From: Corylus avellana
Taxonomy: Eukaryota > Streptophyta > Magnoliopsida > Fagales > Betulaceae
Assembly (NCBI RefSeq): GCF_901000735.1
Contig: NC_081544.1
Span: 26,220,095-26,284,094, forward strand
DNA length: 64,000 nt
Direction: 5' to 3'
This document shows positions 1 to 64,000 of the stretch, piece after piece. A program made the position numbers and the translations under genes. The notes below the pieces were generated by a model. That model did no database searches. It was not told where the DNA came from and worked only from the letters and a program-made list of their open reading frames with translations. The number at the start of each line of letters is the position of its first letter. The first letter of the stretch is position 1.

Positions 1-312
1 TTCTAAATAGTAAGGTCATTTGAGTTTGTGGGTAGGAATTTATTAGAAGAGAACAAAAGGGGAAGGGAGAAAGTAGGATTAAGAGGAATCTTCAGAATGG
101 ATGCTTCAATTACAATTGCAAGGAGAAATAAAGTTACACATAAATACAGGAGAAAATGTAGAAACAATTCAATTCCACTGCAAGGTTGTGATTTGCTATT
201 AAATAACTTTAATAATTCCCTATGAGGCTATGACATTATGAAGAAAAATGTTCATGTGCTAAAGAGTTGTTAGACAGTAAAAACCGAGGCATTAGGAAGA
301 ATTCCACATATA

Positions 313-349
<37 letters not shown>

Positions 350-901
350 AACAATTAGAACAAAAGCATAGCCACTCTAGGGTTTCAAGGAACTTCCTGA
401 AGACTATGGAGATTAATTTGGATAAGCACTCTCATCCAAATAATCTCCCAGAGCAGAGACGTGAGTCATGACACTCCCTCTTTTCATAAAGGGAACAGCA
501 ACTTTTGACAGCAAAAGTTGACCCATTACCATACCATGGATCAATCTAGGAAATCAACAAAATTCAGTGGGTTTTGACTCTGCTGGTGGTCCAACTTGTG
601 ATCCAATAGCAGGTTAAAATGGTTGGAGGAGAAGGTGGTGGTGGGGGGTGTTGCGCAAGAAAAGGTCAATTATTATGTGAGTGGAATACCATGTCAAGCT
701 GAGCTACTGCCAAAGTTAATTGTATGTTGGATAAAGCCATCTGATGCTTAAAGTAGACATTTCCTCTCAAGAGAAACTTCAAGTTCTAATGCTGTATCGA
801 TTACTGCAAATGTTTTTTTTAACTCTTTTTATTTAATAACTACTTTAACATTGATTCTAAGTGAACAAGACATAATCATACTAAGGCATTCAAGCACTGA
901 C
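1..901. other. Non-coding DNA, probably cyanase intron 3
   Basis: No coding exon is recognisable here. On the minus strand it directly follows a good 5' splice site at 901/900, so it is most simply the next intron of the cyanase gene. The expected last exon (about a dozen codons in plant cyanases) was looked for on the minus strand and not found, so it probably lies left of the window. A (GA)15 microsatellite sits at 316-345. Confidence 0.5.
316..345. repeat. (GA)n microsatellite
   Basis: About 15 uninterrupted GA dinucleotides. Confidence 0.95.
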
Positions 902-3900
902 CTGCTCAGAGTGAGGCAAATACTTCCCATCAAATGTCAGAACTACACGATCCTTCCCATCCACACCTTTAATTTTGTCGACTGAGCAAAAGAAATCTAT
1001 AGCTGACATGCTAAAAAGAAAAAAAGAAGAAGTATAAATTGCATGGTTAATAATCGAATGAGATCAAGTTAAATTTTCCAGGCAACATGTTTAATTCAAT
1101 GGGAGATGAGATTGCATGTCCAGTTCGCTGCATTTGGCATGTTACCATATCTACTGTCAGTAAGGACTATCAGTATCATCCTACATATCAGTGGGAAGAG
1201 GCATTTCAAGATAGACCACCCCTGCCCTTGCAACAAATTTATGGACCCAAGAATATGAAGATTCAAGAACCTCAAATCCAAAGAGAAATGATAATATATG
1301 ATTAGGAAATTGTAAATCTTCTAATACATATTACCTGATACTTGATACTTGATATCCATTCTATGATGTATTCAACTGATAGTAACTGCTTTATTTGCCC
1401 TGAATCTAGTCTTAACCACACATAGGCATTACAATACACAAAAGCCACATAACAATTGCAACACGGAAAATCCCTTCTAGCTTAAGATTGAAAAGAAAAC
1501 ACCCAATGGAGATAAATATATATAACCAACTTCCCAATCACAATTTTTTTCTTTAAATACAAGCAATCTGAGAAGCTGTTAGCATACTAGTTAAATTGCC
1601 AAGTCAATCCTTTCTTATCAAATAAAGTTGTTGAAATAAATATATTAGTGTCAGAGCATTCACTGAGTTCAAACCCTGTCTTCACTTTATACCTCCCATT
1701 TTAGAGTTGTTAGGTTTTATGATGTTGGCAAATTCAGTGTCAAAAGTGATTGTGTTGTAAGTTTAAGTTTAGTTTTTAAGTTGTTTTTAAGTTGAGGTTC
1801 AAATTGAAGATCATAGCAGGCCGTTTGCAACCAATGAGACAATTTTACAAGGTTCAGAAATTCAAAGCAGAATGCTCCGTTTGCAAGCCCATTTGAAAGG
1901 TGTTTGCATTTCAAGAATTCAATTCCAGAATGTACTGATCGCAGGCACAATCGCAAGACTTTCGAACGGAGAACTTTAAGGTTAATTTCAAGCTCCCAAG
2001 AGGCTCAATTGCAAGGGCAATCACAACAGGTTTGAACAAGGCTGAATCATTGTGTTGCACAAGATACCATCGAAAGCTCCAATCACAAAAATGTTCAAAG
2101 CAAGTTCGTACGCAATGGTCATAAAGCTAGATCCGAGACACTTGATTGCTGATAGAAGAGGCTAGTGACTCCTCTAATGAGGAATCCATGAATGATGCGG
2201 ACTTGGCATTGATTGCCAAGCAGTTTAGAAAAAATTTTAGACCTAGAAAATGTGAGTTTAGGAGACCCTTCAAAGTGGCTGAAAAATCCAAGGATGACTC
2301 AAGTGGAGCTTCCCCAAAACAGAAGAACAAGGACAATAAAGACAAGAACTCTCAAGGCATTCAGTGTCGTGAGTGTTCAAGGTTTGGTCAAATTAGGGCT
2401 AAGTGTCCTAATTGCAAGAAGTCCAAAGGTAAGGGTATGAATGTTACCTTGAGTGATGAGTCAGATTCTGATGACTTATGGAAATTACATAACTTCTACC
2501 GCTTCAATGAGAAGTGGTAGTGGGTCTAGTATGCATGACACACCTGACCATGAAGAGTCGTCTCAAGATGATTCTGATGAAGAAGTTGATTTTGCAAGTT
2601 GCATACAAAAAGCTTTTTAAAGAGTGCACACAACTGAAGAAATTGAATAAAAGAAGCTTTAAAAAGCTTAATGAAGTTGAACTTGAAAAAGAAAATTTGC
2701 TTGCAAAGTTGGATGACTCACATGCATTGTTTGATAAGCTGAAACATGAAAATATTGTGCTTAATGAACAAATCAAATCACTTGATAATGAGCTTGAAGA
2801 ATCCAAACATCATTTGAAAAAAACTCTAGTGATAAGCTTGATAAAATGTTGAATGTTCAAAAGCATAACTGTGATAAAATTAGTTTGAGTTTTGTTGATA
2901 GTTGTCCATCTTTGCCTTCTACTTCTTAAGATAATTCTGTTTCTAAAGGTAAGGTTGCTCTTGTTCGTGCTGTTTTTGATAAAGGCAAAAGGTTCTTGGT
3001 GATAATGTGTCTAAACCTAAGTCAGTACCTCCTCCCTCCTAGGAGACAACCCACTTCTAGGTTTGTCCCTACTTGTCACCATTGTGGCAAAGTTGGACAT
3101 TCAACCACACTGTTTCATGTTGAGACTCTGTGAGCATGTGAACGATAATTCCTTTCAAAAAAAGGATTGTTCAAGATGATTAGCGATGTGTTAACTAGGT
3201 TAGATGTGTTGGACAAACAAAGGGTTCAAAGTCATAAGTCACCACAAATTGTCAAGCAAGCTTGGGTAAGAAAAGTTGACTACATCCACCTTTGAAAAGA
3301 GAGTAGTGGGGTAAGAAAAGTAGACTACATCCACCTTTGAAAAGAGAGTAGTGGTAGTCCTGCATTGACTTAGGTCGTTGCATTGCATGCCTAGGATTGC
3401 ATTTAGTGTCATTTTCATCAACCTAGAGCATGTCATTTGCATTTTGCATTTTTATATTTCATTGCATTGCATTTGTTTTGGTATGCTGTTTTGTTGTTGT
3501 TTCAAATTTTTTTTTAATACAAAAATGTGGGTTCCTACTTGGGTGTTCATGTGGGTGCATCATATCCTTGTTTGTGCTTAATGGTTTTGAATCACATATG
3601 AGCACATTTTTATGTGAATTATGCAAGAGGATTAATATTTATGATGGAAAATGTGCATCTATGTGCATAAATGGTGTTGAATGTTTTTATAATGCTTGCA
3701 ATTTTTGTGCACATTTTGATTCCACAAGTTGAGTTTGACCACATGTGTGAGTGTTTGGTAAGCAATCATTAATGCATTTTAAGGACCAAATTGACCTTAA
3801 ACTAGTTACACCTATGTCTTAATTTCTCTTTCATAATCTCACCCTAATAACTATAGCACATGTGCACTATATAAAAAGCGATGTTCTTAGATATAACAAA

Positions 3901-5619
3901 AGGTGAACATTGCATGTTCAAAATTGGGATCGTTGTGTCCTTATAGAAAAAGCCAATGTTCACTTATTGCAGAAAAAGGTGAACATTCAAAATGGGTTCT
4001 GATGACAATTTAGTGCTTCTTGTATGTTGGAAGTGTTCCTAGTCCTAGTAGTTTGGTTTGACTTTTGGCCCTTTGAATATGTGTATGCTACATTTATGGT
4101 TTCAATTTTAAGCTAAACCTTTTCACAAAATTAAGGTTTAAGCTCGCTTGTTGGAATTTCATCACACACTTCACGCAAGCATTGTCTGAATGTAACATGC
4201 CATGACTGCATTTTTATGGGAATTGATATCCATCAATTTTTGGACCCTTATTGTATTTGATACACAATTTGACTTTACATATATATGATTTAACTTCATC
4301 AAGGGTCAAGTGTTATTGGTGCATTCCATGGGATTTGGGAATATTTTTTGGTATGTCAGTAAGGGGGAGAATGGTTTTTGGTGCTTAAAATTTTTGAAAA
4401 GTTCAATCTTTTCTTACTTTTCTGGGCCTCGAATTCGAACGACAATATTGTGCGTTTGAATGGGATCGAAAAGTCACGCCCAATTCCAAGTTTTAAAGCC
4501 TCGATAGTGCCTTTCCCTTTCCCACTGTTAGCACCCAAAACCTAGAACTCTTTGAATAACCCTCAAGTCACTTCATTTTCTTCGTTTTGCCCTATTTCAA
4601 ATCGTCATTTGCATTCAAGTGTTCACTAACCATATCAAGAGGTAAGAAAATTTTCCCTTTTTTTATTGTTGTTTCATTGAGTTTTTGTCTCAATATTTTC
4701 ACGATTTCCTTTACTTTTCTTGCATTTTAGTTCATTTAAATACTGGGTTGTGTGGCATTATACATTTTCATCATGTAGTTAGGCACGGATTTTGGATCTC
4801 CCATCATTTTGGGGTACAAGTCAAGTTTTTACTACAAAGGTTTTGTAAATATAAACTGATTGTAATTTGATTCTTCTATGGTGGATAAGTTTCCAGGAGT
4901 TATTGCCCCAGAGTGGTTTTATTTTTGAGTAGTTCTTTTAAAGGTTTAGAATTTGTCAACAAAATTGCGGTGTTTGAACTCTTTACTGTTTTATTTAATT
5001 TTGGTGATAATCTACGTGGTTGCAAAATTTTTGTTGGTTTTGAGCAAATACTATTCGACAAATATTAGAATATTGATTAAACGATCAAATTTACTTTCTT
5101 TTTCTACCATAAACTTTTGGTATAAGCGGTAATTATCAGAATCAAAGAAATAGACACCGAGTAAAACTTACATGCCATCACCAAACTCCTCATTGATTAT
5201 CTCCTTGATGCTCTCACCAAAATGCATAACCGCTTCATTCAACCTACAAAATCGGAATTGACACGAAAAACAAAAACCCCAATAAAAGATAAAACCTTGC
5301 TTGCATTAAGAAACAGCGAGGAGGATGGGTAAATTGGAAGAGCGAAATACCTGTAGATAGTGGGTTCTTGGATCAAGCTGGGGTCGTAGGAGCGCATGGG
5401 TGGCCTCATCATCTCTTGGAGGAGGTCGTCGGTCAGGTCGGGCAGCGCCGCCCGTAGCACAAGGGCGGTGTCGGGCTTGAGCTGGGCTTGGCGCCTCAGC
5501 AGCTGGGCTACGTAGACGTTGGTGAGGCCCGTCTCTTCGGCTATCTGGCTATACGACTTGCCGGATTTGCGCTTCACCGCCAGTAGCCGGTTCGCTGTGA
5601 TTGTTTTGCCCTCTTCCAT
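902..5619 (-). CDS. CYN: Cyanate hydratase (cyanase), exons 1-3, 3' end missing
   Basis: Cyanase converts cyanate and bicarbonate to carbamate and CO2, detoxifying cyanate in the cytosol. Exon 1 is 5351-5619, exon 2 is 5172-5243 and exon 3 is 902-1010. All junctions are GT/AG and the frame is continuous across them (Arg90 and Ile114 are split codons). Residues 1 to about 75 form the helical DNA-binding-like fold typical of cyanases. The catalytic triad is intact: Arg90, Glu93 and Ser116, matching E. coli Arg96, Glu99 and Ser122 with a constant offset of six. The start at MEEGK is chosen because plant cyanases begin there; an upstream in-frame Met would add 23 residues of simple sequence. Intron 2 is 4161 bp and filled with retroelement remains. 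The last exon should lie left of base 1. Identity is near certain; completeness cannot be judged. Confidence 0.93.
1011..2142. other. Intron 2 of cyanase, left part
   Basis: Non-coding AT-rich sequence downstream of the 3' splice site of the cyanase intron. Short open frames such as 1087-1305 show no recognisable domain. From about 1717 onward the sequence reads into the retroelement relic described next. Confidence 0.5.
2143..3135 (+). pseudogene. Decayed Copia-type gag, antisense inside cyanase intron
   Basis: The frame from 2146 has an acidic stretch and a basic linker, then a CCHC-type zinc knuckle ([14 protein letters not shown]) in which the usual His is Gln. It ends in a Ser/Asp-rich tail typical of plant Copia gag proteins. 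A frame change near 2515 leads into a Lys/Glu/Leu coiled-coil segment (2580-2820). A second knuckle-like motif (CHHCGKVGH) at 3073-3100 has lost its final Cys. Frameshifts and stops make it non-functional. No protease, integrase or reverse transcriptase was recognised, so this is a gag-only relic. It runs opposite to the cyanase gene. Confidence 0.75.
3264..3353. repeat. 45-bp tandem duplication
   Basis: Two adjacent copies of a 45-bp unit beginning GGGTAAGAAAAG and ending in AGAGTAGTGG differ at about one base. They lie just downstream of the gag relic, in what would have been the gag-pol junction. Confidence 0.85.
3354..5171. other. Rest of cyanase intron 2, retroelement-derived
   Basis: Repetitive AT-rich sequence continuing from the gag relic, with repeated TGCATT-type words near 3380-3480 and no recognisable protein domain. 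No clean LTR pair was found by eye, so the outer limits of the retroelement are undefined. It ends at the 5' splice site following cyanase exon 2. Confidence 0.45.
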
Positions 5620-5697
5620 TTCAAGCAAACGACTCCTCGTGTTTTGTGTGGGCGAGAGAGAGATAAAGAGGGAAAGTGGGAAACACAAGTCCTTGGG

Positions 5698-5705
5698 CTT
5701 TATAA
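5698..5705 (-). promoter_or_regulatory. Possible TATA box of CYN
   Basis: TTATAAAG on the minus strand lies 79 bp upstream of the chosen ATG, a normal plant spacing. The intervening leader is GA/CT-rich. Confidence 0.4.
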
Positions 5706-5786
5706 TTATGTGGATGGAAATACAAGTATTATTTACTTTAGGGATGCTTATCTATAGATCTATCTATAGACAAAGCAATCCTGATT

Positions 5787-5788
<2 letters not shown>

Positions 5789-5817
<29 letters not shown>
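5789..5817. repeat. (TA)n microsatellite upstream of CYN
   Basis: About 14 TA dinucleotides, roughly 170 bp upstream of the cyanase start codon. Confidence 0.9.
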
Positions 5818-5819
<2 letters not shown>

Positions 5820-5823
<4 letters not shown>

Positions 5824-8759
5824 ATTTGCCATTGCGATTTTTGTAGATAAAAACTTCATAGAAAATAAATTATTTTAGAGTGCGTTTTTTAAAATTGTGT
5901 AAAAAATTTTGCATTTTCCAATCATAAGTAAACGCATGACTTTAAAGTCCAAACTATAATTTTATCAAACGTTTAATTGTGTTTTTAAAATTTACATTTC
6001 CAAAATGCACATTTTAAATTTATTATTTTGAAATCATAAATTCAAACGAACCTTAATATCTAAAATGGTTTATCAAGAGCTACTTATATTTATTTTAGCT
6101 AAAATAGCTTGTCAACTGCCCTGTAGATTTGATTATTTAAATATTTTTTTTATTTCTTTTAAAAATGTACATTTACTCTCTCTAAACTACAATTAATCTT
6201 AAACCCGTGAATATTTAACATAAAGAAACAGAGAGGAAATGAGAAACACAAAAAAAAAAAAAAGATTATGCATTGATGAATAGGGTCAACCTACATGTAT
6301 TGTAGAAAAAAAATGCATTTTGCATTGGGCTGGTTTTTTGAAGGTTTGTTAGGCATTTTATATATCAATCCAAAATACATAACCCATTAGAGATGCTCCA
6401 AGTGTTTATCTGGTCCAGATGGAGATGGATCAAAGTGTAATATGTTACCTAATGGTGTATACAAATTTGATACATTCTCAAAACTAAATAGTAGAAATGC
6501 AATTGTAAACAAGCACTTGTCTAGAATGATCATTAAAACCTATGAAATTGAGGATAATTACGTAATTTTATAAGTTTTAATGAGGATAAAATTGAAATAG
6601 AGGGCATCAAAATTTTACGTGAAATTAGTAACGAAAAATCTAAATTGAAAATTTTTGAAATATTAGGAGGTTGCATTGTCAATTTTTAAACATTGTGATT
6701 CGAATTAAAAAACCACTAAAACTTCAAGAGATAAAGTGAATTTAACCAATTTTTCTTTCCCCTTTTGGGTTGGAAGTTTAACGGTGAAGAGTATTAGAAT
6801 GCACAAGTTGGGTTCAATTTATTAGGCCCAAGATGTTTGAAAATTTGCGTTTGAATAGATAATTATAGACCTGGGCCTCAGCTACGCTGGGCTTTTATAA
6901 GGCCTGAATCATATTCTTCCTTTTTGGTCAGACATTTAAATTTTATCTGTAAACAATACACGTATGTATCTGTAAAGAATACTCGGATGCTTCCTATAAC
7001 TGTTGGAGGTGTATATTGAAAGCAATACCAGAAAAACTTTGTTTAGATTGTGAGAATCCAACTCAACAAAATCATGTAGGAGTAAGAGCTAAAAAAAAAA
7101 AAAAAAAGCTATTAAATTAGCAATAACAAGTTTTATGGATAAAGAAAACGTGAGAAATTTGGCGCAACAATTATAGAGAAGTTTTCTTAGCAAGCAAGAA
7201 TTATATATAGAGATAAAGTGAGCAAAAAACATGGTGGAATATGAGATATGGCAAAGAAATACTCTTTGTCAAAAAGACTATAAGAGAAAAAGGTAGCTTT
7301 GTCATGTAAGCTAGTTATTTATCTTAATATTATGTAAGCTCTTACGTATATATAGAAGGAAATGTTAAGTGTTCACTAGGTGTTTTTAGGATTCTAGGTG
7401 AGTATTATTTTCTAAAAAAAAAAAAAGTTATTATTTCTTTCACTCAATTTTTAGAAAATAATAGCCACCTAAGACCAAAAAAACACTATAAGAATATCAA
7501 GAGAACACATAGCATTCCCCATCTTTTATATAGTGTCAATTAACTCTTAGATTAGTCATTAATGCATGTTAAAAGAAAAAAATAGTTGATATATGAACAC
7601 TACAATATTAACCCATTAAAATAAAAATAAGATGAAATTGTAGTATATTCTGTTAGAACAGTTTTCTTCACGGTGGAGGACCCCTTCACTCTGATGTCAA
7701 AGTTAGACAATTTTTAGGAGAAAGATTGTCTTCGGTGCACAATCATTCAATATGCTCAAAAAACAACCATTCAATATACTCAAAGAGACTAATTAAGCTT
7801 TGAGAGAGAATATTTAGAGGGTATGAGAAGATGAGAGAACATGTTTTTGTACATGGTGTAGGGCGCCTATTTATAAGCTTGGGGAGTTAAAGTAGACTTG
7901 GATTGGATCTTCTTATTGGAGTTAAATTAGGATTCCTAGAGCTTGAGTTGAAATTGTGGTTTTATTTTTGGCTCTTATTTAATGAAGACTTTGAATAGGA
8001 CTCATTTATTCTAATATTATCTTAATTGGAATATATCTTTATATTTAATTAATAGTCCTTGCTTATTTAATTAATATCTTCGTGAGCTTATGTTTGGCTA
8101 TTGAGTCCAGAATTTGATAAGCTTGTAATGTGAATTTATTTTCAGCATATTCCACTACTTTTATATTATTTGAGATTGTGATAAGAAAGGCAAATAAGTG
8201 CCTCAAAAAAAAAAAAAAGATAAAAAAAAAAGAAAAAAGAAAAGCAAATAAGACTTTTCACATATCCACTTTGTTGACTACTAAGAATAACTCCAAAAAT
8301 AAAATAAAATAAATAATAATAATAATAATAAAAATAACTCCAAGAAAAGAACATTAACTATGGGTTTAGAAGTTTCTCTCGAATCTTTATCCAATTGCAT
8401 AAGTCAATTATATAGGTAGCAACCAACTATGATGTCAATCAATACATAAGCTAGTCAATTAGGCTCAGTTTAATTTGATTTTTGATTTGAAATTGATTGA
8501 CGTGATATAAAATAAATAGAAGTTTATATATATATATATATATATTAAGTGTATTTTTTTTATCTAATAGTAAAAATTATTATTAAATTTTGGATAGATT
8601 TGGTATGAACTCATAGATTCCCAAGATTTGTCTTTCTCCAAAAGTGATTAAATGTAAATATGACTTATCAAATAAAGCAATGAATTCATACGACAATTAT
8701 AAATAAAGTAATGAATATTGGGCGAATAACCTCAGGCTCAATAATTATTGTCATACAAT
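5820..8759. other. Gene-free AT-rich spacer
   Basis: No supported coding sequence. It contains a MITE-like tract at about 5878-6055 (first base words GAGTGCGTTTTT, end CAAACGAACC), poly(A) runs, and a (TA)n at about 8527-8545. Short ORFs at 8130-8354 are only A/T homopolymer. Confidence 0.6.
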
Positions 8760-8764
8760 AATGC

Positions 8765-9520
8765 AAGATTCCTTTGCAGCGAGTCAACTTCTAGAGCTTT
8801 GAATATGGAGAAGATGGTGGGGAGATGGTCCACAGAATGCATTGAAGCATTTCACTCCATAAACTCCTCTGCCACAAAATCAACTTCTAGATCGATCGAG
8901 CTTTGAATATCAACCACACCTTTCACACTTGCTCTCTTATATAGACAGTGCAGTTCATTAAAATTGAAGTCACCATTAATTGGACCATATGAGGCTTTGA
9001 ACGTGGCTTTCACTAATTACACTTTTTTGAAAAATAAAATGCAAAGTACAAAATATCTTTTTTTTATAAATATAACACAATATTTCTCAATATTCACTTT
9101 TTTCAGGCGTGGAGACTGGCCTTATTACTCATAAAAATAAAATAAAAAATTGAAGGCTTGCTTCCACTGATGGAGCTGAGGCTGCTCTTTCACCGGAGGT
9201 GGATGTATCTCATCAATCTCCTACACTGCAAAGTCTTGTCCATCTCTTTCAACTTCTTTCTTAAATCATTCAAAGTTTATACGAGCAAGTCAAGGATATA
9301 CAATGATGTTTTGAATGGCTCCCCCCCCTTTTTTTTGTGTTGTCCATCTCCATCGTGCTGGCATGAGACTGCAACCTATAACTACCATTCATGAGTTGTA
9401 CGTTTGACTGGTTCTTCTAATGTAGAACCCAAAATATCTTTGCCTTCAATTCTTGTTTTCAATTCTATATATGTAAACTATCAAAAATGAAAACATTTGA
9501 TAGATATATAGTTACCAGAT
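8765..9520. repeat. Recurrent block R, copy 1 (upstream of NPF gene A)
   Basis: Shares colinear sequence words with 50560-51060 and 63350-63790: TCAACTTCTAGAG near the start, GTCACCATT in the middle, and a run from GCAACCT through GAACCCAAAATAT near the end. The copies are diverged and gapped. No protein was recognised. Its position beside NPF genes suggests it belongs to an old duplicated block. Confidence 0.6.
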
Positions 9521-9587
9521 GTTATTGGCATTGGACAGAGAATTGCCCCTTCTAACAAAAATAAATTTAAAATATGATGGTGTGTAT

Positions 9588-9750
9588 TGTTAAACCGTCA
9601 ATTATTTCAAAAGTTTAAGATGATAGAAAGAAATAAATTTAATCACTTAACTATTACTTTAACACTTTTTATCACGTGTAGACTTAAACTCCTTTTTAAT
9701 AGGTGAGGCCCAGCATATAAAATATTTAATTGAAAACCATTACTTTAACA
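9588..9750 (-). mobile_element. TRIM retrotransposon relic with 5-bp target duplication
   Basis: The 77-bp left terminal repeat (9588-9664) begins TGTTAA and ends TTTAACA. It is the same family as the LTRs inside the last intron of NPF gene B'. It is followed by shortened internal sequence, and the right LTR is reduced to its last 13 bases (9738-9750). TGTAT flanks both sides (9583-9587 and 9751-9755) as a perfect 5-bp target duplication. Orientation is inferred from the B' copy, where the primer-binding site is on the minus strand. Confidence 0.8.
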
Positions 9751-9755
9751 TGTAT

Positions 9756-10440
9756 GACCGATTCAACTCATTCAACAAGTTTAGATTAACATTCATAGTG
9801 AGGTCTTTCAAAATTTTCTAAATTAGTTTTTTTTTTTACGTTGTTTAGAAAATTAAAGAATGACGATTAAAGTCACCTAGCATTACGTCATTTTCTATTA
9901 AAAGACACCAATTTAGTTCATGTATACTAAATTGGCGTAGTTTATTTTTTCAAATTTTGATTTGCACTATGTGTTGTCATATCGGGTCTCTTCCTCTCAG
10001 AAGCAAGTGTCATATCTTTTAGAAAAAGCAGTCATGCGTAAGAAAGTCCTTGAAAAAATGATAAATCAAGACTGGCATATTGAAAGAGTTATAGCTGACT
10101 CTTTATCTCTTCTTCCAATTGGGAGGTCAAGAAGAAGATTAACAGAAGTGTAAAATATTTTTGCATCTATAATATGGTATATTGGGCCACAACAAGAATT
10201 TATTCGGACCGTATTTTCACTTATTTTTCTCCCCTCTTCCTATTCCTAATTTTAGTGACTTAGATTCACCTTCTGTTTTCTTTCCCCATTGAGGAGATGT
10301 ATTGCATGTTCTCTTGTTCTTAATTAATGCAATGTTTGTTAAAAAAAGAAAAAAGAAAAAAAGAAAAAAAAGAGGTGATTTTTGTGCTTTTACGAAACTT
10401 TTGTTTGGTAAAGGTTTTAGAGGATATATTTTTTTTAGTA
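9756..10440. other. Spacer with poly(A)-ended retroposed 3' end
   Basis: No recognised gene. An open frame at 9962-10153 has no known domain. The stretch to about 10375 ends in a long A-rich tract after a GTTCTTAATTAATGCAATG word, resembling the 3' end of a LINE or retroposed transcript. The duplicated segment begins at 10320. Confidence 0.4.
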
Positions 10441-10441
10441 G

Positions 10442-10742
10442 AAAATGATTGATGAGATGGAGTTGAGACTTCGTCGAGAAGTTTGACGACATCTCGCCAG
10501 AGGAGCCGGTCGAGGATAAATCCAGGTACCTGAGACTCCACAACACGTCGTCAGGGACTTTCCCAGATCGAGAGGAGGTTGTGAGTGAAGTTGAGGACTT
10601 GGAGATTGGTGAGGTTGAAAATGGAGGGGATTGTACTTTGTGGGTTGTTGAATCTCTGGGTATTCAGGTGGATTTTGAGTGGTTTTGTTTCGTTTATGAT
10701 GTTTTTCTTATTAGAGTTACTTCGTAACCGTTTGTTAGACAC
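10442..10742 (-). pseudogene. LRR receptor-like protein fragment, copy 1
   Basis: On the minus strand one frame reads leucine-rich-repeat sequence (IPSIFNLTNLQVLNF). A single frameshift near 10550 then leads to a second repeat (VLWSLRYLDLSS) followed by SSNFSTKSQL. This pattern is typical of plant LRR receptor kinases. There is no signal peptide, kinase domain or full repeat array, so it is a small relic. Confidence 0.65.
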
Positions 10743-10749
10743 TTTTCTT

Positions 10750-11203
10750 CTCCTCCGATCCCCCTTTGTTAATGTAGTCTATAGAGATTGATCATTTGGT
10801 ATAAAATTTTATATTTTTTTTAATTGAAAAGTGACAAAATTTTGTGCAAAACTTTGATTATTGTCTCTAATCGGTTACCCACAAATCAACCCAACTAAAC
10901 TCATCAACAAATTAATCAAACTCCAAAAGGAAAGACCCACACCCGCCAAAAGGTCAATACAACCCATCAAATCTTTGTACGTCTACAACAGCATGGCCTC
11001 CAAGGTCAATGAGATCGTCCATCGTGCCTGCCAAAAGGCCACGTTGGTTAGTACAACCATCAAACGGCCCGGATCGATCATCATCCTTGTCAAGGCCGGC
11101 TCATCCGTGATCAAACCATCGTCCCCCTCTCCTCCCACATGGACCCTGGGGACCCCGTCACCGACGGCGACAACGAGTGGTATGAGAACACAGAATGGTA
11201 TGC
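10750..11203. other. Unrecognised region upstream of hAT insertion
   Basis: An open frame at 10861-11253 would give 130 residues rich in Lys, Ser and Pro with no family I recognise. The tract 10980-11200 is much more GC-rich than its surroundings, which hints at a fragment of old coding DNA into which the hAT element inserted. Function is not assignable. Confidence 0.35.
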
Positions 11204-11211
11204 CTTCTCCC

Positions 11212-12571
11212 CAGGGCCCCCAATTTAATAGAGCCCAAAAAAAATATTTTTGAGTTAAAAAAAAAAAAAATTTTAAAAATTATTTTGGACCAAAACAAAA
11301 AATTGAAGGCCCAAATTTTTTTTAATATGGCCTAAATTTTTTTTTTATCAAAATTTAAGGCCTCAATTTAATAAGACCCTAATTAATAAGCTCATTATAA
11401 ATTTTAAAAATAATTCAAAAAATAAATTAAAAAAGGACAAAGCATTAAAGCCTTGTACATCATTACACCAATTCCTTCGAGCTCTTGACGCTATAGTACA
11501 CGTCTACATCATTCACTCATCCTCTTGGCCTCTTTCTAGAAATTTTTTGTTTTTGATGAGAAAATATATACGTTAGAAATAAAATATTACCATTTATTTT
11601 TTATTATTTAGCCATCTAGGGAAAGCCGGCCAAGAGCCAAAAATATAAATTGCTGTCAACCATGAGTATTTTAAATATCAGTCTCTATATTTGCCACTTT
11701 ACCTCTCATCTTTGTTTGCTCTTTTTTGAGTTTTTCTTCTCTCCCTATTTCATCATTTTCTCTTCCTCTTTGACTCCGAGTGACTAAGTCTCTTGTCTTA
11801 TCTCCAAGAACTACTTTATAATTCCTTTGCTAAATCAGGTTTTATTGTTCTATTTTTGTCATTTATTTTATTATAGTCATAATTTTTTTATTTTTTATTT
11901 TTATTTTATTTTATAAATCGTGTTTGTTTAATTTGTTAGTATTTTTAATTAAACATGTCTACTAGAAAATATGCATTTGGATATGAAAAACTTAAAAAAA
12001 AAAAAAGTAGACAAATTGATTGAATCTCAAAGAGGAGCTCTAAATAAATTTGTTATTAGCAATAAACAAAATATTAAGGATAATTTAGGTGAAAAACTCA
12101 TAAATGAATAAAAAACTCATCAAAAAGAATTAGAAGATAATGAAAATGTTATTGATGTATCTAAATCTATTGCTACAAATATTTATGACCTTGGCCAATG
12201 GAAAAATATTGATGCAAAATTAAGGGATTTGTTAGTAGAAAATGGTCCAATAAGATACAATATTATAGATTTTCCTAAAGATGAGAACTCTAGGCATTTT
12301 TCTAATACATATTATATATGAAAATTATCAAATGGGGAGCAACATAATAAAAAATGGCTAGTTTGTTCAAAAGATGTAGATAGAGTATTTTATTTTTGTT
12401 GCAAGTTGTTTAATTCAAAACCTAATAGAATGCAACTAGCTGATGAAGGGATTGGTTGATAAAAAATTGAATCTAAAAAAAAAAAAAAAATTGTTACTTA
12501 AGAAAAAAATAAAAAATTAGGCCAAATTTCAAAGTTTTGCCTAAAGCCCCAAAATATGTTGAGCCGGCCTG
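11212..12571 (+). mobile_element. hAT transposon relic with 8-bp target duplication, copy 1
   Basis: The 1360-bp element begins CAGGGCCCCC and ends GCCGGCCTG (complement CAGGCCGGC). It is flanked by perfect 8-bp direct repeats CTTCTCCC at 11204-11211 and 12572-12579, the hallmark of hAT transposition. It contains a fragment of a zinc-finger-type transposase. Confidence 0.88.
11955..12459 (+). pseudogene. hAT transposase N-terminal fragment (ZMYM1-like), copy 1
   Basis: The frame resembles the N-terminus of plant zinc-finger MYM-type 1-like hAT transposases: a basic start, then IYDLGQWKNID, GPIRYNIIDFP and RHFSNTYYI, and the TTF-type finger region [21 protein letters not shown]. In-frame stops occur near 12109 and 12320, and the dimerisation domain is absent. 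It cannot encode active transposase. Confidence 0.75.
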
Positions 12572-12579
12572 CTTCTCCC

Positions 12580-13758
12580 TCCCTCTCTCTCTCCCTCTCC
12601 TTAGCTGTGTGACGAGGTGTTAAGGAAAGGTGGTAGAAGTGAAGCTAGGGTTTTTCTTTTGTTAATTATTTTTAGTGGATGCCTTTTTTTATTTCTTAAT
12701 TAGCGTTTTTATGCGTTAAAAAGATAAAAATAATTTTAAATATTTTGTGTTTATTAATTGGCAATATTGTGGTGTATAATATTTTGTTGTATGGTGTATA
12801 TTAGCACACTCGTCACCTTTATTTATTTATTTATTATTATTATTATTATTTTTGTGTGTGTGAACAAAGACACTACTCAAAAATTTTGATAAAATTAACT
12901 CACAAAACGTAATTTAACAAACTCTCCATTAATTTAACGTTTATTGGCGCCACATATTTCGTTAACGTCTCGGACTCACGTACATGTCCTTCATTCACTT
13001 CTCCCACATTCTCCCTCTTTCTTGCGTTTTGTCGCCAAGGCAAATGTCGGTAACATTATAAACCTCTTGCTCTATATTCCCATTCCCCTTTTAAAAAAAA
13101 AAAATACATACTCATCACTTTTACAATCATATCTTTAAACTTTAAAAATTGTCAATTTATGATTATTTTCTTTAAGAAGTTTACAATGTCAATCATCCCG
13201 TCAAACGGTTGATGAATAAAATTAATTCTTAAAATACCATTAAAATATTTATAAAATTACAAAAACACCTTAAATTTGGACATGAGAACTGTTTTAGAGA
13301 TTTCACTTCCTTCGTTGAATTTGCATGGAAGAGTTGATATTGTAAACTTCTGAAAGATAATAGTTTTAAATTGACATTTTTTTAAATTTAAGGGTACTTA
13401 CAAAAATAATGAAAAATTAAAGATGGTAAGTGAATTTTTTTTTCTTAAAAGAAATGAAGAGGGGAAAAAGTTTCAGGCGTTCGATCTATGTCTCCAAAAT
13501 AGTTCAAAACAGAAGCTAAAAAAATAAAAAATAAAAATAAAAATAAAATTTTGTGAGGGCATATCCGTCATTTGAATGCGAAACTTAATTGCAGGTCAAA
13601 GCTGCAACCCAAGACGCGGACTATAGTGCTGACAAAAAATGTTGTCCCGAGTCCCTGTTGGGTATACAAAGACACCAAGAAGTAGACGAAGACCTGAAAC
13701 AGAAGAAAAAGGTGAGGCTGCAGCGTCACTCCTAAGTCTTCAAAGCAAAACAAGCTGT
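12580..13758. other. 5' flank of NPF gene A
   Basis: AT-rich upstream region. It contains a CT-rich patch just after the hAT element (12575-12602), a (TTA)n tract near 12826-12850 and several A-runs. No gene is recognised and no clear TATA box was found within 150 bp of the ATG. Confidence 0.5.
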
Positions 13759-16700
13759 ATGGCTGGTCAGGAAGAAGCACTTGATGAATACACGCAGGAT
13801 GGGAGTGTGGATCTCAAAGGAAACCCCGTCCGGAGATCCAACACTGGTGGATGGAGAGCTTGCTCCTTCATCGTCGGTAAACCCTCTCTCTCTCTCTCTC
13901 TCTCCCTCTGTCTCTCTCTCTTTCTCTCTCTATGAAGCTTTAGATTTGCTTAATTACCCACAACCCCACTTCGTAAATCATCCCCTTTAGGATACAAGTA
14001 CTGTTAAACATCTTGAAACTTGGGAGCCAAATCTACAAGGGTGCTCAACGTTTAAGTAGTAACAAGCATCATTCATAGCCGACTTATTCTATCCATCTGA
14101 GGAAGACATATATGATCACTTTGGATGGAGTAAATTGTTATTGCAAGTATATATATCAGTTTAATTACACGAAATTTATGTTTATATTCATAGCTGTGCT
14201 GTGGATGGAAGCAGTTTTCTTACTTAATTTGAGACAATTTGGAAGCGATTCTAGGCCTGAACCATAATTTTCTTCAAGCTCAGTTTTCTAAATATTTTAA
14301 TATTCTTCTCACGTGAAACACTGTAATCTTTGTCTCTCTCTCTCTGTCTCTCTCCAATTATCCAAACTTGAAATGAATTGACATAAACGGATTACCGCAG
14401 GCAGTAAGCCAAAGTAGTATTTGATCATCATACGGCCGCCGAAATTGTTGACTGTGTTTTTTCCAACTATTTCCTTCTTTTGGCTTCTGCAGTGTACGAG
14501 GTTTTCGAACGCATGGCATATTATGGGATATCCTCCAATCTGATTTTATATTTAACGAAGAAGCTCCACCAGGGCACCGTCACCTCTGCCAACCATGTCA
14601 CCAATTGGGTCGGAACCATTTGGATCACTCCAATCTTGGGCGCTTACATTGCCGATGCTCATCTCGGCCGTTACTGGACGTTTGTCATTGCGTCTGTCAT
14701 TTATATCTCGGTACTTCTCCAAGCACTATATCATCCCCATCAATTATTTTTAATTTATGTCGTGTTCTTTGTCTTATTTATTGGATAAACGATTATTGGA
14801 GGAGTAATAGTCACTTGATCGAATATTTCTTTTTAACATTTTTCAGTAACATATATTATATGTACATGCATGCATGTATGTATAATTACTACTTGCTCAC
14901 TTAAACAGAAACCCTAACACCTACTTAATTAATTTATATGTTTGACCAAGTCAACTATGACAAAAGTAGTCTTATTTTTCTCTGCTTTTTAGAGTAATAA
15001 CGTTTGACTTGGAAATAATTATGTTTGGTAAGGCAGCAATTGAAACCGATCGGATAAGAAAATGATAGAATTATTCATAAAAAAGAAAAACAAAAATAAA
15101 AGGATAGAACCCGGTATTCATTTATAATGCTAGCTAGTAGTTTATATATACCGGTGGCTAGTGGACCAAGGTATTTATATCACAATTTCAATGTTGCCTA
15201 GTCCTGTCTAGCTAGCTAGGTCCAAATTACGGAAAAGGGCCTTTTATCATAGGTATCTTGAGTCAATTTTTTTTTTTTTCATAAATATTTATTTTCTCGA
15301 TCTCAAAGTATTATATATTTTTCTTTAGGGTGATATGATTATAAAAAATAAAAAAGAAAAATTATTTTGAAATATCTTTTAGTAATTTAGTTTATATTAA
15401 AAAAAAAAGACACGATTTAAATAAAAATTATGTGTTTATTAAAAAGATGATGATAAAATAAGAAATTAAAGAAATAAAAACTTTTATAATTCTTAGGAAG
15501 TGGCTGTGTGATTTGAGACTAGCTAGTCAATGATAAAGGACTTATTAATTACTATATTTCTTGAGGATAGCAACATGCGAATAGCCAGACCAGAAGGGAT
15601 CAAAAAGAAAGCAAGCTGGCTGAGTTGGTTGGAATCTAAAAAAAATAAAAAATAAAAATAACAGGACAAATGGATTTTTGTTATCTAATTACAAGAGATT
15701 TAATTAGTGACAAACATTAAGGTGGGTGTTGACCCCTTGGCTTAATTTTAGGTCCGACCTTGGTGGTAGTGATCATGAACACCAGGATTGAAAGCCTCTA
15801 TATATAATATACCTGTTATGATTGTCACACCAACGCAATCTTTTTTAATCAACTACTGAAATTTTTTTATTATATCTTATTACATTATCTTCTCACTGTC
15901 GAACGACCAACCGCAACATGCTCAGAAAAAAAATAAAAAGAAAAGAAAAAGAACAACCAACAGCAATTACGCAATTAGGAACAAGAAAATAGTTGTTGAA
16001 ATTGGGCAAATCTTTTGTGTCATTACTAACTAAACTAGTATGTTTTACTATGTTGGCATGCAGGGAATGTCATTACTAACATTTACGGTTTCACTCCCGA
16101 GCTTAAGACCGCCTAGCTGCTCACAGACAAATATGGAGAACTGTAAGAATGCTTCAACATTACAGCTAGCAGTGTTCTATGGTGCACTCTATACCTTAGC
16201 CGTCGGAACAGGTGGAACCAAGCCGAACATCTCCACCATCGGAGCAGACCAATTTGATGATTTCAACCCCAAGGAGAAGGCTCACAAGCTGTCCTTCTTC
16301 AATTGGTGGTTTTTCAGCATCTTTCTTGGGACATTCTTTGCCAATACAGTACTTGTTTGGATACAAGACAACATAGGATGGACGTTAGGATATGGGCTTC
16401 CCACTCTTGGACTTGCAATATCCATTGCCATCTTCTTGGCAGGCTCTCCCTTTTATAGACATAAGGTGCCCGCGGGCAGCCCCTTCACGAGGATGGCGAA
16501 GGTAATAGTGGCTGCTATAAGGAAATGGAGGGTGCGTATTCCTGATGACCCCAAAGAGCTCTATGAGCTTGACTTGGAAGAGTATGCAAAGAAAGGAAAG
16601 TTCAGAATTGATTTCACACCCACATTGAGGTATATAATATATATACATATGTTATTTACAATGTTGAAAAATTACAATGTTGAAAAATTAGAGGCGTTTG

Positions 16701-17766
16701 TGCTCAGAAGAAAACTACACTTAACCCTCATAACTATCAATCATATCGTTTTGCGATGTTCTTTCAGTTACCAATTCATTAGGGTTTTCTGTTAAATCTT
16801 AATAACTGATGAGAGCAATATGAACTACCATAGTTGATTAGCCTTCTCAAGTCTTTATCTTACTTAATTATGTTGTGTGGAAGCAGGTTCCTTACCAAAG
16901 CGTCTGTGAAAACAGGCTCAACTAATGAGTGGATGTTGTGCTCAGTTACACAAGTAGAAGAGACTAAACAAATGGTACGAATGATCCCAATATGGGTTGC
17001 CACGGTTGTACCGTGCATAATGATCGCCCAGATCAATACTCTTTTTGTTAAGCAAGGCGCCACACTTGATAGAGGCATTGGGAGCTTCAAAATTCCCTCG
17101 GCAAGTTTAGCTGCATTTGTAACCATATCCATGCTTGTCTCTGTTATGCTCTATGATCGGTTTTTTGTTAAGATTATGCGAAGGTGGACTAAAAACCCTA
17201 GAGGGATCACTCTTCTTCAAAGAATGGGAGTTGGGCTTTTTATGCACATTTTGATTATGATAATTGCATCTCTAACAGAGAGATATAGACTGAGAGTGGC
17301 CAAGGAACATGGGTTGGTTGAACATGGAGGACAAGTTCCCTTAACCATATTTATTCTTCTTCCACAATTCGTGCTTATGGGAATCGCAGATGCATTTTTA
17401 GATGTTGCAAAGATTGAGTTCTTCTATGACCAGGCGCCAGAAAACATGAAAAGTCTTGGGACTTCCTATTCCATGACCACTCTAGGAGCTGGAAACTTTC
17501 TGAGTAGTTTTCTTCTTTCCACAGTTTCTCACATCACCAAGAAGCATGGTCACCGAGGATGGATTCTAAACAACCTCAATGCTTCCCATCTTGATTATTA
17601 TTATGCATTTTTCGTGATACTAAACTTTCTCAATTTCATCTTCTTCTTGATTGTGATTAAGTTCTACGTGTATAAGGCTGAAGTTTCGGATTCAATAAAA
17701 GTGCTGACAGAAGAATTGAAGGGGATGACAGTAAAGGTATCTAACCAAGAGGAATCCAGGAGGTAG
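13759..17766 (+). CDS. NPF/PTR family transporter A (NPF5.2/PTR3-like)
   Basis: Proton-coupled transporter of the NRT1/PTR (NPF) family with about 12 membrane helices. The closest recalled relative is Arabidopsis NPF5.2 (PTR3), a stress-induced di/tripeptide carrier. Exons: 13759-13876, 14493-14710, 16064-16629, 16887-17766. Splice sites are GT/AG and the coding length of 1782 nt gives 593 residues, normal for the family. The proton-coupling motif ExxER is Glu42, Glu45, Arg46. GTGGTKPNIS and the DQFDDF region are in exon 3, and FFYDQAPE near the C-terminus is in exon 4. The start is at MAGQEEA, because genes B and C begin their conserved DYTxDG leader the same distance downstream; an upstream in-frame Met at 13639 would add 40 residues of UTR-like sequence. 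Substrate is inferred only. Confidence 0.93.
13887..13934. repeat. CT-rich microsatellite in intron 1 of gene A
   Basis: Imperfect (CT)n just after the exon 1 donor. The A' copy differs in length here, as expected for a slipping repeat. Confidence 0.85.
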
Positions 17767-18640
17767 ATAGGCAGGGGACTTACTGATGGGAAACAACAAA
17801 AGGCCATACAGAAATCAAATATGAAATTCTTTGAGATGGTAAAAGCTCTCTTTATGGATAGGCATTTCATAGCTTTGGGTTCATGGTGGTTTTAGATAGT
17901 GCATCTTTGATTTTGCTTTACTGCAATGAGGAGAATATAATGTTTATACTTTGGTAACTGACAAGGAACGCAATATAGTTGTATAGGTGTGTGAATGCCA
18001 AGAAGTGTTTGTCTTGGACTTCTCGATCTGTAATATAAATTTACGTACTATTTTATAATTCTCAAGATCTTTAGCTATGATGATTTTTCACAATAAATTA
18101 ATAATACGTACTTATAAAAAAAAAAACAAAAAAAAAACCATAATCTATAGCGATAAAATACTTTGCATCTTGATCTGAAAGCGTAAACACTAAAAAAACA
18201 ATTTATGTGGAGCGTAAACACCAAAAAAACAATTTTTCTCACATATATATTAATGATGTCGTAGTTGTGACCCTATCCGTACATGGTGCACCGATCATCC
18301 ATAAACCATTGGATCACCTATAAACTATTGGATCTAAGGCCAAATATAAAAGTAAATCTTTTTAACCATAAGGTCAAGCTAATATAAAAATATGTGCCCG
18401 CCATCCGTACATTATAATCTACATTATATGTTCAATTATTATAAACCTAATAATTAGAAAATATTCGTTTGAATCATTTATAAACATTTGATAAATTTAA
18501 TAGGCTCATGACATAATTTGCTTATTGAAACTTGTTTAATTTATTTGGAAATAATTAACATTAGGCAACAAAATATATATGGTTATTAATTAATAATAAA
18601 AATTATGCAATGTTTTTACTATATGATGACTTTCTTGACG
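17767..18640. other. 3' UTR and flank of gene A
   Basis: The first roughly 270 bases after the stop are conserved with the A' copy and in part with the 3' flank of gene C, so they are probably 3' UTR. An AATAAA-type signal occurs near 18091. Beyond 18445 the sequence differs from copy 2. One unit of the AT minisatellite found at 21.2-22.0 kb lies at about 18535-18625. Confidence 0.5.
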
Positions 18641-18833
18641 TGTCACATGTGGCGCGTCAAGAATTTTTTGACGTGACACGTCAATAATTTATTAACGCGT
18701 CCATTGTGGACACGTCAAGAAACCTCATCGAGAAGGCGCGAGCCCAGTTGGACTCCTTTTTTTTTTTCTTTTTTTTTTTTTTGCCCTTTTCCCTCCTCTC
18801 TTTCTTTCTCTTTCCGCGTGCACCCACAACCTT

Positions 18834-18870
<37 letters not shown>

Positions 18871-19657
18871 TTCTTCTTCTTCTTCTCATGCCCACCTCCA
18901 TTGTTTGTAGCTTAAACAAAAGAAAAGAAAAGAAGAGAAGGAACCTGTGAGAGGAGAAAAGGTCATGAAGAAGAAAGAGAAATGGAGAGAGAAGGGAAGG
19001 AGTCTGAATATTTGGAAATTTTGAGGTATAAATGCTTGAATTTTAGTTATTCTAGATCTATTAGTATCTAATATAGATCCTTTCAAATATATATATATAT
19101 ATATAAGTTTTTTTTTTTGTTAAATTTGCTAACCCACTTTTAGATTTGTTCTTCCACATTATTGGCGGGTTTGAAGTATTTTAGCAATTTCTACCGGATG
19201 TTTAGAGATTAGAGTTGTGTAGTGAATTCATGATGAGATTTTGAAAATTTTCCTTCAATAGTTAGATATATATGGGTGTTGTTTTCAAAAGAAATATATG
19301 GGTGTTCAACGTTTGTAGGGATTTATATGGGTTTTAAGTTGCAACTGGATTTTTGATGATAAATTAAACATGAAATAAATTTAATTTAAAAAAAAACTTC
19401 CGATTTTTTTTTTTAATAATTTTTTAAAGAATTACTTCAGGTTGATTTTTTAGGTTGTTATATTTGAAGAGTTGAGAGAGAGAGAGAGAGAGAGACGTGG
19501 GAAGAGAGAAAAAAAAAGGTTAAATGGGTGAGAGAGAGAAAAAAAAAATCCGAAATAATTGGAAGATCTTTATTTTGTAGATAATCTATTATTAATCAAG
19601 TTGTTTTTCAATAGCTTATTATTTAGAAAAAAACAATTCTTATTTTATAAGTTATCT

Positions 19658-20779
19658 TTTTTTTTTTTTTTTTGAGAAAAACATAACATTTCATTCAATA
19701 ATACCACGAGCATAACACTCGTACATCACAGAGCAAAGCTCTGAAGCAACCATAGCATAAAGCTACAAGATTACTAGGTTTAGTACAAGATTCGAGACCA
19801 ATCCGCTAACACATGACTAAAATCAGATTTAGTACTAGATCTGTGATAGACAGACTCAATCAAACGAATGGATAACAATTATTTCTCGACCCTGAGAGCG
19901 GAAAGACTCTCATGCCAAAACTCTTCCTCCTCGATCTGAAGGCTAGGATAATGATCACATCCACAACCCAAAGATCTGGACCAAAACTAATTAACCCGAA
20001 TGCGAGCCTTATTACAAGCCTAACAGAACAGGAAAATTAAACAATACAGGGAAAAAATACACGCCAAAACACAAATACATATTAAAGAAACAACAGAACA
20101 GGAAAATAAAACAAGAAAAGAAATAGCACACTCCGATCACGCACACACCGAGAACCAAAAACCGAAGGGGTGTTGGAAGCTCATCGCGGCGGGGACTCGT
20201 CGAAAGGTCCAACAGTGAATGGTGGGCAGTGAACAGGCACAGAGAAGACCAGCAAAGCAGGACTTGAAAACAACCACAAACAAGAAAAAAAGGGAAAAAA
20301 CAACAAGGAACCACCAAAACAGGAAAAAAACAAGGAAAATGAGCACAAAGTGGGAAGATGGTAGTCGGAAGGGGGTTGGACTTGTGCAGGCCGAAAACCG
20401 CCGCGTAAGGGGCGTGGGAGCTCAACGCGGTGGGGACGCATGAAAGAAAACCCTAATAGCGAGCAGCGAAGCGGCGACACAGGTTGGCGGTGACCACAGA
20501 CAAAACTCGAACCCACAAAGAGCCAAAAGCAAGGTCAAGGAGCCCGCTGCAGAAAATGAAGGTGGGGGAAGAAAAGCGGCAGGGAAGGGGCAAAAACGGA
20601 GAAAAACAGAGGGAGAAAGGAGCAACAAGAAATGGGAAGAGAGGAGGCACCGGGACTAGAGCATCAGGTAAATAACTAGCACCGGAGCAAGGAGAATGAC
20701 GGGAGGAGGGAGGCAGCCAAACGGCCAACCCTCCTCCCTTATGTGGCTGAAGAGTTTCGCTTTTCTCTCTGGTGGCTAG
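19658..20779 (-). mobile_element. Poly(A)-tailed retroposon with 9-bp target duplication
   Basis: AAGTTATCT flanks the insertion at 19649-19657 and 20780-20788. The plus-strand left end is a T-run, so the element lies on the minus strand and ends in poly(A). In copy 2 the unfilled site is at about 39434, where the words flanking the insertion are joined. The 5' part is GC-rich; no reverse transcriptase is present. Most likely a truncated or non-autonomous LINE-type insertion. Confidence 0.75.
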
Positions 20780-21229
20780 AAGTTATCTATTATTACATGC
20801 ACAAAGTATATGTAGAAAAAAAATTGTATTCTCTATCCTTTTCTAAATTTGAATTAAAAATATTAAAGTGGCTAAAAGTATTAATACATAATAATTTGAT
20901 TTGTATTATTTGTTTCCTTATTTGATTTTGACATTAATAATATTTAATATTGTGCATTAAATGCTTGAATTTAATGAAATTACATAAAAGGAAAATTATT
21001 GAAATATAATTAAATGTCTTTAATGAAGCTAATTTAATGACTGGTTCACTATTGAAAAACCAGTTCACTCTTAAAAAATCGGTTAAAAAATTATGCCTTA
21101 AAAAACCGGTTCACTCTAAAAAAACCGGTTAAAAAATTATGCCTTAAAAAATCGGTTTATCTTACGGTTCACGCCATATGTCGCAATATTAAGACACTTT
21201 TGAGAGTGATTCGGCTCATATATATATAT

Positions 21230-21985
21230 ATATATGGTTATTTTTACATTCTTTAATTTTTGGTTATTAATTAATAGTAGGTAACAAAATATATATGGTT
21301 ATTAATTAATAATAAAAACTATGCAATGCTTTTACTATATATGGTTATTATATATATGTGCTTAATTTGTATTCTTCAATTTATTTGGAAATAATTAATA
21401 GTAGGTAACAAAATATATATGGTTATTAATTAATAATAAAAACTATGCAATGCTTTCACTATATATGGTTATTATATATATGTGCTTAATTTGTATTCTT
21501 CAATTTATTTGGAAATAATTAATAGTAGGTAACAAAATATATATGGTTATTAATTAATAATAAAAATTATGCAATACTTTCACTATATATGGTTATTATA
21601 TATATCTGCTTTATATTCTTTAATTTATGGTTATTAATTAATAGTAGGTAACAATATATATATGGTTATTAATTAATAATAAAAATTATGCAATGCTTTT
21701 ACTATATATGATTATTATATATATGTGCTTAATTTGTATTCTTTAATTTATTTGGAAATAATTAATATTAGGTAACAAAGTATATATTGTTATCAATTAA
21801 TAATAAAAATTATGCAATGCTTTCACTATATATGGTTATTATATATATGTGCTTTATATTCTTTAATTTATGGTTATTAATTAATAGTAGGTAACAAAAT
21901 ATATATGGTTATTAATTAATAATAAAAATTATGCAAAACTTTTACTATATATGGTTATTATATATATGTGCTTAATGCAAAAAGT
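21230..21985. repeat. AT-rich minisatellite, 124/119-bp units, copy 1
   Basis: The word GTAACAAA recurs at 21281, 21405, 21529, 21648, 21772 and 21891. Spacings are 124, 124, 119, 124 and 119 bp, so two unit types mix. Each unit carries ATTAATTAATAATAAAAA and ACTATATATGGTTATTAT. No coding content. Confidence 0.9.
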
Positions 21986-22049
21986 GTGTTACAGTTTGTC
22001 ACGTCAAAAAACACCTTGTTTTTTGTAGTGATGCATCAACACGATCTAA

Positions 22050-22543
22050 GGGTGCGTTTTAAAAAAAATAATCTGCGATTTTAAACCAAATCGCAACTTT
22101 AGGGTGTTTGGGATTGCGATTTTAAAAATGCAAATTTTAAAATCACAAAAAAATCTGCGATTTCCATAAACTGATTAGAGGGTGCTTATTTGAAAAAGTG
22201 TGAATTTAAAACAAAATCACGATTTCTATTAAAAAGATATTTGGCGCAATAGTTACCTTTTTTAGAACAGGAATGAAAAAAATACCAAGAATACCCACCT
22301 AAAATATATTAAAACCCTTATTTTCTCTCTTTTTTTTTCTTCATCCTCTCTGTCTTGTTCAACCTTATTGGTAATTTGGTCATGAAACCGCAATTATATG
22401 CTAATGTTATCCAAACACCCAATTGATAAAAAAATACTTTTTAGTATGTTTTACCAAACGCTTGTGCGATTTTAAAAAGTAGCGATTTTAAAAACGCAAT
22501 TTTTAAAATAGCACTTATTGAAATCGCACTCCCAAACGGGCCA
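22050..22543. mobile_element. PIF/Harbinger-type MITE, insertion 1
   Basis: 494-bp non-coding element flanked by TAA at 22047-22049 and 22544-22546. The 3' terminus complements to TGGCCCGTTTGGGAGTGCG; the 5' end starts GGGTGCGTTTT. TAA duplications and GC-starting inverted ends fit the PIF/Harbinger (Tourist-like) class. The matching TAA site in copy 2 is empty, and copy 2 instead has the element in the other orientation about 20 bp away. Confidence 0.75.
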
Positions 22544-22795
22544 TAAATCCGACATGTGACACTAAAGCTGATCAACATGAAATTAGTAAATTAAAATTGA
22601 TAAATTTAATTTATTTAATTGAATAAATCAAATTAATGTTAACTCATATAGTCTTATATATACTCATATTTTACTTTTAACACAATTTAAACTCAACACA
22701 TAACACGAATGATCACTACCCGTAGTCACAACTCCCAACTGCCTTAGGTTAACCAAAAAAGAAAACTGTCTCGAGTAAAATAAAATAAATTAAGG

Positions 22796-22803
22796 TATAA
22801 AAG
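22796..22803 (+). promoter_or_regulatory. TATA box of NPF gene B
   Basis: TATAAAAG lies 61 bp upstream of the gene B start codon. It is identical in position in copy 2. Confidence 0.6.
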
Positions 22804-22863
22804 GCGGTTGGGTTGGGCACTGGACAAAGGTTGTCAAACGAAGGAGAAAGGTGAAGGAAAAGA

Positions 22864-23646
22864 ATGGCTCTGGTGGGAGAAGCAGTTGGTGATGAATACA
22901 CGCAGGATGGGACAGTGAACCTGAAAGGGAAACCAGTCCGTAGATCCAAGAGTGGCGGATGGACTGCTTGCTGGTTTATTGTTGGTATGACTCTTTATTT
23001 ATTCTCTATCTCTCTCTAAGGGATATTCCAGCCTTAATTAAGGATGGATTTGATAGCCAGGCTCCTTGAATAGATTCAAGGCGTTGAACATGTATTGGTG
23101 AGGTGACTAACAACATATTCTTAAATAGATTTATATATATCTCTAGCAATCAAGAGATGACTTTTATAATGTTCATTTATCCCAACAGATTTTGGGTTGT
23201 TTGAGCACTTGCATGAACATGTGGGTTTCATAGGGGTTGTCTTACAATTGACTGTCCAGATTGTTAGCAATTTGGACATGTATTTGCTAGTAGGGATGCA
23301 ACTAGAATTTATTTATTTATTTATTATTATTTTTTTTCTGTGGGGAACTAAGCCTGCATAAATAAATAAGCATGCGTATTTTTTGAGGAAAATAGTAGTG
23401 TAGTATATATCATTATAAAAATGAAAGTAGCACAGTTAATCAAATGTGGGATGATTTTTGTGCTATGGGTCAAATATTGACCAAAAAATCATTTGACTGG
23501 TCATCTAAAACTGGTACTCTAAGCGGTCTAAACTATTGTAAAAGAAGATTTTTTTGCTCCGTTTACTTCGACCTAAAATGGTTTCCATCGGAAAATATTT
23601 TCAGGAAAGTCATTTTTTACATCGTTTACTGCGCGTACAAAAAATC

Positions 23647-23684
<38 letters not shown>

Positions 23685-26600
23685 CATTAAATCATATTAA
23701 ACTATTACGAAAATGTTATGACCAAGTGTTAAGAGGTGTCCGAATCGAGTCCCGTAAGGACCCTATTTCGACTCACCCGGGACCTGCTCGGACCCACCTA
23801 GCTCCTATCAGGACCCTGTCGGGATCAACCCGAGAACCTAGTAGGATCCGCCCTCTCAATAGGGACATTTTCGTAATTTAGTGTTTAATATGATTTTGCG
23901 TACACACCAAATATTGGAAAATGTTTTCTAGGAAAATGTTCTCTAAGAAATCATTTTCAAGGAAAATGTTAACTAAGAAATCATTTTCAAGGAAAATCAT
24001 TTTCGCCGAAAATATTTTCCGATGAGTCCCGATGGGGTCTCGGGCAAGTTTCGGGCAGGTCCCGGTCCAGTCCTATGCAAGTCCGGGGCGGGTCCCGGCC
24101 AGGCAAGTCTCTGTCAAGTCTTGGGCGGGTCTGGGTGAAGTCCCAGACAAGTCCCAGGCGGGTCCTAGGCAGGTCAAGACGGGGTCCTGGGCAAGTTTCG
24201 GACGGGTTTCGGTTAGGTCCCAGGTCCCAGGTCCCAGTCAAGTCTCGATCGGGTCCCGAGCAGGTCCTGGGCGAGTCCCAGTGAAATCCTGGGCGGGTCC
24301 TGGTGAGGTCGTGGGCGGGTCTTGGTAGGGTCCGTTGATTTGAGAATGAGATGCTTAAGTCAAAAAATAGTTTACGTTTTTCAAAACCGTAAACTATTTT
24401 TTGAAAATTAAAGAAGAATTTTCGATCAAAAAGAAAATATTTTTAATTAACCACTATTTTACGTTGCAGCAAATATCATAAAATAGCGAAAATCATTTTC
24501 TGAAAACTATTTTACGTGTAAGTAAACGGAGCCTTTGTTTCGGCTTTGCTTTTTAATTTCCTTTTTTGCTTTGTAGTTTTTTCACTTATAATTAATGCAA
24601 ATCATATGGGCACAGGTATAATTAAATTTGTTTTGGCTTATGTATGCAGTGTTTGAACGCATGGCGTATTATGAAATATCTGTTAAGAATATAATAGATA
24701 TTATTCTAAGGTTATTTACTTCCTTATGGATTCTAAGGTTTTTTAGTCAACTAGGTTTACATTTCCTTAGTCTACTAGGTTACTTGACTATCACTCATAG
24801 CCTCTCTATAAATAGAGGCATCTATAATACTTTTTAATAATTAGTCTCAATTTAATATACATATAAACATGGTATCAAAGCCATTAGCTTACACCAGTCA
24901 AACCAATGGTCCTGTGCGACGTCCACCTCCTCCTTCCATAGCCCACTGCCAGCCGAGCCTCGTGACAGAACCACCGTGTCGTCCCTGTTGGCCGTCGTCC
25001 ATCAACCCACCACTGCCGGCTCCATACAAATCCACTGCAATCTATCCACCTCATCTCCAGCAATCCAAAACCTTCGCACAATCATTGTGCTCTTCTCCTC
25101 CATTAGGTCGCGACCTAGAAACGCCAATCAGACCACACCACTCAGCCACGTCTTCTTCTCCTTTTTCTATATTTTACATGTTTTTCTATAAATAGCACCA
25201 TCAACAAACATCTCTACAAACACGCCTCCAGATTCATGCACCGAAGATCTAATTTGTTTAGCTCCATTGCACCTCCATCGGACGTTCCTGGAGTACCTTG
25301 TGCTGGTGTCGTTACCTCCATCGGTCGTTCTTGGACTACCTTGTGCCGGCGTCCTTTCCCTGTACTAGAGACCTTCCCTCCATCGGACGTTCCCAGACTA
25401 CCTTATGCCGGCGTCCTCTCCTCCATCGGGACTACCTTGTGCTGGCGTCTTTCCTTCAAGCCACCTTCGTTGCAGCACAAAACGCATATTTGCCAATATG
25501 TAAAGAGAGATAAGAAAGTAGAAGAGAATTGCCGGGCATGCAAGACAATAATGCAAGAAAAGAGGAAGAAAGAGAAAGTGGTATGTGTTTGCACATGATA
25601 GCCGAAAGGTGAGTTAAAAGTGAGAAGAGAAGTGATGGGAGTCGTCAGAAAGAAAAGAAAAGAAGTGAAAAAAAAAAAAAAAAAAAACCATCTTTTTGAC
25701 CTTGAGGTAATATCCAAAACTCAAGGTTCATTTCAACCCATAGTTTGACAATTTCAATATGGCCCATAGTTGGCCTATGCCGACAATTTTAAGAGCCACC
25801 GATGCTTCCTTCAGTTTCAATATGGCCCATAATTGGCCCATTTCGGCCAAACATTGCCGATGTTCAAGAGCCGCTGATTCTTCCTTCAGTTTCTTTTAGT
25901 GCTGTGATCAAGAAGCAAATTCAAGATTTCACAAGTTTTTACCTTGAGTTTGAAGGGGGATGTTAAGAATATAATAAGCATTATTCTAGGGTTATTTATT
26001 TTTTTATGGATTCTAGGGTTTCTTTAGTCAACTAGATTTACCTTTTCTTAGTCTACTAGGTTACTTGACTATCATTCATAGCTTCTCTATAAATAGATGC
26101 TTCTGTAATACTTTTTAATAATTAGTCTCAATTCAATGTAGTCCATTACATATTTTCGCTCTCTCTCTCTCCTTCTGCGATATATATATATATTTTTTGA
26201 AAACAATTTTACATGGAAGTAAACGGAGTCTTTTGTTTCGGTTTTGCCTTTTCTTTTCCTTTTTGCTTTGTAGTTTTTTCACTTATAATTAATGCAGATC
26301 ATATGGGCGCAGGTATAATTAAATTTGTTTTGGCTAATGTATGCAGTGTACGAAGTGTTTGAACGCATGGCGTATTATGGAATATCCTCCAATCTGATTT
26401 TGTATTTAACAAAGAAGCTCCATGAGGGCACCGTCTCCGCTGCTAACAATGTCACCAATTGGGTTGGAACCATTTGGTTGACTCCAATCTTGGGTGCCTA
26501 CGTGGCTGATGCTCATCTTGGCCGTTACTGGACCTTTATCATTGCCTGCATCATTTATTTCTTAGTACGTCTCAACCCCACTATATCATCACCACCAAAT

Positions 26601-27525
26601 ATATAATTAACAAGATTCATTATTTATTTTGAAAATCTTAAGAACACGCTAAAGAAAAAAGAATTAAGTCAAAAATCATATTGGCAGGGAATGTCACTGA
26701 TCACATTGGCCGTTTCACTCCCTAGCTTAAAACCGCCTGGCTGCTCAAAGACAGATATCGAGAACTGTAAGAAGGCCTCGACATTACAACTAGCCGTATT
26801 TTATGGTGCACTCTATACCTTAGCTGTCGGAACAGGTGGAACCAAGCCAAACATCTCCACCATGGGGGCAGACCAATTTGACGATTTTGACCCCAAAGAG
26901 AAGGCTCACAAGCTGTCCTTCTTCAATTGGTGGTATTTCAGCGTCTTCATCGGGACACTCTTTGCCAATACATTTCTTGTTTGGGTACAAGACAATGTAG
27001 GATGGACTTTAGGATATGCTCTTCCCACTCTTGGACTTGTAATATCCATTTCCATCTTCTTGGCAGGCACACCCTTCTATAGACACAAAGTGCCCGCAGG
27101 CAGCCCCTTCACGAGGATGGCAAAGGTCATTGTGGCTGCTATAAGGAAATGGAGGGTGCGTATCCCTAATAATCCCAAAGAGCTCTATGAGCTTGACTTG
27201 GAAGAGTATGCAAAGAAAGGAAAGTTCAGAATTGATTCCACACCCACCTTGAAGTATGTATATCAGCTATAAATTTACTTTTGTATCCTAATTATTGTCC
27301 TAATTTAAAGGCATTTTTGTCCTAATTTTACTTAATGTTGCATGCATGGAAGCAGGTTCCTTACCAAAGCATCTGTGAAAACAGGCTCGACTAATCCATG
27401 GATGTTGTGCTCAGTTACACAAGTAGAGGAGACAAAACAAATGTTACGAGTGATCCCAATCTGGGTTTCCATGTTTGTACCAAGCGCAATGATCGCCCAG
27501 ACCAATACTCTCTTCGTCAAGCAAG
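22864..27525 (+). CDS. NPF/PTR transporter B, exons 1-4, last exon missing
   Basis: Exons: 22864-22984, 26347-26564, 26688-27253, 27356-27525. Together they encode 358 codons ending at LFVKQG. The C-terminal exon, about 234 codons, is absent because copy 1 stops at the gap at 28633. Compared with B' there are only two amino-acid differences in the shared part (Val/Leu inside ExxER, Leu/Ser at the end of exon 2). The ExxER residues Glu43, Glu46 and Arg47 are intact. Intron 1 is 3.4 kb and carries a foldback element, an LTR element and a decoy exon 2. As drawn, it is a truncated gene. If the segment is a haplotig, the real allele is probably whole. Confidence 0.88.
23556..24532. mobile_element. 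Foldback/MITE element with GC-rich arms, copy 1
   Basis: Imperfect inverted ends GCTCCGTTTACTT (23556) and AAGTAAACGGAGC (ending 24532), extending inward through GGAAAATATTTTC-type words. The left arm is C-rich (about 23745-23850) and the right arm G-rich (24020-24337), and words in one are complementary to the other (GGACCTGCTCGGACCC against GGGTCCCGAGCAGGTCC). A (TA)n lies between. No target duplication could be fixed. Confidence 0.6.
24020..24337. repeat. GC-rich degenerate minisatellite, copy 1
   Basis: Short variable units of about 9-20 bp built on GGTCCCGGGCAAGTC/GGGCGGGTC words, sharply GC-rich in an AT-rich intron. Long open frames here on both strands are a by-product of the repeat. 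Confidence 0.8.
24499..24680 (+). pseudogene. Duplicated intron end plus decoy exon 2 of gene B
   Basis: Repeats the sequence at about 26199-26393: the end of the foldback element, the intron tail, the acceptor and the start of exon 2. The decoy exon (24650-24680) lacks nine bases that encode Tyr-Glu-Val, including the first Glu of ExxER. It is cut off by an LTR after GAAATATC. Using it would give a broken protein. The true exon 2 is at 26347. Confidence 0.75.
24681..26150 (+). mobile_element. Small non-autonomous Copia-like LTR element, copy 1
   Basis: Two 190-bp LTRs (24681-24870 and 25961-26150) begin TGTTAAGAATATAATA and end in ACA. The primer-binding site TGGTATCAAAGCC at 24871 matches initiator Met-tRNA. 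The polypurine tract GAAGGGGGA lies directly before the 3' LTR. The 1.1 kb interior has no gag or pol. Flanks are ATATC and TATTT, so no target duplication remains, consistent with later rearrangement. Confidence 0.85.
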
Positions 27526-27592
27526 GTACTGTTAAATTGTCACTTTTCTCATAAACTTAAACCGATAGAAAAAGGTAAATTTAATCACTTAA

Positions 27593-28632
27593 CATTACAA
27601 AAAAAAAAATTTTTGCTGACATGCGTTTTCTGACGTGTTAGGTGGTCTGACATGTCAGAAAATTTTCTTGACAGAGCATTTTGACGTGTTTCAGGCGTTA
27701 AAATTTTGGGTGTCAGAAACGAAAATTTTCTGACGTGTCAGATGTAACACGTCAGAATTTTCTGATGTGTCAAAATTGGCACGTCAGAAAAATTTTCTAA
27801 CGTGTCACTTTCTGACACGTCAAAAATTTAAAAATTATTAAAAAAAATAAATTTTATTTTTTAAAATTTTTTATGGAGTTTTTTTTCAATTAAAAAATTA
27901 TTAATTTAAATTATTTTGCAATTAAAATAATATATATATTTTTAATTCTTTTCACCACCGTACCTTTCTTTCTCCCCCAGCTCTCTCCCTGATCTCTTCT
28001 TTCCTCCATTTTCACTCACTCTCTTCTTTCCTCAATTTTCAAAAACCCAAACCCAAAAAATATTCAAAAAATCAAAAACCCAAATCAAAAAATCAACCTG
28101 AAAAATTAATAACCCAAACGTCAAACCCAACAAATCTTCAAAAACCAAAAAAATCTTCTTATCTTCTCTTCAAATTTTTTTTTTTCTTGTGCTTATCTTC
28201 TTCTTGATCTGCTTTTCTTCTAGCTCTGCTGCCGTGCAGAGAGATTGAGAGAGATCGAAGAGGGAGATTCAGAGAGATTGAGAGGAGAAGAGGGAGCTTT
28301 TACTACGTGAAGAGAGAAGAGGGAGAATGAGAGAGGGAAAGAAGATCTGGCGGAAAGAATAAATAATAAAAGAGGAAAAATTAAAGTTGAATGTCCCGCT
28401 ATTTTTTTTTTGACGTGCTAGACTAGTATGTCAGAAAAAAAAAATAGTGTATTCATACATGCAGATAAATAGTATTTTTGCGTGAAAAAAAGAGAGAAAG
28501 AAATAGAGCAGAAAACATAATTTTTTTTTTTAAAAAAAATGATGTTTTCTATTTCTATTTTTCTTTTTTACACAAAAACACTATTTATTAAAAAAACAAA
28601 AATTAGATGAAATATATATAACATAAATAAAC
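27593..28632. mobile_element. CACTA-like element in intron 4 of gene B, truncated by gap
   Basis: Begins CATTACAAAAAAA after a TAA and carries a cluster of TGACGTGTCA-type subterminal motifs at 27620-27835. It matches the first 1.04 kb of the complete element at 46839-48315. The rest is lost at the gap. Confidence 0.75.
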
Positions 28633-28732
28633 NNNNNNNNNNNNNNNNNNNNNNNNNNNNNNNNNNNNNNNNNNNNNNNNNNNNNNNNNNNNNNNNNNNN
28701 NNNNNNNNNNNNNNNNNNNNNNNNNNNNNNNN
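28633..28732. other. Assembly gap (100 N)
   Basis: Exactly 100 N, the usual default for unknown size. Both ends of the large duplication meet here. Confidence 0.99.
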
Positions 28733-28854
28733 TTAATTAATGCAATGTTTGTTAAAAAAAGAAAAAAGAAAAAAAGAAAAAAAAGAGGTGATTTTTGTGC
28801 TTTTACGAAACTTTTGTTTGGTAAAGGTTTTAGAGGATATATTTTTTTTAGTAG

Positions 28855-29155
28855 AAAATGATTGATGAGATGGAGTTGAGACTTCGTCGAGAAGTTTGAC
28901 GACATCTCGCCAGAGGAGCCGGTCGAGGATAAATCCAGGTACCTGAGACTCCACAACACGTCGTCAGGGACTTTCCCAGATCGAGAGGAGGTTGTGAGTG
29001 AAGTTGAGGACTTGGAGATTGGTGAGGTTGAAAATGGAGGGGATTGTACTTTGTGGGTTGTTGAATCTCTGGTTATTCAGGTGGATTTTGAGTGGTTTTG
29101 TTTCGTTTATGATGTTTTTCTTATTAGAGTTACTTCGTAACCGTTTGTTAGACAC
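28855..29155 (-). pseudogene. LRR receptor-like fragment, copy 2
   Basis: Duplicate of the relic at 10442-10742 with the same frameshift and only one or two base changes. Confidence 0.65.
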
Positions 29156-29624
29156 TTTTCTTCTCCTCCGATCCCCCTTTGTTAATGTAGTATATAGAGA
29201 TTGATCATTTGGTATAAAATTTTATATTTTTTTTAATTGAAAAGTGACAAAATTTTGTGCAAAACTTTGATTATTGTCTCTAATCGGTTACCCACAAATC
29301 AACCCAACTAAACTCATCAACAAATTAATCAAACACCAAAAGGAAAGACCCACACCCGCCAAAAGGTCAATACAACCCATCAAATCTTTGTACGTCTACA
29401 ACAGCATGGCCTCCAAGGTCAATGAGATCGTCCATCGTGCCTGCCAAAAGGCCACGTTGGTTAGTACAACCATCAAACGGCCCGGATCGATCATCATCCT
29501 TGTCAAGGCCGGCTCATCCGTGATCAAACCATCGTCCCCCTCTCCTCCCACATGGACCCTGGGGACCCCGTCACCGACGGCGACAACGAGTGGTATGAGA
29601 ACACAGAATGGTATGCCTTCTCCC

Positions 29625-30984
29625 CAGGGCCCCCAATTTAATAGAGCCCAAAAAAAATATTTTTGAGTTAAAAAAAAAAAAAATTTTAAAAATTATTTTG
29701 GACCAAAACAAAAAATTGAAGGCCCAAATTTTTTTTAATATGGCCTAAATTTTTTTTTTATCAAAATTTAAGGCCTCAATTTAATAAGACCCTAATTAAT
29801 AAGCTCATTATAAATTTTAAAAATAATTCAAAAAATAAATTAAAAAAGGACAAAGCATTAAAGCCTTGTACATCATTACACCAATTCCTTCGAGCTCTTG
29901 ACGCTATAGTACACGTCTACATCATTCACTCATCCTCTTGGCCTCTTTCTAGAAATTTTTTGTTTTTGATGAGAAAATATATACGTTAGAAATAAAATAT
30001 TACCATTTATTTTTTATTATTTAGCCATCTAGGGAAAGCCGGCCAAGAGCCAAAAATATAAACTGCTGTCAACCATGAATATTTTAAATATCAGTCTCTA
30101 TATTTGCCACTTTACCTCTCCTCTTTGTTTGCTCTTTTTTGAGTTTTTCTTCTCTCCCTATTTCATCATTTTCTCTTCCTCTTTGACTCCGAGTGACTAA
30201 GTCTCTTGTCTTATCTCCAAGAACTACTTTATAATTCCTTTGCTAAATCAGGTTTTATTGTTCTATTTTTGTCATTTATTTTATTATAGTCATAATTTTT
30301 TTATTTTTTATTTTTATTTTATTTTATAAATCGTGTTTGTTTAATTTGTTAGTATTTTTAATTAAACATGTCTACTAGAAAATATGCATTTGGATATGAA
30401 AAACTTAAAAAAAAAAAAAGTAGACAAATTGATTGAATCTCAAAGAGGAGCTCTAAATAAATTTGTTATTAGCAATAAACAAAATATTAAGGATAATTTA
30501 GGTGAAAAACTCATAAATGAATAAAAAACTCATCAAAAAGAATTAGAAGATAATGAAAATGTTATTGATGTATCTAAATCTATTGCTACAAATATTTATG
30601 ACCTTGGCCAATGGAAAAATATTGATGCAAAATTAAGGGATTTGTTAGTAGAAAATGGTCCAATAAGATACAATATTATAGATTTTCCTAAAGATGAGAA
30701 CTCTAGGCATTTTTCTAATACATATTATATATGAAAATTATCAAATGGGGAGCAACATAATAAAAAATGGCTAGTTTGTTCAAAAGATGTAGATAGAGTA
30801 TTTTATTTTTGTTGCAAGTTGTTTAATTCAAAACCTAATAGAATGCAACTAGCTGATGAAGGGATTGGTTGATAAAAAATTGAATCTAAAAAAAAAAAAA
30901 AAATTGTTACTTAAGAAAAAAATAAAAAATTAGGCCAAATTTCAAAGTTTTGCCTAAAGCCCCAAAATATGTTGAGCCGGCCTG
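29625..30984 (+). mobile_element. hAT transposon relic, copy 2
   Basis: Same 1360-bp length, termini and CTTCTCCC target duplication (29617-29624 and 30985-30992) as copy 1. Confidence 0.88.
30368..30872 (+). pseudogene. hAT transposase N-terminal fragment, copy 2
   Basis: Duplicate of the fragment at 11955-12459 with the same internal stops, showing that it was already dead before the two copies diverged. Confidence 0.75.
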
Positions 30985-30992
30985 CTTCTCCC

Positions 30993-32185
30993 TCCCTCTC
31001 TCTCTCCCTCTCCTTAGCTGTGTGACGAGGTGTTAAGGAAAGGTGGTAGAAGTGAAGCTAGGGTTTTTCTTTTGTTAATTATTTTTAGTGGATGCCTTTT
31101 TTTATTTCTTAATTAGCGTTTTTATGCGTTAAAAAGATAAAAATAATTTTAAATATTTTGTGTTTATTAATTGGCAATATTGTGGTGTATAATATTTTGT
31201 TGTATGGTGTATATTAGCACACTCGTCACCTTTATTTATTTATTTATTATTATTATTATTATTATTTTTGTGTGTGTGAACAAAGACACTACTCAAAAAT
31301 TTTGATAAAATTAACTCACAAAACGTAATTTAACAAACTCTCCATTAATTTAACGTTTATTGGCGCCACATATTTCGTTAACGTCTCGGACTCACGTACA
31401 TGTCCTTCATTCACTTCTCCCACATTCTCCCTCTTTCTTGCGTTTTGTCGCCAAGGCAAATGTCGGTAACATTATAAACCTCTTGCTCTATCTTCCCATT
31501 CCCCTTTAAAAAAAAAAAAAATACATACTCATCACTTTTACAATCATTTCTTTAAACTTTAAAAATTGTCAATTTATGATTATTTTCTTTAAGAATTTTA
31601 CAATGTCAATCATCCCGTTAAACGGTTGATGAACAAAATTAATTCTTAAAATACCATTAAAATATTTATAAAATTACAAAAACACCTTAAATTTGGACAT
31701 GAGAACTGTTTTAGAGATTTCACTTCCTTCATTGAATTTGCATGGAAGAGTTGATATTGTAAACTTCTGAAAGATAATAGTTTTAAATTGACATTTTTTT
31801 AAATTTAAGGGTACTTACAAAAATAATGAAAAATTAAAGATGGTAAGTGAATTTTTTTTTCTTAAAAGAAATGAAGAGGGGAAAAAGTTTCAGGCGTTCG
31901 ATCTATGTCTCCAAAATAGTTCAAAACAGAAGCTAAAAAAATAAAAAATAAAAATAAAAATAAAATTTTGTGAGGGCATATCCGTCATTTGAATGCGAAA
32001 CTTAATTGCAGGTCAAATTAAGCTGCAACCCAAGACGCGGACTATAGTGCTGACAAAAAATGTTGTCCCGAGTCCCTGTTGGTGTTGGGTATACAAAGAC
32101 ACCAAGAAGTAGACGAAGTCCTGAAACAGAAGAAAAAGGTGAGGCTGCAGCGTCACTCCTAAGTCTTCAAAGCAAAACAAGCTGT
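30993..32185. other. 5' flank of NPF gene A'
   Basis: Counterpart of 12580-13758, with single-base changes and microsatellite length differences. No gene is seen. Confidence 0.5.
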
Positions 32186-35100
32186 ATGGCTGGTCAGGAA
32201 GAAGCACTTGATGAATACACGCAGGATGGGAGTGTGGATCTCAAAGGAAACCCCGTCCGGAGATCCAACACTGGTGGATGGAGAGCTTGCTCCTTCATCG
32301 TCGGTAAACCCTCTCTCTCTCTCTCTCTCTCTCCCTCTGTCTCTCTCTCTTTCTCTCTCTATGAAGCTTTAGATTTGCTTAATTACCCACAACCCCACTT
32401 CGTAAATCATCCCCTTTAGGATACAAGTACTGTTAAACATCTTGAAACTTGGGAGCCAAATCTACAAGGGTGCTCAACGTTTAAGTAGTAACAAGCATCA
32501 TTCATAGCCGACTTATTCTATCCATCTGAGGAAGACATATATGATCACTTTGGATGGAGTAAATTGTTATTGCAAGTATATATATCAGTTTAATTACACG
32601 AAATTTATGTTTATATTCATAGCTGTGCTGTGGATGGAAGCAGTTTTCTTACTTAATTTGAGACAATTTGGAAGCGATTCAGGCCTGAACCATAATTTTC
32701 TTCAAGCTCAGTTTTCTAAATATTTTAATATTCTTCTCACGTGAAACACTGTAATCTTTGTCTCTCTCTCTCTCTCTCTCTCCAATTATCCAAACTTGAA
32801 ATGAATTGACATAAACGGATTACCGCAGGCAGTAAGCCAAAGTAGTATTTGATCATCATACGGCCGCGGAAATTGTTGACTGTGTTTTTTCCAACTATTT
32901 CCTTCTTTTGGCTTCTGCAGTGTACGAGGTTTTCGAACGCATGGCATATTATGGGATATCCTCCAATCTGATTCTATATTTAACGAAGAAGCTCCACCAG
33001 GGCACCGTCACCTCTGCCAACCATGTCACCAATTGGGTCGGAACCATTTGGATCACTCCAATCTTGGGCGCTTACATTGCCGATGCTCATCTCGGCCGTT
33101 ACTGGACGTTTGTCATTGCGTCTGTCATTTATATCTCGGTACTTCTCCAAGCACTATATCATCCCCATCAATTATTTTTAATTTATGTCGTGTTCTTTGT
33201 CTTATTTATTGGATAAACGATTATTGGAGGAGTAATAGTCACTTGATCGAATATTTCTTTTTAACATTTTTCAATAACATATATTATATATGTCCATGAA
33301 TGCATGTATAATTACTACTTGCTCACTTAAACAGAAACCGTAACACCTACTTAATTAATTTATATGTTTGACCAAGTCAACTATGACAAAAGTAGTCTTA
33401 TTTTTCTCAGCTTTTTAGAGTGAGTAATAACGTTTGACTTGGAAATTATGTTTTGTAAGGCAGCAATTAAAACTGATCGGATAAGAAAATGATAGAATTA
33501 TTCATAAAAAAGAAAAAGAAAAAGAAAAGGATAGATCGAACGTGGTATTCATATATAATGCAAGCTAGTAGTTTATACATACCGGTGGCTAGGGGACCAA
33601 GGTATTTATATCACAATTTCAATGTTGCCTGGTCCTGTACGTCTAGCTAGGTCCAAATTACGGAAAAGGGTCTTTTATCATAGGTATCTTGAGTCAATTT
33701 TTTTTTTTTTTTCATAAATATTTATTTTCTCGATCTCAAAGTATTATATATTTTCTTTAGGGTGATATGATTATAAAAAAGAAAAAAGAAAAATTATTTT
33801 GAAATATCTTTTAGTTTATATTAAAAAAAGACACGATTTAAATAAAAATTATGTGTTTATTAAAAAAAGATGATGATAAAATAAGAAATTAAAGAAATAA
33901 AAACTTTTATAATTCTTAGGAAGTGGCTGTGTAATTTGAGACTAGCTAGTCAATGATAAAGGACTTATTAATTACTATATTTCTTGAGGATAGCGACATG
34001 CGAATAGCCAGACCAGAAGGGATCAAAAAGAAAGCTAGCTCGCTGAGTTGGTTGGAATCTAATAATAAAAAAAAAAAACAGGACAAATGGGTTTTTGTTA
34101 TCTAATTACAAGAGATTTAATTAGTGACAAACATTAAGGTGGGTCTTGACCCCTTGGCTTAATTTTAGGTCCGACCTTGGTGGTAGTCATGAACATACAC
34201 CAGGATTGAAAGCCTGTATATTCCTGTTATGATTGTCACACCAACACATAATATTTTTTAAGCAACTACTGAAATTTTTTTATTATATCTTATTACATTA
34301 TCTTCTCACTGTCGAACGACCAACCGCAACATGCTCAGAAAAAAAAAAAGAAAAAAAAAGGCAAAGAACAACCAACCGCAATTACGCAATTAGGAACAAG
34401 AAAATACTAGTATGTTTTACTATGTTGGCATGCAGGGAATGTCATTACTAACATTGACGGTTTCACTCCCGAGTTTAAGACCGCCTAGCTGCTCACAGAC
34501 AAATATGGAGAACTGTAAGAATGCTTCAACATTACAGCTAGCAGTGTTTTATGGTGCACTCTATACCTTAGCCGTCGGAACAGGTGGAACCAAGCCAAAC
34601 ATCTCCACCATCGGAGCAGACCAATTTGATGATTTCAACCCCAAGGAGAAGGCTCACAAGCTGTCCTTCTTCAATTGGTGGTTTTTCAGCATCTTCCTTG
34701 GGATATTCTTTGCGAATACAGTACTTGTTTGGATACAAGACAACATAGGATGGACGTTAGGATATGCGCTTCCGACTCTTGGACTTGCAATATCCATTGC
34801 CATCTTCTTGGCAGGCACGCCCTTTTATAGACATAAGGTGCCCGCGGGCAGCCCCTTCACGAGGATGGCGAAGGTAATAGTGGCTGCTATAAGGAAATGG
34901 AGGGTGCGTATTCCCAATGACCCCAAAGAGCTCTATGAGCTTGACTTGGAAGAGTATGCAAAGAAAGGAAAGTTCAGAATTGATTTCACACCCACATTGA
35001 GGTACATAATATATATACATATGTTATTTACAATGTTGAAAAATTAGAGGCATTTGTGCTCAGAAGAAAACTACACTTAACCCTCATAACTATCAATCGT

Positions 35101-36107
35101 TTTGTGATGTTCTTTCAGTTACCATTTCATTAGGGTTTTCTGTTAAATATTAATAACTGATGAGAGCAATATGAACTACCATAGTTGATTAGCCTTCTCA
35201 AGTCTTAATCATGTTGTGTGGAAGCAGGTTCCTTACCAAAGCGTCTGTGAAAACAGGCTCAACTAATGAGTGGATGTTGTGCTCAGTTACACAAGTAGAA
35301 GAGACTAAACAAATGGTACGAATGATCCCAATATGGGTTGCCACGGTTGTACCGAGCATAATGATCGCCCAGATCAATACTCTTTTTGTTAAGCAAGGCG
35401 CCACACTTGATAGAGGCATTGGGAGCTTCAATATTCCCCCGGCAAGTTTAGCAGCATTTGTAACCATATCCTTGCTTGTCTCTGTCATGCTCTATGATCG
35501 GTTTTTGGTTAAGATTATGCGAAGGTGGACTAAAAACCCTAGAGGGATCACTCTTCTTCAAAGAATGGGAGTTGGGCTTTTTATGCACATTTTGATTATG
35601 ATAATTGCATCTCTAACAGAGAGATATAGACTGAGAGTGGCCAAGGAACATGGGTTGGTTGAACATGGAGGACAAGTTCCCTTAACCATATTTATTCTAC
35701 TTCCACAATTCGTGCTTATGGGAATCGCAGATGCATTTTTAGATGTTGCAAAGATTGAGTTCTTCTATGACCAGGCGCCAGAAAACATGAAAAGTCTTGG
35801 GACTTCCTATTCCATGACCACTTTTGGAGCTGGAAACTTTCTGAGTAGTTTTCTTCTTTCCACAGTTTCTCACATCACCAAGAAGCATGGTCACCGAGGA
35901 TGGATTCTAAACAACCTTAATGCTTCCCATCTTGATTATTATTATGCATTTTTCGTGATACTAAACTTCCTCAATTTCATCTTCTTCTTGATTGTGATTA
36001 AGTTCTACGTGTATAAGGCTGAAGTTTCGGATTCAATAAAAGTGCTGACAGATGAATTGAAGGGGATGACAGTAAAGGTATCTAACCAAGAGGAATCCAG
36101 GAGGTAG
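32186..36107 (+). CDS. NPF/PTR family transporter A' (copy or allele of A)
   Basis: Exons: 32186-32303, 32921-33138, 34436-35001, 35228-36107. All exon lengths equal those of A, giving 593 residues. Exons 1 and 2 encode identical protein. Exons 3 and 4 carry 12 amino-acid changes by my reading, such as Gly/Ala in GYGLPT and Cys/Ser in VVPCIM, with no frameshift. ExxER (Glu42, Glu45, Arg46) is intact. Several changes in A' match gene C (GYALPT, AGTPF, PPASL), so A' looks slightly more ancestral. Whether this is a second locus or the other allele depends on the nature of the duplication. Confidence 0.92.
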
Positions 36108-36774
36108 CTAGGCAGGGGACTTACTGATGGGAAACAACGAAAGGCCATACAGAAATCAAATATGAAATTCTTTGAGATGGTAAAGGCTTTCTTTATGGAT
36201 AGGCATTTCATAGCTTTGGGTTTAAGATAGTGCATCTTTGATTTTGCTTTACTGCAATGAGGAGAATATGATGTTTATACTTTGGTAACTGGTAAGGAAC
36301 GCAATATAGTTGTATAGGTGTGTGAATGCCAAGAAGAGTTTGTCTTGGACTTCTCGATCTGTAATATAAATTTACGTACTATTTTATAATTCTCAAGATC
36401 TTTAGCTATGATGATTTTTCACAATAAATTAATAATACGTACTTAAAATAATAAAAAAAACCCATAATCCATAGCGATAAAAAACTTTGCATCTTGATCC
36501 GAAAGCGTAAACACAAAAAAAAAAGACAATTTATGTGGAGCGAAAACACCAAAAAAATAAATTTTCTCACATACTAATGATGTCGTAGTTGTGACCCTAT
36601 CCGTACATGGTGCACCGATCATCTATAAACCATTGGATCACCTATAAACTATTGGATCTTATAAGGCCAAATAAAAAAGTAAATCTTTTTGACCATAAGG
36701 TCAAGCTAATATAAAAACATGTGCTTGCCATTCGTACATTATAATCTACATTATATGTTCAATTATTATAAACC
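36108..36774. other. 3' UTR and flank of gene A'
   Basis: Closely matches 17767-18445 of copy 1; divergence begins exactly at the CACTAC terminus at 36775. No gene is seen. Confidence 0.5.
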
Positions 36775-36893
36775 CACTACAAAAAAATAAGTATTTTCTG
36801 ACGTGGCAAACAGTGCATATTTTTTGCCACGTCAGCATTTTCTGACGTGGCAAAAAATGCCACGTCAGAAAATATTTTCTGACGCGCTAAAAA

Positions 36894-36993
36894 NNNNNNN
36901 NNNNNNNNNNNNNNNNNNNNNNNNNNNNNNNNNNNNNNNNNNNNNNNNNNNNNNNNNNNNNNNNNNNNNNNNNNNNNNNNNNNNNNNNNNNNN
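36894..36993. other. Assembly gap (100 N)
   Basis: Gap inside the CACTA-like element. Confidence 0.99.
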
Positions 36994-37009
36994 CACTATA
37001 TATGGTTAT

Positions 37010-37725
37010 TATTTTTTGAAACTCAAATAATATTCATTAAAAAGAACCTTGCTCAGCAAGTACACGTGGGACAATGCTAGAAGGAAAATCTGCCACCCAC
37101 ATTTGCTTAGTTGATAAACTTAAAGCTTGTTTTGCTAAACTATCTGCCACATCATTGGCACTACAAGGAACGTGTTCCACTTGCTACATGTAGAACTTTT
37201 GCAGTTGGTTCTTCGTGTCCTCCACTACTCCAAAACTTCCCCACCATGTATCCCTGTTGCGGAGGAACTGGACAACTTCACGTGCATCGCCTTCCAAAAT
37301 CATTTTGCTCCAGTCCATGCTTCGTCCCACTTGCACCGCCCGTCTAGCTACCAATGCCTCTGCTGTAGAAGGGTCCTGAGTGAAAGACTTTTTGTCACAA
37401 TACATTGCCAGCACCTCTCCCCTATGATTACGCGCCACCACCCCCAAGCCCACTTTCTTGTTCCCTCGATCCATAGATGCATCCCAATTAAGCTTTACAT
37501 ATTCCTCCGGAGGGGCTTTCCATATTGACGTGGGATTCTGAACATCTGAATGAGCAGTGACAAAATCCATTGTTGGGAATGCCAGTGTCGTTTCGTAAGC
37601 CTTTATCTGCTCCTATGCTTGCCGTAACACCTGTGAAGGTGAAGACAGAGCTTCTCCATGAACCAAAGCATTTCGTCTGAACCAAATTTGTCTTGTCACT
37701 ACCGCAATGAAAACCCATAAAGTTA
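37010..37725 (-). pseudogene. LINE retrotransposon 3' end with RNase H domain
   Basis: The minus-strand frame 37184-37570 is a plant LINE RNase H-like domain: KLNWDASMD with the first acidic residue, GLGVVARNHRGEVL, a TAEALVARRAV segment with the catalytic Glu, and ILEGDAREVVQFL with the third acidic residue. Upstream, the pre-RNase H linker is in another frame after 37570 (IWFRRNALVHG type). The element ends in a T-rich plus-strand border near 37010, inserted in a minisatellite unit. Severely 5' truncated. Confidence 0.75.
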
Positions 37726-39230
37726 TAATCATTTCAGAAAAAAATACAGAGTAAAATAAACAAAATCTTATAAATAATATATATCATTCATTCTTTTTTG
37801 AAATAGTAGTAATTGCTTTCTCATTAAAACAAATCAACCGATGAAACGGTATACTCCATCGTTACAATGTCTGAGATACACTCCAAATAAAATCTTCACT
37901 CAATAAACAAAATCTTCTCTCTCTTTTTTTTTAATACAAAATAAAACACATATTTCACTCAATATTGAATTCAATCAAATAAATCTCTTCAACACTTTCA
38001 AAAAATGCCAAAAAATTCGAGTAAATCACAAAAATGAAAAAAAAAAATCCAATAAAATATTCAAATGAATTAAAACATCAAATCTTATTGGTGCGATACC
38101 TATTATATTTCAATACAAATATAATTTCTAGAGAAACAAATGTAAAAATAATCAATTTATTGTTGTGAAAAATTTGTACATAAATACACAAAGATAAATC
38201 CAAGCAACAACATTTTCAATTAAATAGAAACCTTAGACGGAATCAAATACAGTGCAAAAATAAACAAAATCTTTTTATTTTATAAGTACCTAATAAAACA
38301 AAATATTGCACTCAGCATTTAACGCGATCAACTAAATCCTCTTAGGTTCAATGTTTAATTATTTCTTTAGTGTTTCAAAAGAGTTTCTATTTTTTTTTTG
38401 CACAAAAATCAAATAAACACACTATAATCTTCCATTAGCTCACTAAAAATCCAGACAATTTATTATCTAATTCAAAAGTTGCAATTTTCATCAAAGAACA
38501 AACTGAAAAAAGAAACAACTTACAAATATAGCTAATACTCAATTATAATTGTTTTGGAAGGGTTGTGTTATTCTTATTAAGGGTTCGTTTGAGATTGCAG
38601 TTTTAATAAGTACGATTTTAAAAATTGATTTTTTTAAGAAATTGCATTTTTGGAAGGTTAAAAATAAGAATTACTTCGGGATTGAGTTTTTAGGTTATTG
38701 TTGTTGAAGAGTGGAGTGAGAAAAAAGAAAATAAAATAAAAAAACAAAGTTAAGAGAAATGCTTGGTTGCAATAAAAAGTCCATATTTTGGCCATAAATG
38801 TCCATGTGGCAAGATGCCACATCAATTTTTTTTTTTTTTTTTTTTTTGTCTTTTTCTATTCTAAACGAGAAATGATAGTGTGATAAAAAAACTATTTTTG
38901 GCCCATAAAAGTGTTATGTGGCAAGAGGCCATAAGTCACATCCATAGTTGTTGTGGCCTCACTCATTGATAGACCTATGACCTCTTGCCAACTAAAACTT
39001 TTATGGGCAAAAAATTGTCCTTTTATTGCATTATAGCATATCTCCAAAGTTAATTATTGAAGTTGTAGTTTTTCTCAAATAAAAAACATACACATGGAAG
39101 ATTAAGAAGGCAGTTTTTTTTTTTTAAAAAAAAAATTAATAGAAAAGTTGGCTCAAAGTTGAGTTTAAGTTGTGCCTTTATCATTTTCCTAAGAAGAATT
39201 GCTTCAGGTTGATTTTTTAGGTTGTTATAT
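37726..39230. other. Copy 2-specific repeat-rich insert
   Basis: Non-coding AT-rich DNA with no counterpart in copy 1. A second retroposon-like 3' end may start at about 37792 (T-run followed by a TCATTAAAACAAATC word). At 38800-39020 a short inverted pair occurs (GTGGCAAGATGCCACA and related words). No gene recognised. Confidence 0.4.
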
Positions 39231-39237
39231 TAGAAGA

Positions 39238-39239
<2 letters not shown>

Positions 39240-39278
<39 letters not shown>
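39240..39278. repeat. (GA)n microsatellite
   Basis: About 19 GA units; the corresponding tract in copy 1 near 19475-19493 is shorter. Confidence 0.9.
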
Positions 39279-39279
<1 letters not shown>

Positions 39280-39820
39280 GTGGGAAGAGAGAGAGAGAAA
39301 AAAAAAAGGTTAAATGGGTGAGAGAGAGAAAAAAAATTCGAAATAATTGGAAGATCTTTATTTTGTAGATAATCTATTATTAATCAAGTTGTTTTTCAAT
39401 AGCTTATTATTTAGAAAAAAAAAACAATTCTAAAGTTATCTATTATTACATGCACAAAGTATATGTAGAAAAAAAATTGTATTCTCTAACCTTTTCTAAA
39501 TTTGAATTAAAAATATTAAAGTGACTAAAAATATTAATACATAATAATTTGATTTGTATTATTTGTTTCCTTATTTGATTTGGACATTAATAATACTTAA
39601 TATTGTGCATTAAATGTTTGAATTGAATGAAATCACATAAAAGGAAAATTATTGAAATATAATTAAATGCCTTTAATGAAGCTAATTTAATGACTGATTC
39701 ACTATCGAAAAACCAGTTCACTTTTAAAAAACCGGTTACAAAATTATGTCTTAAAAAACGGTTTATTCTACGGTTCACGCCACATGTCGCAATATTAAGG
39801 CACTTCTAAGAGTGATTCGG

Positions 39821-39849
<29 letters not shown>

Positions 39850-39861
<12 letters not shown>

Positions 39862-40289
39862 TTTTTTATATTCTTTAATTTATGGTTATTAATTAATAAT
39901 AAAAACTATGCAATGCTTTTACTATATATGGTTATTATATATATGTGCTTAATTTGTATTCTTCAATTTATTTGGAAATAATTAATAGTAGGTAACAAAA
40001 TATATATGATTGTTAATTAATAATAAAAATTATGCAATGCTTTCACTATAAATGGTTATTATATATATGTGCTTAATTTGTATTCTTCAATTTATTTGGA
40101 AATAATTAATAGTAGGTAACAAAATATATATGGTTATTAATTAATAATAAAAATTATGCAATGCTTTCACTATATATGGTTATTATATATGTCTGTTTTA
40201 TATTCTTTAATTTATGGTTATTAATTAATAGTACGTAACAAAATATATATGGTTATTAATTAATAATAAAAACTATGCAATGCTTTTAC

Positions 40290-40323
<34 letters not shown>

Positions 40324-40673
40324 CGCGCTTAATTTGTATTCTTCAATTTATTTGGAAATAATTAATAGTAGGTAACAAAATATATATAGTTATTAATTAA
40401 TAATAAAAATTATGCAATGCTTTTACTAATTACTGTATATGGTTATTATATATATGTGCTTAATTTGTATTCTTTAATTTATTTGGAAATAATTAATATT
40501 AGGTAACAAAATATATATTGTTATTAATTAATAATAAAAATTATGCAATGCTTTCACTATATATGGTTATTATATATATGTGCTTTATATTCTTTAATTT
40601 ATGGTTATTAATTAATTAATAGTAGGTAACAAAATATATATGGTTATTAATTAATAATAAAAATTATGCAATG

Positions 40674-40724
<51 letters not shown>

Positions 40725-40735
40725 TTAATGCAAAA
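39850..40735. repeat. AT-rich minisatellite, copy 2
   Basis: Same 124/119-bp unit family as 21230-21985 with more units and added (TA)n/(TG)n tracts near 40290-40322 and 40676-40724. Confidence 0.88.
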
Positions 40736-40827
40736 AGTGTGTTACTCTTTGTCATGTCAAAAAACACATTTTTTTTTTTTTTTGTAGTGATGCATTAACA
40801 CGATCTAAATCCGACATGTGACACTAA

Positions 40828-41349
40828 GGGCCCGTTTGGGAGTGCGATTTCAATAAGTACGATTTTAAAAATTGCGTTTCTAAAAATTGCGTTTTTAAAA
40901 TCGCTACTTTTTAAAATCGCACAGGCGTTTGGTAAAACATGCTAAAAAATACTTTTTTTATCAATTGAGTGTTTTGATAACATTAGCATATAATTGCGGT
41001 TTTATGACCAAATTACCAATAACGATGAATGAGACAGAGAGGATGAAGAAAAAAAAAAGAGAGAAAAGAAGGGTTTTAATATATTTTAGGTGGGTATTCT
41101 TGGTATTTTTTTCATTCCCGCTCTAAAAAAAGTAACTATTGCGCCAAATATTTTTTTAATAGAAATCGTGATTTTGTTTTAAATTCGCACTTTTTCAAAT
41201 AAGCACCATCTAATCAGCTTATGGAAATCGCAGATTTTTTTGCGATTTAAAATTTGCGTTTTTAAAATCGCAATTCCAAACACCCTAAAATTGCGATTTG
41301 GTTTAAAATCGCAGATTATTTTTTTAAAAACGCACTCCCAAACGCACCT
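40828..41349. mobile_element. PIF/Harbinger-type MITE, insertion 2
   Basis: 522 bp flanked by TAA at 40825-40827 and 41350-41352. Inverted ends: GGGCCCGTTTGGGAGTGCG at the left; the right end complements to AGGTGCGTTTGGGAGTGCG. It lies in the opposite orientation to the copy 1 element and at a different TAA. Its interior is the reverse complement of the copy 1 element with scattered changes. Confidence 0.8.
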
Positions 41350-41582
41350 TAAAGCTGATCAACGCGAAATTAGTAAATTAAAATTGATAAATTTAATTTA
41401 TTTAATTGAATAAATCAAATTAATGTTGATTCATATAGTCTTATATATACTCATATTTTACTTTTAACACAATTTAAACTCAACACACAACACGAATGAT
41501 CACTACCCGTAGTCACAACTCCCAACTGCCTTAGGTTAACCAAAAAAGAAAACTGTCTCGAGTAAAATAAAATAAATTAAGG

Positions 41583-41590
41583 TATAAAAG
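41583..41590 (+). promoter_or_regulatory. TATA box of NPF gene B'
   Basis: TATAAAAG lies 61 bp upstream of the ATG, as in gene B. Confidence 0.6.
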
Positions 41591-41650
41591 GCGGTTGGGT
41601 TGGACACTGGACAAAGGTTGTCAAACGAAGGAGAAAGGTGAAGGAAAAGA

Positions 41651-44600
41651 ATGGCTCTGGTGGGAGAAGCAGTTGGTGATGAATACACGCAGGATGGGAC
41701 AGTGAACCTGAAAGGGAAACCAGTCCGTAGATCCAAGAGTGGCGGATGGACTGCTTGCTGGTTTATTGTTGGTATGACTCTTTATTTATTCTCTATCTCT
41801 CTCTAAGGGATATTCCAGCCTTAATTAAGGATGGATTTGATAGCCAGGATCCTTGAATAGATTCAAGGCGTTGATCGAACATGTATTGGTAATTTGGTGA
41901 GGTGACTAACAATATATTCTTAAATAGATTTATATCTCTAGCAATTAAGAGATGACTTTTATAAGGTTCATTTATCCGAACAAATTTTGGGTTGTTTGAG
42001 CACTTGCACGAACATGTGGGTTTCATAAGGGTTGTCTTACAATTGTCTGCCTAGATTGTTAGCAATTCGGACATGTATTTGCTAGTAGGGATGCAACTAG
42101 AATTTATTTATTTATTTTCTGTGGGGAACTAAGCCCACATAAATAAATAAGCATGCATATTTTTTGAGGAAAATAGTAGTGTAGTATATATCATTATAAA
42201 AATGAGAAATATTTTTTTTTTTTCAAAATTCAAAAACTATTAGATTATATTGAAAACGAATCCTAATGATTCACTGGGTAGGATGGCGGACGCGGGTTCA
42301 AGTGCCTGAAGAGCATATCTACCGAAGCGATCGGTATAAACATCAACAACTCCAAATTGGATCAGTAGCACAGTTAATCAAGTGTGGGATGATTTTTGTT
42401 CTATGGGTCAAATATTGACCAAAAAATCATTTGACTGGTCGTCTAAAACTGGTACTCTAAGCGGTCTAAACTATTGTAAAAGAAGATTTTTTTGCTCAAT
42501 TTACTACGACGTAAAATGGTTTGCATCGGAAAATATTTCAGGAAAGTCATTTTTTAAATCGAGTCCCGTAAGGACCCTATTTCAACTCACCCGGGACCTG
42601 CCCGGACCCGCCTAGCCCCTATCAGGACCCTGTCGGGATCAACCCAAGACCATAGTAGGACCCGCCCTCTCAATAGGGACATTTTCGTAATTTAATGTTT
42701 AATATGATTTTGCATACAGACCAAATATCGGAAATGTTTGCAGGAAAATGTTTTTTAATAAATCATTTTCAAGGAAAATGTTAACTAAGAAATCATTTTC
42801 AAGGAAAATCTTTTTTGCCGAAAATATTTTCGGACGAGTCCCGGCGGCGTCCCAGGCAGGTCTCGTCGGCGTCTCGGGCAAGTTTCGGGCGGGTTCTGGG
42901 CAGGTCCCAGTTGGGTCCTGGGCAAGTCTCGGGCAGGTCTCAATCAAGTCCCTAGCGGGTCCCGGCCAGGCAAGTCTCGGTCAAGTCTTGGGCGGGTCTC
43001 GGTGAAGTCCCAGACAAGTCTCGGGCAGGTCCTGGGCAGGTCATGACGGGGTCCCAGGAAAGTTTTGGGCGGGTTCCGGTTAGGTCCCGGGTCTCAGTTA
43101 AGTCCCCGATTGGGTCTCGAGTAGGTCCTGGGCGAGTCCCGGTGAAGTCCTGGGCCGGTCCTGGCGAGGTCGTGGGCGGGTCTTGGCAGGGTTCGTCGAT
43201 TTGAGAATGAGATGCTTAAGTCAAAAAATTGTTTATGTTTTTCAAAACCGTAAACTATTTTTTGAAAATTAAAGAAGAATTTTCGGTCAAAACGAAAATA
43301 TTTTTAGTTAACCACTATTTTATGTCCCAACTAATACCATAAAATACGAAAATTATTTTTTGAAAACTATTTTACGTGTAAGTAAACAGAGCCTTTGTTT
43401 CGGCTTTGCTTTTTAGTTTCCTTTTTGCTTTGTAGTTTTTTCACTTATAATTAATGCAGATCATATGGGCGCAGGTATAATTAAATTTGTTTTGGCTTAT
43501 GTATGTAGTGTTTGAACGCATGGCGTATTATGGAATATCTGTTAAGAATATAATAGATATTATTCTAAGGTGATTTACTTCCTTATAGATTCTAGGGTTT
43601 TTTTAGGCAACTAGGTTTACTTTTCCTTAGTCTACTAGGTTACTTGACTATCATTCATAGCCTCTCTATAAATAGAGGCATCTGTAATACTTTTTAATAA
43701 TTAGTCTCAATTTAATATATATATATTTTAACATGGTATCAGAGCCATTGGCTTACGCCAGTCAAACCAATGGTCCTGTGCGACATCCACTACCTCCTTC
43801 CACAGCCCATTGCCAGTCGAGCCTCGTGATAGAACCACCGCGTCGTCCCTGCTGACTGTCATCCATCAACCCACCACTGCTGGCTCCATACAAATCCACT
43901 GCAATCTTTCCACCTCATCTCCAGCAATCCAGAACCTTCGCACCATCACTGTGCTCTTCTCCTCCATCAGGTCGCGACCCAGAAACGCCAATTAGACCGC
44001 ACCGCTCAGCCACATCTTCTTCTCCTTTTTCTATATTTTACATGTTTTTTTATAAATAGCACCATCAACAAACATCTCCACAAACACCCCTCCAGATTCA
44101 TGCATCGAAGATCCAATTTGTTCAGCTCCATCGCACCTCCATTGGATGTTCCCGGAGTACCTTGTGCCGGCGTCCTTACCTCCATTGGTCGTTCCCGGAC
44201 TACCTTGTGCCGACGTCCTTTCCCTATACCAGAGACCTTCCCTCCATCGGACGTTCCCGGACTACCTTATGCCGGCGTCCTCTCCTCCATCGGGACTACC
44301 TTGTGCTGGCGTCCTTCCTTCAAGCCACCTCCGTTGTAGCACAAAACACATATTTGCCAATATGTAAAGAGAGATAAGAAAGTAGAAGAGAATTGCCGGG
44401 CATGCAAGAAAATNNNNNNNNNNNNNNNNNNNNNNNNNNNNNNNNNNNNNNNNNNNNNNNNNNNNNNNNNNNNNNNNNNNNNNNNNNTTCTATTTTCTCT
44501 CTGATTCTTCAGGTACAGTTTTTCTACAAGTGCAAACGAATTTTTTTTTTCTCTATGCCGTCTCCCTTCTTTGTACCTTTTTTATTTTATTTTATTTATT

Positions 44601-47600
44601 TATTTATTTTTTTTTTAATTATGTTTTTTTTATTTCTTTTGATTATCTGTACCGTTTCTCTCTGATTTTCTTCTCCCCGTTTCTCTGCTTTTTTTTTTTT
44701 TTTTNNNNNNNNNNNNNNNNNNNNTTTATTTATTCCCTTTTTTTTTTTTATTTTATTCTGTTTCTCCGTATCTCTTTTTTCTCAGTTATTTTTTATTTAT
44801 TTATTTTAATCGGAGAAATAGAATCTGTAAGGTTTTTATAAAATACAAATATATAATTTGTTTTTTTTTATTTCTTTTGATTCTCTGTACATTCTCCAAC
44901 TATATTTTTTTGATTTCAAGATTGAGTTTGATTCTGTTTTCTTCAACTATATATNNNNNNNNNNNNNNNNNNNNNNNNNNNNNNNNNNNNNNNNNNNNNN
45001 NNNNNNNNNNNNNNNNNNNNNNNNNNNNNNNNNNNNNNNNNNNNNNNNNNNNNNNNNNNNNNNNNNNNNNNNNNNNNNNNNNNNNNNNNNNNNNNNNNNN
45101 NNNNTTTTAAAAAAAGAATGAAAGTCCTTAATAATATAAATTGTATTTGTATTATAAGGGTATTTTTGAAAATTTGATCACAATATGATTCCATTCACCA
45201 ACATATTGCATTGTACCAAACGAAGGAATATGATTAACTAGTCTATTTCAGAATTACAACTAAACAAAGGAATATGAATAGTTAATCTATTCCACACTCT
45301 TCTATTCCCAGTAGTAGCTAATCATTTTTCAATGGACTAGATATTCTGCGAACCAAACGAGACCTTAGTCTCAATTCAATGTAGTCCATTACATATTTTC
45401 GCTCTCTCTCTCTCCTTCTTTTGCTATATATATATATTTTATGAAAATAATTTTACACGGAAGTAAACGGAGCCTTTGTTTCTGCTTTGCTTTTTCTTTT
45501 CCTTTTTGCTTTATAGTTTTTTCATCACTTATAATTAATGCATATCATATGGGCGCAGGTATAATTAAATTTGTTTTGGCTTATGTATGCAGTGTACGAG
45601 CTGTTTGAACGCATGGCGTATTATGGAATATCCTCCAATCTGATTTTGTATTTAACAAAGAAGCTCCATGAGGGCACCGTCTCCGCTGCCAACAATGTCA
45701 CCAATTGGGTTGGAACCATTTGGTTGACTCCAATCTTGGGTGCTTACGTGGCTGATGCTCATCTTGGCCGTTACTGGACCTTTATCATTGCCTGCATCAT
45801 TTATTTCTCAGTACGTCTCAACCCCACTATATCATCACCACCAAATATATAATTAACAAGATTCATTATTTATTTTGAAAATCTTAAGAACACGCTAAAG
45901 AAAAAAGAATTAAGTCAAAAATCATATTGGCAGGGAATGTCACTGATCACATTGGCCGTTTCACTCCCTAGCTTAAAACCGCCTGGCTGCTCAAAGACAG
46001 ATATCGAGAACTGTAAGAAGGCCTCGACATTACAACTAGCCGTATTTTATGGTGCACTCTATACCTTAGCTGTCGGAACAGGTGGAACCAAGCCAAACAT
46101 CTCCACCATGGGGGCAGACCAATTTGACGATTTTGACCCCAAAGAGAAGGCTCACAAGCTGTCCTTCTTCAATTGGTGGTATTTCAGCGTCTTCATCGGG
46201 ACACTCTTTGCCAATACATTTCTTGTTTGGGTACAAGACAATGTAGGATGGACTTTAGGATATGCTCTTCCCACTCTTGGACTTGTAATATCCATTTCCA
46301 TCTTCTTGGCAGGCACACCCTTCTATAGACACAAAGTGCCCGCAGGCAGCCCCTTCACGAGGATGGCAAAGGTCATTGTGGCTGCTATAAGGAAATGGAG
46401 GGTGCGTATCCCTAATAATCCCAAAGAGCTCTATGAGCTTGACTTGGAAGAGTATGCAAAGAAAGGAAAGTTCAGAATTGATTCCACACCCACCTTGAAG
46501 TATGTATATCAGCTATAAATTTACTTTTGTATCCTAATTATTGTCCTAATTTAAAGGCATTTTTGTCCTAATTTTACTTAATGTTGCATGCATGGAAGCA
46601 GGTTCCTTACCAAAGCATCTGTGAAAACAGGCTCGACTAATCCATGGATGTTGTGCTCAGTTACACAAGTAGAGGAGACAAAACAAATGTTACGAGTGAT
46701 CCCAATCTGGGTTTCCATGTTTGTACCAAGCGCAATGATCGCCCAGACCAATACTCTCTTCGTCAAGCAAGGTACTGTTAAATTGTCACTTTTCTCATAA
46801 ACTTAAACCGATAGAAAAAGGTAAATTTAATCACTTAACATTACAAAAAAAAAAATTTTTGCTGACATGCGTTTTCTGACGTGTTAGGTGGTCTGACATG
46901 TCAGAAAATTTTCTTGACAGAGCATTTTGACGTGTTTCAGGCGTTAAAATTTTGGGTGTCAGAAACGAAAATTTTCTGACGTGTCAGATGTAACACGTTA
47001 GAATTTTCTGATGTGTCAAAATTGGCACGTCAGAAAAATTTTCTAACGTGTCACTTTCTGACACGTCAAAAATTTAAAAATTATTAAAAAAAATAAATTT
47101 TATTTTTTAAAATTTTTTTTCTGGATTTTTTTTTTCAATTAAAAAATTATTAATTTAAATTATTTTGCAATTAAAATAATATATATATTTTTAATTCTTT
47201 TCACCACCGTACCTTTCTCCCCCAGCTCTCTCCCTGATCTCTTCTTTCCTCCATTTTCACTCACTCTCTTCTTTCCTCAATTTTCAAAAACCCAAACCCA
47301 AAAAATATTCAAAAAATCAAAAACCCAAATCAAAAAATCAACCTGAAAAATTAATAACCCAAACGTCAAACCCAACAAATCTTCAAAAACCAAAAAAATC
47401 TTCTTATCTTCTCTTCTTCTTCTTCTCTTCAAAATTTTTTTTTTTCTTGTGCTTATCTTCTTCTTGATCTGCTTTTCTTCTAGGTCTGCTGCCGTGCAGA
47501 GAGATTGAGAGAGAAGAGGGAGATTCAGAGAGATTGAGAGGAGAAGAGGGAGCTTTTACTACGTGAAGAGAGAAGAGGGAGAATGAGAGAGGGAAAGAAG

Positions 47601-49491
47601 ATCTGGCGGAAAGAATAAATAATAAAAGAGGAAAAATTAAAGTTGAATGTCCCGCTATTTTTTTTTTTGACGTGCTAGACTAGTATGTCAGAAAAAAAAA
47701 ATAGTGTATTCATACATGCAGATAAATAGTATTTTTGCGTGAAAAAAAGAGAGAAAGAAATAGAGCAGAAAACATAATTTTTTTTTTTAAAAAAAAATTA
47801 TGTTTTCTATTTCTATTTTTCTTTTTTACACAAAAACACTATTTATTAAAAAAACAAAAATTAGATGAAATATATATAATATAAATAAACCTGATATTAA
47901 AAGAAGAAAAAGAAATTATTGACGTGTCAAAGTGACACGTCAAGAAATCAAAGTGACAAGTCAATAAATATTGACGTGTCAAAGTGACACGTCAATAAAT
48001 AATGACGTGCCAAAATGACACGTCAATATTTCTTGACGTGTCTAATTTTAGTACGTCAATAAATATTTAAATATTAAGTTATTTAAATAAATTTTTTAAA
48101 AATTAAATTGAATTTAAATTTTCTGACGTGTCAAATATTGACACGTCAAGAAATCCTAACGTGTTGAATGTAACGTCAATAAATATTGACGTGACATATT
48201 CAACACATCAAAAAAAAAATTTGTTAACGTGCCACTTTTGGCATGTCAATAATTACTGACATGGCAAATTTGGTTACTGTTTGTCACGTCAAAAACAATC
48301 CGGTTTTTTGTAGTGTAATCATTACTTTAACACTAACCCACGTTTGTATCGAGAGCAGTGATCGCCCAGAATAATACTCTTTTTGTCAAGCAAGGTAGTA
48401 TTAAATTACGATCTATAAGCTTAAGCTGATAGGAAGAGGTAAATTTAGTCACTTAATCATTACTTTAATACCAACCCACGTTTGTACCAAGCGCAATGAT
48501 CGCCCAAACCAATACTCTCTTTGGCAAGCAATGTACTGTTAAATTACCACTTTTCTCATAAGTTTAAGCCGATAGGAAGAAATAAATTTAATCACTTAAT
48601 CATTAGTTTAACATTTCTCCTCAAATGTAGACACGTGGAATATTTAATTTAAATTGGAGTAAATTGATAGAGTCAAGGTTCGATCATAGTACTTTTAGCT
48701 CTAATACTATGTTAAATTACCATTTTTTCTATATGCTTAAACTGATAGGAAGAGATAAATTTAATCCCTTAATTATTACTTTAGCAGGTACTACTCTTGA
48801 TAGAAGCTTTATTGGGAACTTCAAAATCCCCCCGGCAAGTTTATCTGCATTTGTAACCATATCCATGCTTGTCTCTGTCTTGCTCTATGATCGATTTTTT
48901 GTCAAGATTATGCAAAGGTGGACTAAAAACCCTAGAGGGATCACTATCCTTCAAAGAATGGGGATTGGGCTTTTTATCTACATTATTATGATGATAATTG
49001 CATCTCTAACAGAGAGATATAGACTGAGGGTGGCCAAGGAACATGGATTGGTTGAAAATGGAGGACAAGTTCCTCTAACCATATTTATTTTACTCCCTCA
49101 ATTTGCACTTGTGGGAATCGGAGAGGCATTTTTAGATGCTGCAAAGATGGAGTTCTGCTACGACCAGGCGCCGGAAAACATGAAAAGTCTTGGGAGTTCG
49201 TATTCCTTGACCTCTTTTGGAGTGGGAAACTTTCTGAGTAGTTTCCTTCTTTCAACAGTTTCTCACATAACAATGAAGCATGGTCACCAAGGATGGATTC
49301 AAAACAACCTCAATGCTTCTCATCTTGATTATTATTATGCATTTTTTGTCGTACTAAACTTCCTCAACTTTGTCTTCTTCTTGATTGTGGTCAAGTTCTA
49401 TACGTATAAGGCTGAAATTTCGGATTCAATAAAAGTGCTGACAGAAGAATTGAGGAATATGGCAGCCGTGGTTTCTAATCCGGAGGAATGA
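41651..49491 (+). CDS. NPF/PTR transporter B', complete, with a TRIM-derived extra intron
   Basis: Exons: 41651-41771, 45593-45810, 45934-46499, 46602-46771, 48788-49491. They total 1779 nt and 592 residues, with a start MALVGEA and a stop after NPEE. ExxER is Glu43, Glu46, Arg47, and GTGGTKPNIS and YDQAPE motifs are present. A, A' and C have four exons; here the fourth is split between the Gln codon and the Gly-Thr-Thr of KQGTTLDR by a 2016-bp intron (46772-48787). That intron is a TRIM insertion with secondary growth. Donor G|GTAC and acceptor TAGCAG| restore the frame exactly. The C-terminal part has changes in usually conserved positions (FCYDQAPE for FFYDQAPE, GEAFLDAA for ADAFLDVA). Intron 1 contains a foldback element and a broken LTR element. 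It appears able to encode full-length protein if the new intron splices. Confidence 0.9.
42494..43392. mobile_element. Foldback/MITE element, copy 2
   Basis: Counterpart of 23556-24532 with the (TA)n-containing centre deleted. The GC-rich minisatellite arm is at about 42835-43195. Terminal words have drifted (GCTCAATTTACT and AGTAAACAGAGC). Confidence 0.6.
43509..43539 (+). pseudogene. Decoy exon 2 fragment of gene B'
   Basis: Same nine-base deletion as the copy 1 decoy. Its acceptor reads TAG rather than CAG, and it is cut by the LTR start at 43540. Confidence 0.7.
43540..45396 (+). mobile_element. LTR element, copy 2, disrupted and gapped
   Basis: 5' LTR 43540-43733, primer-binding site TGGTATCAGAGCC at 43734 (closer to the canonical sequence than in copy 1). 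The interior matches copy 1 to 44413. It is then interrupted by gaps at 44414-44487, 44705-44724 and 44955-45104 and by T-rich sequence. A MITE-like end with AACCAAACGAGACC precedes the last 28 bases of the 3' LTR (45369-45396). Confidence 0.7.
44414..45104. other. Three assembly gaps with T-rich islands
   Basis: N runs of 74, 20 and 150 separated by homopolymer T-rich sequence. ORFs called across these are artefacts. Confidence 0.95.
46839..48315. mobile_element. Complete CACTA-like non-autonomous element, TAA target duplication
   Basis: 1477 bp, starting CATTACAAAAA and ending TTTTTTGTAGTG, so the 5' end has one mismatch from CACTAC. TAA at 46836-46838 and 48316-48318. The unfilled target is seen in two sister LTR copies (near 48450 and 48590). 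Both subterminal regions carry many direct and inverted TGACGTGTCA words (46877-47070 and 47920-48290). The interior is CT/GA-rich and non-coding. Confidence 0.85.
48333..48536 (+). repeat. Duplicated exon-4 tails within the B' intron
   Basis: Two 66-bp pieces (48333-48398 and 48471-48536) copy the end of exon 4 (encoding FVPSAMIAQTNTLFVKQG) and are separated by an LTR copy of 72 bp (48399-48470). The first keeps a usable-looking donor (AAGGTAGTA). The second has lost it (CAATGTAC). Both have in-frame damage or no 3' splice site before them, so they are probably skipped. Confidence 0.85.
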
Positions 49492-50559
49492 AATCAAAGC
49501 TGATATTCAACTTGGCAATGATTTTGGTTGACCTCAATGATCAGGAAAAAACTGTAGGCTTCGACCGTATATATCCAACTTGCGCTTCCATGTTCGTTGT
49601 TTAATTTCATTATACCAAGATGGCATGGGTAGTTGCCAATGCTGACTTGTGAATCTTTCTTGGATTTTTCCCTCGCCCTTTTGATGATGCTATTTATTTT
49701 CTTCAAGTGTCAAGACAGAAAAAGGGTCACAATGCTATTATATATTGATCCACAAGAAAGGAAAACAAGGCAACGACAAAAAAGACCATGCTCTTACCAA
49801 TATTGAGGCTGGTACTATATATAGCCTGATCCCACCCTCACACACCTAGACAGAGATTAAAAAAAAAAAAAAGGAGTCCAACTCTAATTAATTTATCCAA
49901 AAATTGTATACCTAAATACTAAGAATGATTGAAGGATAAGGATAGGGATAATGAAAAATCTAAACAGAGATATTTTTAAGGGATAAGAAACCCTAAGGGC
50001 GGCGTATTGTCCAACTTTGCGCAACCGGAGGCATACTCAAACATCAACCTAGCAAGATCATCTAATTAATGAAATGCTCATACTCGGGTGCCCAAGTACC
50101 ATCCTCAAAAGAACGTACATCAGCTATAAAACAACACATGCTTTACGGGTGAAAAAGATATATAAAAGTGTAAGTTCACGACTTATTGAGTAAAAATACA
50201 CAAATAAAGTCAATTGTTTTAGCAATATATTTATGGTTTGTAATCACAAGTAGGAACAAAAAATGCAGTCCAATATTGTTAAATGACAAGAGTATCATGA
50301 TGATGCATTATGAATATAGTACATAATAATTTAAATTGAACATATTATAGTTTAACTTTATATGTAATTAAGTTCATTATTATTTAGTTGAATATTGCTA
50401 ATAACCGTATCCGTCCAAAAGACAGCCAATATTCATCAATCTTTGAAAAAGGTTTGGTTGAAAATTTTTCTTGAATTTATTTACGAGACGTTGTACTTGC
50501 TAAGCAAGATGATTATTCATGTTTTAGTAATGATGAGAATCTACAGTATTCCTTAAAAA
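49492..50559. other. 3' flank of gene B'
   Basis: The first 200-250 bases are probably 3' UTR. After that the sequence is AT-rich with no gene recognised. Confidence 0.5.
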
Positions 50560-51060
50560 AATATAAAAAGTTACTGGAATATTCCTATGTGACAAATCAA
50601 CTTCTAGAACTTTAAATATGTGACATGATTCATAAATCCGTGAAAATTTTAGGATATCTATCAACCATACCCTTGACACTTGTACTCCTATGGACCGAAG
50701 TCCATTAAAAATTTAGTCACCATTGAACCAATAATAAACCTTTTTTTTTTTTTTTTGTGTAATTTGTAATCTTTCTATAATTTATTTTTAAACCATATAT
50801 AGTTTTTAGTCCCTTTCTATATCTTTGGTCTCTCTTATCCATTTCTTTTAATTGCTTTCTTGTCTTATTCAAATTTTCTATGAGCAAGAAAATGATATTT
50901 TGAGAATAGACTAGCTGCTTTTTTTTTTTTCCTAATTGTCGCTATCGTACATCCATGAGATTGCAACCTTTAACTACCATTTACTAATCCTTTTAGTCTC
51001 TAGAACCCAAAATATATTTGCTTTCAAAATATTCAATGTAAACTATCAAAAATGAAAATA
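50560..51060. repeat. Recurrent block R, copy 2 (between B' and C)
   Basis: Colinear with 8765-9520 and 63350-63790, sharing ACAAATCAACTTCTAGA, TTTAGTCACCATTGAA-type and AGAACCCAAAATAT words. Confidence 0.65.
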
Positions 51061-51074
51061 TTGTACTAATCCTT

Positions 51075-51230
51075 TTGGAAGGTGAACTGTTCACGTCTCT
51101 AATTTTGAATTCAGTCACTGTAGTTAAGGTTATTTGCAAAATGTCACTATTCGAACGTCACTAATTCAACAGTGAGCGGCTTAAAACATCACCTTCCATG
51201 TGTCACTAATTTGTCAATTTTTTTGTAGTG
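51075..51230. mobile_element. 3' end of another CACTA-like element
   Basis: Ends TTTTTTTGTAGTG at 51230, preceded by repeated GTCACTAATT-type subterminal words that differ from those of the B' element. No 5' end was found. Confidence 0.55.
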
Positions 51231-51237
51231 GATGGTC

Positions 51238-51493
51238 CATGGTACAATGTTTTGTTGGGAATTTTATTCCAAATATTCCATGATAATCAATTAATTTATT
51301 GCTACACGCACATGATGAATGGGGAAGGGAATTCTGTATTCTCAGATCTTCTTTTCATGAAAAATAATAAGATCATTTTCTAGATCTTCTTTTTCCTAAA
51401 TAGATCTTTGATGTAATTAATCAGGATGAAATGTTTAGTACATGCACTAGTATATTAAAGAAAAGGAATAGATGAATTACTAAAATAGAAAAG

Positions 51494-51529
<36 letters not shown>

Positions 51530-53319
51530 GTGGTCCATCTTGTTAATTCTTTTTACAAATTCAACATTAAATCTGTGATATCTACACGTGGTTTGTGAAA
51601 TTCAATGATAAATTTATTCATCTTTTATATGAAGATGGACAAAATGTGGGCTAGAGATTGAAACAACTTATTATGTATGTTTGGAGCATTTATTATGATT
51701 TTTTTTTTCTTTTTAAAGAAAAAAAATAGAGAAAATGAACGAATCAATTACAACAAAGAAGTTCTTTCGTTCAATCCTTATCAAGAACACCATTTTCAAT
51801 AGAATGGTTGTCATTCGCCAATTGTTTACTTCCCTTTTTTTTTTGTGAGAAGAATTGAGTAGATTATTATTGGTCAATCAAAGACAGCTAAATTTTCTGT
51901 CAAAATAATATCATAAATACATTGGGGAGTTTCCTCTAACCAAATCTTATCTATGACGTGCAAAGCAAGTGAACCAATTGTTTACGTCTAATTCTCAAAC
52001 TTTGGCTATGATATGATCTTTGAACATAAAACACTTTATATTTTGCGTTAACTACACTTTCACACTTCATTTTCAGCTCCCTATTTCTGTCACTATTTCT
52101 ATCATTTTCTATTCTATTCTATAATTAATATAATCAATGATAGAAGAAAAAAACAAATATTGTATCAATCTCTTGGTTTTGTCCTATTATCAAAGTACTT
52201 CGGGGTTCAAAATTGATCAAATCGATCCTTAATTAAAAGTTTTATTCGTTATCAAATCATTCATTCCGTCCCACTTCCGTTACCTTTTCTAACAAAATGC
52301 CACTTGTATCCAATAGTTTTGCAACACGTATATACTTTGCACAGCCAGTTTCACCATGTTAGATGCATACCACAATAGATCGCCACATTGATCATGACAC
52401 GTCATAAAATGTCAAGTTAAAAATGCACCACCAACAAATGATTAAGGGAAAAATGCAAAATCAATCCATATGATTTCACTTATTTGCAATAAGCTTACTA
52501 TGGTTGAAAAATGTTTTGAGAGCTTCATGTGGTATGCAAAAACAACAAAATTATGAAAAATAGGCCAATGACTCTTAATAACACAGAATGAGGGTTGAAT
52601 ATGCTTTTACAAAATTAGTGCGGAATTTAAAAATCATTCACCACACAATCAATCACATATGAATTTTGTGACGAAGTAAAAACCTTTTAAAAAAACTCCT
52701 CAAATTCAAGAAACTCATCAACAATAAAAGAATTCAATTACAAGCATGATATACTTTGTTTTTTATTGGGCCTATAAAAAGGAAAGCTCATGTAAGCCAG
52801 GTGTAAGCAAAGGAGCTTTCCAGTGTGAGCCGGTGGGAGATAGGTGCTTATAAGGAATATAAGCACCTATTTCTTGTCGGAGAGTCCAAGCTGAACATAC
52901 CTAATTGGAGTCCCCTTTATATAGCCTTTGGTCTTATCAAGTAGAATCGTTTTTGACCTAGGAATCATACCCGTAATTGACTCCCATATATTATGAGATT
53001 GCTAGTTAATTGCAAAAACCCATTGATCTCTACAGATATGAGATCTCATAGGTAGTTGTAGATTGATTTGGATTCAATGTGTTGGCGAGATTGTTTCATT
53101 GATTAGGAATAATAATGCTTAATGCCCTTCCGCTTAAAGATTGCATGAGCAACTTACCAGAGGCTGGTCGATCAACGTGATATTCAGACGACAGATTGGG
53201 AGAAAGGTAGAAATCTATAATGAAACTTTTCAATATTTTGTATATTTAATATAAAAAAATGTATATTATTATACTAAAATTATAAAAACCCCATTTAAAC
53301 TTTTTGTCTATAAAAGCTT
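51238..53319. other. Repeat-rich spacer
   Basis: No gene recognised. Contains (TA)n at 51497-51537. At about 52790-52890 there are self-complementary words around AGGTGCTTATAAGGAATATAAGCACCT that could form a hairpin. Otherwise low-complexity AT-rich DNA. Confidence 0.5.
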
Positions 53320-53322
53320 CAA

Positions 53323-53500
53323 GAGGTAGTTCAATCGACTAAGACTACGTGTAATAAAACGGAGGTCACTAGTTCAAATCCTCATTCCTCCTCTTGTGCA
53401 AGCATGTCAAACAAAATACTAGCCAGGCCACCGGCCCTGCTATGAGGTCTAGCTAACTAAATGGGTCCAAATTCATGCCCCAAACTATTATTTCGTTTAT
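53323..53500 (+). mobile_element. Probable tRNA-derived SINE
   Basis: A box-like word GGTAGTTCAATCGAC is followed about 40 bases later by a B box-like AGTTCAAATCC, the internal RNA polymerase III promoter layout of tRNA-derived SINEs. The sequence cannot fold as a normal tRNA by eye, and a non-tRNA 3' portion follows. Confidence 0.5.
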
Positions 53501-55819
53501 CCTTCAATGATATGCTTTAGTTTATGCTTATTTGATTAAACAAAAGAGATATGTTATATAGTAAAGGTGGCTACTATCAGTACACATCGATATATAATAG
53601 GCACACAACATGCATGCACGTCAGCAAGATAAAAGCTTAGCTCATTAAAAAGAAAGTAAATAGGGGGTCTTAATCATTCTGGATTCTACTTTGAAGTTGT
53701 TTGTAGAGGAGTTGCTTTGAAAAAAAGTACTTTGACGAATTGTCACTTTTATGCCTCTAGAAGCTTTGGATAGTCCAACGGGAGGAACAGTAACTTATTA
53801 CAAGGGGACAAAGAAGTATTAGTCGACGGGTAACGGGTCAAGGTGGCAGGCCGGTGTGAATATGCTCAGTCAGCAAAGGCATATATATGGATTCTTTTTC
53901 TTTGCCATCGTTCAAAACTGCCCCCACTTTGAAAACTAAACACACTAATTAATATATTTACTACCATTTTTTCAAAAGTTTTTTTATTTTTTTCTTTAAA
54001 TACGGGAAGCATTTATTTGACACATACTCTTTTTTACTTTTTATTTTATAGATTATTAATTAGACACATACTTATTCATATATACAAGTTTTTAGATTTC
54101 GCTTTTGTTTTTAAAATATATTCTCAACTTTTCAAAATAAGTGAAAAACAATACTTAGTCTCTCCCTTCACCACATCCCTCGGCCACTACTTAATAGGTA
54201 CTAGGTAGCCAGCCTTTTGGGAAAATAGAGGTGGCTCGCCGTTATCCACAAGGACCACAACATCTATAGGAGTGGCTTGTGGCTACCCCTATATATTAAT
54301 GTAAGCCATTGGTCTCCACCACATCATCTACCCTTGTTAAAAAAAGAAAAAAAAGAAAAAAAAAAATCTTTCATCAGTCTCACCTCTCTACCTTATCCTA
54401 ACACTCCTTTCTTTTTTGTTTTTTTCATTAGAGTTCCGTCATCCGCAACGATCTAAGGTGGTCTGGTCACCTAGGGGGTGTTCGACTATTCTCTATTTTT
54501 TTCCTTTTAGGTAATTGATTACTTCCAACGAACTCTTTAATTAGGAGGTAAGTGACTAATCCCAAATAAACTTTTGGGCCAGGAGACCTTGTGTGAGGAG
54601 ACGAGAGGGCGGTGAGAGAGGATTCCCCCTGTGGTAATGAGGCAGCGGATAAGCAAAAAGAGAAACAAAAAGGTCGCTTTGTTTGATAAATTTTTTTTTT
54701 TTTTTTATACTGTAATTGATGTAGATTGATGTGAAAAAAAAAATTAAAAATATAAATTTCATATAAAAAAATGAAAAAAAGTAGTGTGCAAAGTAAAAAA
54801 ATTTTATTTTATTATAATTTTTTTATTTGAATAATAAAAAAAAGAAAATAATATAATAAACAAAGTAAAAAAAAAGTTAGTATATTTTGTTATTAAATTT
54901 TTTTTAGAAAAATGTGTATAAACAGTAATAAAAGAAAATGAAGGCTTTGCCGAACAAAGCTCTGATCTGGGAAATGGAAGTCGTGCACAGCATTGCTCCG
55001 AGTCTGCCAAAGTGTATATCCATGTCCATGCCTGCAGAAACAAGGATAGAGTCAGCAACTTGGGTGGATAAGTTGAGGTGGAGCATGAGATTGAGCAGCA
55101 GCTGTAGGAGAGCCACCCATTTTTAGGTGCCGAGGTGGGAACACCTGTTAGACGGATGAGAGAGAGAGAGAGAGAGAGAGAGACCACATAAACTGGGAAA
55201 AGTGACAATGGAGAAACACGTTTTCAATGGTTTCACAAACAGGAGATATAAAGAGGACAAAGGAGGAAGGGAGGGATCATCGTCGGCAACAAAATTTAAA
55301 TATGATATCATGTTAAATTAATAAAAATAAAGAATATAATAACTGAATTTAGTTTTAAGCTAAACCGTCATGAATTTTGGCTTTACAGATCGGAGCTGGG
55401 AGCAGATCGAGTACAATCAAAGCGACGTATTTGGCTCAGGTGAGAGAGAGAGAGAGAGAGGGGCATAGCTGACAGTGAAGCTGCCTTTGGGAAAAAGTCG
55501 CTGAAGAGAGTTTACTACAAATTTAATATTCGAAGAATTACGGACACATGTTTTACAGACTCGAAATTTGTGCATACAGATTTTAATTCAATTTGGCCGG
55601 CTAGACGTAACAAAACATATATAACTCCGCTCCGTCACATTTTCCTATCCAAAATATCTTCCGATTAAAGAAGATTCCATGAGGGCATATGCGTCATATA
55701 TATATAGAAGGTGGGTCGAAGCAAATACAGTTGGCAGGTTGGGGTCCCACCTGCAGCGAAAAGTAAATTAAGCAATAGAAAAAACAAGAGGGTGGGACAC
55801 CAAACAAGTGGACAAAAGT

Positions 55820-55849
<30 letters not shown>
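53501..55849. other. 5' region of NPF gene C
   Basis: AT-rich spacer with GA microsatellites at about 55159-55182 and 55441-55460. A minus-strand frame at 54904-55116 is somewhat GC-richer and may be a fragment of an unrecognised gene, but no family could be named. Confidence 0.4.
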
Positions 55850-55850
<1 letters not shown>

Positions 55851-55857
55851 ATAAAAG
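55850..55857 (+). promoter_or_regulatory. TATA box of NPF gene C
   Basis: TATAAAAG lies 74 bp upstream of the ATG, directly after a (TA)n(TG)n microsatellite at about 55820-55850 that could affect promoter strength. Confidence 0.55.
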
Positions 55858-55930
55858 TAGTGTGGGAGTGAATGTTGTTGTGAGCAAAAGAGTGGAGGCG
55901 ATTGGTGCCTGCAACTCTGTAACCAAAAGC

Positions 55931-58900
55931 ATGGCTACCGAAGAAGAAGCTTTCGATGATTACACTAAGGATGGGACGGTGGATCTGAGAGGGAATCCGG
56001 TCCGTAGATCCAAGCGCGGTGGATGGACTGCTTGCTCCTTTATTGTTGGTAATCTAATATCTCTCTCTTTCTCTGCTACCTCCTTCTTTTGTCTCTCAAG
56101 AGGTTGAAATAATGTCCATCCAGCTTTGAGGATTTGGTTACCCACACACAACTCACTTGATTCGTGTATCCTTTTTAGGATTATACACATGTTTGGGCTC
56201 CTCAAAAGTTGAAAGCCAATTAATTTACTTTTAAGTAGTGACGATTAGATTAGATTAATTATTTTGTTATTGTTATGGCAAATGTATATAGCAGCTTAAT
56301 TATATGAAATGTGTCTTTATATATATTCATTTTCTTCAATTCACGAAGCCAGCTTGCAGCTCAGCTGTAATAAGTTTTTGCAAATTTTTAGTGTCAGTAC
56401 TTTCTGCATTAATGCTAATTATCAATAAATGAAAGGTGGTTTGTGCCCATGTGTTAGTTGGCTCATGCCCATCTTCTCTTCACTTTTTCTTTTTTTCTTT
56501 TTTTTAATTTTTTTTTTTTATGCAAGCTCAAATTGTCCACATTTCCATTGACAGAAAAACACTTTGCGGCTGTAGGCTTGTAGCTATAATTAATTAGACA
56601 CGTATATATAACTATTTTACAGTACGTTAGTTGTTCTATTAAATAGTCTATTAAGTAGAAGAAATTATTGCTTAAAAATAATTCTCATCGATCTTAAGGC
56701 TAAAAGAATAGTTTTATTTATTTATTTATTTTATATATATATGCTTGAACCCAAGTCTAAAGTAGAAGGAAGCTCCAATATTTTGATATATAATTGTAAC
56801 GCAGCTATATATGTATTTGTGGAGGTCATGTTGAAAAATGGTGATATATATGCATGTGCAGTGTACGAGGTTTTCGAACGCATGGCGTATTATGGAATAT
56901 CTTCCAATCTGATTTTGTATTTAACAAAGAAGCTCCACCAGGGCACCGTCTCCGCTTCCAACAATGTCACCAATTGGGTTGGAACTGTTTGGATCACTCC
57001 GATCTTGGGTGCTTACGTCGCCGACGCTCATCTCGGCCGTTACTGGACGTTTGTCATTGCCAGCATTATTTATATCTCGGTACGTCTCAACCACTAATAA
57101 TATCTCATGATCTCCCACCCCCATATCTTTCATATATGTTCATGCCTTAATTTATCCTTTTTATCCTATAATAATATAAATCTTCTTTTATATATATATA
57201 TATGACACATATGCCCTCAGACCGAAACCCTAACACTTGCTTTAGATGTTTAACAAAGTCAAACATAATAAAGATTGATATTCTTCTTTGTCCACGCATA
57301 AGTATGTACGTTTGACTACAAACTTTTGTTTTATAAGGCTGTAGTAGTTGAAAGATACAGGATAAGGAGAAAAAGAAGAGTGATACATATCTGTATCACA
57401 ACTTGAAGTAGAACGTTCTTCTGTCCTGTTTAGGTCCAATTTACACAACATGGTCTTTGTCTTTTTTTAGGTACCTTTGAGTCAACTTGTTGAAATTATA
57501 TTATGCTTTTTGGATAAGGTGGTATATAATAATATAAGATATTGAAGACAGAAGCTTTAATTGTTTTCAGAAATTGCCCCTATGTAATTTGGGTGTACTC
57601 AAGCATAAATTAAGGACTTACTATATTTCTTGAGATATAATACGACCAAGTAGGCCGTATGGAAGAAAAATAAAATAAGTTGGATGAGTAGGTTGGAATT
57701 TGAAATTCAACCAAGTGGAAAATAAAAACAATAAAGAAAGCATTCTTAATCTTATACCAACTTTCTCGATCATGACTCCCGGGAGAGGGGGGAGCCAGGA
57801 TATGGCGTGGTTAAGAGTTAATCAGAAAGTCCTAAGTAGGTCAATATATAAAATTTTAGTACTAGGATATATGTATAAAGTATTGTTACGTAAATTATGG
57901 ATTTCAATAGGCTGGAAAAAAGGGTGTAATCCTAGGAAATGCACGTGCGTGACCAATGGTTCTTATTATAAAAGAACAAGAGATTACTGATAAATTTTGT
58001 GCTTTTATTAAAAATAATAGGATTTTACTGTCAATAAATAATAAGGGATCGGAGTACAGCCAATGATATATGTAAAGGCTTTTATTATAAAGAACAACCT
58101 TAAAGATTTTTCAAACATTAAAAGACACTTAGATTGAAATTAGGTATATGAGCTTTGTTTGTTAAAATTAATTTTGTTCTCTTTTTCTCAGAATAAAAAT
58201 ATTTTTTTTGGCTAAATTGGCATGTACGTTTACCTATATATGTTGGCAGGGAATGTCAGTATTAACGTTGGCCGTCTCACTCCATGGCTTAAAACCGCCT
58301 AGCTGCTCAGACGACACCAATATCGAGAACTGTAAGAAGGCTTCAACATTACAGCTAGCAGTGTTTTTTGGTGCACTCTATACCTTAGCCGTTGGAACAG
58401 GCGGAACCAAGCCGAACATCTCCACCATCGGTGCCGACCAATTCGATGATTTCCACCCCAAGGAGAAGTCTCACAAGTTGTCCTTCTTCAATTGGTGGAT
58501 GTTCAGCATCTTCTTCGGGACACTCTTTGCCAACACAGTTCTTGTTTGGATACAAGACAATGTAGGATGGACTTTAGGATATGCTCTTCCCACTCTTGGA
58601 CTAGCAATATCCATTTCCATCTTCTTGGCAGGCACACCCTTCTATAGACACAAGGTGCCCGCAGGCAGCCCCTTCACGAGGATGGCAAAGGTCATTGTGG
58701 CTGCTATAAGGAAATGGAGGGTGCATATCCCTAATGATCCCAAAGAGCTCTATGAGCTTGACTTGGAAGAGTATGCAAAGAAAGGAAAGTTCAGAATTGA
58801 TTCCACACCCACCTTGAGGTATATATATACATATATCAGCTAGAAATTAACTTTTGTATCCCAATTATTGTCCTAATTTTACTTAATATTGCATGGAAGC

Positions 58901-59788
58901 AGGTTCCTTACGAAAGCATCTGTGAAAACTGGCTCGACAAATCCATGGATGCTTTGCTCAGTTACACAAGTAGAAGAGACAAAACAAATGTTACGAATGA
59001 TCCCAATCTTGGCTGCCATGTTTGTACCGAGCACAATGCTCGCCCAGACCAATACTCTTTTTGTTAAGCAAGGCACCACTCTTGAAAGAAGCATCGGCAG
59101 CTTCAAAATCCCCCCGGCAAGTTTAGTAGGATTTATAACCATATCCATGCTTATCTCTGTGGTGCTCTACGATCGGTTTCTTGTCAAGGGCATGCAGAGG
59201 TGGACGAAAAACCCCAGAGGCATAACTCTACTTCAAAGAATGGGAGTTGGGCTTGTTATCCACATTATAATTATGACAATTGCATCCCTAACGGAGAGAT
59301 ATAGACTTAGTGTGGCCAAGGAACATGGGTTGGTTGAAAATGGAGGACAAGTTCCTTTAACCATATTTATTTTACTTCCGCAATTCTTGCTTATGGGCAC
59401 GGCAGATGCATTTTTAGAGGTTGCGAAGATTGAGTTCTTCTATGACCAGGCGCCAGAAAGCATGAAGAGTCTTGGGACTTCCTATTCCATGACTACTCTA
59501 GGAGTTGGAAACTTTCTGAGTAGTTTCCTTCTTTCCACAGTTTCTCACATCACCAAGGAGCATGCTCACCGCGGATGGATTCTAGACAACCTCAATGCTT
59601 CTCATCTTGATTATTATTATGCATTTTTTGCTGTACTAAACGTCTTGAACTTGGTCTTCTTCTTGATTGTGATTAAGTTCTATGTGTATAAGGCTGAAAT
59701 TTCGGATTCAATACAAGTGCTTACAGAAGAATTGAAGGGGATGACAGTACAGGTATCAAACCATGAGGAATCCATGGCCAGGACGTAG
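55931..59788 (+). CDS. NPF/PTR family transporter C (NPF5.2/PTR3-like)
   Basis: Exons: 55931-56048, 56862-57079, 58250-58818, 58903-59788. They total 1791 nt and 596 residues. Splice sites are GT/AG. Exon 3 is one codon longer than in A and B (extra Asp in SDDTNIEN). ExxER is Glu42, Glu45, Arg46; GTGGTKPNIS, NVGWTLGYALPTLG and FFYDQAPESMKSLG are present, and about 12 helices are expected. The KQGTTLERSIGSF junction is uninterrupted, so it shows the pre-insertion state of the site split in B'. It is the cleanest member of the cluster: no transposon in its introns and the shortest intron 3 (84 bp). Likely plasma- or endomembrane-located proton symporter; peptide substrate is inferred from NPF5.2. 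Confidence 0.95.
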
Positions 59789-60034
59789 ATTGGAAACTGA
59801 CCAATGGGAAAGAATAAACACCATGCAGAAATCACAGCTGATCTTCAACTCCGTGATGGTCGTTATGGTACGTAAACGGGCCTTTTCATAGAGCACGATG
59901 TATTGCTATAGGCTTAATTATAGCTTTGGGTTCATGTTGTTATTTTGCTTTAATTTACCTCAATATATATGAGAATGTAATGTTTAATTACAGTTGTTTA
60001 ATAGAGAAGGAAAGCAATATAGTTGTGCCCAGGC
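59789..60034. other. 3' UTR region of gene C
   Basis: Shares words with the 3' UTR of gene A (AGCTTTGGGTTCATG, GCAATATAGTTGT). The similarity resumes after the hAT element at 62477 (AAGTGTTTG). Confidence 0.55.
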
Positions 60035-60177
60035 CAGTGGCAGAGCCAACCATTTTATATTGGGGTGCCGCTAAAATTTTTCTCCACCCTAAAAATTTGG
60101 TAATTCACACAATATATGCATCATAAAAAATATTTATAAAAGTTTATAAATATGTGCTCAAATTGATATATTAGAAA

Positions 60178-61543
60178 TTAGGGGTGCAAAGGCGGGCGGT
60201 TTTTAACCGCCCGCTAACCGCTAACCGCTATAACCGCCAACCGCCTAACCGCCTAACCGTTTAACCGCATTAACCGCTAACCGCCTAACCGCCATAACCG
60301 CCTAGCGGTTAGCAGTTAGCGGTTATTGGGTCTACTAACCGTAACCGCTAACCGCTAACCGCCTTTTTATATAATATATTTTTATAATTATACATATAAC
60401 ATAATCACTTGATCATTAAATCACAATTTTTTTAAAAATAATTAAATCACAATTTGAGTATTAATATATTATCACTATAATTTATATGATTATATCATAT
60501 AATCACTTGATCATTAAATCACAATTTTTTTAAAAAAATAATTAAATCACAATTTGAGTATTAATATATTATCACTATAATTTATATGATTATATCACAT
60601 GAGATTGATTATTAAATCATTTGATTATATAATAACAAATTATACATATATAATATGACATAACTCATAAGTATACTAATTCATACTAATACAACAATTA
60701 AATATCTAGAGACTTATTTCCAATGTATGTTATAAACCTATAAGTCTATATAAGTCTACATATGTATATGAATAATATAAATGTATAATATCAATAGTTA
60801 ATCATATGATTCAATGACAATTCAAATACTTTATTCAAGACTTCAAGTGAATCATATTATTAATGTACAATGATGATATGATTCGTATAATATCAAATTA
60901 AGTAATTGACATTGGATTAAACAATGACCAATGTGTTACTTATAAACATAATTTAAGTATTAATGTATTATCATTATAATTTTAGTAATTTATATATTAT
61001 CACTATAATTGATATGATTATATCACATGATGACTTGATCATTAAATCATATGATTATATAATAATAAATAATACATATATAATATGACATAACTCATAA
61101 GTCATAAGTCTACAAGTTAATCATATGATTCATGTACAATGATAATCACAATTGATTCAATTGAATTAAACAATATGTTACTTATAACTACAAGTCTACA
61201 ATTTAATTAAAGCATTATTAGATACTTTAGGAATTTAGGATTTAGGAGTTTGAACATTACCATTTACCATTAGATATTAAGTTCAATTCAAAGAAAAAAG
61301 ATTATAAGTAAATATGATAAGAATTTAAATAATTAATCATATGAATCATATGATATAATTTAATGAGACTATATGATTATATAATATCAAATTAAGTAAT
61401 TGACATTAGATTCAACAATGTGTTACTTATAATCACAATTGAAGTATTAATGTATTTTTTGAACATTTTTTAGAAAAAGAAATTTAACCATTTTTTGAAA
61501 GAAAAAAAAAAAAGAAGAAAATTAACAATTTTGAACAATTTTG

Positions 61544-61595
<52 letters not shown>

Positions 61596-62052
61596 GCTTA
61601 TAGTTATATTATATGCATATTGAATAATATAAATGTATAAGATAAATATTTAACTATATGATCCAATTACAATTCCAATACTTAATCAATTATTCATGTA
61701 CAATGACAATGACAATGTGATTCATATAATATCAAATTAAGTAATTGACATTGGATTAAACAATGTGTTACTTATAACTACAATTGAAGTATTTTTGTTT
61801 GTTTGTAAGTTTATAAGATCAACACTTAATCATATGATCCAATGACAATTCAAATATTTATAGCAATTGGGCCCAAGAAGATATTAAAAATACAAGAAAA
61901 AAAAATGAGGGTAAAAAAAAGCCCAAAAAAAAAGCCTAATTTTAAAAAAGCGGTTAGCGGGCGGTTATCTATTTCACTAACCGCTAACCGGCCACTAACC
62001 GCTAACCGTTAACCGCTAGGCGGTTAGCGGTTGCGGTTAGTGAAATTTACTA
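60178..62052. mobile_element. Nested element with TAACCGC/GCGGTTA arrays
   Basis: Begins around GGGGTGCAAAGGCGGGCGG. The left border carries about 20 TAACCGC-type heptamers at 60200-60362. The right border carries the same in both orientations at 61950-62045, running into the gap. The interior is very AT-rich with a 100-bp direct repeat (about 60401-60480 and 60503-60582), several copies of TAATTGACATTGGATTAA-type words and a (TA)n at 61549-61592. Termini resemble hAT subterminal binding-site arrays. The right end is hidden by the gap. Confidence 0.6.
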
Positions 62053-62152
62053 NNNNNNNNNNNNNNNNNNNNNNNNNNNNNNNNNNNNNNNNNNNNNNNN
62101 NNNNNNNNNNNNNNNNNNNNNNNNNNNNNNNNNNNNNNNNNNNNNNNNNNNN
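62053..62152. other. Assembly gap (100 N)
   Basis: Gap inside the nested element of the hAT insertion. Confidence 0.99.
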
Positions 62153-62486
62153 TAACATGTCAGCACTATATCAAAAAGGCAGAAATACAAAAAAAAAAAA
62201 AAAAAAAAAGTGTTTAAAACTGCACTTTACGAAGAGACTAAAGAGAGTTTGAAAGAGAGCGTCTTAAAGATTTTTTTTTTTTTTAGGGGTGCGGGAGAAG
62301 GGTTGCTATGTCTTGGGTAATGGGTAGGTAAAATTGTAATTTTTTTTTTTTTTAATTTTTTAATTTTTTGTTTTCAGGTGCTGTAGGTTTCAAAAAAAAA
62401 AAAAAAAAAAAATTTAAAATCCTTGGGGTGCCGTGGCACCCCCAAGGGGTAATGTGGCTCCGCCACTGGCCCAGGCCAATAAGTGT

Positions 62487-62740
62487 TTGGCACGTCACCA
62501 ATGTAGCGACGTGTCACTTTGACACTTTACTAATTGGTGATGTGCATGTGATTGTGCACACGTGACTAATCGGTGATATGTTAAAAACAACACTTCACAA
62601 TTTATTTTAATTTCAATTTTTTTTTTTCATTTTTTCCCTTTTTGAAATATTTTTGAATTGGGGACTTGTTAATATCTAACACGTTATCATTTAGTGACGT
62701 GTCAAATATGACACATCATTAAAAACAATGGTGACGTATG
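62487..62740. mobile_element. CACTA-like subterminal repeat remnant
   Basis: Clustered GACGTGTCA, GTGACGTGTCA and CACACGTGACTAAT words resemble the subterminal arrays of the other CACTA-like elements. No terminal CACTA motif was found. Confidence 0.4.
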
Positions 62741-63349
62741 GGAAAAAAAAAAAGAAGCACTGTAGATACTTTACTATTCTTTTTTTTTAGAGAGTATTCA
62801 TTTAGTACATTTAGGCAGACAAACTTGTCCAAAAAAATAAATTTACCTCCAAAAGAGAAATACAATATTGCCCTCTAAAATGTACTAAAATGGATCATGT
62901 TTTCGTGTTTGTCTTGGATGCCGTGACAATTAAGTAGAAAAAAAAACAATAAAAAAAATTCAATCATATATAACACTAAAATTTACGTGATTTGTCTAAA
63001 CAAACTTATGTTTACCGGAAAAGATAATCAGGAATAAATATACTATCAAAAGATAAAGTACAAAAAATAGCATAAAAAAAATTAAAAAAAAAAAAAAAAA
63101 ACCACTCAAACTCTCAATACATACAAAATAACTCCCATAATATATATATATATGAAAAAAAATAGAACTTTCACTATATATTACCTTTCCGCGTGATGCT
63201 ACTTTTTACCTGTGCAAAACGAGGCCGACAAGGTCTTTTTCCGGCAATTGTTTTATACCCCAATAATAGATATCGGCATGCCCCCCAATCATAAATGAAT
63301 TTAATGCATATGATAAAATGCAGATTGGCCATTCAATAAAGAAGAACAA
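62741..63349. other. AT-rich spacer
   Basis: Homopolymer-rich, no gene recognised. It includes a short (TA)n near 63139-63152. Confidence 0.6.
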
Positions 63350-63950
63350 GTGGGTTGACAAATCAACTTCTAGAGCTTGAAATGTTTGACGTAATTCATA
63401 GACTCCGTAAAGCTTTAGGATATATATCTAACCGTCAAAGCCATGACACCTGCGCACCAATGGGGTCTGATAGTCCATTACAAATTTTGGTCACCATTGG
63501 TAGCAATAATTAATAATAACGACTTCTTTTGTCCATGTGTAATGTTCATATATATAATTGATTTTAATTTAGACCATAGTTGTCAGTACGTCCCTTTCCG
63601 TATATATCTTTGGTCTATATATCTTGCTGGCCTATCGATCTCTGCCAAAGATATTTTCAATCCACTCTTTTCTTTTCTTTTCTATTTTCCTTCATTGTCT
63701 CCGTCATGCTCGGTGAGATGGCAACCTGTCACTACCAGTCTACCAGTCTACAACCCAAAAATATCTTTGCTTTCAATCATTCTTTCAAGTTGTATATAAT
63801 TAAGCTAATAACAACAAATTTAAAAGGTGATTTGTGGTGGATTTTACTCGAATTCAAAGATAATCAAATTTATTTCTACACACCCATGTGCCTTGAGAAT
63901 GGAGAAGCTAGGGAGAGGGAGTTCCTAACCCCATGGTGCGAATTGGCTCA
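63350..63950. repeat. Recurrent block R, copy 3
   Basis: Shares TGACAAATCAACTTCTAGAG, GTCACCATTGG and AACCCAAAAATATC words in the same order as the other two copies. Confidence 0.65.
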
Positions 63951-63952
63951 CA

Positions 63953-63978
63953 AATAAGTAAATAAATAAATAAATAAA
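63953..63978. repeat. (AAAT)n microsatellite
   Basis: About six AAAT/TAAA units near the window end. Confidence 0.85.
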
Positions 63979-64000
63979 AGGTGAGGGTGCTGATTGATAG

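Follow-up and report, generated by a model that had tools for sequence, protein, structure and literature searches.

A candidate intron made by a TRIM retrotransposon in a hazelnut transporter gene and the putative Introner-like LTR family behind it

The origin of new introns is a long-standing question, and an intron made by Ds in maize was reportedly described by Giroux and colleagues in 1994. Introners are repeat families that create many introns and are mostly DNA-transposon-like (Gozashti et al. 2022, PMC9860276); as far as that survey is accessible, it never uses the term LTR, and of all animals and land plants it reports them from two animal groups alone and from no land plant. A different route is a transposon inserted at an AGGT proto-splice site, whose duplication gives AG/GT on both sides (the slash marks the splice site here and below), and the available text on this model raises the question whether any transposon preferentially generates introns (Yenerall and Zhou 2012, PMC3443670). 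According to the accessible parts of further reports, an exonic insertion of the LTR element ONSEN (copia) was removed as an intron in Arabidopsis cDNA (PMC12112155), the single intron made by the transposable element Doc1053 in Drosophila adds five amino acids at its join (PMC3296678), and the TRIM/SMART elements are enriched in genes and sometimes alter gene structure (PMC4717578, PMC3281118). The literature search found no plant Introner and no LTR intron family.

The window, a stretch of 64,000 nucleotides from chromosome 4 of hazelnut (Corylus avellana), lies within a tandem array of NPF5.2-like transporter genes. One of them, gene B', encodes an NPF/POT transporter with a PTR2 domain (PF00854, 338.5 bits), and its best protein matches bear the name NPF5.2-like. 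Its exons join to an intact reading frame of 592 amino acids with GT-AG at every intron, a frame that opens upon excision of 46772-48787 in silico. The exons and the related copy B are the following:

41651..41771, + strand: B' exon 1 (tblastn with exon 1 of relatives; joined CDS open)
45593..45810, + strand: B' exon 2 (joined CDS open)
45934..46499, + strand: B' exon 3 (joined CDS open)
46602..46771, + strand: B' exon 4, with the end CAAG (joined CDS open)
48788..49491, + strand: B' exon 5 including the stop codon (joined CDS open)
26346..28632, + strand: copy B with exons 2-4 and a portion of the intron that B' has, ended by the contig end

Copy B is a near copy of B', and given that it terminates at the contig end, the pairs A/B and A'/B' may represent two haplotypes. 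An assembly error was rejected as the source of the insertion described below, as the contig end at B cannot create a TRIM. The RefSeq model P0121, which covers copy B and may be of ab initio origin, employs exactly the donor proposed here for intron 4. The elements of this intron were assigned as follows:

46772..48787, + strand: proposed intron 4, 2016 nt, GT...AG (joined CDS open; splicing predicted)
46771..46775, + strand: left target duplication GGTAC with the donor G/GT (direct reading)
46776..46838, - strand: LTRa, left piece (repeat alignment)
46839..48315, strand not assigned: nested CACTA-like element CATTACAAAA...TTTTTTGTAGTG with the duplication TAA (ends and related genome sequences)
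48319..48332, - strand: LTRa, right piece (repeat alignment)
48342..48398, + strand: dup_b, tandem copy of the exon-4 end, ending GGTAG (repeat alignment)
48399..48470, - strand: LTRb (repeat alignment)
48480..48536, + strand: dup_c, tandem copy of the exon-4 end, ending TGTAC (repeat alignment)
48537..48613, - strand: LTRc, the 3' LTR when the TRIM is read in its own orientation (repeat alignment)
48614..48709, - strand: internal region of the TRIM, containing the purine tract at 48614-48622 and the primer site at 48698-48709 (sequence reading)
48710..48786, - strand: LTRd, 5' LTR, with the end TTTAGCA (repeat alignment)
48787..48791, + strand: right target duplication GGTAC, whose G completes the acceptor CAG (direct reading)

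The initial annotation had proposed that the 5-bp duplication GGTAC flanks the element, that its left copy provides the donor G/GTAC and that the last base of the LTR and the G of the right copy form the acceptor CAG/GTAC. Direct reading bore out all of this, with CAAG/GTACTG at the donor and TTTAGCAG/GTAC at the acceptor, while the limits of the intron were corrected to those listed above. By a crude count against the donor consensus, the new donor matches 6 of 9 letters and the own donors of B' match 5-6. The LTR end at the acceptor had been called altered, and it is indeed unusual, since TTTAACA is found in 22 of 29 other TRIM copies and TTTAGCA in none of them. As had also been seen, this end places a second AG three bases upstream of the acceptor, the use of which would add one alanine. 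The peptide KQGTTLDR was expected to be rebuilt as in genes A and C; it occurs in D and E, but C has KQGTTLER and A/A' have KQGATLDR. Genes A and C do lack an intron here, and of the 128 genomic NPF matches, 97 run unbroken across the site. Regarding the scarless intron gain itself, the sequence speaks for it through the intact frame, the intact downstream exon, the intronless relatives and the recurrence; splicing is predicted.

LTRc and LTRd are short direct LTRs of 77 bp each with TG...CA ends. Beside LTRd, the minus-strand primer site TAGTATTAGAGC scores 10 of 12 against the primer-site motif TGGTATCAGAGC, which served as the reference for scoring; 29 other TRIM copies score 8-12 of 12. 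A purine tract, judged by eye, adjoins LTRc on the minus strand of 48614-48622. An exact 5-bp target duplication is present in 12 of the 29 other copies and is GGTAC at B'. All three hallmarks named initially (77-bp LTRs, primer site and purine tract) were thus recovered, but the intron is not a single simple element. Besides four copies of the LTR, it harbors the end of exon 4 twice more as stray copies. A further element is nested in LTRa and splits it in two; this one has CACTA-like ends, a 3-bp duplication TAA and relatives elsewhere in the genome. Two tandem units (48342-48470 and 48480-48613) each consist of an LTR preceded by approximately 57 nt from the end of exon 4. LTR distances within the intron are 0.175-0.243 (the values for LTRa are approximate, its edges being slightly off), which points to an old TRIM insertion. 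Judged from its sequence, the arrangement at B' is more than chance, given the perfect 5-bp duplication, the TG...CA ends, the conserved in-frame coding on both sides and the recurrence elsewhere in the genome. A mechanism in which the duplication yields the donor and the LTR end the acceptor is supported at the same level.

A genome search for the TRIM at other introns bounded by GGT, as previously suggested, recovered this arrangement at the level of gene structure. Among 41 sites of GGT plus LTR that were read, the joined flanks were coding-like and in frame at 14, in unrelated gene families; a Pfam domain above the cut-off bridges the join at eight of these 14, and a further bridging domain lies at a site in the other LTR orientation. 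The putative splice sites at the family sites take the form G/GT from the duplication on the left and CA followed by G on the right. Where ends of one LTR subfamily are followed by GNT, the triplet is GGT in 77 of 93 cases, and six of these 77 sites were chosen non-randomly and read individually; at the ends of the canonical subfamily the corresponding figure is 6 of 20. One subfamily end alone gave up to 57-60 position clusters. In the orientation of B', GGT was obtained 45 times against 17 in the reversed control, and in the opposite orientation 15 times against 30. In four tandem SDR genes the split falls at one common codon, which 31 matches read across, and tandem UGT paralogues show the same pattern, with a common putative LTR intron and relatives without it. 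Within the hazelnut paralogues compared, the respective intron is absent from NPF, SDR and UGT relatives. In a control aimed at GGA, GGG and GGC loci, four GGA loci were read out of 44 hits other than GGT, and none of them resembles an exonic insertion of a TRIM LTR; the GGA control locus L129 is not an LTR of the TRIM family. In terms of gene structure, the TRIM LTRs are one sequence family found as putative introns in many unrelated genes. The composition of the acceptor end was discarded as an argument, as the excess of T in exonic over other copies is slight (p=0.027) and G is in excess as well (p=0.018). Both the usual CA end of LTRs and the recurrence at many other loci had been missed in the earlier reading.

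For B' alone, it could be argued that the TRIM broke the gene, which would now be a slowly decaying pseudogene with clean splice sites as a little-used by-product of the duplication. The B' protein was absent among the best 120 matches of each of three protein searches, in which A, A', C and D each had their own protein and P0121 for copy B came closest to a RefSeq entry for B'; this absence counts for little because gene E is likewise without its own. In addition, the B' branch has an elevated dN/dS for the gene as a whole (0.39 vs 0.22, p=0.02), and B' deviates at 12 of 117 conserved exon-5 columns, compared with 13 of 471 in four paralogues. Nevertheless, the frame, the stop codon and the splice sites are intact despite the age of the insertion, and dN/dS is below 1 both in exons 2-4 and in exon 5 (0.39, p=0.0017). 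The latter value rejects neutral evolution of exon 5, with the excess at conserved columns standing as contrary evidence. In simulations of neutral evolution, survival of the exon-5 frame was 0-0.005 at 0.10 substitutions per site and 0.016-0.08 at 0.05, but reached 0.08-0.22 at 0.03. Selection on B' is continuing but relaxed, and a pseudogene is an unlikely reading.

The excess of GGT might also stem from integration machinery that prefers such targets, with exonic insertions merely breaking genes. The control loci read are few, which favors this idea, yet in all 12 of the 29 TRIM copies that have an exact duplication, it starts with letters other than GGT. The low share of GGT at canonical ends and its rarity in the opposite orientation also count against it, as do the split SDR and UGT genes, which were tandemly duplicated and are still open, and we regard a mere preference as quite improbable. 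If an exonic AGGT segment had been duplicated in tandem, a recognised route of intron gain in the accessible part of PMC3443670, the TRIM would be incidental to the B' intron and the two exon-4-end copies inside it could be explained. However, the copied units already bear the GGTAC-LTR junction, so the TRIM preceded them, and GGTAC exactly borders LTRa and LTRd, which leaves this origin barely credible.

The preferred explanation is that a TRIM integrated at GGTAC in the coding sequence of B' and duplicated the site. LTR elements mostly terminate in CA, and a duplication starting with GGT can for this reason yield both a donor G/GT and an acceptor CA+G/GT. At B', the left GGTAC would have become the donor G/GT, and the terminal CA of the LTR with the G of the right copy the acceptor CAG/GT; the spliceosome would then take out the element and leave the protein unaltered. 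Later growth of the intron would have come from the CACTA-like insertion and from two tandem duplications, each of the exon end together with an LTR, with the order read from the nesting. The same LTR family, chiefly copies with the end TTTATATTNTAACA, would have entered exons at GGT repeatedly, mostly in the orientation of B', and would act in an Introner-like manner, the target duplication providing the 5' splice site and the LTR bringing the 3' splice site. Taken as a whole, a TRIM-made intron at B' combined with a recurrent Introner-like LTR family is quite probable. It also appears fairly likely that a flowering plant here has an Introner lineage in the form of a TRIM LTR subfamily, in which a TG...CA retroelement on an exonic GGTNN is a ready-made scarless intron, with dozens in hazelnut and some inherited by tandem gene copies. 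Any CA-ended LTR element landing on GGTNN should act likewise.

If true, a plant LTR family with a three-letter target rule brings the question of intron origin to a crop tree. For any genome, persisting exonic TG...CA insertions are predicted to be enriched for GGT duplications, most strongly in the orientation that presents an LTR end similar to a 3' splice site. Introns made by LTRs can be masked as repeats during annotation and their host genes called broken. In hazelnut, a tiny retrotransposon on an exonic GGT seems able to become a harmlessly removable intron in many unrelated genes.

The comparison with known systems follows the accessible parts of the respective reports. Introners (PMC9860276) are alike in that one repeat family gives many introns with length-neutral splicing, which is predicted in hazelnut, and differ in that the hazelnut source is an LTR element with a rule of GGT plus terminal CA. 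The AGGT proto-splice model (PMC3443670) shares the duplicated target and the scarless join, but requires AGGT within the duplication, whereas hazelnut needs GGT alone and the LTR gives the A. ONSEN (PMC12112155) represents an experimental burst with one exonic case, for which the accessible text gives neither the exact junction nor the duplication, whereas the hazelnut insertions are old and natural, lie in many genes and are predicted to be spliced. TRIM/SMART elements (PMC4717578, PMC3281118) are likewise LTR elements of small size whose ends are of the TG...CA type and which make 5-bp duplications, although the available text of these reports does not describe scarless introns being created repeatedly. 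Maize Ds and Drosophila Doc1053 also provide introns from transposable elements, but belong to other classes and are single cases. The hazelnut TRIM family seems to preferentially make introns, as asked in PMC3443670, and looks like an Introner-type lineage derived from TRIM LTRs in a land plant.

The B' gene, one of the NPF5.2-like transporters of the window, could be joined into a five-exon model in which every intron is GT-AG. The resulting protein of 592 amino acids carries a PTR2 domain (338.5 bits), and its exons are located in the window as follows.

41651-41771, B' exon 1
45593-45810, B' exon 2
45934-46499, B' exon 3
46602-46771, B' exon 4
48788-49491, B' exon 5

The site of the last, proposed intron is crossed in one piece by 97 of the 128 NPF matches in this genome. 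The other matches are B' exon 5, the exon-4 ends of B' and its near copy B, 27 matches that start beyond residue 30 and one that begins at residue 24. Two further NPF genes (G000:C8:748200-748977 and 753433-754210) both come in two pieces, divided near residue 150 of the query, and the first adjoins an LTR end at 748720. In B', the left boundary reads CAAG/GTACTG and the right boundary TTTAGCAG/GTAC. Because LTR elements commonly terminate in CA, a target duplication starting with GGT would provide donor and acceptor simultaneously. The fourth exon of P0121, the RefSeq protein model of copy B, stops at exactly the B'-type donor. The model then crosses a contig gap into 28881, where it takes up a reading frame of the following contig that is unrelated (window 26346-29137); this continuation looks like an assembly or annotation artefact.

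From left to right, the B' intron contains GGTAC, LTRa (the first of four LTR copies), tandem units b and c, the TRIM internal region with a purine tract and minus-strand primer site, LTRd and GGTAC. Both tandem units consist of approximately 57 nt of exon-4 end plus an LTR and already contain the exon-GGTAC-LTR junction, which indicates that TRIM insertion preceded the tandem copying. LTRa is interrupted by a 1.48-kb CACTA-like element with the duplication TAA. This nested element (46839-48315) has many genomic relatives (127 matches from 40 scored candidates, for a query that overlaps the left end of the element). Among 29 other TRIM copies read, several of which are copies of one another, 22 have the LTR terminus TTTAACA and 12 an exact 5-bp duplication.

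LTR distances to LTRd range from 0.175 to 0.243 (LTRa approximate), and dS on the B' branch is 0.115 for exons 2-4 and 0.188 for exon 5. The corresponding dN/dS values of 0.34 and 0.39 are below 1 (p=0.0008 and p=0.0017). Neither part alone differed from the background (p=0.16 and p=0.17), whereas pooling all exons gave 0.39 for B' versus 0.22 (p=0.02). In neutral simulations under two assumed indel rates, the fraction of exon-5 frames that survived was 0.08-0.22 at 0.03 substitutions per site, 0.016-0.08 at 0.05, 0.002-0.026 at 0.075 and 0-0.005 at 0.10. Counted against full function is the excess of changes at conserved exon-5 columns, from which B' departs in 12 of 117 cases and four paralogues in 13 of 471 (p=0.001); the figure for its own exons 2-4 is 8 of 189 (p=0.055 against exon 5). 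Since the tandem copying, the exon-4 end has acquired three synonymous and no replacement changes, and its tandem copies approximately six replacements among eight changes (small numbers, read by eye). B' probably remains a coding gene on which selection is weaker than on the neighbouring genes.

The transporters form a tandem array with A, B, A', B' and C inside the window and D and E outside. Genes A and A' match two Corylus avellana RefSeq proteins at 99.3%, and the exons of gene D agree with a third at 97-100%. N runs lie at 28633 and 36894, copy B stops at a contig end, and the A' contig (28733-36893) aligns over its full length to 10320-18447, the A stretch, at 96.4% identity; A/B and A'/B' may for these reasons be two haplotypes. 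The A/A' duplication is probably due either to haplotypes left unpurged or to a segmental duplication of recent date. Contig joins occur at 28633, 36894 and 62053. Tandem repeats with a period of approximately 124 bp lie upstream of B and B' (21225-21976; 39878-40707), and a partial second copy of the B' exon 2 start (43400-43760) is interrupted by a Copia-type-looking LTR, then TGGTATCAGAGCC (by eye).

GGT followed by an LTR start oriented as in B' matched 45 genomic loci. The same pattern backwards was found 17 times, so part of the 45 are chance matches. At 14 of the 41 sites read (L073-L112, L126), an LTR-type right end precedes GGT and the joined flanks are open and coding-like within the short stretches read; in eight, a Pfam domain above cut-off spans the join.

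L073, Pfam match on one side of the join
L074, kinase domain across the join
L075, MatE domain across the join; joined frame stops after 31 codons
L078, no Pfam match
L084, UDPGT domain across the join
L093, no Pfam match
L095, P450 domain across the join
L099, PMEI domain across the join
L101, no Pfam match
L104, Transferase domain across the join
L109, Pfam match on one side of the join
L110, SDR domain across the join
L111, domain across the join just under cut-off (25.9 vs 26.2); just 11 codons past the join read
L112, GRAS domain across the join

The opposite orientation gave 15 GGT matches versus 30 backwards, and the 13 read included one clear case, a subtilase gene that contains a solo LTR of 77 bp and whose domain spans the join (L114). 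The 15 candidate introns are between 78 and 393 nt long, and in 12 of them the length is not a multiple of three. GRAS-coding (L086, Pfam) and UGT-like (L115, by eye) left flanks reach up to GGT and an LTR start at two more loci; a convincing right end was not found within the DNA read, and both are possible further exonic insertions.

Among the 29 TRIM copies, picked by similarity as a control, one stayed open for 45 codons to either side of the join; by eye, none looked coding. The GGT set had 12 of 40 (Fisher p=0.005), with the control scanned on both strands with shorter flanks and the GGT set on one strand with the right end found. One of these 12, L089, has no recognisable domain. GG-starting duplications comprised 45 GGT, 23 GGA, 11 GGG and 10 GGC (GGT vs GGA, p=0.01), and GGTA accounted for 30 of the 45. 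No exonic insertion of this LTR element at GGA was evident in four loci read. Most exonic copies terminate in TTTATATTNTAACA or a near variant, the canonical end being CATTACTTTAACA. This subfamily end followed by GNT occurs at 93 genomic places (GGT 77, GAT 8, GTT 5, GCT 3), which group into 57-60 position clusters, and backwards at six. Canonical ends precede GGT in 6 of 20 cases (Fisher p=7.5e-6 vs 77 of 93). With any NNT there are 290 places; among the first approximately 100 listed, many continue with CTT or CAT; these are probably the inner ends of LTRs. All six of the 77 subfamily GGT sites that were read (L073, L075, L084, L099, L101, L110) belong to the 14, but, having been found via left ends, they are not a random sample. 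The GGT bias would be explained equally by old copies surviving only as introns or by a subfamily fit for splicing.

Related genes of this genome were compared at the split sites. For the SDR query (L110), four tandem genes on sequence C10 are split at the identical place, three of them at an LTR end of the GNT-flanked subfamily; 31 of 44 matches cross the site and five fall short of it. Among the matches listed for the UGT query (L084), those at C1:50162242, 50191046 and 50251869 start inside such an LTR end, within which their single TAA lies by coordinates. Another at C1:50267786 starts near such an end and carries a TAG without explanation. Six tandem UGT neighbours (79-83% identity) cross the site, and for the three other split genes the matches listed cover the right halves. 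That an intron has been passed on through gene duplication in genes whose frames stay open is hard to explain unless the intron is removed.

It is established that transposons can make introns by way of target duplication (PMC3443670), families making them in bulk are the Introners (PMC9860276), and the removal of an exonic LTR element by plants was demonstrated for ONSEN (PMC12112155). The proposed hazelnut introns, read here from DNA, would differ from known transposon-made introns and Introners in their LTR/TRIM source, their land-plant host and their GGT rule. These features would be what is new in hazelnut, the GGT rule following from the CA terminus.
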